From NCBI GenBank assembly GCA_005772955.1, contig SXID01000072.1, positions 1 through 42,143 of the forward strand: a stretch of 42,143 nucleotides of DNA, given 5' to 3'. The DNA comes from Planctomycetia bacterium (lineage in GTDB: Bacteria > Planctomycetota > Planctomycetia > Gemmatales > Gemmataceae). Shown piece by piece: positions 1-42,143 of this stretch (position 1 is its first letter; each line of letters begins with the position of its first letter). Under the pieces are notes generated by a model. It saw nothing but the letters and a program-made list of their open reading frames with translations, made no database searches and was not told the DNA's origin. The translations under genes and the position numbers were made by a program.

Positions 1-134
1 CGCTGCGGAACGTGGCGGTGTACCTCCTGCGCAACGCCGACTACCCGAGCGTGGCGGCCGCGACCAGAGCCATGGTCGCGCGACCGGACCTCGCCCTGGA
101 CTTCCTCAACGACTCGGCTTCAATCTCTGAGTAG
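1..134 (+). CDS. Transposase C-terminus, ISAs1-like (partial)
   Basis: The frame is open from the window edge (first full codon at base 3) to a TAG at 132-134. The tail reads LRNVAVYLLRNADYPSVAAA, then an alanine- and arginine-rich segment ending DLALDFLNDSASISE. From memory this resembles the C-terminus of ISAs1 (H-repeat) DDE transposases, which end in an LRN-(A/V)-LLR helix followed by an AALR-type segment. The catalytic core lies outside the window, so the family call rests on about 43 residues. The stop codon lies inside the putative terminal inverted repeat. A non-transposase origin cannot be excluded. Confidence 0.5.
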   Translation, partial: LRNVAVYLLRNADYPSVAAATRAMVARPDLALDFLNDSASISE

Positions 135-139
135 CCCTG
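121..139. mobile_element. Putative right terminal repeat of an ISAs1-like element
   Basis: The 19 bases overlapping the transposase stop end in CCCTG. Their complement begins CAGGGC, which is how ISAs1-family terminal repeats usually start. The left end and the target duplication are outside the window, so the boundary is inferred. Confidence 0.4.
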
Positions 140-222
140 ACAGGCTCACCCTTCCACTTGCGGCACAGGCTTTCAATAGTCGCGGCTCGCGAACGGCTTC
201 GCGTTGCGGTAAACTGGACGGT

Positions 223-1077
223 ATGATTCCCGCGACCGTTCTCGAACGCGAAGAGTACATTGAACAGGCGTACCTGTTCCGCGCCGTGCGCGAGCGCATT
301 GCAGACAACCAACCGGCCCAAGAGGTGTTCCAGCGGGTCGGCGACGAACTCCTCGCCAGCACACGACTGCCGTTCGCGGTGCAGTTCGTCGCGTCGGAAC
401 TCAAACACACCGGGCTCGTCGCGAACGGGTTCGCCAAACTCCCACACTACTTCACCGCATTTCAGGCGTTCGTCATCAAACAGGCCGAAGACGAGAAGTC
501 ACGCCTGCCCATGCCCACCGCGTTCCTCATCCTCGAACGCGAAGCCGCCTATCGCGCCGACAAGCCCACGAAGTCGGGGCTTTTCGTGTACCAGTTCGAG
601 ACGATCTCCCGCAACCGCCTCGGTTACCTCGATGGTCTCGAAGCGATGGCCCGCGACCCGTTCTACGACGTCAACTGGCACACCTACTTCGACCACTTGC
701 GGAAGCAGGTCGGCGAAATCGACTTCTGCGACCTCGTGTACCTACGGTCGGAGTTGTATGTCATCGAGGAGCGGCGTCTCAGCCCGGCGTTCGCGCCCGG
801 ATTGCCGCCGATCTTTGGCGAGAAGGAAGGCAAGATCGCGAAGGCCAGCCGCAGGCGCGATCCGCTGTACCTGTTCGCCGCGTTGCAGCGTCAGTTGGGC
901 TATCCCGAAGTGCCGCGATACCAAATCCGGAATGACGCGACGACCAAACTGGAGATACTTACGGCGAAGGTCCGCGAGTTGGAAATGCGGATCAAGTTGG
1001 CCGAGAGCGAACTTCGCGGCAACGTGGACCTCACGCAGTTCGGCAAGCCAGATCTGTTGAAAGACGATGACGAGTAA
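223..1077 (+). CDS. Conserved hypothetical protein (284 aa)
   Basis: I do not recognise this family. The protein is soluble, with no signal peptide or membrane segment. The N-terminal half is mainly helical (EREEYIEQAYLFRAVRERIA onward). The middle is rich in aromatic residues, with DPFYDVNWHTYFDHLRKQ near residue 145. Roughly residues 235-265 form a likely coiled coil (LEILTAKVRELEMRIKLAES), and the tail is acidic (LLKDDDE). The ATG at 223 has no strong ribosome site but is the first start after the putative insertion-sequence end. The codon pattern is G/C-rich in third positions throughout, which supports real coding. A role in protein-protein interaction is only suggested by the coiled coil. 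Confidence 0.7.
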   Translation: MIPATVLEREEYIEQAYLFRAVRERIADNQPAQEVFQRVGDELLASTRLPFAVQFVASELKHTGLVANGFAKLPHYFTAFQAFVIKQAEDEKSRLPMPTAFLILEREAAYRADKPTKSGLFVYQFETISRNRLGYLDGLEAMARDPFYDVNWHTYFDHLRKQVGEIDFCDLVYLRSELYVIEERRLSPAFAPGLPPIFGEKEGKIAKASRRRDPLYLFAALQRQLGYPEVPRYQIRNDATTKLEILTAKVRELEMRIKLAESELRGNVDLTQFGKPDLLKDDDE

Positions 1078-1087
1078 GCCCGGATCG

Positions 1088-1150
1088 CGGCTTCGCGAGC
1101 ACGCCAACGATGCCACTCGCGAAGCCGCAAGCGGCTTCAAAATCCCCCAG
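1088..1150. repeat. Palindromic dispersed repeat (AAGCCGC family)
   Basis: A 12-bp perfect inverted repeat (CGGCTTCGCGAG at 1088-1099, CTCGCGAAGCCG at 1116-1127) is followed by GCCGCAAGCGGC (1124-1135) and TTCAAAATCCCCC. The GCCGC-N-GCGGCTTCAAA core recurs at 13721-13774, 17661-17793 and 38337-38352. It fills the gap between the 284-residue gene and the next start. Confidence 0.7.
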
Positions 1151-1159
1151 GATCGCGCC

Positions 1160-2548
1160 ATGCGTCGCAAGTTGTTCGTGGTGATGTGCGCGGTTGTGGC
1201 GTGTGTCGCGGTCGCGTCGATTCCGTTCGCGACCACACCCGCACGCGCGGCACAGAAGAAAAAGGCCCCAGAAGTAGAGTGGAAGGCACCCGCACTGCCA
1301 GACGGCAAAGAAGTCGTTACCGACACTTCGGAAGACTTCATCAAGACGCCGAAGGGCGTCACGCTGAAAGACGGCGTGACCGTGGCGAAGATCGCGCCGA
1401 CGATTGACTTCGCGTACTTCCCGGGCCAGACCTACGCGGGTCGGCCGTGGTCGTGCTGGGGCGAGAGTACCTTCGCCAACGGCAAATACTACGCGAGCTT
1501 TGGCGACCACCTCGCGCCCGCCGGTTCTGCGTACGTCCACGAATACGACCCCGCCAAGAAGACCTTCCGCCAACTCGTCGATCTGAAGAAACTCCTCGCG
1601 ATGCCGGAGGGCCACTACTCACCCGCGAAGATTCACACCATGCTGACCGTGGGCAAGGACGGGTACGTCTACTTTGGCACGCACCGCGGTTCCACGACTG
1701 TCACCACCGACAAGTATCACTATGAGGGCGACTGGCTCGTTCGCGTACATCCCGACACGGCGAAGGCAGAGGTAGTAGTTCGCGCGCCGGTCGCGAAGCA
1801 CTGCATCCCCACGGGTTTCCTCGACCCCGAACGACTCATCTTCTACGGCGGCACCGCGCCCGGCGTAGGCAAGGACGACGCCAACGGCGTGCGATTCTTC
1901 GCGTATGACGTGAAGAACAAGAAATTACTGTGCGACGTGGCCGATGGTCCGGCGCGAGCGATGATCTTCGCGAAGTCCACCGGGCGCGTCTACTACGTCC
2001 CCGCTAGCGGTGCGGGCCTCATGCGGTACGACCCCGCGAAAGGCGGCGATCCCGTGAAGATTGAGACCGGCGAGATCGGCATCCGCGCCGCGAGCGACGA
2101 GACGAAGGACGGCATCGTGTATGCTGTCTCGACCGGGCAAGGCGGGCGCGACCCAGTCCTCTACGCCTTCGACACGAAGACCGAGAAGGTGACGGCGCTC
2201 GGCTCGCCGCTGGTCGGCGGTGTGGGTTACATCACTGCACTAAAGATCGACCCAACCGGCCGGTATCTCTACTACATCCCCGGCGCGCACGGCGGCGCCG
2301 ACAAGGACGGCACCGCGGTGGTGCAGTACGACACGAAGAACAAGACCAGGAAGGTGATCGCGTTTCTGCACCCGTTCTACAAGGAGAAGTACGGCACTGC
2401 GGTGGTGGGTACGTACAGCTACGCGCTTTCGCCAAAGGGCGACGAGTTGTACGTGACGTGGAACGCGAACCGCAGCGTGGCGAAGGCGTGGGACACGTGC
2501 GCGATGACCGTGATCCGCATCCCCGAAAGCGAACGCAAAACTGAGTGA
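1160..2548 (+). CDS. Secreted beta-propeller (WD40/YVTN-like) protein
   Basis: The 462-residue protein begins with a clear signal peptide: MRRKL, a hydrophobic stretch VVMCAVVACVAVASIPFA, then an Ala-rich cleavage region. The rest is made of beta-rich repeats typical of a propeller: GKDGYVYFGTHRGS, PDTAKAEVVV, STGRVYYVPASGAGLMRYDP, DETKDGIVYAVSTGQGG, DPTGRYLYYIPGAHGG, and a last blade ending ALSPKGDELYVTWN. An upstream in-frame start at 1067 would overlap the previous gene and translate the dispersed repeat at 1088-1150, so the ATG at 1160 directly before the signal peptide is preferred. Substrate and enzyme activity are unknown. Such proteins in planctomycetes are usually periplasmic sensors, lyases or binding proteins. 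Confidence 0.75.
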   Translation: MRRKLFVVMCAVVACVAVASIPFATTPARAAQKKKAPEVEWKAPALPDGKEVVTDTSEDFIKTPKGVTLKDGVTVAKIAPTIDFAYFPGQTYAGRPWSCWGESTFANGKYYASFGDHLAPAGSAYVHEYDPAKKTFRQLVDLKKLLAMPEGHYSPAKIHTMLTVGKDGYVYFGTHRGSTTVTTDKYHYEGDWLVRVHPDTAKAEVVVRAPVAKHCIPTGFLDPERLIFYGGTAPGVGKDDANGVRFFAYDVKNKKLLCDVADGPARAMIFAKSTGRVYYVPASGAGLMRYDPAKGGDPVKIETGEIGIRAASDETKDGIVYAVSTGQGGRDPVLYAFDTKTEKVTALGSPLVGGVGYITALKIDPTGRYLYYIPGAHGGADKDGTAVVQYDTKNKTRKVIAFLHPFYKEKYGTAVVGTYSYALSPKGDELYVTWNANRSVAKAWDTCAMTVIRIPESERKTE

Positions 2549-2646
2549 GCCGGCTTCCGGTCTTGTTGACCTACAACCGTCGCAAAAGAGCGCATACGAT
2601 GACGGTCCGCGTGCCAATACTTGTTGCGCCCACCACGGAGGTACTC

Positions 2647-2871
2647 ATGCCCGCGATGCCCGCGATGCTCGGCCTCGGCGGGTTGTCCGTGGAAGAGCGA
2701 ATGATGCTTCTCGAAGAACTCTGGGACAGCCTGTCGGCCGACCCAGAGCAACTCTCCGTTCCCGAATCGCAGAAGGCGGATCTCGATAAGCGGCTCGCCG
2801 CGTTCGTGGAGAACCCGAAGGCCGGTTCGTCGTGGGAGGATGTGAAGGCGCGGTTGAAGGGTCAGCCGTGA
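2647..2871 (+). CDS. Antitoxin, putative addiction module component (Unstab_antitox-like)
   Basis: This 74-residue protein matches the short antitoxin family annotated as putative addiction module component. The hallmark LSVEERMMLLEELWDSL is at residues 10-26, followed by a linker with PESQKADLDKRLAAF and a C-terminal SSWEDVKARL that in this family wraps around the toxin. The start is fixed by a strong GGAGG (2637-2641) five bases before the ATG at 2647. A longer frame from 2545 overlaps the preceding stop and adds residues foreign to the family. The stop TGA overlaps the GTG start of the toxin, so the two are translationally coupled. The antitoxin would neutralise the ParE-like toxin and autorepress the operon. 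Confidence 0.85.
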   Translation: MPAMPAMLGLGGLSVEERMMLLEELWDSLSADPEQLSVPESQKADLDKRLAAFVENPKAGSSWEDVKARLKGQP

Positions 2872-3179
2872 GCCGCGCCTTCATCGTTCGCCCGGAAGCG
2901 GAAGACGACCTCGCTGACGCGCGGCGCTGGTATGAGAACCGGCGCGCGAGTTTGGGCGACGAGTTCATCGAACCGGTCGATGTGGCTTTCGACCGCATCC
3001 AACGGATGCCGCGCGTGCCGGCCGAGAAATACCGGAACGTCCGACGGGTTCTCCTCAAGCGGTTCCCCTACGCGGTTTTTTACCACCTCGATGACGACCA
3101 GATTACCGTTCTTGCCGTGTACCACGCCAGCCGCGACCCGCGTGGCTGGCAATCTCGCGTTCCAGACGACCAACCATGA
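2868..3179 (+). CDS. ParE/RelE-family toxin
   Basis: The 103-residue protein has the ParE fold signature: an N-terminal RPEAEDDLADARRWYE (residues 7-22), a DEFIEPVDVAFDRIQRMP helix, then the C-terminal strand pair RRVLLKRFPYAVFYHLDDDQITVLAVYHASRDP. The VYHASRDPxxW ending is characteristic of the group. Translation begins at a GTG overlapping the antitoxin stop (GTGA at 2868-2871), and its own stop overlaps the next gene (ATGA at 3176-3179). Whether it acts on gyrase (ParE type) or on ribosome-bound mRNA (RelE type) cannot be decided from the sequence. The ParE-like RRWYE segment favours the former only weakly. Confidence 0.87.
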   Translation: MSRAFIVRPEAEDDLADARRWYENRRASLGDEFIEPVDVAFDRIQRMPRVPAEKYRNVRRVLLKRFPYAVFYHLDDDQITVLAVYHASRDPRGWQSRVPDDQP

Positions 3180-3736
3180 ACCTGTTCCCCAAGTTTGAAG
3201 CCGGGTTACCGCTCGCGGGGTTCCTCGCAAAGCACGGCACCGACGCCCACCGCGTCCGGTGGGCGTCCGCGGCCGCGCAGACTTCGCTCACCGACGAACA
3301 GCGGAAGTTGCTTGGCACATTCACCCGGCGTACGAACGTGCTCGTACTCGCCGGAGCGTGGTGCGGCGATTGCTCGTCGCAGTGCCCGATCTTGGATCGC
3401 ATCGCGGAAGCGGCACCTCCAGTTGTCGTGCGCTATATCGACCGCGACGAACACGCCGACGCGCAGGCGGCGCTGCAAGTGAACGGCGGGAACCGCGTGC
3501 CGGTCGCGGTGTTCTTCTCGGAGGATGGTCATGAGGTCGCGCGGTTCGGCGAGCGCACGCTCGCCCGCTATCGCCAACTGGTAGCACAACTGACAGGCGA
3601 AGGGTGCGCGACCGGCTTCGTGAAGGGCGCCGATCCGGTTCAGCAGGCGGTCGTGCAGGAATGGGTCGATCAGTTCGAGCGTATTCAGTGGATCTTGCGT
3701 CTCTCGCCGCGACTTCGCAAGTTACACGGTGATTAA
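3176..3736 (+). CDS. Thioredoxin-like protein with WCGDC motif
   Basis: A 186-residue cytoplasmic protein. A thioredoxin-fold core spans about residues 52-135, with the redox motif WCGDC at 62-66 and a cis-proline loop NRVPVAVFFSEDG further on. WCGDC rather than WCGPC is typical of a bacterial thioredoxin-like group (TlpA/YbbN relatives). Residues 1-50 and 140-186 are helical extensions. The C-terminal WVDQFERIQWILRLSPRLRKL is unusual for plain thioredoxin. The ATG overlaps the toxin stop by four bases, placing this gene as the third cistron of the toxin-antitoxin operon. It probably reduces or monitors a disulphide in a partner protein; the partner is unknown. Confidence 0.8.
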   Translation: MNLFPKFEAGLPLAGFLAKHGTDAHRVRWASAAAQTSLTDEQRKLLGTFTRRTNVLVLAGAWCGDCSSQCPILDRIAEAAPPVVVRYIDRDEHADAQAALQVNGGNRVPVAVFFSEDGHEVARFGERTLARYRQLVAQLTGEGCATGFVKGADPVQQAVVQEWVDQFERIQWILRLSPRLRKLHGD

Positions 3737-3778
3737 GTCCAGGTACAACGCGCGTGAAAGATCGGTCACTGCTGGCTT

Positions 3779-3808
3779 TTGGTCTGGTATGCGGTGTGCG
3801 GATAGAAT
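3779..3808 (+). promoter_or_regulatory. Possible sigma-70-type promoter for the glycosyltransferase gene
   Basis: TTGGTC (3779-3784) and TAGAAT (3803-3808) are separated by 18 bases and lie 38 bases before the ATG at 3846. A GAAGG ribosome site is at 3834-3838. Promoter consensus in planctomycetes is poorly known, so this is a weak call. Confidence 0.25.
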
Positions 3809-3845
3809 GCGGTAACTGATCCCGACCGCGAACGAAGGCAAGTTC

Positions 3846-4583
3846 ATGCGCGTTCTCACCGCGATCCCGGTTTACAACGAGGCCAAGCACGTTCAGAGCG
3901 TGTTGGCCGAAGTGCGGCGATACAGTCCCGACATTCTCGTCGTCAACGACGGCTCCACCGACGGCACGGCGGCTCTGCTCGATACGGAACTGGGTATCTT
4001 CCGTGTCGATCACGCGGCCAACCGCGGGTACGGGGCGGCACTCATCTCGGCTTTCGGCTTCGCGCTCGAACGCGATTTCGACGTGCTCGTGGCAATGGAC
4101 TGCGACGGTCAGCACGAACCCGAACGCATCCCCGTGTTGCTCGAAGCCATCCACGATTGTGATGTGGTGTCCGGCTCGCGTTACTTCCGCGACTTCCGCC
4201 AGGACACGCCCGCGCCGACCGACCGCCGGTTCATCAACGCGGCCATCACCGCTGAGATCAACGCTCGATACGGCTTGAACCTCACGGACGCGTTTTGCGG
4301 ATTCAAGGCGTACCGCCGAAGCGCGCTCGAAAAACTGAGCATCACCGAACGCGGGTGGGGGATGCCGCTTCAACTCTGGGTGCAGGCCGCGCGTCAGGAA
4401 CTTCGCGTGAAGGAGATCGGCGTTCCGCGGTTGTATCTCGACCCGAACCGTGCGTTCGGCGGCGTGATGAACGACCCCGAACAGCGGCTCGCGTACTACC
4501 GCGACGTGCTGGCCGCAGCCGAGCGCGACGTGCTGCCCGCGGTGGGTGAGTCATCGCGTTGTCCGTGTCCCGGGTCTCGCTAA
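3846..4583 (+). CDS. Family 2 glycosyltransferase (dolichol-phosphate mannosyltransferase-like)
   Basis: The 245-residue soluble protein has a GT-A fold. The nucleotide-sugar region is VLTAIPVYNEAKHV at the N-terminus and NDGSTDGT at residues 34-41. The metal-binding DxD motif appears as MDCDGQHEPE (84-93). The acceptor region carries SGSRYFRD and a cluster at FCGFKAYRRSAL, typical of the dolichol-phosphate mannosyltransferase/polyprenyl-phosphate glycosyltransferase group. There is no C-terminal membrane anchor. The TAA stop overlaps the ATG of the next gene by one base (TAATG at 4581-4585), so the two products are probably made together. The sugar donor and acceptor are not predictable. A polyprenyl-phosphate or surface-glycan role is the usual one for this group. 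Confidence 0.88.
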   Translation: MRVLTAIPVYNEAKHVQSVLAEVRRYSPDILVVNDGSTDGTAALLDTELGIFRVDHAANRGYGAALISAFGFALERDFDVLVAMDCDGQHEPERIPVLLEAIHDCDVVSGSRYFRDFRQDTPAPTDRRFINAAITAEINARYGLNLTDAFCGFKAYRRSALEKLSITERGWGMPLQLWVQAARQELRVKEIGVPRLYLDPNRAFGGVMNDPEQRLAYYRDVLAAAERDVLPAVGESSRCPCPGSR

Positions 4584-6103
4584 TGGCCCACAAGTATCGC
4601 GCGCCAGCGGCGAACGGCGCGGTGCTGGCCGAACCGAACTTCGACGCGATCCCGGTTCTGGTCGAAGCGAACCGCAAGTTGCTCGACCGCGCCGACGTGA
4701 TTGTCGGCGGGCTTCCCCTTCACGAACTGCGTGCGCTGGCCCGTCGCGAAGTGCTGGAACTGGCTTCGTGTTGGCCCTCTCCCCTTGCGGGAGAGGGTGG
4801 TTCTGGGTCGCGCAGCGGTGGGCTAAGGTTCCACCCCTCACCCGTCTCGCGAAGCCTCGCCACCCTCTCCCGCAAGGAGAGAGGGCAAAAACAAGATGGC
4901 CCGCTCCTTCTCGCCGGGCACCAACCGGAGTTGTCGCACCCCGGCGTGTGGGTGAAGAACTTCGCGATCAACGGCCTCGCCAAGAAGCTCTGCGGTATCC
5001 CGCTTCACCTCGTCGTCGACAACGACACGCTCAAAAGCACCTCGCTCCTCTTCCCAACGTTTCGCGATGGTGACGCCGCGTCCGTGCGACTGGAAAGCCT
5101 CGCGTTCGACACGTTCGCGGGCGAGGTGCCGTACCACGATCGCGCGGTGATCGACGCGGAGATGTTTCGCACGTTCGCGGACCGCGCCGCGCCGCTGACC
5201 GCGAACTGGGGTTACGAGCCACTCCTCACGAAGTGCTGGGCGAGCGCCAGGAATGTCGGGGAAGCATTCACCACGATGCGCCAACAGCGCGAACAGGAAT
5301 GGGGCTGCGACAATCTCGAACTGCCGGTTTCGCTGCTCATCTGGTGCGAAGCGTATGTGCGATTCGTCGGTCACCTACTGCTCGACCTACCACGATTCGC
5401 CAGAGTGTACAACGGCGCGATTCGCGCGTATCGCGAGGCGAACGGCACTCGCAGCGCGAACCACCCGGCGCCAGAACTTGACGAAGGCGAAGCGCCGTTC
5501 TGGGTTTGCACAGGCGCAGGCAAACGCCAGCGCGCGACCGCTTCGAGCGACGTGAGCAAGCTCCGGCCGCGGGCACTCACGCTCACGCTGTTCGCTCGCG
5601 TGTGTCTCGGGGACTTCTTCATTCACGGCATCGGCGGCGGGAAGTACGACGAAGTCACCGACGCCATCATTCGCGACTACTTCGGCATTGAGCCACCCGC
5701 GTACCAGGTGCTTTCCGCGACGCTGCACCTTCCGCTGCCCGCGTTCCCTTCGACCGCGAACGACTTGACGCGAGCGGATCGCAGCGTGCGCGATCTGCAA
5801 TGGAACCCGCACACGCTTCCCGATGCCGGTGCCGCACTCGTTAGCGAACACGCGGCGCTGACTGCGAACGAACCGCCAACGGGCGACCACGCGGCGCGCC
5901 GCAAGTGGTTCCGAAGGCTTCGGAGCGTCAAAGAGCAGTTGCGGGCCGGCATCGCGGATTTAGTGCCGGGGGCGGAAGAAGAGTTGCGGCGTGTGCGGAG
6001 CGAAGTGGAAGCGAACGCGATCCTTCAGCGTCGCGACTACCCGTGGGTGCTCTACCCCGAAGAGACGCTGAGACCGTTCCTCCAGCAGTTTCTCACGTTG
6101 TAG
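4583..6103 (+). CDS. Conserved hypothetical protein, coupled to GT2, carrying an in-frame repeat
   Basis: A 506-residue protein I cannot assign firmly. The start at 4583 overlaps the glycosyltransferase stop (TAATG). A conserved-looking core follows residue 105: LLLAGHQPELSHPGVWVKNF, then PLHLVVDNDTLKS. This has a faint resemblance to the GxQP and substrate-pocket segments of BshC-type ligases, an inference with low confidence. The middle is rich in aromatic and charged residues, and the C-terminus is helical (WFRRLRSVKEQLRAGI, EELRRVRSEVEANA), ending YPEETLRPFLQQFLTL. Roughly residues 65-101 are encoded by a 111-bp palindromic repeat (4775-4885) whose length is a multiple of three. That segment (Pro/Ser/Gly/Arg-rich) is compositionally foreign to the rest of the protein. 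Confidence 0.7.
   Translation: MAHKYRAPAANGAVLAEPNFDAIPVLVEANRKLLDRADVIVGGLPLHELRALARREVLELASCWPSPLAGEGGSGSRSGGLRFHPSPVSRSLATLSRKERGQKQDGPLLLAGHQPELSHPGVWVKNFAINGLAKKLCGIPLHLVVDNDTLKSTSLLFPTFRDGDAASVRLESLAFDTFAGEVPYHDRAVIDAEMFRTFADRAAPLTANWGYEPLLTKCWASARNVGEAFTTMRQQREQEWGCDNLELPVSLLIWCEAYVRFVGHLLLDLPRFARVYNGAIRAYREANGTRSANHPAPELDEGEAPFWVCTGAGKRQRATASSDVSKLRPRALTLTLFARVCLGDFFIHGIGGGKYDEVTDAIIRDYFGIEPPAYQVLSATLHLPLPAFPSTANDLTRADRSVRDLQWNPHTLPDAGAALVSEHAALTANEPPTGDHAARRKWFRRLRSVKEQLRAGIADLVPGAEEELRRVRSEVEANAILQRRDYPWVLYPEETLRPFLQQFLTL
4775..4885. repeat. 111-bp palindromic repeat inserted in frame in a coding sequence
   Basis: The left arm 4775-4800 starts CCCTCTCCCCTTGCGGGAGA and the right arm 4860-4885 ends CCGCAAGGAGAGAGGG. 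The 26-bp arms are complementary with one mismatch, and each arm is itself a small hairpin. The element lies wholly inside the 506-residue gene and keeps its frame open. It belongs to the widespread CCCTCTCCC...GGGAGAGGG type of bacterial dispersed repeat. Confidence 0.85.
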
Positions 6104-6280
6104 CGCGCATATTCTTGGCCAATCGCGGTGCCGGGCGCGGTTCGGTCGCACCGATCGCGCCGGCCGTGGGTAGAATGGGGAAGCGAACGGAACCGCGCCC
6201 GGCCGTTGTGCAAGGTGCGCACACCGGCTAGGCTTATTACAGTTGGACACGTCCCACTCTCCAACCTGAGGCGCCAAGCC

Positions 6281-7015
6281 GTGGACGACGAAACTCCGTT
6301 CACCGCGGTTGACCGCGACCTGCTCAGGCGGTGTCTGAACCGTGAGCCTGGATCGTGGAACGATTTTGTCGATCGGTTTCTCAGCCTCATCTACCACACC
6401 ATCGGCTACACCGCGCACCTGCGGAGCACCCGCGTCGGACCAGAGGACGTTGAAGACATCGCAGCCGAAGTGTTGCTCCAGATTGTCGCCAACAACTTCC
6501 GCGCGCTACGTGAGTTCCGCAAGCAGTCCAGCCTCGCGACGTACCTTACCGTCGTGGCTCGGCGCATCTGCGTTCACGAACTGGCCCGGCGCCAGAAGGT
6601 GAAGGACGCGATCAAGCGGGGCGAGTCGCGGTTGGCCGAAGCGGAACCCGACGACGCGCCCGCCGCGCAAAAGGGCATGGAAAGCCTGGAGGAAGTTGAG
6701 AAACTGCTCCGCCGGTTGTCCGGTAAGGAACGCGAGATCGTCCGCCTCTACTACCTCGAGGGCCGCACCTACGAAGAGATCAGCACGGAAACCGATGTGC
6801 CGGTGAACACCATCGGCGCGGTGTTATCGCGTGCGCGCAAGAAACTGCGCGTGACCGCGACCGCGGCCGGTTCGAGTCTGCCCGACCCGCGCACGACGAA
6901 ACCGACCAGGCCGGCGAAGCCGGCTCCAACCACGTCGATCAAGCCCACCAAGCAGACCAAGTCGAGGGTAAAGATGGACCCGCTCCCGGAACAGGAGACC
7001 GAACCGCGCGAATAA
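6281..7015 (+). CDS. ECF-type RNA polymerase sigma factor
   Basis: A sigma-70 region 2 spans about residues 25-110: PEDVEDIAAEVLLQIV and SSLATYLTVVARRICVHELAR, the latter being the promoter-melting part. Region 4 spans about residues 145-200: LSGKEREIVRLYYLEGRTYE, then the DNA-recognition helix PVNTIGAVLSRARKKLR. Regions 1.2 and 3 are absent, as in ECF sigmas. An extra C-terminal tail of about 45 residues is Lys/Thr/Pro-rich (TTKPTRPAKPAPTTSIKPTK), unstructured and basic, which is unusual. The start is placed at GTG 6281, just before DDETPFTAVDRDLL. The frame is open further upstream but without a good start. No anti-sigma gene is adjacent, so its control cannot be read from the context. Confidence 0.85.
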   Translation: MDDETPFTAVDRDLLRRCLNREPGSWNDFVDRFLSLIYHTIGYTAHLRSTRVGPEDVEDIAAEVLLQIVANNFRALREFRKQSSLATYLTVVARRICVHELARRQKVKDAIKRGESRLAEAEPDDAPAAQKGMESLEEVEKLLRRLSGKEREIVRLYYLEGRTYEEISTETDVPVNTIGAVLSRARKKLRVTATAAGSSLPDPRTTKPTRPAKPAPTTSIKPTKQTKSRVKMDPLPEQETEPRE

Positions 7016-7195
7016 GCCGTTAGCCCAGACGGCCCGCGCGTGCCGAAAATGCCGTCCGCGCCGGGTTGCAGTACCTGACTCTGAAGTGCGTGCCGTGGTC
7101 CGCTGTGGGCGACCCTCGCGTTCGCTCGGTCATTCGCTCTTCGGCTTCCGGCACACGGCGGCGGCTCCGGTCCGCCTCGCCGCTTGACCGCACCG

Positions 7196-7696
7196 TCAGT
7201 CGTCGTCGCCCCGGCCGCGCCGGGCCTGCTTGTCCGCGTTGCCCGCCTCGATGAGTTTGCCGATCCCGAAGCCGATTGCGGCACACACGCCACCCACGAC
7301 GCCGGCGATCAGCATTCCCTTTCCATCGAAGCCCTGTCCCGCTCGCCGGTTGGCCTGGTTGTACGCCATCGTAATTGCGCTCCCGATCACGACTGCGATG
7401 GTCGCCAACAGATTCGGGAGCGGCATCCCTTTCTGTTGCTTGCGGTACCGCGACCCAGCGCGCCCTCGCGCGGGCGCGTCGTCGAGTTTGTCGAACCCGT
7501 CTCCGCTGCTGGCCGGTTCATCGTCGAGTGAGAGCGGGTGCGCTTGCGGCTGTGCGGCAGGAACCGGAGTCGGGGGTTGAGCGGGGAACGTCTGGAACGC
7601 GCCGCGGCACTGTGGACACGTGATCGCCTGACCGAGCATGGCATCGGGCACGTGGGCTGGCTGCCGACAGTGGGGACAGTGATAAACGACCGGCAT
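7196..7696 (-). CDS. Zinc-ribbon membrane protein (hypothetical)
   Basis: The 166-residue protein starts with a zinc ribbon, CPHCRQPAHVPDAMLGQAIT followed by CPQC (two CxxC pairs spaced about 20 residues, residues 7-30). A Pro/Ala-rich linker follows, then two membrane helices: LLATIAVVIGSAITMAY (about 100-116) and GMLIAGVVGGVCAAIGFGIG (about 128-147). The charged tail reads RRGRGDDD. N-terminal ribbons of this MJ0042-like type joined to membrane helices are frequent in planctomycetes and remain functionally unknown. The divergent neighbour is the sigma factor and the upstream neighbour is pheS. A second protein with a similar ribbon is encoded at 10194-11702. Confidence 0.75.
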   Translation of the reverse strand: MPVVYHCPHCRQPAHVPDAMLGQAITCPQCRGAFQTFPAQPPTPVPAAQPQAHPLSLDDEPASSGDGFDKLDDAPARGRAGSRYRKQQKGMPLPNLLATIAVVIGSAITMAYNQANRRAGQGFDGKGMLIAGVVGGVCAAIGFGIGKLIEAGNADKQARRGRGDDD

Positions 7697-7722
7697 TCGA
7701 CGCTCCGCAAGGTTCGTGGCGA

Positions 7723-8760
7723 TCAGAACTGTTTGAGAAACCGCAGGTCGTTCTGCCAGAACAGCCGGATGTCGTCGATCGCGTGCTTCAGCATCAGCAT
7801 CCGCTGCGGACCCATCCCGAACGCGAAGCCCGTCACCTTCTCGGGGTCGTAGCCGCCGGCCCGCAGGACGTTCGGGTGGACCATCCCCGCGCCGAGGATT
7901 TCGAGCCAGCCAGTTCCCTTCGTGAGCCGGTCGCGGTTCGGATCGTCCTTCGGCCAGTCGATGTCCACCTCGATGCTCGGTTCCGTGAACGGGAAGTAGC
8001 TACTGCGAATGCGCACCTGACGCTCCGGGCCGAACATCCGCCTCGCGAACGCGGTGATCACGCCCTTCAGATCGGCCATCGTTACGCCCTCGCCGACCAC
8101 AAGCCCTTCCACCTGGTAGAACTGAATCTCGCTCCGCGTGCTGATCGCCTCATTGCGGTAGCACATGCCGGGGAGGATCACGCGAATCGGCTTGCCTGCG
8201 GCCTCGCGCATCACGTGAATCTGGCCCGGCGACGTGTGCGTCCGCAACACAGCGCCCGTGGTGGTGAAGAACGTGTCCCACATGTCGCGCGCCGGGTGGT
8301 GCGCGGGCATGTTCAGTAACTCGAAGTTCAGTTCGTCGGTTTCGACTTCACGCGTGCGGTAGACCTGGAAACCCAGGTCCGCGAAGATCGCGTAGACCTG
8401 CTGCAAGATTTGCGTCGCGGGGTGCAGGCGTCCGCGTATTTGCGTGCGCCCAGGTAATGTCACGTCGAGCGGGTTCGTTGTCAGACTGATCTGAAGCGAC
8501 TTCTCTTTCGCCTCTGCGAGCGCGGCGTCGTAAGCCACCGTGACCGCGGCCTTGATGCGGTTCAGTTCCGCGCCGTACGCCGGTTTCTGATCCTTCGGAA
8601 TCTTTCCGAGGTTTGACATGGCGGACTTCATCAGTCCCTTGTCGCCAAAATATTGCGTGTTCCAGGCGCGCAGTTCGATTTCATCCGCGCACTGTTGGAG
8701 GTGCGTGAGTGCTTGCGTTTCGAGTTGCTTCAAGTCGTCGAGAGGCGTCGCGTCGGCCAT
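7723..8760 (-). CDS. pheS: Phenylalanine--tRNA ligase alpha subunit
   Basis: PheS (345 residues, the normal length) forms the catalytic half of the alpha2-beta2 enzyme that charges tRNA-Phe. The N-terminal coiled-coil arm is residues 1-90. The catalytic core has motif 1 around GRLHPATQILQQVYAIFADL, motif 2 as FRNEAISTRSEIQFYQVEGL (Y precedes it), and motif 3 at the C-terminus as GFAFGMGPQRMLMLKH, followed by DIRLFWQNDLRFLKQF. All expected motifs are present, so the gene looks functional. The beta-subunit gene pheT is not adjacent. A hairpin overlaps the leader just before the start codon (see 8770-8805), which could influence expression. Confidence 0.97.
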   Translation of the reverse strand: MADATPLDDLKQLETQALTHLQQCADEIELRAWNTQYFGDKGLMKSAMSNLGKIPKDQKPAYGAELNRIKAAVTVAYDAALAEAKEKSLQISLTTNPLDVTLPGRTQIRGRLHPATQILQQVYAIFADLGFQVYRTREVETDELNFELLNMPAHHPARDMWDTFFTTTGAVLRTHTSPGQIHVMREAAGKPIRVILPGMCYRNEAISTRSEIQFYQVEGLVVGEGVTMADLKGVITAFARRMFGPERQVRIRSSYFPFTEPSIEVDIDWPKDDPNRDRLTKGTGWLEILGAGMVHPNVLRAGGYDPEKVTGFAFGMGPQRMLMLKHAIDDIRLFWQNDLRFLKQF

Positions 8761-8769
8761 GTCCTGCTG

Positions 8770-8805
8770 CTCCCATATCAGGTTCGTTGAGACAGGATAT
8801 GGGAG
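8770..8805 (-). promoter_or_regulatory. Hairpin in the pheS leader
   Basis: A 10-bp perfect inverted repeat, CTCCCATATC (8770-8779) and GATATGGGAG (8796-8805), has a 16-base loop. On the pheS transcript it ends ten bases before the ATG and so reaches the ribosome-binding region (GGGAGCAGCAGGAC). It may gate translation. No T-box or Phe-codon leader peptide is seen. Confidence 0.45.
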
Positions 8806-8839
8806 CGCGGGAAAAGGTTCAGTCTACCAGCCCTCACCG

Positions 8840-9035
8840 CGACAAGCCCGCCGCGTGAGTTTTGAGGTTGCGCTCGATGCGTGTGCAAGAAGAATTGGCT
8901 TTTGGGTTTTCGCCCCTCCGGGGCGAAAACCCAAAAGCCAACTCCTCGTGAGCGTAGGCGAGCGCAACTTCAAAGAGCGCAAGCAAGGGTTCGTTCAACA
9001 TCAAACAGACCCTTGCTCGCGCGGCGGGCTTGTCG
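8840..9035. repeat. Nested palindromic element of about 196 bp between pheS and queD
   Basis: The outer arms 8840-8855 and 9020-9035 are a perfect 16-bp inverted repeat (CGACAAGCCCGCCGCG). An inner pair, GGTTGCGCTCG near 8866-8876 and CGAGCGCAACTT near 8960-8971, is also complementary. The centre, 8895-8916 with 8920-8941, is a perfect 22-bp stem with a TCC loop. A smaller hairpin, 8982-8990 with 9009-9017, lies in the right half. The right arm overlaps the last codons of queD. It could form one very stable cruciform or RNA structure. Confidence 0.8.
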
Positions 9036-9498
9036 TGTTCGTCGTGGTCATGGCCGCGACCTCGCGCATGCCAACCGGCGGGGTCGGCACGCCGGGCGTC
9101 GGCCGATAGGTCGCGAACGAGTTCTCCGTTTCCCACAGCGTCACCTCGGTGACCGGCAGCCCGTGCGCGGCGGCCCGGTCGAAGATGAGCCGCGCGATGG
9201 TTTCGGCCGTGGGGTTCGCGTCCAACTCCACGAACGGCTCGCCCTGCTTCACCAGTTCCGCGATGATCGGGTCATCTTTGTGCAACAGCATCCGGTGGTC
9301 GAGCGTGTCGTCGATCCACTTGCCGATGACGCGTTTGATCTCGGTGAAGTCCACGACCATGCCGAGATTGTCGAGCGACTCGGTTTCGACCGTGATGACG
9401 GCCTTGCCGTTGTGCCCGTGCAGGTTGCGGCACTTGCCCGCGTAGTTCAGCAACCGGTGCCCGTAGCAGAAGTGGATTTCTTTCGTCACGCGGAACAT
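9001..9498 (-). CDS. queD: 6-carboxy-tetrahydropterin synthase QueD
   Basis: QueD converts 7,8-dihydroneopterin triphosphate to 6-carboxy-5,6,7,8-tetrahydropterin, the second step of queuosine/preQ0 synthesis. The zinc and catalytic residues are visible: HFCYGHRLLNYAGKC (His ligand and catalytic Cys) followed by NLHGHNG (two more His). The later signature DFTEIKRVIGKWIDDTLDHR and NPTAETIARLIF, with the WETENSFATY ending, completes the family pattern. The protein is 165 residues. The last dozen or so residues (TNTTSPPREQGSV) are an extension encoded by the right arm of the palindromic element at 8840-9035. It lies six bases after the queC stop, so the two are co-transcribed. QueE is not in the window. 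Confidence 0.93.
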   Translation of the reverse strand: MFRVTKEIHFCYGHRLLNYAGKCRNLHGHNGKAVITVETESLDNLGMVVDFTEIKRVIGKWIDDTLDHRMLLHKDDPIIAELVKQGEPFVELDANPTAETIARLIFDRAAAHGLPVTEVTLWETENSFATYRPTPGVPTPPVGMREVAAMTTTNTTSPPREQGSV

Positions 9499-9504
9499 GG
9501 CGTC

Positions 9505-10209
9505 TTATCCGTTGAAGTAGTCCGTCGGGTCAGGCATCCCCGCGTCGGTGAAGGCCGCGCGGCGCTCCGCGCACTTGTTGCACGCGCCACAGTGTAGACC
9601 GTTCGCGGGGCGGAGGCACGAAAACGTGTGTTCCAGCGGCAGTCCGCGACCGCGCCGCAGCACGTCTACTTTATGCAGCGCGGAGTAGGGGCGCAGTACG
9701 CGAACGCGTCCACCGACGGCGGTACTGACGATGTTCGCGAAACCGTCGTAGAACTCCGGCGTGGCGTCGGGGAATGGGTTTGAGCCAAGCGGCGCGGTCG
9801 CGACTTCCGGCACACCGTTCAGATGACACCAGAGGAGCGGCTTGGCGAGCAACAACACGTTACGACCCGGAAGGAACACCGCAGCGTCCGGCGTGTCGGC
9901 ACCCGGCACGTTCTTGCCGGACACGCTCCAGTGTTCGCCGTACACATCGCGAACGGGTTCATCGAGGACGCGGAGCGGTTGAAGTGAAGGGGTGCGGATC
10001 GCGGTGAGGAACCGATCGAGGTACTCGCGCTCGACCGGTTCCCAGTGCAGGCCGGTGCGGACGTAGAGCGGAAACACCATGGGGTATACACGAACGGCTT
10101 CCGCGAGAAGCACGGCGCTATCTAACCCGCCGCTGACGAGGACCGCGAGCGGGTTCGGCGGGGCGGTCGGCGGCCACACCAGTTGGGGACCGGTCACCGG
10201 CGTGCCCAC
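9505..10209 (-). CDS. queC: 7-cyano-7-deazaguanine synthase QueC
   Basis: QueC is an ATP-dependent ligase that makes preQ0 from 7-carboxy-7-deazaguanine and ammonia. The PP-loop SGGLDSAVLL lies near residue 22, and the C-terminal zinc site is CLRPANGLHCGACNKCAER (four Cys). The length of 234 residues matches the family. The start is uncertain: GTG at 10209 is inside the end of the preceding gene by 16 bases, while GTG at 10179 would give 224 residues with no overlap. A longer frame continues upstream but only through the other gene's sequence. It is transcribed with queD, and the pair supplies two adjacent steps of the queuosine pathway. Confidence 0.9.
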   Translation of the reverse strand: MGTPVTGPQLVWPPTAPPNPLAVLVSGGLDSAVLLAEAVRVYPMVFPLYVRTGLHWEPVEREYLDRFLTAIRTPSLQPLRVLDEPVRDVYGEHWSVSGKNVPGADTPDAAVFLPGRNVLLLAKPLLWCHLNGVPEVATAPLGSNPFPDATPEFYDGFANIVSTAVGGRVRVLRPYSALHKVDVLRRGRGLPLEHTFSCLRPANGLHCGACNKCAERRAAFTDAGMPDPTDYFNG

Positions 10210-11702
10210 ACGCGCCGACCCGGCACCCACACACGGCGCCGCCGCGGCGTGGGCGGCTGGCCGCCGGGGGAAGTCCCCGTGATCTTGTTCGCCATGGAGC
10301 CGATTGCATCCTTCAGGTCGCTCGTTTCCACAGCGGACTTCGCGTAGAAGAGTTCGCCCGATGAGCCGAACCCGAGATTGGCGAGCAACTGAGCTCCGAT
10401 CTTCTTGTTGCCCAACCCGTCGACGTTGGTCTTCCACCACCGCGGCGGGGTGCCCTCGTCGCCCTTCCCGAGTTCACTCTCCTTCCACTTCTTGGTCATG
10501 CTTGACGACGTCTCGCTGTCGGAACACCACACGATGACCTCGAACCGAACCTCGCGGCTGCCGATGCTGGCCTTGAACCCCATCCCCTTGGACCCGCCGA
10601 GCGCTTCGGACACTGTGCGGTCGAGTTGTGCTTTCTCGTCCTCGGCAGGCGGATTGCCATCGGGACCGACCGCGCCAGGCTGCGGACCCGCCGGCGGCTT
10701 CTTCTCGCCCGCGTATACGATCATTGACCAGAAGGTGCCCTTGGTGACCCGCTTGCCCAGTTCGCCCGCTCGCACCCCGACCGTCTTTTCCTTACTGTCC
10801 CCGTGCCCGTTGAGCATCTTCTGAAACACCGCTTCCGACAACTCTGCCGCGTTCGCCGGACAGTACACGATCAACCGACTCGTGGGTGCGAACACACGCA
10901 CTTTGCCCCCGCCCTTGAACCCGTTGGCGAGGTAGTACGTCTGGCCACCGAGCGATTTCGTCTCCGCGCCGGGCAGTTTGGCAAGCCCCGCACCGTCGAT
11001 ATCTTCTTTGGTACGGATGACTGTCGCGCTACCGCTCCTGGCCGAACCGAACACGATGTATTCGATTAGCGCATCGCCCGGCGACTCACCGTCCCCGACC
11101 TTGAGTGTCTTGGCGAGCGTGTCGCCGGCCACCTTGAACTCGGTATCCTTGAATGAGGTGGACAGGGTCTTGTAGAACTCCGGGTACTTCTGCGCGTGGC
11201 CCAAGTTCAGACCCTGCACCGTGTCGCAGTCTTCGGGCAGGTAGTACATCATCTCGATTGATTTGGGCGTGCGTGCGAAGAACCAGAGCAGCATCCCGCC
11301 GACGCCGATCAGCATGAACAACCCGATACCGAGGACCGCGAAGAGCGCGACCTTGCTGGTCTTGTTCTTCTTGGCTTTGCGTTTCCTCGGTGCGTTCGCG
11401 TCGGCCCCGCTTTTGCTTTTTTTCTTGGTTTTCTTTTCCTTCTTTTCTTTCTTCTCGTCCGCGTCATCCTCCTTGCTCTTGCCCTTGGCACCCTTCGTGG
11501 GTTTCTCGTCCGTGTCGTCGGAGTCGTTGCGTGCGGGTTTCTTCTTTTTCTTGGGCGCGTCGTCATCGTCGCCCGCGGTTTCCGGTTCCGGTGCGGCGAA
11601 CACGGTCCCGCACTTGGGGCATTCGACCTCCGTCCCGGCGTCGGGTGCTTCTTGCAGACGGAGTTTGGCCCGGCAATCCGGGCAGCGGAGTTCAACGGCC
11701 AT
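10194..11702 (-). CDS. Large zinc-ribbon, lysine-rich membrane protein (hypothetical)
   Basis: A 502-residue protein with an N-terminal MJ0042-type zinc ribbon (CPDCRAKLRLQEAPDAGTEV then CPKCGTVF, residues 8-36). A very acidic then lysine-rich low-complexity region follows (about 40-115, runs such as KKKKKPARN and EKKEKKEKKTKKKSKS). One membrane helix, VALFAVLGIGLFMLIGVGGMLLWFF, lies at about 118-142. The C-terminal domain of about 350 residues probably faces outside and has regularly spaced hydrophobic segments. I do not recognise this domain. The reading frame ends in an Arg-rich tail that overlaps the queC start. The organisation (ribbon in the cytoplasm, charged linker, anchor, outer domain) resembles planctomycete surface or sensor proteins, but no function is predicted. 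Confidence 0.7.
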   Translation of the reverse strand: MAVELRCPDCRAKLRLQEAPDAGTEVECPKCGTVFAAPEPETAGDDDDAPKKKKKPARNDSDDTDEKPTKGAKGKSKEDDADEKKEKKEKKTKKKSKSGADANAPRKRKAKKNKTSKVALFAVLGIGLFMLIGVGGMLLWFFARTPKSIEMMYYLPEDCDTVQGLNLGHAQKYPEFYKTLSTSFKDTEFKVAGDTLAKTLKVGDGESPGDALIEYIVFGSARSGSATVIRTKEDIDGAGLAKLPGAETKSLGGQTYYLANGFKGGGKVRVFAPTSRLIVYCPANAAELSEAVFQKMLNGHGDSKEKTVGVRAGELGKRVTKGTFWSMIVYAGEKKPPAGPQPGAVGPDGNPPAEDEKAQLDRTVSEALGGSKGMGFKASIGSREVRFEVIVWCSDSETSSSMTKKWKESELGKGDEGTPPRWWKTNVDGLGNKKIGAQLLANLGFGSSGELFYAKSAVETSDLKDAIGSMANKITGTSPGGQPPTPRRRRVWVPGRRVWARR

Positions 11703-11819
11703 TAGGTGGCACCATCGCGGACGATGATAACGAACAGGGGTTCAGCTTTCCGATACTATCGGGAACGACCGCGCCGGAGCAAGGGTCTACACGCCAGTTC
11801 CTGGAGGCGCGCGGAAGAA

Positions 11820-11866
11820 ACCTCTCCCCCCAACCCCTTACCTAAGAAGGAAAGGGGGAGAAAGAA
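11820..11866. repeat. Remnant of the CCCTCTCC-type dispersed repeat
   Basis: CCTCTCCCCCCAACCCCTTA, then a pyrimidine/purine switch to GGAAAGGGGGAGAAAG, resembles the left part of the element at 17661-17793. The rest of the 11703-11913 gap shows no further signal. Confidence 0.45.
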
Positions 11867-11913
11867 ACCGCTCGTAGCCTCGCAGGCGCAAGCAATTGAA
11901 AGGGGTTGTTCTC

Positions 11914-12237
11914 ATGACGCCCGCCGATGTGATGGCTCGCATCGACTGCCTATTTGCGGATCGCGGTAGCTCCTGGTACCACGGCGAATCCGTGACGCAA
12001 CTCGAACACGCGTTGCAGGCGGCGCACTACGCCGAACAAGGCGGCCAACCCGTGGAATGGATCGTGGCGGCGCTGTTGCACGGCCACGGCGAGGACTACC
12101 TCGATCACGGTCTCAACGACCGGCACGAAGACCTCGGCGCACGATTTCTGGCGCACGCCATGATCGAAAGCATCGGCAATCTTCCTGCCCTGTTGACTGA
12201 GCTGAACGCGCATCTCGCCAAAGGTGAACGTCCCTGA
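11914..12237 (+). CDS. HD-domain-like protein with altered metal motif, probably degenerate
   Basis: The 107-residue protein resembles the short PhnZ-like/phosphonate-degradation group of HD phosphohydrolases. YHGESVTQLEHALQAAHYAE (residues 22-41) supplies the first His, and the later LNDRHEDLGARFL supplies another. The diagnostic His-Asp pair, normally LLHD, reads LLHGHGED (residues 55-62), so the metal-binding Asp is replaced by Gly. The family is usually about 190 residues; here the helical C-terminal half is missing and the frame ends in an unrelated-looking segment. The ATG at 11914 follows AAGGGG at a good distance. It is probably inactive, or a decayed copy. Confidence 0.6.
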   Translation: MTPADVMARIDCLFADRGSSWYHGESVTQLEHALQAAHYAEQGGQPVEWIVAALLHGHGEDYLDHGLNDRHEDLGARFLAHAMIESIGNLPALLTELNAHLAKGERP

Positions 12238-12256
12238 GCGATCCTCCAAGTTCTTC

Positions 12257-12317
12257 GTTTAGCGTTCGCCCCAGCGGGGCGCCGCGCTTCGCCCCCCCTC
12301 CGGGGCGAACGCTAAAC
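12257..12317. repeat. GTTTAGCGT-family palindromic repeat
   Basis: A perfect 16-bp inverted repeat, GTTTAGCGTTCGCCCC (12257-12272) and GGGGCGAACGCTAAAC (12302-12317), has a 29-base GC-rich loop. It sits 20 bases after the HD-like gene and 30 bases before the TSUP gene. It is the clearest complete member of a family seen more than ten times in this window. Confidence 0.85.
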
Positions 12318-12346
12318 ATCACTGGTCAGCGCCCTATCATCTCTGA

Positions 12347-13138
12347 ATGCCCGACGCCTTCTGGACATATGCGTTCCTGTGCGCCTGCGCGTTCCTCGCG
12401 GGGGTGATGAACTCCGTTGCGGGTGGGGGCACACTGCTCACGTTCCCCGCGCTCACGGCGCTGCTCACCGGGGCGATGGCGAACGCCACGAGCACCGTCG
12501 CACTCTTGCCGGGTTCGTTCGCGGGCGCGGTGGGTTACCGCAAGGAGTTGTGGGAGTGCCGGCGGTTCGTGTTCCGCATGATCGCACCGAGCATCGCGGG
12601 CGGGTTCCTCGGCGCCTGGCTGGTGGGAAAGAACAAGGAGTTGTTCGACGTGCTCGTGCCGTGGCTCATCCTCACGGCCGCAGTGCTGTTCGTGGTGCAG
12701 GCTCCGCTCTCGAAATGGGTGAAGCGACGGGCCGCGGTCGAAGGCGCGCAACCGCAACACCACGAACCCAACTGGGTGACGCAGGCGCTCGTGATCGGCT
12801 TTCAGTTCCTGGTCGCGGTGTATGGTGGGTATTTTGGCGCGGGGATCGGCATCCTCATGCTTAGCGCGCTGGGCTTCATGGGCGTGGGCGACATCCACCG
12901 CATGAACGCGGTGAAAACGTTCCTCGCGGCGTCGATCAACACCGCGAGCGTGGTGGTGTTTATTCGCGACGGTCTTGTTCAGTGGAACTACGCGCTCGCG
13001 ATGGCGGTGGCCGCGATCATCGGCGGCTACACCGGGGCGCGAGTTGCGCGCCGGTTACCCGCGAGTTACGTCCGCTATGCCGTCATCGTGATTGGCTTCG
13101 GATTGGCCGCGTACTACTTCGTCAAGAAGTACGCATAG
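12347..13138 (+). CDS. TSUP (TauE/SafE) family membrane transporter
   Basis: The 263-residue protein has about eight hydrophobic helices in two halves, each opening with the family repeat: AGVMNSVAGGGTLLTFPALT in the first half and AVYGGYFGAGIGILMLSALG in the second, followed by MNAVKTFLAASINTASVVVF. TSUP proteins are thought to export sulfite, sulfoacetate or similar anions, or to move sulfur compounds and copper-linked substrates. The substrate cannot be read from sequence. It converges on the copper ATPase gene and overlaps its last codons by 25 bases. TSUP members are often encoded near cbb3 oxidase genes, so a link to oxidase maturation is plausible. Confidence 0.85.
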   Translation: MPDAFWTYAFLCACAFLAGVMNSVAGGGTLLTFPALTALLTGAMANATSTVALLPGSFAGAVGYRKELWECRRFVFRMIAPSIAGGFLGAWLVGKNKELFDVLVPWLILTAAVLFVVQAPLSKWVKRRAAVEGAQPQHHEPNWVTQALVIGFQFLVAVYGGYFGAGIGILMLSALGFMGVGDIHRMNAVKTFLAASINTASVVVFIRDGLVQWNYALAMAVAAIIGGYTGARVARRLPASYVRYAVIVIGFGLAAYYFVKKYA

Positions 13139-15798
13139 AGTCGTTCGCAGAGCCACGTCCCCGCGAGCATCCCCGCGAGCATGCCGACCGTCATCCCCGC
13201 GAAGTTGGACGCGACTGCCGCAGTCATGTACGCCGTCGGAAACTGCGCCGCGCAGCATCCGCCCGCGAGCATCCCCAGCACCATGCCGACGTTACCACCG
13301 GTTAACATCGCGATCGAGTGACAGCCCGTTGTCGCTGGAAACTTGCCGAACCAGCGCATCGCGACGTTCGCGAACACCACCATGCCGACCCACATCCACG
13401 GCTTCCTCACGCCGCCTCGCATCGCTTCGACACACGCGCAGCACCCGTGATCGTGCAGCGCCGCGAAGCCGTTATCGGCCCACCAACCGAGCAGCATTCC
13501 GAGGTTACCAAGCGTGAGCATTCCGAAGCACATGTCCACCCCGTGCGGAGCCGCGTACCGGCGCCAGAGGCACGCGAGTGCGATTCCCGTGAGCGCGAAC
13601 ACAATTAGGGTAAGCGTGGCTGCGAGAGGTTCACGCAACGACACGAGGAGCAGGAGAAAGACGACACCTTGCAGCGCGAAGGCGGCGGCGTGGGTGAAGG
13701 CAAGACCTACGCCCCTCCAGATACCCCCCTCTACTGAAGGAAAGGGGGAGTTTGAAGCCGCTTGCGGCTTAGCCAGTATCCCCACGCGCGTGGACGAGAA
13801 TATCAGCGTGAGGCTCGACACCACCATCAGCAGCGCCGCGACAACGGGGTGCAGCACGCCCGACGCAGCGAGCGCCATCCCGATCAAGTTGTAAGCCACC
13901 GCGCGGGCCAAGTTCAGTCGCACGGCGCGCACCGCGTCGCGGCTGAGTTCGACCGCCCACGGGAGCGTGCGAAGGTCGGCACTGTACAGCGTGACCGGGG
14001 CTGCGCTCACCGCGAGGTCGGTCCCGCTCGACAGCGCGACCCCAACGTGCGCGACCGCAAGCGCGGAAGCGTCGTTGATGCCGTCCCCGACGAACAGCAC
14101 ACGCCCACCTTCCACGGCTGCGCGCTTGTCGTCGGGGAGCATTCCGCCGCGTGCGTGAGAGAGGCCGAGCGATTCCGCCCGTTCAGTCGCGTCACCGGTC
14201 AGTACTTCGACCGACAACCCAAGTTGCGCGAAGTGCGCGAGTGCTTGCGGTGTAGAATCGCGCAAACGTTCCACCAGCGAAGCGACTGCCACGAGTACGC
14301 CATTCCGTGCAACACAAACAACCTTCCCCTCACCCCCGTTTAGCGTGCGACCCGAAGGGGCGCCGATCCATTCCCCGACCCCAATCTTGATCTCGTGCCG
14401 CGTGCCGTTCACTTCCACCAGTTCCGCGACCACGCCGGAACCGGGCACGGCGACCAGCGACCCCACACGCGGTTCTTCGCCTCGCGCGAACGGGCGCGGC
14501 AATTCCGCGAACGGCTTCGCAATCGGGTGGTTGCTCTGCGCTTGCACAAGCGAAAGCCAGCCGAGCAGTTTCGCGCGTTCGTCGCCGGTCGCAGTCGTCT
14601 CGATGTCCACGAGCGCGAAGCGGTCTTCGGTCAGTGTCCCGGTCTTGTCGAACATCACGCGATCCACGGTTGCCAGGCGTTCGATGGCGTCGCCGCTCTT
14701 CACGATCACACCGCGTTCCGCGAGGCGGTTGATCGCGGACCAGATCACGACTGGCGTTGCCAGCCCGATCACGCACGGGCACGCGACCAGCAGCACCGAC
14801 ATCGCGTTGAACAGCCCGGCTTCCCACCCCAACGAGGTGAGGAACGTCCAGTATGTGAACGTGCCGAGTGCGACACACACCACCAAAGGCAGGAACCACC
14901 GACCCAAGCGGTCGGCGCGGCCTTGCAGTGACAACGGCTTGTCACGCACCTCTTCGACGGTCGCGAGCAAGCGGTCGATTTCGCGCTCGGTTCCACTCGC
15001 GGTCGCGGTGATGCGGAACGTCGCGTCGAAACTCGCGGAGCCAGCCAGCACGCGATCCCCCGGCCGGCGCACCACCGCAAACGGCTCGCCGCTCACAACC
15101 GCCTCCGACATGAACCCAACACCCTCGCGAATGATGCCGTCCACCGCGATCAGTTCGCCCGGATGCACTTCGACCACATCGCCGGGTCGCACCTCCGAAA
15201 CGGGCAACGGGCGAGTGTCGCCGGTTCCGTCCACGAGCCGGCACGCACAAAGCCGGTCACCCCACGCTCGCGAACTCGCGAGCGCCGCGGCTTTTGAACG
15301 TGCGCCGATCACCTTCCCGAGCGTGTAGACGACGAGCAGAACCGATACGACCTCGAAGTACACCTTCCCGCGCCCGGTGACGTGTGCTTGTAGCGATGCG
15401 CAGAGTGCGCCGGTCATGGTGAGGAGGAACAGCGCTTCGATGGTGAGCCGGCCTCGGCACAGTTCGCGGGCCGCTGTGCGAACGAGCGGCCCACCGAGCG
15501 ACAGCGCGACCAGCACCGTACCCGCGAAGATGCCCCACTGCGTGAAGGCGCGGACCGGAAGTGGGACATCGTCGTGGAGGTTCAGCGCGAGGCCGAAGAT
15601 CATCGACTGCCCAACGACCAGCACACCGAGACCAAGCCGCAAACCGACGCCACCGGGCTTCGAGCCAGTGTCGCACCTTCCGCGTGCGCACGATCGCTCG
15701 CCGAGGCGGAGGCACCCGAAGCAACAGTACACCGACCCCGCGCGGCCGGCGTGCCCGCTCGCGGTGATCGGCCCGTTACAGTTCGTGCAGGTTGGCAT
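13114..15798 (-). CDS. CcoI/FixI-like heavy-metal (copper) P-type ATPase with extra C-terminal membrane domain
   Basis: The 894-residue P1B ATPase pumps copper needed for cbb3 assembly, by family and position. The N-terminus is a Cys cluster (CTNCNGPI, then YCCFGCLRLGERSC), with no ordinary heavy-metal-associated domain. It has SGEP near 234 (actuator loop), the transport motif ACPCVIGLATP near 339, the phosphorylation site DKTGTLTED near 382, NHPIAKP (nucleotide domain) and GDGINDASAL near 569. All catalytic motifs are intact. Residues about 690-894 form an additional Met/Cys-rich membrane domain. It holds three related GN/SN-x-x-GM motifs (LGNLGMLLGWW, GGNVGMVLGML, ASNFAGMTVGML) plus CCAC and GCCAAQF. 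Two repeat fragments lie in frame inside the gene (14338-14364 and 13721-13774). Its 3' end overlaps the TSUP gene. Confidence 0.88.
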   Translation of the reverse strand: MPTCTNCNGPITASGHAGRAGSVYCCFGCLRLGERSCARGRCDTGSKPGGVGLRLGLGVLVVGQSMIFGLALNLHDDVPLPVRAFTQWGIFAGTVLVALSLGGPLVRTAARELCRGRLTIEALFLLTMTGALCASLQAHVTGRGKVYFEVVSVLLVVYTLGKVIGARSKAAALASSRAWGDRLCACRLVDGTGDTRPLPVSEVRPGDVVEVHPGELIAVDGIIREGVGFMSEAVVSGEPFAVVRRPGDRVLAGSASFDATFRITATASGTEREIDRLLATVEEVRDKPLSLQGRADRLGRWFLPLVVCVALGTFTYWTFLTSLGWEAGLFNAMSVLLVACPCVIGLATPVVIWSAINRLAERGVIVKSGDAIERLATVDRVMFDKTGTLTEDRFALVDIETTATGDERAKLLGWLSLVQAQSNHPIAKPFAELPRPFARGEEPRVGSLVAVPGSGVVAELVEVNGTRHEIKIGVGEWIGAPSGRTLNGGEGKVVCVARNGVLVAVASLVERLRDSTPQALAHFAQLGLSVEVLTGDATERAESLGLSHARGGMLPDDKRAAVEGGRVLFVGDGINDASALAVAHVGVALSSGTDLAVSAAPVTLYSADLRTLPWAVELSRDAVRAVRLNLARAVAYNLIGMALAASGVLHPVVAALLMVVSSLTLIFSSTRVGILAKPQAASNSPFPSVEGGIWRGVGLAFTHAAAFALQGVVFLLLLVSLREPLAATLTLIVFALTGIALACLWRRYAAPHGVDMCFGMLTLGNLGMLLGWWADNGFAALHDHGCCACVEAMRGGVRKPWMWVGMVVFANVAMRWFGKFPATTGCHSIAMLTGGNVGMVLGMLAGGCCAAQFPTAYMTAAVASNFAGMTVGMLAGMLAGTWLCERLYAYFLTK
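13721..13774. repeat. Dispersed repeat segment inside the copper ATPase gene
   Basis: ATACCCCCCTCTACTGAAGG, then AAAGGGGGAGTTTGAAGCCG and CTTGCGGCTTAGCC, closely matches the complement of half of the 17661-17793 element. It encodes AKPQAASNSPFPSVEGGIWR (about residues 675-692) between the ATPase core and the extra membrane domain. Confidence 0.75.
14338..14364. repeat. GTTTAGCGT-family segment inside the copper ATPase gene
   Basis: GTTTAGCGTGCGACCCGAAG followed by GGGCGCC matches the other GTTTAGCGT/CGACCCGAAGGGG repeats. In frame it encodes GAPSGRTLN (about residues 479-487) in the nucleotide-binding domain, a loop region. Confidence 0.65.
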
Positions 15799-15857
15799 GG
15801 TGTTGGAATGAAGAGAAATAATCAGAGGATAGAGGAGGCCCGCTGTTGGTTCACAGG

Positions 15858-15880
15858 GTTAGCGTCGGACCCGGAGGGGC
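15858..15880. repeat. GTTAGCGT-type repeat between the ATPase and ccoP genes
   Basis: GTTAGCGTCGGACCCGGAGG followed by GGC matches the left half of the GTTTAGCGTCGGCCCC-type element. It occupies the 148-base gap; nothing else is visible there. Confidence 0.6.
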
Positions 15881-15946
15881 GGTCGCCAGATGTGGGATTG
15901 TGGCCTACCTCGCGCCGAAATGGGAGCCTGGTTGTCGTGCCGGAGT

Positions 15947-16828
15947 TCACTTCTTCGGGGCCGGCGGATCCGCGTAATCGCGGGGGAACTTATCCAGCAG
16001 TTCCGCCGCCGTGACCGAGTCGCGTTTCCCGTCCTTTGTGCGAGCCGCACGCACGATGGCGGTTGTGATCGCGGGTTTCTTGTCGTCAGGGTCGGCCTTG
16101 TTCGACCACGTGTTGCGGACGTAGATCAGCACGCTCGCGATCTCGTAGTCCTTCAATTGCTCGGAGTGAGCCGGCATCGCCGCGACCCCCCAGGACGTTT
16201 TCGACACCACCGGCGATTTCACTTCAATCGGCCCTTTCAAACCGTACAGGACGATGCGTGCCAACCGCGGCGCCGCCGCCTGATCTCCACTGACCCAGTT
16301 GGAGCCGTCGAGCGGCGGGATGTTCTCCGCTGGCTTGCCGACGCCTTCCGGCAGGTGGCACGCGGCGCAAATCGCGGCGTACTTCTTGCTCCCGATCGCC
16401 TTCAGTTCCTCGACCGTCTGCGGGTCAGGCTCAGGGGCAGCCCCGACGACCGGCGTCGCCACTGGGTTTGCTTCGTCGAACACGTCGGCGCGGAAGTCGG
16501 CGGAGTTCGCCCCAATGTAGTACCCGCCCCACATGAGCAGCGCGCCGCACACGATCGCGACCCAGAACGGCACCGGCTCGAACCCGTCGCGCGGCTCGGC
16601 CTGTTCTCGCATCAACACGCCATGCATGCCCTGAACGGAATCGGAGCCGCCCGCGCCGGCTTCGTCGTGGCCCTCGGGGTTGTCGTCCACGCCGTCCGCG
16701 GTCAACATCACGGGGTCGTTCATCTGGGCCATTTGCGCACGGTGCAAATCCTGCACGGAGTCGCCACCGGTCGGAACCACCGGTGCGTCGGTGGAAATCG
16801 GGCCGTCGTTCGGGTTCGGCGTGCTCAT
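15947..16828 (-). CDS. ccoP: cbb3 oxidase cytochrome c subunit (CcoP-like, monoheme)
   Basis: The 293-residue protein has a long acidic, Asp/Gly-rich cytoplasmic N-terminus (about 1-85). One membrane helix follows (FWVAIVCGALLMWGGYYIG, about 88-106), then a periplasmic cytochrome c domain with a single heme site CAACHLPEG (near 155). A distal Met is probably in AAMPAHSEQL. Typical CcoP has two CxxCH motifs; only one is present here. By position it takes electrons from a donor cytochrome and passes them to CcoO. It overlaps the ccoO stop by four bases, so the two are coupled. The C-terminal extension after the heme domain (ITTAIVRAARTKDGKRDSVT) is not usual. Confidence 0.85.
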   Translation of the reverse strand: MSTPNPNDGPISTDAPVVPTGGDSVQDLHRAQMAQMNDPVMLTADGVDDNPEGHDEAGAGGSDSVQGMHGVLMREQAEPRDGFEPVPFWVAIVCGALLMWGGYYIGANSADFRADVFDEANPVATPVVGAAPEPDPQTVEELKAIGSKKYAAICAACHLPEGVGKPAENIPPLDGSNWVSGDQAAAPRLARIVLYGLKGPIEVKSPVVSKTSWGVAAMPAHSEQLKDYEIASVLIYVRNTWSNKADPDDKKPAITTAIVRAARTKDGKRDSVTAAELLDKFPRDYADPPAPKK

Positions 16829-17643
16829 TCCTTCGCCTCCGGCAACGGGATTTCAGCCTTCCGCAGAGCGAGCAAGTAAGCGACCAGCGACTCGGCGTCC
16901 GCGTTCGGAATCACCTGATACTCTTCTTCCGGCGTGGTGAGCCAGAACTCCAGCAACCGCTCCTTGCCTTCGGGCGTCTGGATGTCGATCGCTGCTGGCT
17001 GGCCGGTGGTGTACTGTGAGACGAGATCGTTTCCGCGGTTCGCGATGATCGCGTCCCACTGCTTCGCGCTGGGTCGCCACCGGTAGCCGGGATCGACGGT
17101 CCACTCGCGTCCCAGTGACAAGGCCTTGTCACTGCGACTGCCAGCGATCTTCTCGCGAGTGTAGAAGAACGCGAACGACGGCATGATGCTCCACGAGTTC
17201 GCGGATCGCGGGTTGAGCAGGTGCGTGTGGTGCCACGGCTCGGACGGATTCCTCACGCCGATGTTCGCGAGGTCCGGCCCGGTTCGCATGGTGCCGAGCA
17301 TTGTGGGGTTGTCGTAGATGTAATCGCGCGACACAGTGCGCCGCAGGCCGTAACTGCGCTTGATGTCGGCCCCGGTCTTGTACTCGCCGTTCGCGTCCCA
17401 CCAGCCGCCGAACTTCTCGCTGCGCACCTGCTGGGTATGGCAGTACATGCAGCCGTTGTTCTGGTACACCTTGCGCCCCGCGAGCGCCAGCCCTTGCAAC
17501 GGTTGCGGGTACGGCGTGTCGCCTTCTTCTTTCTGATACGGCTGTTCGGCGCCGAGTTGCCAGAACGGGAACACGACCAGCCCCAACCAACTCGACGAGA
17601 ACGTGAGCAGCGCACCCAGGAAGACGACCATCCCGCGATCCAT
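16825..17643 (-). CDS. ccoO: cbb3 oxidase monoheme cytochrome c subunit CcoO
   Basis: The 272-residue protein has an N-terminal membrane anchor (GMVVFLGALLTFSSSWLGLVVFP) and the heme site CMYCHTQQVR around residues 57-66, the classic CcoO signature followed by R and S residues. RTGPDLANIGVRNPSEPWHH and NSWSIMPSFAFF (distal Met) also match the family. The start at 17643 is fixed by GGAGG on the minus strand (17651-17655) seven bases upstream. A longer frame reads into the intergenic repeat. CcoO relays electrons from CcoP to the CcoN heme-copper centre. It lies between ccoN and ccoP, as in standard ccoNOP operons. Confidence 0.93.
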   Translation of the reverse strand: MDRGMVVFLGALLTFSSSWLGLVVFPFWQLGAEQPYQKEEGDTPYPQPLQGLALAGRKVYQNNGCMYCHTQQVRSEKFGGWWDANGEYKTGADIKRSYGLRRTVSRDYIYDNPTMLGTMRTGPDLANIGVRNPSEPWHHTHLLNPRSANSWSIMPSFAFFYTREKIAGSRSDKALSLGREWTVDPGYRWRPSAKQWDAIIANRGNDLVSQYTTGQPAAIDIQTPEGKERLLEFWLTTPEEEYQVIPNADAESLVAYLLALRKAEIPLPEAKE

Positions 17644-17660
17644 CTCAGATCCTCCGAAGA

Positions 17661-17793
17661 ACCTACCCCCCAACCCCCTCCCTGATGGGAAGGGGAGAAA
17701 AGCCGCTTGCGGCTTCGCGAGACGCGCGAGAGGACACTCGCGAATCCGCGAGCGGCTTCAAACTCCCCCTTCCCTTCAGGGAGGGGGGTAGGT
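17661..17793. repeat. 133-bp palindromic element between ccoN and ccoO
   Basis: The ends ACCTACCCCCC (17661-17671) and GGGGGGTAGGT (17783-17793) are perfect inverted repeats. The interior carries GCCGCTTGCGGCTTCGCGAG with its counterpart CTCGCGAATCCGCGAGCGGC. The element covers nearly the whole gap and supplies the last codons and TGA stop of ccoN. Fragments occur at 13721-13774, 11820-11866 and 36032-36056. Confidence 0.85.
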
Positions 17794-19248
17794 CTTTTGC
17801 TCCACCGATTCCACGAAGAACGTCGGACCGCCGCTGCGCTGCTTGCCCCACCCGGCCAGGTTCATCACGAACGAGATCGCGAACGCAACGTGCCCAGTCG
17901 TGAGCAACAGCCCCGCGAGCGACCGCGTCAGCCAGTGCGGCAAGAGGTAAGCGACGATCTTCGCGAACGGGATGTCCGGGTTGTTCATCATGCGGCCCTG
18001 CCACCACCCGCCGATCGAGAGCGCCACGAAGTACGTGGTGATGCCCACCGCTGCGCACCAGAAGTGGATGCGGATCAGCGTGCGGTTGGGCCACTCTCGC
18101 CCGGTGAGTCGCGGGACCATGTAGTAGAACAGGCCGAACATGATCATCGACACGAACGCGTACGCGCCGAGGTGTGCGTGTGCGACGATGTAGTGGGTGA
18201 AGTGTGTCGTCGCGCTCACATCCTTCAGCGCCATCAGCGACCCCTGGAAGCTCACCAGCGTGTACGAGATCGCACCGAACACGGTGAACCGCAAGGCCGG
18301 GCTGTACCGCAGCCGGTGGAAGTGGCCGAGAAGCGTCATGTGGTGGTTGATCGCCACCGCGAGCACCGGGATGAACATCATCATGCTGCCAACCGTGCTG
18401 GCGGTCGCGAGCCACGCGGGGATCGGGCCGCCAATCAGGTGGTGCATCCCCGCCCACGAGTAGAACAGCGCGAGCGACCAGAACCCGATGATGCTCAGGT
18501 AGTAGCTGTGAATCGGGCGGCCGATGATCTTCGGGATGAGGTAGTACGCGCTGCCCAGCGCGACCGGCGTGAACCACAGCCCCAGCACATTGTGCCCGAA
18601 CCACCAGTTCACGATCGGCTGCACCACGCCGACGGCGGGCGACCAAAAGATCATGAACTGCGCGACGAGATAGAGCCACGGGAACCAGAAGACCGCGCCC
18701 AGGAGGTACCACTGGGTGACGTACACGTGCGGCTCGCGTCGCCGCCGGAACACGGCCACGGTCCACGCGGACACGATCCCCAGCGCCGCGACAAAGAACG
18801 GCGGTGCGTACGGCGGTGCGTCGAGCCATTCCACCGACTGCCCGTCGCCGAGGATGATGCCAACCACCGCGAGGAACACGCCGATGTTCCAGAGCACGCC
18901 AGCGAGGTAGAGCATCTTCGGGTAGATCAGTTCGGCACGCGACAGCCGGCACATGAGCCACAGGCACGCGGAAACGGACGCGAGCGACGCCCAACCGATA
19001 CCGACCGCCTGGAGGTGCGCCATCCGCACGCGGCCGAAGGTGAGTTCCGCGCTCCCGGTGAAGAAATACGGGATGTGCAGTTTGACCGACGCGAGGAGCG
19101 CAAGCATCGACCCGGTGAGCAACCAGAACACCGCGCTGGACGCGAAGAACAGCACCGGCCCGCGGCACGACGCATCGATGGCGGCGCGCTCCGCCGCCGA
19201 CTTCACGCGGTCGTACTGGGGCGGCTCTGGTGCGGTCGTCACGGGCAT
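17776..19248 (-). CDS. ccoN: cbb3-type cytochrome oxidase catalytic subunit CcoN
   Basis: The 490-residue protein has at least twelve membrane helices. Ligands are visible for low-spin heme (RMAHLQ near residue 80), CuB (WWFGHNVLGL and the HH pair in YSWAGMHHLIGG) and the heme pair HFTHYIVAHAHLGAY. The latter matches the GHVHSGA-type motif of cbb3 rather than that of aa3 enzymes. The tyrosine in FWSLALFYSW is where the cbb3 cross-linked Tyr is expected. It reduces O2 to water and pumps protons. The ATG at 19248 (MPVTTAPEPP) is chosen because upstream codons translate a dispersed repeat. The final residues (KTYPPP) and the stop come from the repeat at 17661-17793. Confidence 0.95.
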   Translation of the reverse strand: MPVTTAPEPPQYDRVKSAAERAAIDASCRGPVLFFASSAVFWLLTGSMLALLASVKLHIPYFFTGSAELTFGRVRMAHLQAVGIGWASLASVSACLWLMCRLSRAELIYPKMLYLAGVLWNIGVFLAVVGIILGDGQSVEWLDAPPYAPPFFVAALGIVSAWTVAVFRRRREPHVYVTQWYLLGAVFWFPWLYLVAQFMIFWSPAVGVVQPIVNWWFGHNVLGLWFTPVALGSAYYLIPKIIGRPIHSYYLSIIGFWSLALFYSWAGMHHLIGGPIPAWLATASTVGSMMMFIPVLAVAINHHMTLLGHFHRLRYSPALRFTVFGAISYTLVSFQGSLMALKDVSATTHFTHYIVAHAHLGAYAFVSMIMFGLFYYMVPRLTGREWPNRTLIRIHFWCAAVGITTYFVALSIGGWWQGRMMNNPDIPFAKIVAYLLPHWLTRSLAGLLLTTGHVAFAISFVMNLAGWGKQRSGGPTFFVESVEQKTYPPP

Positions 19249-19281
19249 GTGGAGTGCGGCCAGGGTTTGAATCTCAATGTT

Positions 19282-19319
19282 CGTTTCGCGCGTGGCCCCG
19301 GCGGGGCCGACGCTAAACG
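19282..19319. repeat. GTTTAGCGT-family repeat between ccoS and ccoN
   Basis: CGTTTCGCGCGTGGCCCCGG followed by CGGGGCCGACGCTAAACG contains GGCCCC/GGGGCC with a three-base loop (19294-19308). It supplies the TAG stop of ccoS (19313-19315). Confidence 0.75.
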
Positions 19320-19552
19320 GCGGTAGGTTCACCAGGGCGCGGCGTCTTCCTCAACCTGGGCGGCATTCCGGGAAAGGCGTCGGTCGCCTCGCCGATGGGT
19401 TCGTCCGGACTGAAGATCGACTTCGCGCCGCGGTCGAAGTTGTCGAACTGGCCGTCGCGGAACGCCCAGCCGAGCGCGAGCGCGGCCGCCCCGCCGAACA
19501 GCACGATCGACCCAATGACGGTCGCAAAGAGAGCGATGTCGACCGCAGTCAC
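19313..19552 (-). CDS. ccoS: cbb3 oxidase assembly protein CcoS-like
   Basis: The 79-residue protein has one N-terminal helix (ALFATVIGSIVLFGGAAALALGWAF) followed at once by RDGQFDNFDRGAKSIFSPDE. This matches the CcoS signature (W-x-x-x-x-GQF-DD-D-x-x-x-x-x-I-L). CcoS is needed in other bacteria for inserting heme and copper into CcoN. The tail is longer than usual (PGMPPRLRKTPRPGEP). It starts inside the preceding gene (ATGA overlap 19549-19552) and its stop lies within a dispersed repeat. Its location in front of ccoN fits its role. Confidence 0.85.
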   Translation of the reverse strand: MTAVDIALFATVIGSIVLFGGAAALALGWAFRDGQFDNFDRGAKSIFSPDEPIGEATDAFPGMPPRLRKTPRPGEPTAV

Positions 19553-19929
19553 GGCTTCTTCTCCTCTTTCTTCGGCTCGTCCTTCTTGGGCGCCGTTGGT
19601 TCCGGCGTCGGGAACGGCATCTTGTCGTTGGGCCCCTTGAGCGTGCCGAGCAACTTACCTCGCGCCTCGTCGCGCGACATCTTCGCGCCGACGCCGTTGA
19701 GTGCCGCCTCGTTGCGGCCGTTCACCTCATCCAGTTTCGCGGCCGCGTCCGGCCTCGGTTCGTTCTTCGCGTCTGGCTTAGCACTGTCCGGCACGTTCGG
19801 GATGGTCGTCACGAACCACATGAGGAACAGGAACGCGAACAGCACCCCAGCCGCCGCGCCCACCGTGATGAAGGGGAATCGCGGCGATTCCTGAGACGCC
19901 ATCAAATCGTTAGGAGGGATGCTACTCAT
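19549..19929 (-). CDS. Single-pass membrane protein in the respiratory cluster (hypothetical)
   Basis: The 126-residue protein has one helix (FITVGAAAGVLFAFLFLMWFVTTI, about residues 19-42). A soluble Asp/Lys/Pro-rich domain follows, and the tail repeats KKDEPKKEEKKP. The middle shows DEVNGRNEAALNGVGAKMSR. I do not recognise a family. Position between actF and ccoS, coupling to ccoS by a four-base overlap, and the topology suggest an accessory subunit or assembly factor linking alternative complex III and the oxidase. This is inference. It could equally be a CcoQ/CcoH-like subunit that has diverged. Confidence 0.65.
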   Translation of the reverse strand: MSSIPPNDLMASQESPRFPFITVGAAAGVLFAFLFLMWFVTTIPNVPDSAKPDAKNEPRPDAAAKLDEVNGRNEAALNGVGAKMSRDEARGKLLGTLKGPNDKMPFPTPEPTAPKKDEPKKEEKKP

Positions 19930-19965
19930 GGTCGCCCTGCATTTCGCATCTCGTCAGCGATGATT

Positions 19966-19993
19966 GTTGGCCCCTGCGGGGCCAACGCTAAAC
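19966..19993. repeat. GTTTAGCGT-family repeat between actF and the small membrane gene
   Basis: GTTGGCCCC (19966-19974) and GGGGCCAAC (19978-19986) form a perfect 9-bp stem with a TGC loop, followed by GCTAAAC. Confidence 0.75.
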
Positions 19994-20002
19994 GACGGCC
20001 GT

Positions 20003-21259
20003 TCAAGGAGTCTCGTTCTCGTACTCAATCGTTTCGTTCAGGCGAGCGTCTCGAATCGGTATCAGCGGCAACCGCGTGAAGCCCCATGTGGCGGACAGCA
20101 GCACCACGCTGAACATGCACACCGGCGCAACCACGTCGAGCCAGTGGAAGTGAACCGTGTCCTGATGTAGCACCGGCAACACTTGCCAGTAGAGATCATA
20201 TGCGTGCATCACCAATATCCACGCGCTGCTGAGCGCGAGCCAAAAGGGTGACCGCTTGTGCGCTCGCGGGATGAGCAGGAAGAACGGCACCACGAAGGAG
20301 AGGATCGGGAGCAGAATCGAGAGGGTGTACCAACTTCCGTTGCGGCGGAGCAGGTAGAACTGCGTTTCTTCCGGCACGTTCCCATACCAGATCAGGAAGT
20401 ACTGCGCGAACGCGATGTACGCCCAGAACACCGTGAACCCGAACATGATCTTCGCGACATCGTGCAGGTGTTCCATCGTGATCGTGTTCCGCAAGAACCC
20501 CGCGGCGCGGAGCGACAGCACGACGAGTACGACCGTCGCGAGCGACCCACGAATACCGCCGGCCCAGAAGTACACGCCGAAGATGGTGCTGAACCACGAG
20601 TATTGCAGGCTCATCAGGATGTCGAACGCGAAGAACGTGCTGGTAAGGCCAAGCAGCGCGACACCCGACGGCGCCCACCATTGCATTTTTCGCGTGAGCG
20701 CGATACCACCCACGGCGTCCTGACTTACCGACCATTTCCGCATCGCGACCGAGTAGCCAATCCAGACCGCGAAGTAGATCGCGAGCCGTGCCAGGAAGAA
20801 CCACGTGTTGAAGTACACATGCTTCACGTGCCACAGGTGCTTGAGGTGTTCTTCCTTCGGGGCTTCGGCGTGAACGAAACTGTACCACGCGTGCAGTTTG
20901 CCTGTGAGTGTGCCGACCAGCACCGGGATGAACAGCACCGCGAGCGGCAGGATCGCGCGGTTGATGTTCTCGAAGACTCGCCGCAGTCCCACCGACCAAC
21001 CCGCGTCCGCAACGTGGTGGATCATGGTCCAGAACAGCGCACCGAGCGCGATGTCGAGCGCGAACACGTAGCCGAACAGGTACGAGTGGTAGAACTGTTT
21101 CGGGTTCGCGAACAGACCGACGAGGAGCAGCAGCCCGGAGCCCAGCGCGACTCCGGTGAGGATGCGAACGCCGCCCGCGAGCGCGTCACCGACGGGCGCG
21201 ACGCTGTCCGGCAACCCGGCGGGGTAGGTATCGTCGTTGGGGATGCTCGCGCTGCTCAT
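20003..21259 (-). CDS. actF: Alternative complex III subunit ActF (quinol-site membrane subunit)
   Basis: The 418-residue protein has about ten hydrophobic helices, as in ActF of Rhodothermus and Flavobacterium complexes. Visible segments include GSGLLLLVGLFANPKQFYHS, SYLFGYVFALDIALGALFWTM, LPLAVLFIPVLVGTLTGK, and FWAYIAFAQYFLIWYGNVPE with ETQFY, which resembles the ActF quinone-side helix. It pairs with ActC as the second NrfD-like subunit; no cofactor motif is expected. It lies downstream of actE with a palindromic repeat in the gap, and upstream of the small membrane gene. Homology is inferred from helix pattern and gene order. Confidence 0.85.
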   Translation of the reverse strand: MSSASIPNDDTYPAGLPDSVAPVGDALAGGVRILTGVALGSGLLLLVGLFANPKQFYHSYLFGYVFALDIALGALFWTMIHHVADAGWSVGLRRVFENINRAILPLAVLFIPVLVGTLTGKLHAWYSFVHAEAPKEEHLKHLWHVKHVYFNTWFFLARLAIYFAVWIGYSVAMRKWSVSQDAVGGIALTRKMQWWAPSGVALLGLTSTFFAFDILMSLQYSWFSTIFGVYFWAGGIRGSLATVVLVVLSLRAAGFLRNTITMEHLHDVAKIMFGFTVFWAYIAFAQYFLIWYGNVPEETQFYLLRRNGSWYTLSILLPILSFVVPFFLLIPRAHKRSPFWLALSSAWILVMHAYDLYWQVLPVLHQDTVHFHWLDVVAPVCMFSVVLLSATWGFTRLPLIPIRDARLNETIEYENETP

Positions 21260-21274
21260 CGGACCGTGTTTCTT

Positions 21275-21333
21275 GTAGGACAGGCTTCCAGCCTGTCATT
21301 GCTCCAAAACGACAGGCTGGAAGCCTGTCCTAC
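21275..21333. repeat. GTAGGACAGGCTTCC palindromic repeat between actE and actF
   Basis: A perfect 23-bp inverted repeat has arms 21275-21297 and 21311-21333 (core GTAGGACAGGCTTCCAGCCT) and a 13-base loop. The right arm supplies the actE TAG stop (21330-21332). It belongs to a different sequence family from the neighbouring repeats. Confidence 0.9.
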
Positions 21334-22190
21334 TTTAGCGGGTTCCCGTAAGCGAACTGCAACTCGCGCACATACGCCACGATCGCCCACCGATCCAGCA
21401 CGTCCTTGATCTGGTGGCCGTAGCCGGTCATCGCGCCTTTGCCGTTCACGACTGTGTTGAACAATTGCCCGTCGGCCTGGGCCTGAACCTCGGGCGTGAG
21501 GACGTTCGCGGGCGGTACACTCAGACCGTAAGCACCCACGATGCCGTAAGCGAGTTCGCCACCACCGCCACGCCCGCTCGTGCCGTGGCACACCGCGCAG
21601 TTCCGGTTGAACTGCACCTGTCCGCGTTTCAGGAGCGGTTCCCACCCGCCGGCCTTCTCGACCGCGAGCGGCGGGATGTTGTTCACGTAGTAGCCCTCGC
21701 CGGTCAGCTTGCCGGCCTCCCAAGTCGGTCCTGTGGGCACACCGTCGGCGCCCTTCGCGGTGGCGTTGGCGATGCCAAAGTAAAAACGTTTGTCAGCCTT
21801 CAGGAAGTCCGGGTTCGGAGTGTCGTGGCCGCCCGCGTCGGCTGCGTAGTCGGTGCCGTCGAACGGAACCGTGTCCATCGGCGGCATCCGGTTGCTGCGG
21901 CCATCCGCGAAGTACTTGCTTTGGCCCTGGCTCGTGTACTTCGCCTGGTACTTCATGTCGAGGAAAATGTGCCACGGGCGCGAGTCGCTCTTCTGCCCGC
22001 GCACGCCCAGCACCACTGCCGCCAACCCGAACATGCCGAACATCGCGGTGAACATGTACAGATATGACATCACGCGTCCGCGTTTACCGAGCCACGACGC
22101 GAACACGGTCGCGCCGAGCAGCAGCACGGCGGTGCCGACGATCACGGCCAGCACCGTGTTCATGAACGCGTTCGGGTCGATCGAGTACAT
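21330..22190 (-). CDS. actE: Alternative complex III cytochrome c subunit ActE (monoheme)
   Basis: The 286-residue protein has two N-terminal helices (MNTVLAVIVGTAVLLLGATVFAS and VMSYLYMFTAMFGMFGLAAVVLG). A periplasmic region follows with one heme site, CAVCHGTSGRGGGG (near residue 195), and a later YGHQIKDVLDRWAIVAYVREL typical of class I cytochromes. ActE carries electrons from the ActA hemes or FeS clusters toward the terminal oxidase. It sits between the fused actCD gene and actF, matching the order in other ACIII operons. The loop RSNRMPPMDTVPFDG contributes Met residues that may coordinate the heme iron. Confidence 0.9.
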   Translation of the reverse strand: MYSIDPNAFMNTVLAVIVGTAVLLLGATVFASWLGKRGRVMSYLYMFTAMFGMFGLAAVVLGVRGQKSDSRPWHIFLDMKYQAKYTSQGQSKYFADGRSNRMPPMDTVPFDGTDYAADAGGHDTPNPDFLKADKRFYFGIANATAKGADGVPTGPTWEAGKLTGEGYYVNNIPPLAVEKAGGWEPLLKRGQVQFNRNCAVCHGTSGRGGGGELAYGIVGAYGLSVPPANVLTPEVQAQADGQLFNTVVNGKGAMTGYGHQIKDVLDRWAIVAYVRELQFAYGNPLK

Positions 22191-22210
22191 GCGAAGAACC
22201 TGTCTGCTTG

Positions 22211-22225
22211 AGCCGCTCGCGGCTT
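22211..22225. repeat. Short AAGCCGC-family palindrome between actCD and actE
   Basis: AGCCGCTCGCGGCTT in the 40-base gap is a compact palindrome of the GCCGC-N-GCGGC type, also seen at 38337-38352. Confidence 0.5.
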
Positions 22226-22230
22226 GCGTT

Positions 22231-24369
22231 TTACGCCTCCATCACCGCCACGTGCTTGCCGCCGAGCGACGCCAGAAACGCTTGCGTTTCATCCGGGTTG
22301 AACTTTGCGTCCTGTGCCTCGATCGTCAGAAAGAACCCGCCCTGCGTACTCCGACCGAACGTCGGGTGGCTGTCCAGCGGATGGAAGAACCGCGGCAAGC
22401 CACACAGCCCGAAAAGCGAGAACAGCGTGAAGAATCCCGCGAACAGCACCGTCATCTCGAACAGCACCGGCACGAACGCTTCCCACGATCGGTACTCCTT
22501 CCCGCCCACGATGGTCGGGTAGTAGTACGCCATCAGGTAGAACTGCAATGACGCGGCGGTGGCCAGACCGGTGAGCGCGCCCGCGAGCGTGAACAGCGGC
22601 AACCGACTCCGCGTCCGGCCGATCGCCTCCTTCATCCCGTGGACGTAGAACGGCGTCCAGGCGTCCACGTGTTTGTAGCCGGCGGCAGTGGTCTTCTTCG
22701 CGGCTTCGAGCAGATCACTTCCGTTGGCAAACTCGGCGACCGCGCCCCACGGCTTCCCGGTCCCGCCCGGTGTCGGGATGAACGGCGGTATCGGCTCGGT
22801 GTGCGGTTTGACATCGGTAGCCGGGCACGACGGCAGACCATACGACGCGGCCAACGCGTGATCAGACGTCGGGTACTGCCCGTCCTCGCCCTTAAGGTAG
22901 CTCCCGTTCACATGGAACTCGGAAGGCGGGATGGGGTGCCCCGCAGCCTCTTCGTCGAGGTGAGAGTAGTACGGGTTCGCCATCGGCAGCACGCCCTTCA
23001 CCTCGGCGATGGCGACCATCGGCAGCAACCGGATGAATAGCAGCGTGAACGTGAAGAACAGCCCGAAGTCCCCGATCATTTGCAACCAGTCCACCCAGGT
23101 CGGATGGAACTGCCCCCACGACCCGGGCAAGAAGTCGTGATGGAGCGATTGCACGATGATCACGAACCGCTCATACCACATCCCGACGTTCACAAACGTC
23201 ACAATGATGAGCACGAACCACGGCGTTTGACGGCACCATCTAATCCAGAACACTTGCGGGATGAAAAGATTACACGTCATCATCACCCAGTAGGCCCACG
23301 TATAGTCTCCATCGAACGCGCGGTTCTTGAACGTCTGCCACTCATACGGGTTCCCGGAGAACCACGCGATGAACAGCTCCATGCAGTACGCGTACCCGAC
23401 CAGCGTCCCGGTCGCGAGGATGAACTTACACATCACGTCGATGTGTTTGATCGTCACCATGTTTTCCAGCCTATATACGGCCCGTGCCGGGATCATACAT
23501 TGGAGCACCATCGCGAACCCGCCGAAGATCGCCCCCGCGACGAAGTACGGCGGGAAAATCGTCGTGTGCCACCCCGGAATCAACGACGTGGCGAAGTCGA
23601 AGCTCACCACCGAGTGAACGCTCAACACCAGCGGGGTGCTGAGACCCGCGAGCATCAAATACGCGACTTCGTAGTGGCGCCAGTGACGCGTGCTGCCGCG
23701 CCAACCGAGCGACAGGAAGCCGAATATCATCTGGCGCGTGCGACTCTTGGCCCGGTCGCGTAGCGTGCCGAGGTCGGGGAGGAGTCCGATGTACCAGAAG
23801 ATAAGTGAGATTGTGAAATACGTTGAGATCGCGAAGAAGTCCCACAATAGCGGCGAACGGAAGTTCTGCCAGATATGGTTCGCGTTGGGGAGCGGGATCG
23901 AGAACCACACGTACCAGAACCGCCCGACGTGGATGCCGGGATAGATGAACGCGCAGATCACCGCGAACAGCGTCATCGCTTCACTGAAGCGATTGATTGA
24001 CGTGCGCCACTTCTGCCGGAACAAAAATAGAATCGCGGATATAAGTGTGCCGGCGTGCCCGATGCCGATCCAGAACACGAAATTCGTGATATCGAACGCC
24101 CACGCGACCGGGACGTTGCTGCCCCACACGCCGACACCGGTCGAGATGAGGTACGTCGCGGCCAGCACGCCGCCGCACAGCAGCGAGGACGTGATGAGCA
24201 GCGCGGGCCACCACCAGTACGGTTGCGGCTTCTCCGTGATTTCGCTGATCTGCTCGGAAACGGAATCGTAGTCGGCCGGACCCCACACGAGCGGGATGCG
24301 CGGCAGCGGGTCCGGGAACTTCGGCCCCGTGTGCGCGTCGTGCGTTTCGTGTGGAGTCGTCTCAGCCAT
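22231..24369 (-). CDS. actC: Alternative complex III subunits ActC and ActD fused
   Basis: The 712-residue protein joins two families. Residues 1 to about 470 are NrfD-like ActC with about ten helices ([60 protein letters not shown]). A linker of about 90 residues follows. Residues about 545-712 match ActD (DUF3341): [40 protein letters not shown] and two helices ([40 protein letters not shown]). ActC holds the quinol-oxidation site. ActD closes the membrane part and does not bind a cofactor. In the best-known ACIII operons these are separate genes. No stop, ribosome site or frameshift separates the halves here, so this is a real fusion. Confidence 0.93.
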
Positions 24370-24393
24370 CGTCGCAAGTGTCCTTGTTCTCTC

Positions 24394-24471
24394 TCGTTTA
24401 GCGTTGGTCCCGCAGGCGCCAGGCCACGCAGAGCGACCCCTTCGGGGTCGCCGCGAAACGTCGCTCGTTTA
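24394..24471. repeat. GTTTAGCGT-family repeats between actB and actCD
   Basis: CGTTTAGCGTTGGTCCCGCA starts the left unit. GCGACCCC (24433-24440) and GGGGTCGC (24444-24451) form an 8-bp stem, and GTTTAGC follows at 24467. The last supplies the TAA stop of actB (24469-24471). Confidence 0.75.
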
Positions 24472-27400
24472 GCCCACCATGTCCTGATTAATGTTCCTTA
24501 CTCTGGGCAAGTAGCTCGTGCGCGGTTTCGTATTCAATTCGCCGAGCAACAAGTATTCGCTCTCCTTCAGTTTCTGCTTCGACACCTTGCTGTTCGGGTC
24601 GAGCAAGTTGCCGAAGGTGATCGCCTGCGAGGGGCACGCGCTCTGACACGCGGTCACGATCACCCCGTCCGGGACGATCACGCGACCGATCGCGTCGAGG
24701 TCGTAGCCGGCCGCGAGTGGTTTCTTCGGCTTCTTGTACGACGACACCGAACCGTCCGCGGTCCTGAACGTGCTATCGGTTTCGATGGTGCGGCGGTCTT
24801 GCGCCACTTCCGCGGCGGCGATCTTCGCGCCGTATTTTCCGCGTTCGATGCGCTGAACGCAGTACGTGCATTTCTCCATCACGCCGCGCATGCGGACGGT
24901 CACGTCCGGGTTCTTCTGCATCTTCAGCGTTTCGGGCACGCCGCTCTCCGCGAAGCTCATGCCGCCGCTCGCGAACGGTGTGGGTACGCGAAGTTCGTCG
25001 AGCTTCCGCTTGTTGAAGTCGAACCAGTTGAACCGCCGCACCTTGTACGGGCACGCGTTCGAGCAGTACCGCGTGCCGATGCACCGGTTGTAGACTTGCA
25101 GGTTCAAGCCTTCGGGGCTGTGAACGGCCGCGTTCACGGGGCACACTTGTTCGCACGGGGCCGCTTCACAATGGACGCACGCGACCGGTTGCGACACGAT
25201 TCGCGGGTTCTCTTCGGCGGTCTCGCCGTTGGGCGACGAGAAGTAGCGGTCGATGCGGATCCAGTGCAGTTCGCGGTTGCGTTTGACCTCGTGCTTACCG
25301 ACAACCGGTATGTTGTTCTCGGCCTGGCACGCGAGCATGCACGCGGTGCAACCGGTGCAAGCCGAGAGGTCGATCACCATTCCCCACTGGAACTGACTGT
25401 CGAGTAACTCCGGGCGCGCGAGGTCGAGCGGGAAGCGTTCTTGCTTCACGCGTGCCGGGGCCGGCGGTTGCTGCTTGTTCCCGTACCCGCCCTGGAACTC
25501 CTTCTTCAGCATCGCTTCCGTGATGTGGCCGTCGGGCGGAATGCCGATCTTCGGCTCCTGCTTGTCCTCAAAATCTGGGTTCTTGTGTGCATCGACGTAC
25601 TTGAACGGGTCGATGGGACGCGTCTTCCCACGGGGCTTGTGCTCACCAACCTTGTACTCGCGCACGATGTCGCGGCCTTCGGGGATGACGCCGTGTTCTT
25701 GCGTGGTCACGAGGTCCGCGCGGCGGCCGGTCTTCTTCAGTTTGCAGTAGGTCGCGGTGTGTAGTGAAGTGGAACGACGGAGCGGGAACACGTCCGTTCC
25801 GCCGCCGTGGGGCACGTGCGAAATCCGCATGTCACCGTACTGCCCGAAGCTGAGCGCGACCGAGTAATCCGCCTGACCCGGCAGCACGAACGCGGGCACG
25901 TTGATCGCCGATTCGCCCAGCCGCACTTCGACCACGTCGCCCTGTACGATGCCGAACTCCTTCGCGGTCGCTGGGCTGACGAGCGCGGCGTTGTCCCACA
26001 CCAGTTTCGTGATCGGGTCCGGCATCTCCTGGAGCCACGGGTTCATCGCGAATCGCCCGTCAGCGAGAGCGTAGGAAGCGTGAAAGGTAATCTCAATCGC
26101 GTCCCGCGACGGAGCGTCCGCGGGTTGGTAAGTCGCGATTACCTCGGCCACGCGAGCCTTGTTCGTGCTCACCTCTTTTGGCTTGCGAACCTTCTCATCC
26201 GGTCGCGCGAAGCCGAGCGACTTCGCCTTGTCCGCGTCGAGGGGGAAGAACCCGACTTGCTTGTAGCGGTTGAACGCCTCATCAAACTCCGGCGCCGTGA
26301 GCGAGATGCCGCTGCGTTCCGCGAACGCCCTTCGCACGTAGCCGTACCCAGCCTTCTGCGCGGCGCTGAAAGAAGCCACCGGTTTGCCGTCCGCGCCCTG
26401 CGCCTGCGTGAGCAGCGAGAGCACTTCCAGCATGGTGCGACCGCCGCGCGCGGGCGGGGCCACGTCGTCGCCACCGCTCTTGCCGCTGTTCAGTGGTGCG
26501 ATGAGCGGTTGCACGCAACACAGCGAACCGTCGCTGGCTTCGGTGTCACCCCACCCTTCGAGGAAATGCGCGAGCGGCAGGTGCCAGTCGCACTTCTCGG
26601 ATGTGTGATCGAAGAACAGCCCGAGCCGGATCTTCTGCGGAACCTTCTGCAACTCTTCCGCGAAGCGCAGGTCGGCGGGTGCGTTGAACACCGGGTTTCC
26701 GCCAACGATAAGCAGCGTGCTAACGTGGCCCACCGCCATCTCGCCGACGAGGTCCGTCAGCGACTTGTCAAGCAGTCCGGGCGGTGGGTCGCGGAACTCG
26801 GCCAGGCCCGCGGCGTAGTTGCCAAGCGCGTCATTTAATGCGTGAGCGAGGGCGTGAACCCACAGCGGCTGTCGTGGGCCAACAACAATGAGGCTCTTGC
26901 CAGCGTGTTCGGCGAAGTCCTTCGCTACCGCGAGCACCCATCTCTCCGGGAATGCGGTCTTGCCGGGCGTGATATCCGGCACCGCGTCCAACTTCTTGAG
27001 TTTCGCCGCGTGCGTGGTCTGAAGTTCCTTCGCAAGCGCGAGCAGGTACGCGCCCACCTGCGACGCCGGGAGCCGCAACCGGTGATCCGCCATAGTTCCG
27101 GTCACCGTGTACGTCGATTCCACGACGTACAAGCGATTCATCGCGTCGCTCTTCCGCTTGCTCGCGAAGCCGCGCGAATGAAAGATGCTATCCCCCTCGT
27201 TGCCGAGGAAGTCGGCGTCGAGCGCGAGAACGCGATCCGCCTTGTCGAAACGGTAGCGCGCCACCAACTTCGCGCCAAACGCCGCTTCCGCGCCCTTGAG
27301 GGTTTCGCTCGTATCGACGGCTTCGTAGCTGTGCCACGACGCGAGCGGGAGTTTGGCCTTGACCGCTTCGCGCAGCGCCATCACCGATGGCGAAGGCGCC

Positions 27401-28005
27401 TGCTCCGTCAGGATGTAGAAGCCCTTGCCTTTCTCCTTGAGCAACTTCTCAGCTTCGCCGCGCGCAAATCGGTCGAAGTCTTCCCACTTCCGCGCGGCGC
27501 GACCTTCCATCACGCCGGGGTACTTGTCCGACATCACGCGATCGGGGCTGTAGAGGTCGAGGATGGACGCTTGCGCTCGCGCGTCGGTGCTGCCGAGGCT
27601 ACACGGGTGTTGCGGGTTGCCTTCAATCTTTGTGGGCCGCCCGTCGTGACTCTCCACGAGCACGGGGATCGCGCCGCTGGCGCGGGGAATGCTCGTTGCG
27701 TAGAAGGTGGGTTTGCCAGGTGAGATGTGACCAATCTGCCCGTCTGGCACAACGGAGAAGGGGAGAATCTGGATATCGGGTCGGCGGCACCCCGCCAAAC
27801 CCGCGAGGCCGAGCGCCGCGGCCGAGATCGCCAGGAATTTACGCCGGTTCAGGTCCGCGGCTTCGGGGTCGTCATCGAGCGGTTCCGCTTCGCCGAGTTG
27901 GTCGTACACGTTGGCGAATCCGGGGAACTCTTCCGACGCGAACGCCCGGAACTCTGGCGTGTCCGCCAGTTGCTCGAGGCTGCGGTAGTAGGATTGCTGG
28001 TCCAT
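24469..28005 (-). CDS. actB: Alternative complex III subunit ActB (molybdopterin-like and iron-sulfur domains)
   Basis: The 1178-residue protein starts with an ActB-type leader (SLEQLADTPEFRAFASEEFP), then a twin-arginine-like NRRKFL (residues 53-58), a hydrophobic stretch and a lipobox-like LAGC (70-73). Roughly residues 80-790 are a molybdopterin-enzyme-like domain (ActB1), which in characterised ACIII carries no Mo cofactor. Residues about 880-1130 are a four-cluster ferredoxin domain (ActB2): CTGCTACMLACQAENN, CVHCEAAPCEQVCPVNAA, CIGTRYCSNACPYKVR, CTYCVQRI and CQSACPSQ. ActB passes electrons from quinol to the ActA and ActE hemes. It follows actA after a 56-base gap that contains a palindromic repeat. 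Confidence 0.95.
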   Translation of the reverse strand: MDQQSYYRSLEQLADTPEFRAFASEEFPGFANVYDQLGEAEPLDDDPEAADLNRRKFLAISAAALGLAGLAGCRRPDIQILPFSVVPDGQIGHISPGKPTFYATSIPRASGAIPVLVESHDGRPTKIEGNPQHPCSLGSTDARAQASILDLYSPDRVMSDKYPGVMEGRAARKWEDFDRFARGEAEKLLKEKGKGFYILTEQAPSPSVMALREAVKAKLPLASWHSYEAVDTSETLKGAEAAFGAKLVARYRFDKADRVLALDADFLGNEGDSIFHSRGFASKRKSDAMNRLYVVESTYTVTGTMADHRLRLPASQVGAYLLALAKELQTTHAAKLKKLDAVPDITPGKTAFPERWVLAVAKDFAEHAGKSLIVVGPRQPLWVHALAHALNDALGNYAAGLAEFRDPPPGLLDKSLTDLVGEMAVGHVSTLLIVGGNPVFNAPADLRFAEELQKVPQKIRLGLFFDHTSEKCDWHLPLAHFLEGWGDTEASDGSLCCVQPLIAPLNSGKSGGDDVAPPARGGRTMLEVLSLLTQAQGADGKPVASFSAAQKAGYGYVRRAFAERSGISLTAPEFDEAFNRYKQVGFFPLDADKAKSLGFARPDEKVRKPKEVSTNKARVAEVIATYQPADAPSRDAIEITFHASYALADGRFAMNPWLQEMPDPITKLVWDNAALVSPATAKEFGIVQGDVVEVRLGESAINVPAFVLPGQADYSVALSFGQYGDMRISHVPHGGGTDVFPLRRSTSLHTATYCKLKKTGRRADLVTTQEHGVIPEGRDIVREYKVGEHKPRGKTRPIDPFKYVDAHKNPDFEDKQEPKIGIPPDGHITEAMLKKEFQGGYGNKQQPPAPARVKQERFPLDLARPELLDSQFQWGMVIDLSACTGCTACMLACQAENNIPVVGKHEVKRNRELHWIRIDRYFSSPNGETAEENPRIVSQPVACVHCEAAPCEQVCPVNAAVHSPEGLNLQVYNRCIGTRYCSNACPYKVRRFNWFDFNKRKLDELRVPTPFASGGMSFAESGVPETLKMQKNPDVTVRMRGVMEKCTYCVQRIERGKYGAKIAAAEVAQDRRTIETDSTFRTADGSVSSYKKPKKPLAAGYDLDAIGRVIVPDGVIVTACQSACPSQAITFGNLLDPNSKVSKQKLKESEYLLLGELNTKPRTSYLPRVRNINQDMVG

Positions 28006-28025
28006 GTGTCGTCGCCTGGCGCTTC

Positions 28026-28049
28026 GTTAGACGCGACCCGAAGGGGAGC
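28026..28049. repeat. GTTAG-CGACCCGAAGGGG repeat between actA and actB
   Basis: GTTAGACGCGACCCGAAGGG followed by GAGC differs by one base from the units at 31255-31278 and 38844-38867. Confidence 0.75.
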
Positions 28050-28061
28050 GCGGCTCAGCGG

Positions 28062-28727
28062 CTACCTGTGGCACCCCTGGCAGTGCATCGGCGGGACCAC
28101 CTTCAGATCCTTCTGGATCGCCGCGCCGACATCGCTCACGGTCTTCCCGCCTTCGGGCTTCCACTTCAGGTTGGTCACGTCCTTCACGTCGCGCAGGTGT
28201 GCGTGCGGGTCGGCGTGGCACTGCAAGCACCAGCCCATCGTGAGCGGTTTGTCGTGCCGCACGACCGCCATCTCGTTCACCTGACCGTGACACGACACGC
28301 ACGACACGCCCTTGTTGACGTGGACCGCGTGGTTGAAGTACGCGTACTCCGGGAGTTTGTGAACCTTCTTCCACTCCACCGGGCGCCCCGTGTCGAAGCT
28401 CGTGCGCACCGGAGCCAGGAGCGGGCTGTTGCCTTTCACATTCGCTTTTTTAGGATTGTGGCAGTTCATGCAAGTTTGCGAACTGGGCACGCTCGCGTGT
28501 GGTCCTTCAAACACACTTTGGTGACAGTAAGCGCAGTCCATGCCGAGCTTACCAGCGTGCAATTCGTGCGAGAACGGCACCGGCTGTTCCGGTGTGTAGC
28601 CGACACGCGTGTAACTCGGCAGCGCGTAGTAGCACCACCCCGTAACGACGAGCGCGACCGTGACCGCCAAGCCGATACCGGCCTGGCGCACGTGACCGTC
28701 GAGTGATCGCGAGAAGATGGCGGGCAC
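28062..28727 (-). CDS. actA: Alternative complex III pentaheme cytochrome c subunit ActA
   Basis: The 221-residue protein has an N-terminal anchor (AGIGLAVTVALVVTGWCYYALP) and exactly five heme sites: CAYCH (65-69), CMNCH (86-90), CVSCH (143-147), CLQCH (167-171) and CQGCH (216-220). Five is the number in ActA of Rhodothermus. Additional His residues (HELHAGK, HAVHVNK, HAHLRD) are available as distal ligands. The start is a GTG at 28727 with GGAG upstream. It is the first gene of the respiratory cluster. An 18-bp palindrome and a possible promoter lie directly upstream (28762-28819), so transcription of the cluster may start here. Confidence 0.94.
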   Translation of the reverse strand: MPAIFSRSLDGHVRQAGIGLAVTVALVVTGWCYYALPSYTRVGYTPEQPVPFSHELHAGKLGMDCAYCHQSVFEGPHASVPSSQTCMNCHNPKKANVKGNSPLLAPVRTSFDTGRPVEWKKVHKLPEYAYFNHAVHVNKGVSCVSCHGQVNEMAVVRHDKPLTMGWCLQCHADPHAHLRDVKDVTNLKWKPEGGKTVSDVGAAIQKDLKVVPPMHCQGCHR

Positions 28728-28761
28728 GCTCGCGCTCCCAGAGATCAGCCGAAATGCGACT

Positions 28762-28779
28762 TTGTGAAACTTTTCACAA
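28762..28779. promoter_or_regulatory. Rex-like (or CRP-like) operator upstream of actA
   Basis: TTGTGAAACTTTTCACAA is a perfect palindrome around a two-base centre (CT). It fits the Rex operator form TTGTGAA-N4-TTCACAA exactly, and also the CRP form TGTGA-N6-TCACA. It ends 34 bases before the actA start. If transcription starts about seven bases beyond the -10 box at 28790-28795, the site lies at roughly +4 to +21, where a repressor would block. Confidence 0.65.
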
Positions 28780-28789
28780 TCTCATCGGA

Positions 28790-28819
28790 ATCATACGAAC
28801 AGCGACAACCAACTGGCAA
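28790..28819 (-). promoter_or_regulatory. Possible sigma-70-type promoter for the act-cco cluster
   Basis: On the minus strand TTGCCA (28814-28819) and TATGAT (28790-28795) are separated by 18 bases. The hexamers are close to the general bacterial consensus. The start point is not known. Confidence 0.4.
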
Positions 28820-28827
28820 GTCCTGTC

Positions 28828-28857
28828 GTTTCGCGTTCGCCCCTTCGGGGTGAAGCG
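28828..28857. repeat. GTTTCGCGTTCGCCCC repeat after the aldo/keto reductase gene
   Basis: GTTTCGCGTTCGCCCCTTCG followed by GGGTGAAGCG is a GTTTAGCGT-family unit with an imperfect stem. It ends four bases from the reductase stop and could act as a terminator before the act promoter. Confidence 0.65.
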
Positions 28858-28861
28858 TGCC

Positions 28862-29848
28862 CTAATCCGGGCCGCGCACGTGCGGCTTTACGTCGTTGAG
28901 GAAGAACTCGCGCAGTTTGGTAAGTGTGGTCGCCGGCAACGGCGGAAGGTCGCTCGCGGCGGTATTGGCGACTGCTTGCGTCCGGTTCCGCGCGCCGGGG
29001 ATAATTGTCGTGACCGCAGGGTGATCCAAACACCAGCGCAGCGCGAGTTGCGGCAGTGTGTAGCCGATCGGTACAAGCGGCTTCAGTTTCTCGACCATCG
29101 CCAGCCCGCCCTCGAAGCCCAACCCCGCGAACGTCTCCCCGACGTTGAACCGCTCGCCGTTGCGGTTATTGGTGCGGTGATCCTCTGGAGCGAACGTGGT
29201 GGTCGGCGTGTACTTCCCAGTGAGCAGTCCCGACGCGAGCGGCAACCTGACTATGACCGAGACATTTTGCTTCGCACAGCGGTCGAGAAGGCCACACGTT
29301 TCAGGCGTCTGACGGAAGATGTTGAAGATGATCTGCAGCGAGGCGCAGTCCGCGTGCTTGAGGCACTCTTCCGCTTCGGCTGTGGATTCGACGCTTGCCC
29401 CGAACCGCGCGATCTTCCCCTCTCGCTTCAGCGCGCGAACGGTGTCCCACACCTCCGCGCGCTTCAGTTGTTCAAGCGGCAAGCAGTGGAGTTGCGTGAG
29501 GTCGAGTTGCGCGATGCCCAATCGCTTCAGTGAGTTCTCGGTGTGTTCGCGAATCGTCGTCGGGTCGAAGTTACCGGGCCAGCCGGGTCGCGGGAATCGC
29601 CCGAACTTCGACGCAATGAAGAACTCCGCACGCTTGTAATTCTTGAGGAAGCGGCCGATGAGTTCTTCGCTGCGCCCGGCACCGTACACGTCGGCAGTGT
29701 CGAGGAATGTTACGCCAGTTTCGACCGAGGCGCGCAACACGTCAATCGCGTCGATTTCGGCAACGTCGCCCCACTGGTCGCCACCGATTTGCCAGCAGCC
29801 CAGCCCCACTTCCGACACGCTCGCCGCGCCGAACTTCCGGTGTTTCAT
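28862..29848 (-). CDS. Aldo/keto reductase
   Basis: The 328-residue soluble protein has a TIM-barrel reductase pattern. The catalytic tetrad is visible: Asp in TFLDTADVYG and Tyr in the same motif, Lys in FFIASKFGRF, His in LTQLHCLP. NADPH-binding residues appear near the C-terminus in TLPQLALRWCLDHPAVTTII and PGARNRTQAVAN. Start and length are normal for the family (LGLGCWQIGG-type beginning, here SEVGLGCWQIGG). The substrate is unknown. It is on the same strand as the respiratory genes but probably separated from them by the repeat and promoter upstream of actA. It lies just after a 35-residue membrane peptide gene. Confidence 0.92.
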   Translation of the reverse strand: MKHRKFGAASVSEVGLGCWQIGGDQWGDVAEIDAIDVLRASVETGVTFLDTADVYGAGRSEELIGRFLKNYKRAEFFIASKFGRFPRPGWPGNFDPTTIREHTENSLKRLGIAQLDLTQLHCLPLEQLKRAEVWDTVRALKREGKIARFGASVESTAEAEECLKHADCASLQIIFNIFRQTPETCGLLDRCAKQNVSVIVRLPLASGLLTGKYTPTTTFAPEDHRTNNRNGERFNVGETFAGLGFEGGLAMVEKLKPLVPIGYTLPQLALRWCLDHPAVTTIIPGARNRTQAVANTAASDLPPLPATTLTKLREFFLNDVKPHVRGPD

Positions 29849-29891
29849 GGTGTGATCCCCAAATGGCGCCCCGCCGCTCGCGGCGTCGCGT

Positions 29892-29999
29892 CTACGGCTT
29901 ACCCAGGAACCCGAACAGCAGGAAAGGTGTCGCGATGATAAGCGGCACGGCGAAGATCGTGAACAGGACCAGCCCCGCGTGCTTCGCGAACTTGTTCAT
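29892..29999 (-). CDS. Small single-helix membrane protein (35 aa)
   Basis: The frame reads MNKFAKHAGLVLFTIFAVPL then IIATPFLLFGFLGKP and a TAG. It has a basic start, one hydrophobic segment of about 22 residues and a short tail, a typical small membrane protein. A GGAG lies six bases before the ATG. It fills most of the gap between the ABC/GNAT fusion gene and the reductase gene. I recognise no family. The codon pattern is the same as its neighbours. Confidence 0.6.
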   Translation of the reverse strand: MNKFAKHAGLVLFTIFAVPLIIATPFLLFGFLGKP

Positions 30000-30045
30000 G
30001 TGCGGCTCCGTGGATCGCGTTGCGTGACACGATACGGATTCCGTG

Positions 30046-31230
30046 CTAGCGCGGCCGTGCGCGGTTGTCGAACACGTAGTACAGCGGGTCGCTGAACCGG
30101 CTCTTGTGCGCGGTCTCGGGCGCGATCCCGCCGCGCGGCCCGAACTGCCCGGCGTCGCCGGTGCGTGCGATCGTCCCGACCTTCACGAATCCAGCACGCT
30201 CGAAGAACGGGTTCGCGCGGCCCATCGCGGTCAGCGTTTCCACCCAGTCAATTGGGCACAGTTCGCACGCGCGCCGCACGAACGCGGAGGCGATCCCGGC
30301 CCCGCGATACGTCGGGTGCAACACCACGCGCTGAAGTAGCCACAACCGCTCGTTGAGCGCCGCGAGCGCGACCGGGGTACGCGGGTCGGTGAGGCCGAAG
30401 AATCGCGTTCGCAACGACAGGCTCGCGGCTGGCGTCGCGAACACGCAGATGCCGACCGGCTCTTCGCCATGCCACAGCAGAATCACGCGCTTCACGAAGG
30501 CGAGCCGCCGACCGCGATAATGCCACCGTGCGAAGTACGGCCAGTCGCGTGCGGCGCCGTCGGTGAGTTGTAATTGGTGGACGAAGGAGACAGCTCGCCT
30601 TTGTCGCACCGGGCGTTCGACCGCGATGATGCCGTCCCCGCCGCACCGCACCAGCACGTCCGGCGCGAGGTCGTCGATCACGTCTTCGTGCGTCGTGGCC
30701 GCGAGCAACCCGACGCCGGTGCGCGTGACGAGCTTCCGCACGTTGAACGCGACCACCTTCGCGAGCGTGCGGTCGAGCGTCGCGGTGAACTCGTCGCACG
30801 CGATCCACGGCGAACCGCCATGCGCCATCGCGAACGCGAGCCGGAATCGGTAGCGCTGTCCTTCACTCAATTCCGCGGGCGTGCGCAGGAGCAGCCGCGC
30901 TTCGGAGAGACCGCAGGCCGCGAGACGCGCGAGCCGGTCTTCCACGCTGCCCGAAATCGCGTCAATGAGCGACACGTCTGGCAATGGAAGCGTGAAAGCA
31001 TCGGCCGCGCCGAGCTGCGCCGCGACCGTGCGCAACAGCGACGACTTCCCGCTGCCGCTCGGCCCGACGAACAGCACGAGTTCGCCGGCGCGAATCTCGA
31101 GCGCGAGGTCTTCGCAGACAGTGTGCGGCAGTTCGCGTTCCGGCAGCCCGAACAGGTCCGCGATGGCCGCGGTCGCGAGGCTCCGGCGCTTTGGTCGGAA
31201 GTCGTAACGAATGGTGATCGGCGCGAGCAT
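30046..31230 (-). CDS. ABC-type ATPase fused to GNAT acetyltransferase (COG2401-like)
   Basis: The 394-residue protein joins an ABC-type ATPase and a GNAT domain. Residues 1-200 hold Walker A GPSGSGKS (56-63), a signature LSEGQRYRFRLAFA (121-134), Walker B PWIACDEFTATLD (141-153) and the H-loop HED (181-183). No membrane domain is present, so it is not a classical transporter. Residues about 220-394 look like a GNAT acetyltransferase: LQRVVLHPTYRGAGIASAF with the acetyl-CoA loop RGAGIA near 307, and ANPFFERAGFVKVG. The arrangement corresponds to COG2401, annotated as an ABC-type ATPase fused to a predicted acetyltransferase domain, of unknown function. The start at 31230 follows AGAGG at good spacing. 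Confidence 0.85.
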   Translation of the reverse strand: MLAPITIRYDFRPKRRSLATAAIADLFGLPERELPHTVCEDLALEIRAGELVLFVGPSGSGKSSLLRTVAAQLGAADAFTLPLPDVSLIDAISGSVEDRLARLAACGLSEARLLLRTPAELSEGQRYRFRLAFAMAHGGSPWIACDEFTATLDRTLAKVVAFNVRKLVTRTGVGLLAATTHEDVIDDLAPDVLVRCGGDGIIAVERPVRQRRAVSFVHQLQLTDGAARDWPYFARWHYRGRRLAFVKRVILLWHGEEPVGICVFATPAASLSLRTRFFGLTDPRTPVALAALNERLWLLQRVVLHPTYRGAGIASAFVRRACELCPIDWVETLTAMGRANPFFERAGFVKVGTIARTGDAGQFGPRGGIAPETAHKSRFSDPLYYVFDNRARPR

Positions 31231-31254
31231 GGGGATACCTCTTTTGGAGACGTG

Positions 31255-31278
31255 GTTAGCCGCGACCCGAAGGGGAGC
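31255..31278. repeat. GTTAGCCGCGACCCGAAGGG repeat upstream of the ABC/GNAT gene
   Basis: GTTAGCCGCGACCCGAAGGG followed by GAGC is identical over 24 bases to the complement of 38844-38867. Confidence 0.75.
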
Positions 31279-31343
31279 GGGGAGCGTTCGCAGCAATGGC
31301 CGAAGGGGAACGAAACAAGATTTGATCGCTGAGAATTGTTCGT

Positions 31344-31484
31344 CTACAGCACGACGCGATTGAATCGCTCGTGGCAGAACGCGAGAAAATCCGCGAGACC
31401 AGGTCGCGGGTCGACACGGTTCGCGTCGGAAATCAGAGTGCGTTCCAGATCAAGTGTGAGAACGCGAATTGCCAAGCCCTTCAC
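31344..31484 (-). pseudogene. Truncated HAD-family phosphatase (NIF-like)
   Basis: A short frame (46 residues, GTG start) reads AIRVLTLDLERTLISDANRV then DPRPGLADFLAFCHERFNRV. This matches the N-terminus of NIF-type HAD phosphatases (LALDLEGTLISN...PRPGL..FLEFC...F.RIV). The catalytic Asp-x-x-x-Thr motif reads DLERT, where the family has DLEGT. The frame ends just after VVL, before any other HAD motif, so only the first fifth remains. The lost part is replaced by about 60 non-coding bases and a dispersed repeat at 31255-31278. It is probably a decayed remnant. Confidence 0.55.
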
Positions 31485-31506
31485 CTGCGAAGTTACTTCT
31501 TGCGGC

Positions 31507-32067
31507 TCAATTCCGCGTTCGGTACATCACGTCGGTTCGCAGCACGTACTTGCGCCCGCGCACCACGCTTGCGCCTGCGTGGAGTTGGAGGTGCTCGAAG
31601 GCGAGCGCCTTGCCCGCGACGGGCCGGACCGCGAACCGCTGTTGGTCACCGTTGGGCGTGAAGAACACCGTTTCGCCGCCCTCCTCGACCTCGCTCAGAT
31701 AGATCATGAACGTGAGTTTGCTTTCCTCGCCGTTGTCGCGTGAGACGCAGCCGTCGAGGTGCGGGGCGAACTGCTCGGCGGTGTCGTAGCGGTAGAACCG
31801 GAACCGCTCGTGCAAACCGCACGCGTCCCAGTCGGCCACGCTCGCGGGCAACACCAGCGCGAGCCGCTGCCACAGCCACGCGGCGAGGGTCGCGTCTTCG
31901 AGGAACGCGCGCGCGTTGTTGCGCAGTTGTGGAACCAGTTCCCCGCCCACGCCCGCCGCGACGTAGCCGATAGCTTCGCTGCGTGCGATCAGTTGCTCGC
32001 ACTCCTCCGCCGAGAGGAACCCGTGGAAGACGAACACGTTCTCCGGGTCGAGCGCTTCGAGTTGCAT
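31507..32067 (-). CDS. 2-oxoglutarate/Fe(II) oxygenase, prolyl 4-hydroxylase-like
   Basis: The 186-residue protein has the jelly-roll oxygenase residues: HLD at 103-105 (iron His and Asp), the distal iron His in QLHAG (163) and a basic residue in RGRKYVLRTDVMY that binds 2-oxoglutarate. The N-terminus VFVFHGFLSAEECEQLIARS is the P4H helix pair. ESKLTFMIYLSEVEEGGETV is the standard core strand. It hydroxylates a protein or small molecule with O2 and 2-oxoglutarate; the substrate is unknown. The start follows the secreted-protein gene by only a few bases, so they may share a transcript. Confidence 0.9.
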   Translation of the reverse strand: MQLEALDPENVFVFHGFLSAEECEQLIARSEAIGYVAAGVGGELVPQLRNNARAFLEDATLAAWLWQRLALVLPASVADWDACGLHERFRFYRYDTAEQFAPHLDGCVSRDNGEESKLTFMIYLSEVEEGGETVFFTPNGDQQRFAVRPVAGKALAFEHLQLHAGASVVRGRKYVLRTDVMYRTRN

Positions 32068-32074
32068 GAGAGGC

Positions 32075-32695
32075 TCACTTCTTCGGTTTCGGCTTGTCCT
32101 TATTCTCGGCGGCCCGCTTCGCCTCCACCTCGGCGGCTTTCTTCACCGCGGTCTTCTGATCGGTGCTCAGAATCCCGTCGAGCTTCTTGTCGAACGCGGC
32201 GACCAGAGCCTCGCCATATTCCTTGCGCACCTTCGCCATCTCCTCTTCGTTACCTTTCGCCGCGCCGAACTTCGCTTGCAGGTCTTCGAGTACCTCCGTC
32301 GCGGTCTTCGCGTACCCGTCGTTGATCTTCTCGATCAGCGCCTTCTGATCCTTGGTGAGAATCCCATCGACTTCCTTGTAAAGTTTCTCGGTCGCTTCGG
32401 CGCGTTTGACGTTCGCGGTCGCGAGTTCGTCGGCGGTGGCGTTCGGGTCACCCTTCGACTTCAGTGCGCGAATCTCCGGGCTGCCCACGGTCGCGTTCTG
32501 TGCCTCGATAATCTTCGCGATCTGCTCCGGGGTCAGTTCGAGTGCCGCCTGAAGACCGGGCACGAACGCGCGTGCGTGCGGGGTTTTCGGTGCCGTCCAG
32601 AACGGGAAGTCCTGTAGTTCCGCCTTCTTCTGTGCGAAAGCAGGTGCCGTGAACAGTCCGGCCGCGGCCAGGACGAGAATGGTTCGCGTGAACAT
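32075..32695 (-). CDS. Secreted LTXXQ-like (CpxP/Spy-type) protein
   Basis: A 206-residue protein with a signal peptide (MFTRTILVLAAAGLFTAPAFAQ). The mature part is helical and charged, with ELTPEQIAKIIEAQNATVGS, DGILTKDQKALIEKI and DGILSTDQKTAVKKA. The LT-x-x-Q type motif and repeated helical hairpins resemble periplasmic stress proteins CpxP and Spy. The Lys-rich tail KPKPKK is unusual for that family. It probably binds unfolded or misfolded envelope proteins. The assignment is based on the motif and pattern alone. Confidence 0.7.
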   Translation of the reverse strand: MFTRTILVLAAAGLFTAPAFAQKKAELQDFPFWTAPKTPHARAFVPGLQAALELTPEQIAKIIEAQNATVGSPEIRALKSKGDPNATADELATANVKRAEATEKLYKEVDGILTKDQKALIEKINDGYAKTATEVLEDLQAKFGAAKGNEEEMAKVRKEYGEALVAAFDKKLDGILSTDQKTAVKKAAEVEAKRAAENKDKPKPKK

Positions 32696-32778
32696 GGTGT
32701 GATCCTCCGTTAGGGCGAATTGCCCCTCATTATTGCCGCGATCGCGCGCCGTGGGTCCATTTTTTCGCCAGATCGCGG

Positions 32779-33369
32779 CTACTCACCTACGATCAATCCG
32801 AGAATCACCAACACCGCGAACGCGGCCAGGCACCCGATTGCCGCGCCGCGGCTCACGACGCCCTTCGCGGTGCCCAGCCCGAAGTGCGGGCCTTGCCGGT
32901 GCCACTGCAACAACCCGACTGGAGCCGTTGCCAGACCGAACAGCCAGAGGTGCCAGGGTTCGGAGCCGTGGCGCAACATTTCACCGCAGTCGCCGACGCG
33001 GTCGAACGATCCGACCCCGATGTAGAGGCCGTTCGCGAGCAAGCAGAACCCGGCAAAGAACCGCAGAACGAACGCGCCCGGCATCTTCGCGACGACCGCC
33101 ATCAACCAAACGAGAAGCGGCAGAACGACACCGACGATCGGCCCGGCCCACACGACGAACAGCGGTGCTGGGTTTTCGGCGAGGTCCGTTCGTGAAATGG
33201 TGAGCGGGTGCAGCACGACGCGTTCCACGCGCCCGCCGGTCAGTGCCGCCCCGCAAACGTGGCCGAGTTCGTGGACCGCTTGCATTCCCAGCCACGAACC
33301 GATGACGGTCGAACCGATCAGGATAGCTTGTCGTGCGCGGATCGCGATTCCTCGTGAGCGGTCGTTCAA
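32779..33369 (-). CDS. M50-like membrane metalloprotease
   Basis: The 196-residue protein carries HELGH (in QAVHELGHVCGAALTGG), the HExxH zinc site of site-2-type proteases, on its first helix. Later helices are NPAPLFVVWAGPIVGVVLPLL, FVLRFFAGFCLLANGLYIG and IGCLAAFAVLVILGLIV. GDCGEM after the third helix provides a candidate third zinc ligand (Asp); the usual NPDG motif is absent. The start is uncertain. The best candidate is TTG at 33369 (protein begins LNDRSRG), which falls inside the left arm of the palindrome at 33365-33471. The frame continues upstream through the terminase gene but without meaning. Confidence 0.7.
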   Translation of the reverse strand: MNDRSRGIAIRARQAILIGSTVIGSWLGMQAVHELGHVCGAALTGGRVERVVLHPLTISRTDLAENPAPLFVVWAGPIVGVVLPLLVWLMAVVAKMPGAFVLRFFAGFCLLANGLYIGVGSFDRVGDCGEMLRHGSEPWHLWLFGLATAPVGLLQWHRQGPHFGLGTAKGVVSRGAAIGCLAAFAVLVILGLIVGE

Positions 33370-33471
33370 AGTAGCAGGCACACTCCGTGTGCCGTGGCAC
33401 AGCGAGTCAGAACCGCGATGCGCTCTTGAGTTGCACAGCGACGGCACACGGAGTGTGCCTACTACTTTGAA
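33365..33471. repeat. 107-bp palindrome between the terminase-like and M50-like genes
   Basis: The arms 33365-33395 and 33441-33471 are 31-bp inverted repeats with one mismatch. The core is GGCACACTCCGTGTGCCG and the outer ends are TTCAAAGTAG. The terminase stop lies just outside the right arm and a likely M50 start lies inside the left arm. Confidence 0.85.
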
Positions 33472-33476
33472 AGACT

Positions 33477-34874
33477 CTACCACACCCGCGGTTCTCTTCG
33501 ATCGAGCAAGTACGCGCAACCGGTCGCGGCGGCGTCGAGCAGGTCGTCGTGTTCCCCGAACGGGAACGTCGTCATCTGCTCGAACAACTCGCGCTGCCCG
33601 GCGTCGACCACACCGCTCTCGCCCTTCAATCGGAACGCGCCGTTCTCCACCGCGACACTGAACGCGGACACGCGCGAGCCTTTGTCCACCGACTGCGTCA
33701 CGCTCTTCAGCTTTGGGCCAAAGCGCGTGTGGCGCGCGAGCAAGTCCTTGATGCCGAGGAACGCGGCGTTCGTCTCGAACAGGATCACCGCCGGGTTCCA
33801 CAACCGGTCGAAGGTGTCGATGAGCGTGACCAACTCCGGTGCCGGCACGCGTCTCGCGGTACAGGCGAGAACGCGAACTTCGAGCGGTGTGCGAGCCGTG
33901 CGGCCCAACACCGCGAGCGCGGAACAGTCGGCCTTCGCGGACGAACTCACGGCCGGATCGACCGACAGCAACACCGTGTCGTAGTCGGCCGGTTCGCTCC
34001 AGAACCGCACCCACGCGGCGCGGATCGGTGTCTCTTCGTCCGCGATCGGCACAAGCCGGTAACCGCGAGCGAACGACGCGCCCCCGATCTCTGCTTTGCG
34101 GGCGCGAAGACGCTCCGGCGACCACTTCTCTTCCCACACCGGTTCAAAGTCGGGACCGACCGCACGCCGGAACACCGCATAAGCGGTGTTCTTCTTGAGG
34201 CGCGCGTTGAGATCGTCCGAGTGCCACGGAGTACACAGCCCCCAGAACCGCCCGTGCGGTTCGAGCAGATTCATGAGGTTGTTCGTGAAGTAGTCCGACA
34301 CGCGCTCGCGCTCGGTGCGGCTGCGCAGCGAGCGAACGTCTACCACGTCGTCGCAGATGAGCAGATCGGCGCGCGTGCCGGTGACGCCGGCGCCCACGCC
34401 GAACGCCGCGACGCTGTGCCCGATCGCGTTCACCGGGCGTGTGATCGTGAACCCCTCGGCCGCCCACGGGTGCCCGCGGCGTAAGTTCGGCAGCGCGTTC
34501 CGAATCGCTGCGTTCTGTGTGATCGAGTCGCGCAAGAACCGACTGCGCTCGGCTGCGACCGCGTCCGTGGCGCACACGATCTTGATTCGCAAGCCGGGAT
34601 CGCGGCCAAGTTCCCACAGCACGCGGCAGCACAACTGAAAGCTCTTCCCGTGGTCACGCGGCAGTTCGACCAGCGCCTTCGGGTGGTCGCTGAGGAACCG
34701 TTGCAGTTCGATGTGAACCGGCGCCTGAACGATCGGCGCGCCGTGCGAATCGGTGAAGCACGAGCGAATGAAGTCGTTGATCTCAAGCGGTGAGAAGGCG
34801 ACTTTGAAGTGCGAATCGGGAGCGTGACCGAGTCGCGGCGTACCGCAGATTGGCCCGGTGACATGGGTACCCAT
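33477..34874 (-). CDS. Phage terminase large-subunit-like protein (TerL)
   Basis: The 465-residue protein has a TerL architecture. The ATPase has Walker A as ELPRDHGKS (70-78), an accepted variant of the terminase loop, and Walker B LLICDDVVD (171-179). The nuclease half has the acidic residues VLLSVDPAVSSS, ILFETNAAF and EHDDLLDAAAT. The ATPase would pump DNA and the nuclease cut it. No portal, capsid or tail gene accompanies it, and its neighbours are ordinary cellular genes. It therefore appears to be a lone, possibly domesticated gene. The ATG at 34874 is ordinary. Confidence 0.82.
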   Translation of the reverse strand: MGTHVTGPICGTPRLGHAPDSHFKVAFSPLEINDFIRSCFTDSHGAPIVQAPVHIELQRFLSDHPKALVELPRDHGKSFQLCCRVLWELGRDPGLRIKIVCATDAVAAERSRFLRDSITQNAAIRNALPNLRRGHPWAAEGFTITRPVNAIGHSVAAFGVGAGVTGTRADLLICDDVVDVRSLRSRTERERVSDYFTNNLMNLLEPHGRFWGLCTPWHSDDLNARLKKNTAYAVFRRAVGPDFEPVWEEKWSPERLRARKAEIGGASFARGYRLVPIADEETPIRAAWVRFWSEPADYDTVLLSVDPAVSSSAKADCSALAVLGRTARTPLEVRVLACTARRVPAPELVTLIDTFDRLWNPAVILFETNAAFLGIKDLLARHTRFGPKLKSVTQSVDKGSRVSAFSVAVENGAFRLKGESGVVDAGQRELFEQMTTFPFGEHDDLLDAAATGCAYLLDRREPRVW

Positions 34875-34988
34875 ATCGTGCCCTCCACGAGCGCGACGTG
34901 TGAACGAGCAGATAATCGAACTCTGTGCGAATAGTGAACACTTGTCAACTTAGGCGAAGTGAGATTCGCGCCTGTGGAGGCTTTCGAG

Positions 34989-35288
34989 ATGTCCCCCGCG
35001 ATCACCCCGCACGCGGAGGGCGCGACGATTGCGGTCCGTGTGCAACCAAAGGCGAAGCGCAACGCGGTACTCGGCGAACGCGCCGGTGCGCTGCGTGTAT
35101 CGGTCACGGCGCCGCCGGAAGACGGCCGCGCGAACGACGCGGTGCTCGCGCTGTTGCGCAAACACTTCAACCTTCAGCGGTCGCAGATCGCGTTGTTAAG
35201 TGGTCCGACGAACCGGAACAAGGTTGTTCTCGTTCGCGGCGTCACGCCTCAGCAGTTGTCGGAGTTGATTGAGTCGAGTGAGAGTTAG
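34989..35288 (+). CDS. DUF167/YggU-family protein
   Basis: The 99-residue protein matches the YggU/DUF167 family: ATIAVRVQPKAKRNAVLGER, LRVSVTAPPEDGRANDAVLA and LSGPTNRNKVVLVRGVTPQQ. The role is unknown, although members are often encoded near cell-envelope genes. The start is fixed by GGAGG (34976-34980) eight bases before ATG 34989; a GTG at 34959 in the same frame would add ten residues and lacks a site. It is divergent from the terminase-like gene and its 3' end overlaps a membrane-protein remnant on the other strand. Confidence 0.9.
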   Translation: MSPAITPHAEGATIAVRVQPKAKRNAVLGERAGALRVSVTAPPEDGRANDAVLALLRKHFNLQRSQIALLSGPTNRNKVVLVRGVTPQQLSELIESSES

Positions 35289-35472
35289 TCGCGCGGAGAA
35301 TTGCAGACCGCGACCCGAGTTCACACATTGCCACCAGCGCGACGAACGGCGCCAACCCGCTCACGACACCGAATGCGATGCTCGGCCACGTCGCTTCGAC
35401 TGGCACAACGAAGCTCCACACCACAAGAGGCGCGTAGCCGATCACAAACACGCAGAACAACACGTTCGGCAC
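35242..35472 (-). pseudogene. Membrane-protein fragment (hypothetical)
   Basis: The 76-residue frame has hydrophobic segments VLFCVFVIGYAPLVVWSFVV and IAFGVVSGLAPFVALVAMC and begins at a GTG (35472). The same frame is open upstream to a TAA near 35569 and reads LLLGAVTNWSTFAATLAVAV without a start codon. It looks like the end of a multi-helix membrane protein that has lost its beginning. Its 3' end overlaps the DUF167 gene by 47 bases, an unusual arrangement. Confidence 0.4.
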
Positions 35473-35740
35473 CGCGACCGCGAGCGTAGCCGCGAAGGTG
35501 GACCAGTTGGTAACGGCGCCGAGAAGCAGCGAACGGCCTCCGTGCTGACGAGCGGAACACGAAAGTTACCACAGTGGACGGGACGCGGAAAAGGCGAACG
35601 CTGACGCTCCCAACTCGTCAGGACGCGACTCGTGAAACTTGGGGTTGATTCACTCTCGTCCCGTCGGCCACAATCCCCGCGATTCGGATTCCGGGTCATG
35701 GATTTGGACCCGCGCTCGCCCGGTTCGCACAGAGACACGG

Positions 35741-35998
35741 ATGTCGTCTGTCTGCTTCGCACCACCTGATTCACCCGCGCTCTCGTTGGCACCAGCCGTC
35801 GCCGCGTCGCGAATTGCCGTGTGGCAGGGTACCGCGATTGTTGCTGTTCTCGGCTGGGCGTACTTGCCCATGCTTCGCGTGTTCGCGGACAAGTGGCTCA
35901 ACGATCCGCAATGCTCACACGGCCGGCTCGCGCCGTTCTTCTCGAAGTTCTTGATCTATCGCGAGTGGAAACCGGAGACGCCTACGGCTACGCGATGA
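35741..35998 (+). pseudogene. Truncated exosortase (EpsH-like) remnant
   Basis: The 85-residue frame has a helix (AVWQGTAIVAVLGWAYLPML) followed by the exosortase N-terminal signature AYLPMLRVFADKWLNDPQCS then HGRLAPFF. In full proteins this is followed by about seven more helices with catalytic Cys and Arg. Here it stops at KPETPTATR. No later exosortase part is found, and a fragment of the dispersed repeat (36032-36056) lies where the rest should start. Exosortases process proteins with PEP-CTERM tails and are usually encoded with exopolysaccharide genes. The next gene is of that type. Confidence 0.65.
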
Positions 35999-36031
35999 TG
36001 ATCGTCGGTTTGGACTGCTCGCGGTCGAACT

Positions 36032-36056
36032 TCAGGGAAGGGGGCCGGGGGTAGGT
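36032..36056. repeat. Fragment of the ACCTACCCCC repeat at the exosortase break
   Basis: CAGGGAAGGGGGCCGGGGGT followed by AGGTT resembles the right end of the 17661-17793 element (CCCTTCAGGGAGGGGGGTAGGT). Confidence 0.45.
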
Positions 36057-36100
36057 TCTGCCGGCTCCCCCACCACATCAACCTGAAGGGATTCGGGGCC

Positions 36101-38332
36101 ATGATCGAACCAACCTTCGCCCCCAACGCGACCACCCCCGCCGCACTGCCCGAGGTGCCGCGCCCCGGTGAGAAACCGGACGACGGTACCGGGATGCGTG
36201 TCCTCATCTCCCTGCGGCTTCACTGGTTGATGATCGCGTTCTGCGGCACGCTGCTCGGCGGGGCAGGTGCACTCGCCGCGTGGGGGTTGCTCGCCAGCAA
36301 GTACGAGTCCTACGGGATGCTGCAGGTGTCCTCGGTGCCGACCACGCTCGCGAACCAAAACAACCCGCAGCAGGCCCGCACCGACTTCCTCACGTACCTC
36401 AAGACGCTCTTTATGCTCGTGAAGTCCGAGTTTGTACTCAACGCGGCCCTTCGCGACATGAAGGACCTGCCCACGATCAAGTCGCAGAAAAACCCGATCA
36501 AGTACCTCGACGAGGAACTGGTGGTGGTGTGGATGGAGGGGTCCGAAGTGATTCGGATCACGTTCCGCGGGCACGAACCCGAGGACGCGAAGCGGATCGT
36601 GGACGCAGTGCAGAAAGCGTTCATCGAGCAAGTTGTGGAACGCAAGGCGCACGAGATGCGCGACTTCATTGTGAAGGTCGAAGAGGCGCAGATCAAGATC
36701 AAGCGGATTCTCGATGCCAAGACCGTGAAGGCGCCGGTACCGGGTGCCGGTGGCGCGGTTCCCGTGGGGGGGGTCGCCGGGCCGGTCGCCGGGCTGCCGC
36801 CCGTGCCGGGGATGCTCCCGCAGGACGTCATCAACCGCCTCAACCCCAGCATCCTGGTGAACGAAATCGTGGCGCGCCGGCGCGACGTCGAACAGTTGCC
36901 GCTCACCATCAACGACTACAAACGCCGGCAGGAAAAGCTGAAGGAAAATCTGGAGTTCATCAAGAACGCGCCCGTTCCGAAGATCACGGAAGACATGATC
37001 GACAAGGACCAGGAAGTGATCGTCGCCAAGTTGCGGTCGATTCAGTCGCACCGGGAATGGAAGAGCCGCGAGAGCAACAGCGACCCGAACTCGCCCGCAG
37101 TACTCGAACTCAAGTACGCCTACGAAGCGGACAAGAAGCGGTGGGAGGAAATACGGGCCGGGAAGATCAAGACGTTTGAGGGCGTTTGGCGGCTGGAAGA
37201 GGCGAAGAAGGTTGCAGCCGAACTGGAAGAGATCATCCGCACCATTCAGCGATACCAGGAACAACTCACCACGGCGAAGGAGGCACTCGCGCGAGCGGAG
37301 AAGCAGTTGATGGAACTGCCGCCGCCGGCCGACAAGGGCAACCCGCTGCTCCCGACGAAGTTCGAGGACAAGCACCCACACCTGACCGAAGACAGCGACA
37401 TCCAGACCATCGACGGCGTCTACCACCGGCTGATCCTTCAGCAACAACTCCTCAAGTTAGAGGTGGAATCGCCGCCCCGCGTCACGGTCCTCCAACCCGG
37501 TTCCGCCCCGATGCAGAAGAACACGAAGAAGCAGGTGCTTGGTACCGCGTTTGCCGGGCTGATGGGGTTTGTGCTGGTGGCGCTGGGCGTGATCGGGTTC
37601 GAGACGGCGTCGCGCCGCGTCAGTTCGCTGGCCGACGTGAAGTCGGCTGTGCCGGTGCCCGTGGTGGGCGTGATCCCGTGTGTGCCGAACGCCACTCGGG
37701 GCGGGGGCCGCGACCCGGTCAAACGTGCCGCCACGAACGAGGCCATCGACAAGCTCCGCGCCTATGTGTCGCAGACATGGCTTAGCCGCGGTGCTACCAC
37801 CATTGCCATAACCAGCCCGATCGCCGACGAAGGCAAAGCGTTCGCCGCGTTCGGCCTCGCCAGCAGTCTCGCACAAGCCGGCTACAAGACGCTGCTCGTT
37901 GACTTCGACCTGCGCGAACCGGCGCTCCACGCCCACGCGGGCGTGCCGAACCTCGCCGGCGTGTGCGAACTGCTCCGCGCCGAAACCGACATGCGATCCG
38001 CGGTGCAGTTCCTGCCGAGCGGGTTGCACCTGCTCCCGGCCGGGAAGTGGTCCGACGAGACCCGCCAGGCCGCGACCGGCGAGAAGCTCGAAACAGTTAT
38101 CGCCAAGATGAAGGAACTGTACGATTGCGTCGTGATCCACGGTCACGCGATTCTCACTGTGGCGGAGTCGGTGGAGGTCGCGAGGCGGTGCGAGGTAGTG
38201 CTGGTGTGTGCCAGATACCGCGAGACCGCGACACCGCTGTTAAAGCGCGCCGCCGAGCGCGTCGCGACGATGGAGATTCCGTACTCCGGCGTCGTGTACA
38301 TCGGCGCCACCGACAGCGAGGCGATGTGCTGA
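36101..38332 (+). CDS. Exopolysaccharide chain-length/tyrosine-kinase-like protein with degraded kinase motifs
   Basis: The 743-residue protein has the Wzz/Wzc layout. Helix one is near residues 40-65 (HWLMIAFCGTLLGGAGALAA). A long periplasmic region holds coiled coils (EVIVAKLRSIQSH, EELEEIIRTIQRYQEQLTTA-like segments), and helix two is near 483-505 (AFAGLMGFVLVALGVIGF). The cytoplasmic domain has the BY-kinase fold with changed motifs: Walker A SPIADEGKAFA (near 571; normally ...EGKST), an intact Walker A' LLVDFDLREP (near 600), and Walker B DCVVIHGH (near 674; normally DYVIID). There is no C-terminal Tyr cluster. It may control chain length without kinase activity. It follows the truncated exosortase. 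Confidence 0.85.
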   Translation: MIEPTFAPNATTPAALPEVPRPGEKPDDGTGMRVLISLRLHWLMIAFCGTLLGGAGALAAWGLLASKYESYGMLQVSSVPTTLANQNNPQQARTDFLTYLKTLFMLVKSEFVLNAALRDMKDLPTIKSQKNPIKYLDEELVVVWMEGSEVIRITFRGHEPEDAKRIVDAVQKAFIEQVVERKAHEMRDFIVKVEEAQIKIKRILDAKTVKAPVPGAGGAVPVGGVAGPVAGLPPVPGMLPQDVINRLNPSILVNEIVARRRDVEQLPLTINDYKRRQEKLKENLEFIKNAPVPKITEDMIDKDQEVIVAKLRSIQSHREWKSRESNSDPNSPAVLELKYAYEADKKRWEEIRAGKIKTFEGVWRLEEAKKVAAELEEIIRTIQRYQEQLTTAKEALARAEKQLMELPPPADKGNPLLPTKFEDKHPHLTEDSDIQTIDGVYHRLILQQQLLKLEVESPPRVTVLQPGSAPMQKNTKKQVLGTAFAGLMGFVLVALGVIGFETASRRVSSLADVKSAVPVPVVGVIPCVPNATRGGGRDPVKRAATNEAIDKLRAYVSQTWLSRGATTIAITSPIADEGKAFAAFGLASSLAQAGYKTLLVDFDLREPALHAHAGVPNLAGVCELLRAETDMRSAVQFLPSGLHLLPAGKWSDETRQAATGEKLETVIAKMKELYDCVVIHGHAILTVAESVEVARRCEVVLVCARYRETATPLLKRAAERVATMEIPYSGVVYIGATDSEAMC

Positions 38333-38336
38333 GGAA

Positions 38337-38352
38337 AAGCCGCGAGCGGCTT
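38337..38352. repeat. Short AAGCCGC-GCGGCTT palindrome
   Basis: AAGCCGCGAGCGGCTT, just after the stop of the Wzz/Wzc-like gene, is a compact hairpin of the family seen at 1124-1135, 13721-13774 and 22211-22225. Confidence 0.5.
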
Positions 38353-38378
38353 CGACACAGGTTCTTCCGAGATTCGCC

Positions 38379-38729
38379 ATGATGGAACCACTCACGTTCG
38401 CATCGGTTCTCGCGCTGGTCGTGTGAGGCGTGCTGGTTCACGGCTCCATCACGCAGCGGTGAAACCGGCTCGCGTCCGACACCGCGCAGACCGACCGACT
38501 CCACGCGATAGAGGTCCGGTTCGCGAATTGGCAACCGGAGAAAGTAGACACCGACGACACGGTGCCAATCGTGCGCTGGTCGCAATCCGAGTTTGCCAAC
38601 CTGAAACTCGTGTTCAACGCGGACAAGCTCTCATCCGCCGGACGCAACACCGCGATCAGGCACGCGACGAAAGACGTGGGCCGAGGGAATTCAAAACGGA
38701 GAACGACAGCGAAACGGGCATGTTCGTAA
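38379..38729 (+). pseudogene. Pseudogene with two in-frame TGA codons at Trp-like positions
   Basis: From the ATG at 38379 the frame reads MMEPLTFASVLALVV, TGA, GVLVHGSITQR, TGA, NRLASDTAQTDRLHAIEVRF, then ANWQPEKVDTDDTVPIVRWS and on to a TAA at 38727. After the second TGA the sequence keeps a coding look for about 85 codons. If both TGA were TGG, the start would be a membrane helix followed by a charged soluble domain. Both changes are single G-to-A steps, so a decayed gene is most likely. I do not recognise the family. Confidence 0.5.
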
Positions 38730-38843
38730 CGGGTTGGCCATTTGGCGAACGTTCCGCGATCCCATCGGCACCGCCGATTCCGGTCGAACGCGCGCCCGAT
38801 GCGCCGCCTTACCCGCCCAACGATAGGATAGCCCTCCGCACTT

Positions 38844-38867
38844 GCTCCCCTTCGGGTCGCGGCTAAC
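38844..38867. repeat. GACCCGAAGGGG-type repeat before the peroxidase gene
   Basis: GCTCCCCTTCGGGTCGCGGC followed by TAAC is the exact complement of the 24 bases at 31255-31278. It lies 18 bases before the start of the peroxidase gene. Confidence 0.75.
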
Positions 38868-38885
38868 CGACACAAGGATTAACCC

Positions 38886-40364
38886 ATGACAGTTCGTAGA
38901 TCGTTATTCGCGCTCGCGCTATTCGCCTTCGCCACCCCCGCGTTCGCGCAACCCAAACTCGAACCGGCCGACTTCCTGCTGCCGGACGAGTCGAAGATGA
39001 CGCCATTCAAGAACCGCGTGTCGGTCGTGTTCGTCACCAGCAACCAACCGGAATGGAAGGCGCTCAAAGACTTCTGGAACGAGGGCACGCAAGAGGACGC
39101 GGACCCCGCGACCGGACTGAAAGTGACGCGCAAGGTGGTGAAACTCAAGGTGCCGCTCGGCCTCACACAGGCGCCCGTTGTCCCGACCGAGAACCCGATG
39201 ACCGTCGAGAAGTGGGTGCTCGGCAAGCAGCTCTATTACGACAAGATTCTGTCGACCAACGGGCACGTCGCGTGTGCGACCTGCCACGCGCCTGACAAGG
39301 GGTTCGCCGACGGCGCGAAGTCGTCCACCGGGATCAACAACGCGCTCGGGCCGATCAACTCGCCTACCGTGTTCAACGCCGCGTACAACCGGTTCCAGTT
39401 CTGGGACGGCCGCGGATCGTCGCTCGAAGACCAGGCGCAAGGGCCGGTCGGCAACAACAAGGAGATGTTCGGTGGAAAGTCCGACCCGTGGGAAGAAGCG
39501 GTGACCAGACTCCGCGCGAACCCGGCCTACGTCAAGGCCTTCAACACGGTGTTCGGACACGCGCCCACCCGCGACGCCGCCGCGAAGGCCGTCGCTACTT
39601 ACGAGCGCACCGTGCTGCTCGGCAACAGCCTTGACGACAAGGCCAACGCGCTGATGCGCAAGCGTGTGACGGAAGAGGAGAGCGGCAAGTTCGTGCTGAA
39701 GACCGAGGACTACGCCGCCGCGCTGAAGGCCGAGTTCGCTGCGAAGGGCACCGCGTTGAAGGACATCGGCCTCGACGCCGCGAAGGACGCAGGCAAGGTA
39801 AACGAGTTCGGCAAGCGCATCCTCGCGGGCCGCGAACTGTTCTTCAACAAGGCCCGCTGCACGAACTGTCACACCGGAGACACGTACACGGACCACGGGT
39901 TCCACAACATCGGCGTCGGCGCGAAGAACGGCGAACTTCCCCTTGATGAGTTCGGCCGGTTCGTGCGGTTGCCCACCGGCCACAAGGACACGGCGCTCGT
40001 CGGCGCGTTCAAGACGCCCGGCACACGCGGGCTGCTCTGGACCGCGCCGTACATGCACAGCGGCGAAGATAAGACACTGGAAGCGGTGGTGGACTTCTAC
40101 GACCGCGGCGGGAACGTGAACGCGTGGCTGAGCGAGAAGATGCGCGACACCGCGGCCGAGACCGCGTACGTCAAGACCCGCGCCGAGGGCAAACCGGTCG
40201 ATGCCGGCGTGAAGACCTACGGCCCGACGAAGAAGCCGATCATCCCGCTGAAACTGAACCTCACGGTACAGGAAAAAGCTGACCTCGTGCTGTTCCTGAA
40301 GGCGCTCAACGGCGAATCGCTCGACCCGCTGGTGAGCGACCCGGCGAAGTTCCCTGGGAAATAA
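38886..40364 (+). CDS. Diheme cytochrome c peroxidase/MauG-family protein
   Basis: The 492-residue protein has a signal peptide (MTVRRSLFALALFAFATPAF, cleavage after AFA). Two heme sites are visible, CATCHAPDKGF near residue 131 and CTNCHTGDTYTDHGFHN near 324. Both are typical of bacterial diheme peroxidases. The N-terminal extension of about 90 residues before the first domain is longer than in the classical enzyme. Typical family strings are INSPTVFNAAYNRFQFWDGR, TPGTRGLLWTAPYMHSGEDK and TLEAVVDFYDRGGN. It could reduce H2O2 using cytochrome c or modify a protein, as MauG does. The ATG at 38886 follows AAGGA by seven bases. Confidence 0.93.
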   Translation: MTVRRSLFALALFAFATPAFAQPKLEPADFLLPDESKMTPFKNRVSVVFVTSNQPEWKALKDFWNEGTQEDADPATGLKVTRKVVKLKVPLGLTQAPVVPTENPMTVEKWVLGKQLYYDKILSTNGHVACATCHAPDKGFADGAKSSTGINNALGPINSPTVFNAAYNRFQFWDGRGSSLEDQAQGPVGNNKEMFGGKSDPWEEAVTRLRANPAYVKAFNTVFGHAPTRDAAAKAVATYERTVLLGNSLDDKANALMRKRVTEEESGKFVLKTEDYAAALKAEFAAKGTALKDIGLDAAKDAGKVNEFGKRILAGRELFFNKARCTNCHTGDTYTDHGFHNIGVGAKNGELPLDEFGRFVRLPTGHKDTALVGAFKTPGTRGLLWTAPYMHSGEDKTLEAVVDFYDRGGNVNAWLSEKMRDTAAETAYVKTRAEGKPVDAGVKTYGPTKKPIIPLKLNLTVQEKADLVLFLKALNGESLDPLVSDPAKFPGK

Positions 40365-40366
40365 AG

Positions 40367-40413
40367 CACGCTGTTTCGCGTCGACCCCCGAGGGGCCGAC
40401 GCGAAACAGCGTG
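40367..40413 (+). terminator. Palindrome after the peroxidase gene, possible terminator
   Basis: The stem CACGCTGTTTCGCGTCG and its complement CGACGCGAAACAGCGTG are nearly perfect (about 20 bp) around CCCCGAGGGG. It begins three bases after the stop at 40364. No T-run follows, so it may be a repeat of the GTTTCGCGT family that also blocks or protects the transcript. Confidence 0.55.
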
Positions 40414-40470
40414 GGTGCCTTCGCAGTTGAACTGGGGCTACTTTCCCCTTGCCGCAATCCCTACAACGAC

Positions 40471-40495
40471 GGCCCACGGAACGAGTCCGTGGGCC
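40471..40495 (+). promoter_or_regulatory. Hairpin in the yceH leader
   Basis: GGCCCACGGA (40471-40480) and TCCGTGGGCC (40486-40495) form a perfect 10-bp stem with a five-base loop. It ends 23 bases before the yceH start. Confidence 0.45.
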
Positions 40496-40518
40496 GCTGT
40501 CGTTTCACGGAGTGGTTC

Positions 40519-41304
40519 ATGTCGTCCGACGCAACCCTCGCACCCCAACCACAACCTGGCGCACCCGCAGCCGCGACGCCGCAAGCGGCAGTTCCCGCGC
40601 CAACGTGGGAACCACTCTCGCCGCTTGAACGCCGACTCCTCGGCGTTCTGGTCGAGAAGCAGAAGACCTCAAAGTCGGCCGACTCGTACCCGCTCACGCT
40701 CAACGCGCTCGTCACCGGGTCCAATCAGAAGTCAAACCGCGACCCCATCTTCGAACTCGACGAGGTCGAGGTCGAGGAGGGACTTGAACCACTCCAGGAA
40801 CGTGGTCTGGTGACGCGCATCACCGGTGGCCGCGTGGACCGGTATCGGCACGAACTCTACAACCTGTGGACGCAATCTGGACCCGAACTCGCGGTCCTCG
40901 CCGAGTTGCTGCTCCGCGGCCCGCAGACAAAAGGCGACCTGCGTGTTCGCGCCGCACGCATGGCTCCGACGCTCGACTCGCTCGAAATGCTCGACGAGGT
41001 TCTGAAGCCGCTGTTGGACCGCCGGTTAGTCGCGTACCTCACGGAACCGGACCGGCGCGGCGCGGTGGTGTCGCACGGGTTCCACACGCCCGACGAACTG
41101 CCCCGACTGAAAACGCAGCACGCTGGCACACCCGTTTCGATCACCGATTCCGCTTTGCCTGCGCGCGCTTCGCCTCCGCCCGCCCCCGCTTTCGAGGCCC
41201 GCTTGACTGCCGCCATTGCCGAGATCGATGCGATCAAGGCGCGGGTCGCGACGCTGGAATCGCAACTCGCGGACCTGCGTAAGCCTTCCGCGCCCACCCC
41301 TTGA
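40519..41304 (+). CDS. YceH (DUF480) family protein
   Basis: The 261-residue protein has the DUF480 core: PLERRLLGVLVEKQKTSKSA, SYPLTLNALVTGSNQKSNRD, LEPLQERGLVTRITGGRVDR and later ELLLRGPQTKGDLRVRAARM. These are two winged-helix-like modules. The N-terminal 35 residues (Pro/Ala/Gln-rich) and a C-terminal segment EIDAIKARVATLESQLADLR, a likely coiled coil, are extensions. The function of the family is unknown. The ATG at 40519 is preceded by GGAG; an upstream in-frame start at 40411 would translate a hairpin region. The name follows the E. coli homologue. Confidence 0.88.
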   Translation: MSSDATLAPQPQPGAPAAATPQAAVPAPTWEPLSPLERRLLGVLVEKQKTSKSADSYPLTLNALVTGSNQKSNRDPIFELDEVEVEEGLEPLQERGLVTRITGGRVDRYRHELYNLWTQSGPELAVLAELLLRGPQTKGDLRVRAARMAPTLDSLEMLDEVLKPLLDRRLVAYLTEPDRRGAVVSHGFHTPDELPRLKTQHAGTPVSITDSALPARASPPPAPAFEARLTAAIAEIDAIKARVATLESQLADLRKPSAPTP

Positions 41305-41337
41305 TCTACCGAGTCGCCCCCCACGCTCGCGGCACAC

Positions 41338-42057
41338 ATGAACGAACACCTGTGGTTGACCGAAACCGACCCGCTCGTTCTCCTGAACGACCTGTACCCG
41401 CTGTCCACGCTGGATAGCGGCCAGCCCCAGACGCGGGCGTGCCGGCTGTACCTGCTGGCGTGCGCGCGCCGCCAGTGGGACCGGCTTCCGGGTGTGTGCC
41501 GCGTCCTCGTTGAACTGGGCGAACAGTACGTCGAGGCGCCGCGCGAGCGGGTGAAACTCTGGACCGTAGGCGGGCGGATCGCCGAGGAACTGCTCCATTC
41601 CGATGTCGTGCCTGGCGACCACCAAGCCGCGATCGACCGGTTGACGGACGCGGACCTGCTCCTGTCGAGCGCCGCGCGGCTGGGGCCGCCGCACCCGCCC
41701 CTCACGCCGAGCGCGTGGCGCAAACTCGCCGCGCTGGTGTACCTGCCGTTCGTCCCGAACACGCCGCCGTTCACCTGGGTGCCGGCCGAACTGCACGACG
41801 CCGGCCTGCTCCGGGAGATCTACTACAACCCGTACCGCCGCGTCCCGTTCGACCCCGCGTGGCGCACGGCTGACGTTCTCTCGCTGGCGCGGCAGATGTA
41901 CGATTCACGCGGTTTCGGCACGATGCCGATCCTCGCGGACGCGCTCCAAGACGCCGGGTGCGACAACGAAGACATTCTCTCACACTGTCGCAACGCACCC
42001 GCGAACACCCACGTCCGCGGGTGTTGGGTGCTGGACCGGGTACTGAACCGGGGGTGA
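41338..42057 (+). CDS. Gemmata-type expanded-family protein
   Basis: A 239-residue protein of a type that, from memory, is repeated many times in Gemmata genomes. The recognisable block is the C-terminal one: NPYRRVPFDPAWRTADVLSL, ARQMYDSRGFGTMPILADAL and QDAGCDNEDILSHCRN, ending VRGCWVLDRVLN. The N-terminal half here is different (WLTETDPLVLLNDLYPLSTL) and may be a separate helical module. No function is known. The Cys and His in the block (CDNEDILSHC) might bind a metal, but nothing in the sequence proves it. It lies next to the recombinase gene on the same strand. Confidence 0.65.
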   Translation: MNEHLWLTETDPLVLLNDLYPLSTLDSGQPQTRACRLYLLACARRQWDRLPGVCRVLVELGEQYVEAPRERVKLWTVGGRIAEELLHSDVVPGDHQAAIDRLTDADLLLSSAARLGPPHPPLTPSAWRKLAALVYLPFVPNTPPFTWVPAELHDAGLLREIYYNPYRRVPFDPAWRTADVLSLARQMYDSRGFGTMPILADALQDAGCDNEDILSHCRNAPANTHVRGCWVLDRVLNRG

Positions 42058-42061
42058 CGCA

Positions 42062-42143
42062 GTGTCCTTCTCCGAGCTGCGGTCGGACATCGTTTCCTTC
42101 CGCCACTACATCCAGGCCGAGCGCGGGTTGGCGGAGAACACCC
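42062..42143 (+). CDS. Tyrosine recombinase, XerC/XerD-like (partial, 5' end)
   Basis: From GTG at 42062 the frame reads SFSELRSDIVSFRHYIQAER then GLAENT to the window edge. The F-x-x-(Y/F)-(I/L)-x-x-ER-(G)-L-(A/S)-ENT pattern is the N-terminal core-binding domain of XerC/XerD recombinases. The catalytic part lies outside the window, so the role (chromosome dimer resolution or mobile-element integration) cannot be decided. It starts five bases after the preceding stop. Confidence 0.75.
   Translation, partial: MSFSELRSDIVSFRHYIQAERGLAENT

Follow-up and report, generated by a model that had tools for sequence, protein, structure and literature searches.

A probable Rex operator ahead of the alternative complex III/cbb3 cluster and a predicted Rex regulon of oxidative phosphorylation in Gemmataceae

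Introduction

A short inverted repeat at 28762-28779 of the window, the whole 42,143-nucleotide contig of a Gemmata-type planctomycete of the family Gemmataceae analysed here, is very probably a Rex operator controlling the alternative complex III (ACIII)/cbb3 cluster that starts with actA. Judging from related sites elsewhere, the operator belongs with high probability to a Rex regulon of oxidative phosphorylation that spans much of the family. Rex operators as such are of a known kind; the ACIII target and the planctomycete group were not found described in the literature searched. That Rex binds here, which way it acts and how it responds to NADH are presumed from studied Rex proteins.

The operator and the gene cluster behind it

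The operator sequence, TTGTGAAACTTTTCACAA, was found where a preliminary description of this DNA had reported a palindrome, and it consists of two perfect 8-bp arms flanking two bases (CT on the plus strand, AG on the minus strand). Because these central bases are not self-complementary, the claim of an 18-bp perfect palindrome holds for the arms and fails for the whole 18 bp. The proposed fit to the Rex operator pattern, the inverted repeat TTGTGAA-N4-TTCACAA, was borne out, as every specified base of the published consensus is matched with 0 mismatches; the longer form TTGTGAAA-NN-TTTCACAA is likewise matched with 0 mismatches. On the minus strand, the layout reads TTGCCA-18-TATGAT, 10 nt, TTGTGAAAAGTTTCACAA, 34 nt and the GTG of actA, the start codon given in the ORF tool listing. 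The promoter that had been placed at 28790-28819 was recovered as the sole promoter-like site in a scan of 28600-29000 (28819-28790, minus strand; 10/12 matches, shuffle mean 0.1). Since the -10 box ends at 28790, the predicted transcription start lies near 28783 (minus strand). The features of the region are as follows.

28814..28819, minus strand: predicted -35 hexamer TTGCCA (18-nt spacer), from the promoter scan and the act-locus comparison
28790..28795, minus strand: predicted -10 hexamer TATGAT, from the promoter scan
28762..28779, minus strand: probable Rex operator (predicted transcript positions about +5 to +22)
28062..28727, minus strand: actA, multihaem cytochrome c subunit of alternative complex III (Pfam Cytochrome_C7)
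24469..28005, minus strand: actB, TAT-variant molybdopterin-like and 4Fe-4S fusion subunit (profile matches)
22231..24369, minus strand: actC-actD fusion, NrfD-like membrane domain and a clear ActD domain (Pfam NrfD and ActD)
21330..22190, minus strand: actE-like cytochrome c (profile match)
20003..21259, minus strand: 418-aa ORF at the place of actF (position alone)
17776..19332, minus strand: ccoN-like, cbb3-type oxidase subunit I (under the NCBIfam ccoN cut-off)
16825..17673, minus strand: ccoO-like, FixO (profile match)
15947..16828, minus strand: cytochrome c, weakly ccoP-like (profile match)
13114..15798, minus strand: heavy-metal P-type ATPase (profile match), downstream of the cbb3-like genes

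The QrcA-like match of ActA falls under the curated cut-off. Pfam and NCBIfam searches gave no match for the 418-aa ORF, a putative actF judged by its position in the gene order.

In the proposed mechanism, NAD+-bound Rex would occupy the operator when NADH is low, just past the start of the TTGCCA-18-TATGAT transcript, and would block RNA polymerase start-up or escape, so that the ACIII/cbb3 cluster is repressed. A rise of NADH under limited respiration would make Rex release its site, and the cluster would be transcribed. The genes for complex I (nuo) and ATP synthase (atp), which carry the two other strong sites of this genome, would be transcribed along with it.

Rarity of the site

Short inverted repeats are common, and at a tolerance of up to three mismatches 0.78 matches to the motif are expected in the window, so that only the 0-mismatch fit is telling there. 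At that tolerance 28762-28779 is the sole match, and the second-best 18-mer of the window has 5 mismatches to TTGTGAAANNTTTCACAA. A first-order Markov model built from 120,532 bases of the same genome (64% GC) and applied to 5,925,703 bases gives 0.0004 expected copies of the 16-base motif per genome and 0.008 of the 14-base motif; the latter is found at two places with 0 mismatches and at one with 1. With up to two mismatches allowed, 14 places match against 4 for the reversed motif. An origin of the palindrome by chance, with no function attached, was rejected on account of this rarity, of the retention of the site at 17 actA loci despite a drifting spacer, and of the excess of family sites over the reversed control described below; it has next to no probability.

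Identity of the regulator

The operator also fits the CRP pattern TGTGA-N6-TCACA, which led the preliminary description to leave the regulator unsettled. The half-sites do fit TGTGA/TCACA directly, but any perfect Rex site fits this pattern, so the match is not specific, and the genome favours Rex. A search for a rex gene, suggested at the outset, yielded exactly one: the Rex HTH family has a single match in the genome, on contig C111. Several NCBIfam Rex models match the encoded protein above their cut-offs (at best 232 bits against 217), and among the NCBIfam equivalogs one of the higher-scoring Rex models lies above its cut-off. Nearly full-length matches were obtained to eight Rex sequences of the PDB (E 3e-35 to 1e-43). 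In an alignment to Thermotoga maritima Rex, whose operator contacts are named in the available part of PMC8836258, Arg12, Arg48, Arg60, Gly61 and Tyr64 are kept, Lys49 is replaced by Arg and Ser52 by Ala.

For a CRP/FNR-family protein, which would respond to cAMP, oxygen or nitrosative signals, the outcome was the reverse. HTH_Crp_2 had no match in the draft genome (278 contigs) and was positive in 14/14 control genomes, and no CRP/FNR protein was found in these contigs. Two cNMP-binding matches belong to an ABC-transporter-like fusion protein and to an Fe-S protein, both lacking HTH_Crp_2. Furthermore, the arms of the palindrome reach TTGTGAAA/TTTCACAA with a free centre, as Rex sites do. CRP/FNR identity was rejected on the missing HTH_Crp_2 match and the different nature of the cNMP-binding proteins, and we regard it as highly improbable. 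With rex present and no CRP/FNR HTH found, the ambiguity resolves in favour of Rex on genomic grounds.

The regulon in the genome and across the family

Within the genome itself, only three places match with up to one mismatch: the act site, a site preceding nuoA-B-C-D, and a site preceding a small gene (sub-threshold ATPase_gene1 match), atpI, atpB and further genes of the atp operon. The suggested search for further copies of the palindrome ahead of respiratory genes was thus successful, at nuoA and atp in this genome and at nuo, atp, act, Rieske/bc and ndh in relatives. Autoregulation of rex is common though not universal; on the 6.5-kb contig that carries rex the best site has 4 mismatches, and no good operator was found there. 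A second ActA paralogue is encoded in the same genome (L181:1790-2611, contig C267 of G000; 43% identity), with no Rex-like site upstream (best, 5 mismatches).

The family survey covered 95 genomes with the 16-base motif at up to one mismatch and with the reversed motif as a control. It gave 99 sites in 50 genomes, against a single site for the control; these are raw genome counts, uncorrected for shared ancestry. As assigned by the following gene, 78 of the 99 sites precede respiration genes, namely nuoA (32), atp (21), actA (18, in 17 genomes), the Rieske gene (6) and type II NADH dehydrogenase (1), and the other 21 fall outside this assignment. The site at type II NADH dehydrogenase is L154:1501-1518 (G074). 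Extra Rex-like palindromes away from recognised respiratory genes occur in G016 (L119, L120 and L121, embedded in similar repeated sequence), G021 (L124-L126) and G023 (L129-L132), and Rex-like sites also precede sigma-factor genes in G028 (L099) and G051 (L107).

Sites go together with the rex gene, which was detected in 58 of the 95 genomes. Those with up to one mismatch are present in 42 of the 58 rex-bearing and in 8 of the 37 rex-less genomes. The association is sharper at nuo, where the analysis took in 86 genomes out of the 92 in which NuoA was matched, the other six having a weak match only (G005, G007, G008, G025, G048, G066). Leaders with an operator-like site (up to 4 mismatches) number 53 of 54 among rex-bearing genomes and 10 of 31 among rex-less ones, again uncorrected for ancestry and with G029 (82 bp upstream) excluded. 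The lone rex-bearing exception, G016, has only 174 bp of upstream DNA.

Fourteen genomes carry sites, yet neither an HMM nor a Rex-protein search, the latter matching both positive genomes, found rex in them. Eight of these have a site with up to one mismatch anywhere, and six have one at nuo only, with 2-4 mismatches. They weigh against a simple one-to-one reading of site and rex, and since 7 of the 14 are 90-100% complete, incomplete assembly does not surely explain all of them. In G068, G082 and G094 the site lies away from recognised respiratory genes and may be due to chance. Another regulator sharing the motif could account for the sites in such genomes, but nuo sites track rex in the proportions given above, and a number of the genomes lacking rex either are incomplete or belong to a genus with rex-bearing members (G019, G025, G046, G061, G064); we give this explanation a slim chance.

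The six Rieske sites stem from six genomes of one genus, g28 (L143, L144, L147, L148, L149, L180), where the operator lies directly before the Rieske gene; an ActA search matched none of the seven genomes of this genus. In another family, Rex-like operators are found about 0.75-0.95 kb upstream of a Rieske gene (L352, L355, L358, L360).

Operator position at actA and atp loci

Thirty actA loci were examined, from among the listed ActA matches (one of them, L031, without upstream DNA). A site with up to one mismatch lies upstream in 17, and is perfect in 14. The arms are constant and the central two bases vary (AG, CA, GG, GT, CT, TT, TA). In 12 of the 17 loci, a -35 box of the TTGCC-/TTGTC-type is followed after 18 nt by a TAxxAT -10 box ending exactly 10 nt before the operator; for the other five the promoter scan yields other pairs or no good ones. 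This retained promoter, which puts the operator just past the predicted start, upholds the initial proposal that the palindrome lies where a repressor would act. The act target is not universal, as no site was found at four actA loci with 71-79% identity (G088, G090, G091, G092) and that of G014 has 4 mismatches. Among 80 named ActA relatives, some with little upstream DNA, 10 have a site with up to one mismatch within 500 bp upstream, all of them planctomycete records, and the other 70 have no upstream site even at up to three mismatches. Named records with an ActA identity of at least 70% number 16, of which 11 are Gemmata/Gemmataceae and the other five also planctomycetes.

At the atp operon the arrangement differs. 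In 19 of 21 atp loci (L003:1501-1518 and, in relatives, L111, L113, L134, L141 and others), the operator is followed, 7-8 nt after its end, by the -35 box of a promoter-like pair, which reads exactly TTGACT-16-CACAAT in 12 loci. This predicted position is not the usual one for a repressor, and it counts against the preferred reading. Rex might repress atp through upstream contacts of the polymerase, or might activate it. The distance of 7-8 nt to the -35 box makes atp the best case for the wider idea that bound Rex activates some promoters. Against it, the operator at actA follows the -10 box, in the classical position of a repressor, and Rex of Streptomyces avermitilis represses atp, though its site takes in the -35 region instead of lying upstream of it (PMC5355995, available part). 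Activation is accordingly assigned a small probability, and repression remains the preferred effect. Within one genus, AtpB is either 39-41% or 87-92% identical to the AtpB of the present genome (L111, L113, L114, L115 against L003, L134, L135), with nearly the same operator before the divergent atpB genes, the pattern that an exchange of the operon with retention of its switch would leave.

A terminator-like hairpin next to the operator at nuo

The nuo leaders have a further element. An operator-like site is present in 63 leaders, and 51 of these have a hairpin (at least 6/7 pairs) just upstream of it. The distance from hairpin base to operator was scored at 17 nt in 47 of the 63, a score biased towards 17 because this spacing was tried first; better evidence comes from the gap histogram. 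When gaps of 9-149 nt were scanned in 64 leaders, T-run hairpins were found at gaps of 13-21 nt, with 46 leaders at 17, and single cases at four larger gaps (one hairpin may count at several adjacent gaps). Hairpin-bearing leaders include L110, L136, L127, L089 and L081; in L110 the operator is at 1578-1595 on the minus strand with the hairpin immediately upstream. The 12 leaders lacking the hairpin include those of the present genome and its near relative G024.

The stem varies in a compensatory manner: its third pair is TA in 27 leaders, TG in 10, CG in 9, GC in 3, AT in 1 and unpaired in 1. Among 37 leaders whose 3' arm is other than GTCGAGG, pairing is seen in 21, where shuffling gives a mean of 11.8 and at most 18. 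The T-run is usually interrupted. In 46 of the 47 hairpin-scored leaders, a promoter-like pair (7-10/12 matches, commonly TTGACG-16-TACTAT) ends 6-32 nt before the hairpin, these being the best pairs per 80-nt stretch, taken without a shuffle control. Several leaders leave so little room between operator and start codon (for example 20 nt in G019 and 24 nt in G022) that any transcript begun at that promoter has to cross the terminator. Other nuo leaders have, as read by eye, a -10-like TACAAT after the operator, which could act as a second promoter. An Rfam search of six nuo loci returned no family.

Across the phylum, the combination of terminator and operator was found in 4 of 392 genomes against 2 for the reversed control and is thus at chance level there. 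In one of the four, G463, the pattern precedes nuoA. In the family that contains G463, terminator and operator occur in 6 of 7 genomes, with 0 for the control; three of the nine places, in three genomes, precede nuoA, and at four a Rieske gene follows after about 0.75-0.95 kb. The hairpins of the three nuoA leaders have shorter stems, as read by eye.

These leaders make it conceivable, though somewhat doubtful, that Rex control of complex I goes beyond a promoter block and works by forcing or licensing an intrinsic terminator, in Gemmataceae and apparently in another family of its class. Rex would lie directly in the path of a polymerase that pauses in the T-run; Rex and terminator might then act jointly, and the NADH state would decide between termination and read-through.

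Relation to known systems

Ravcheev et al. 2012 is reportedly the main comparative study of Rex and the origin of its generalised consensus. That consensus, TTGTGAANNNNTTCACAA, as quoted in the available part of PMC5317091, is the same as the one found here, and the repression of NADH-oxidising functions at low NADH/NAD+ agrees with the effect proposed here. The main text of RegPrecise 3.0, as far as available (PMC3840689), contains no word starting with 'Planctomyc'.

The closest comparison is S. avermitilis, where, according to the accessible part of PMC5355995, Rex binds and represses nuo, atp, cyd and rex, and the respiratory targets comprise nuo, atp, cydABCD, rex-hemACDB, hppA and ndh2. 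Its search motif is also TTGTGAANNNNTTCACAA, the nuo and atp operons are targets as they are predicted to be here, and the footprint measured at cydA1, -3 to +25, has a geometry like that of the predicted actA site. Unlike in S. avermitilis, the alternative complex III/cbb3 genes are predicted targets here, and the contig with rex lacks a good site. In Desulfovibrio, Rex co-regulates Rnf and sulfate-reduction genes (PMC4215793, in part, citing Ravcheev 2012). There, as predicted here, Rex presides over respiratory complexes, and a reference title in PMC4215793 indicates kinship between ACIII and the Qrc complex of sulfate respiration; no statement on Qrc itself as a Rex target was found in the available text of that paper.

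Interconversion of terminator palindromes and factor sites is discussed in a figure legend of PMC2965389. Compared with the attenuators and roadblocks treated in PMC2965389, PMC10310618 and PMC4132739, the nuo leaders of the relatives join a leader terminator, as in attenuators, to an operator past the start, as in roadblocks. No leader with a terminator and a repressor operator a set distance apart was found in the available parts of these three papers. Similarly, no report of Rex control of ACIII, or of Rex in planctomycetes, was found in the literature searched, which most subscription papers lie outside, and in the accessible portions of papers naming both 'Rex' and 'alternative complex III' no link between the two was found.

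Conclusions

Taken together, the sites point to a single NADH-sensing switch that would, in one family of planctomycetes, cover complexes I and III as well as ATP synthase. The switch seems to track function, being present at actA in two ACIII genera and at the Rieske gene in the genus in which no ActA was found. If the arrangement at nuo is what it appears to be, a DNA-bound repressor would work there via a built-in terminator, and the same sensor would reach ACIII, the bc complex and ATP synthase through simpler arrangements. The nuo leaders may represent a testable new mode of repressor action through a terminator.
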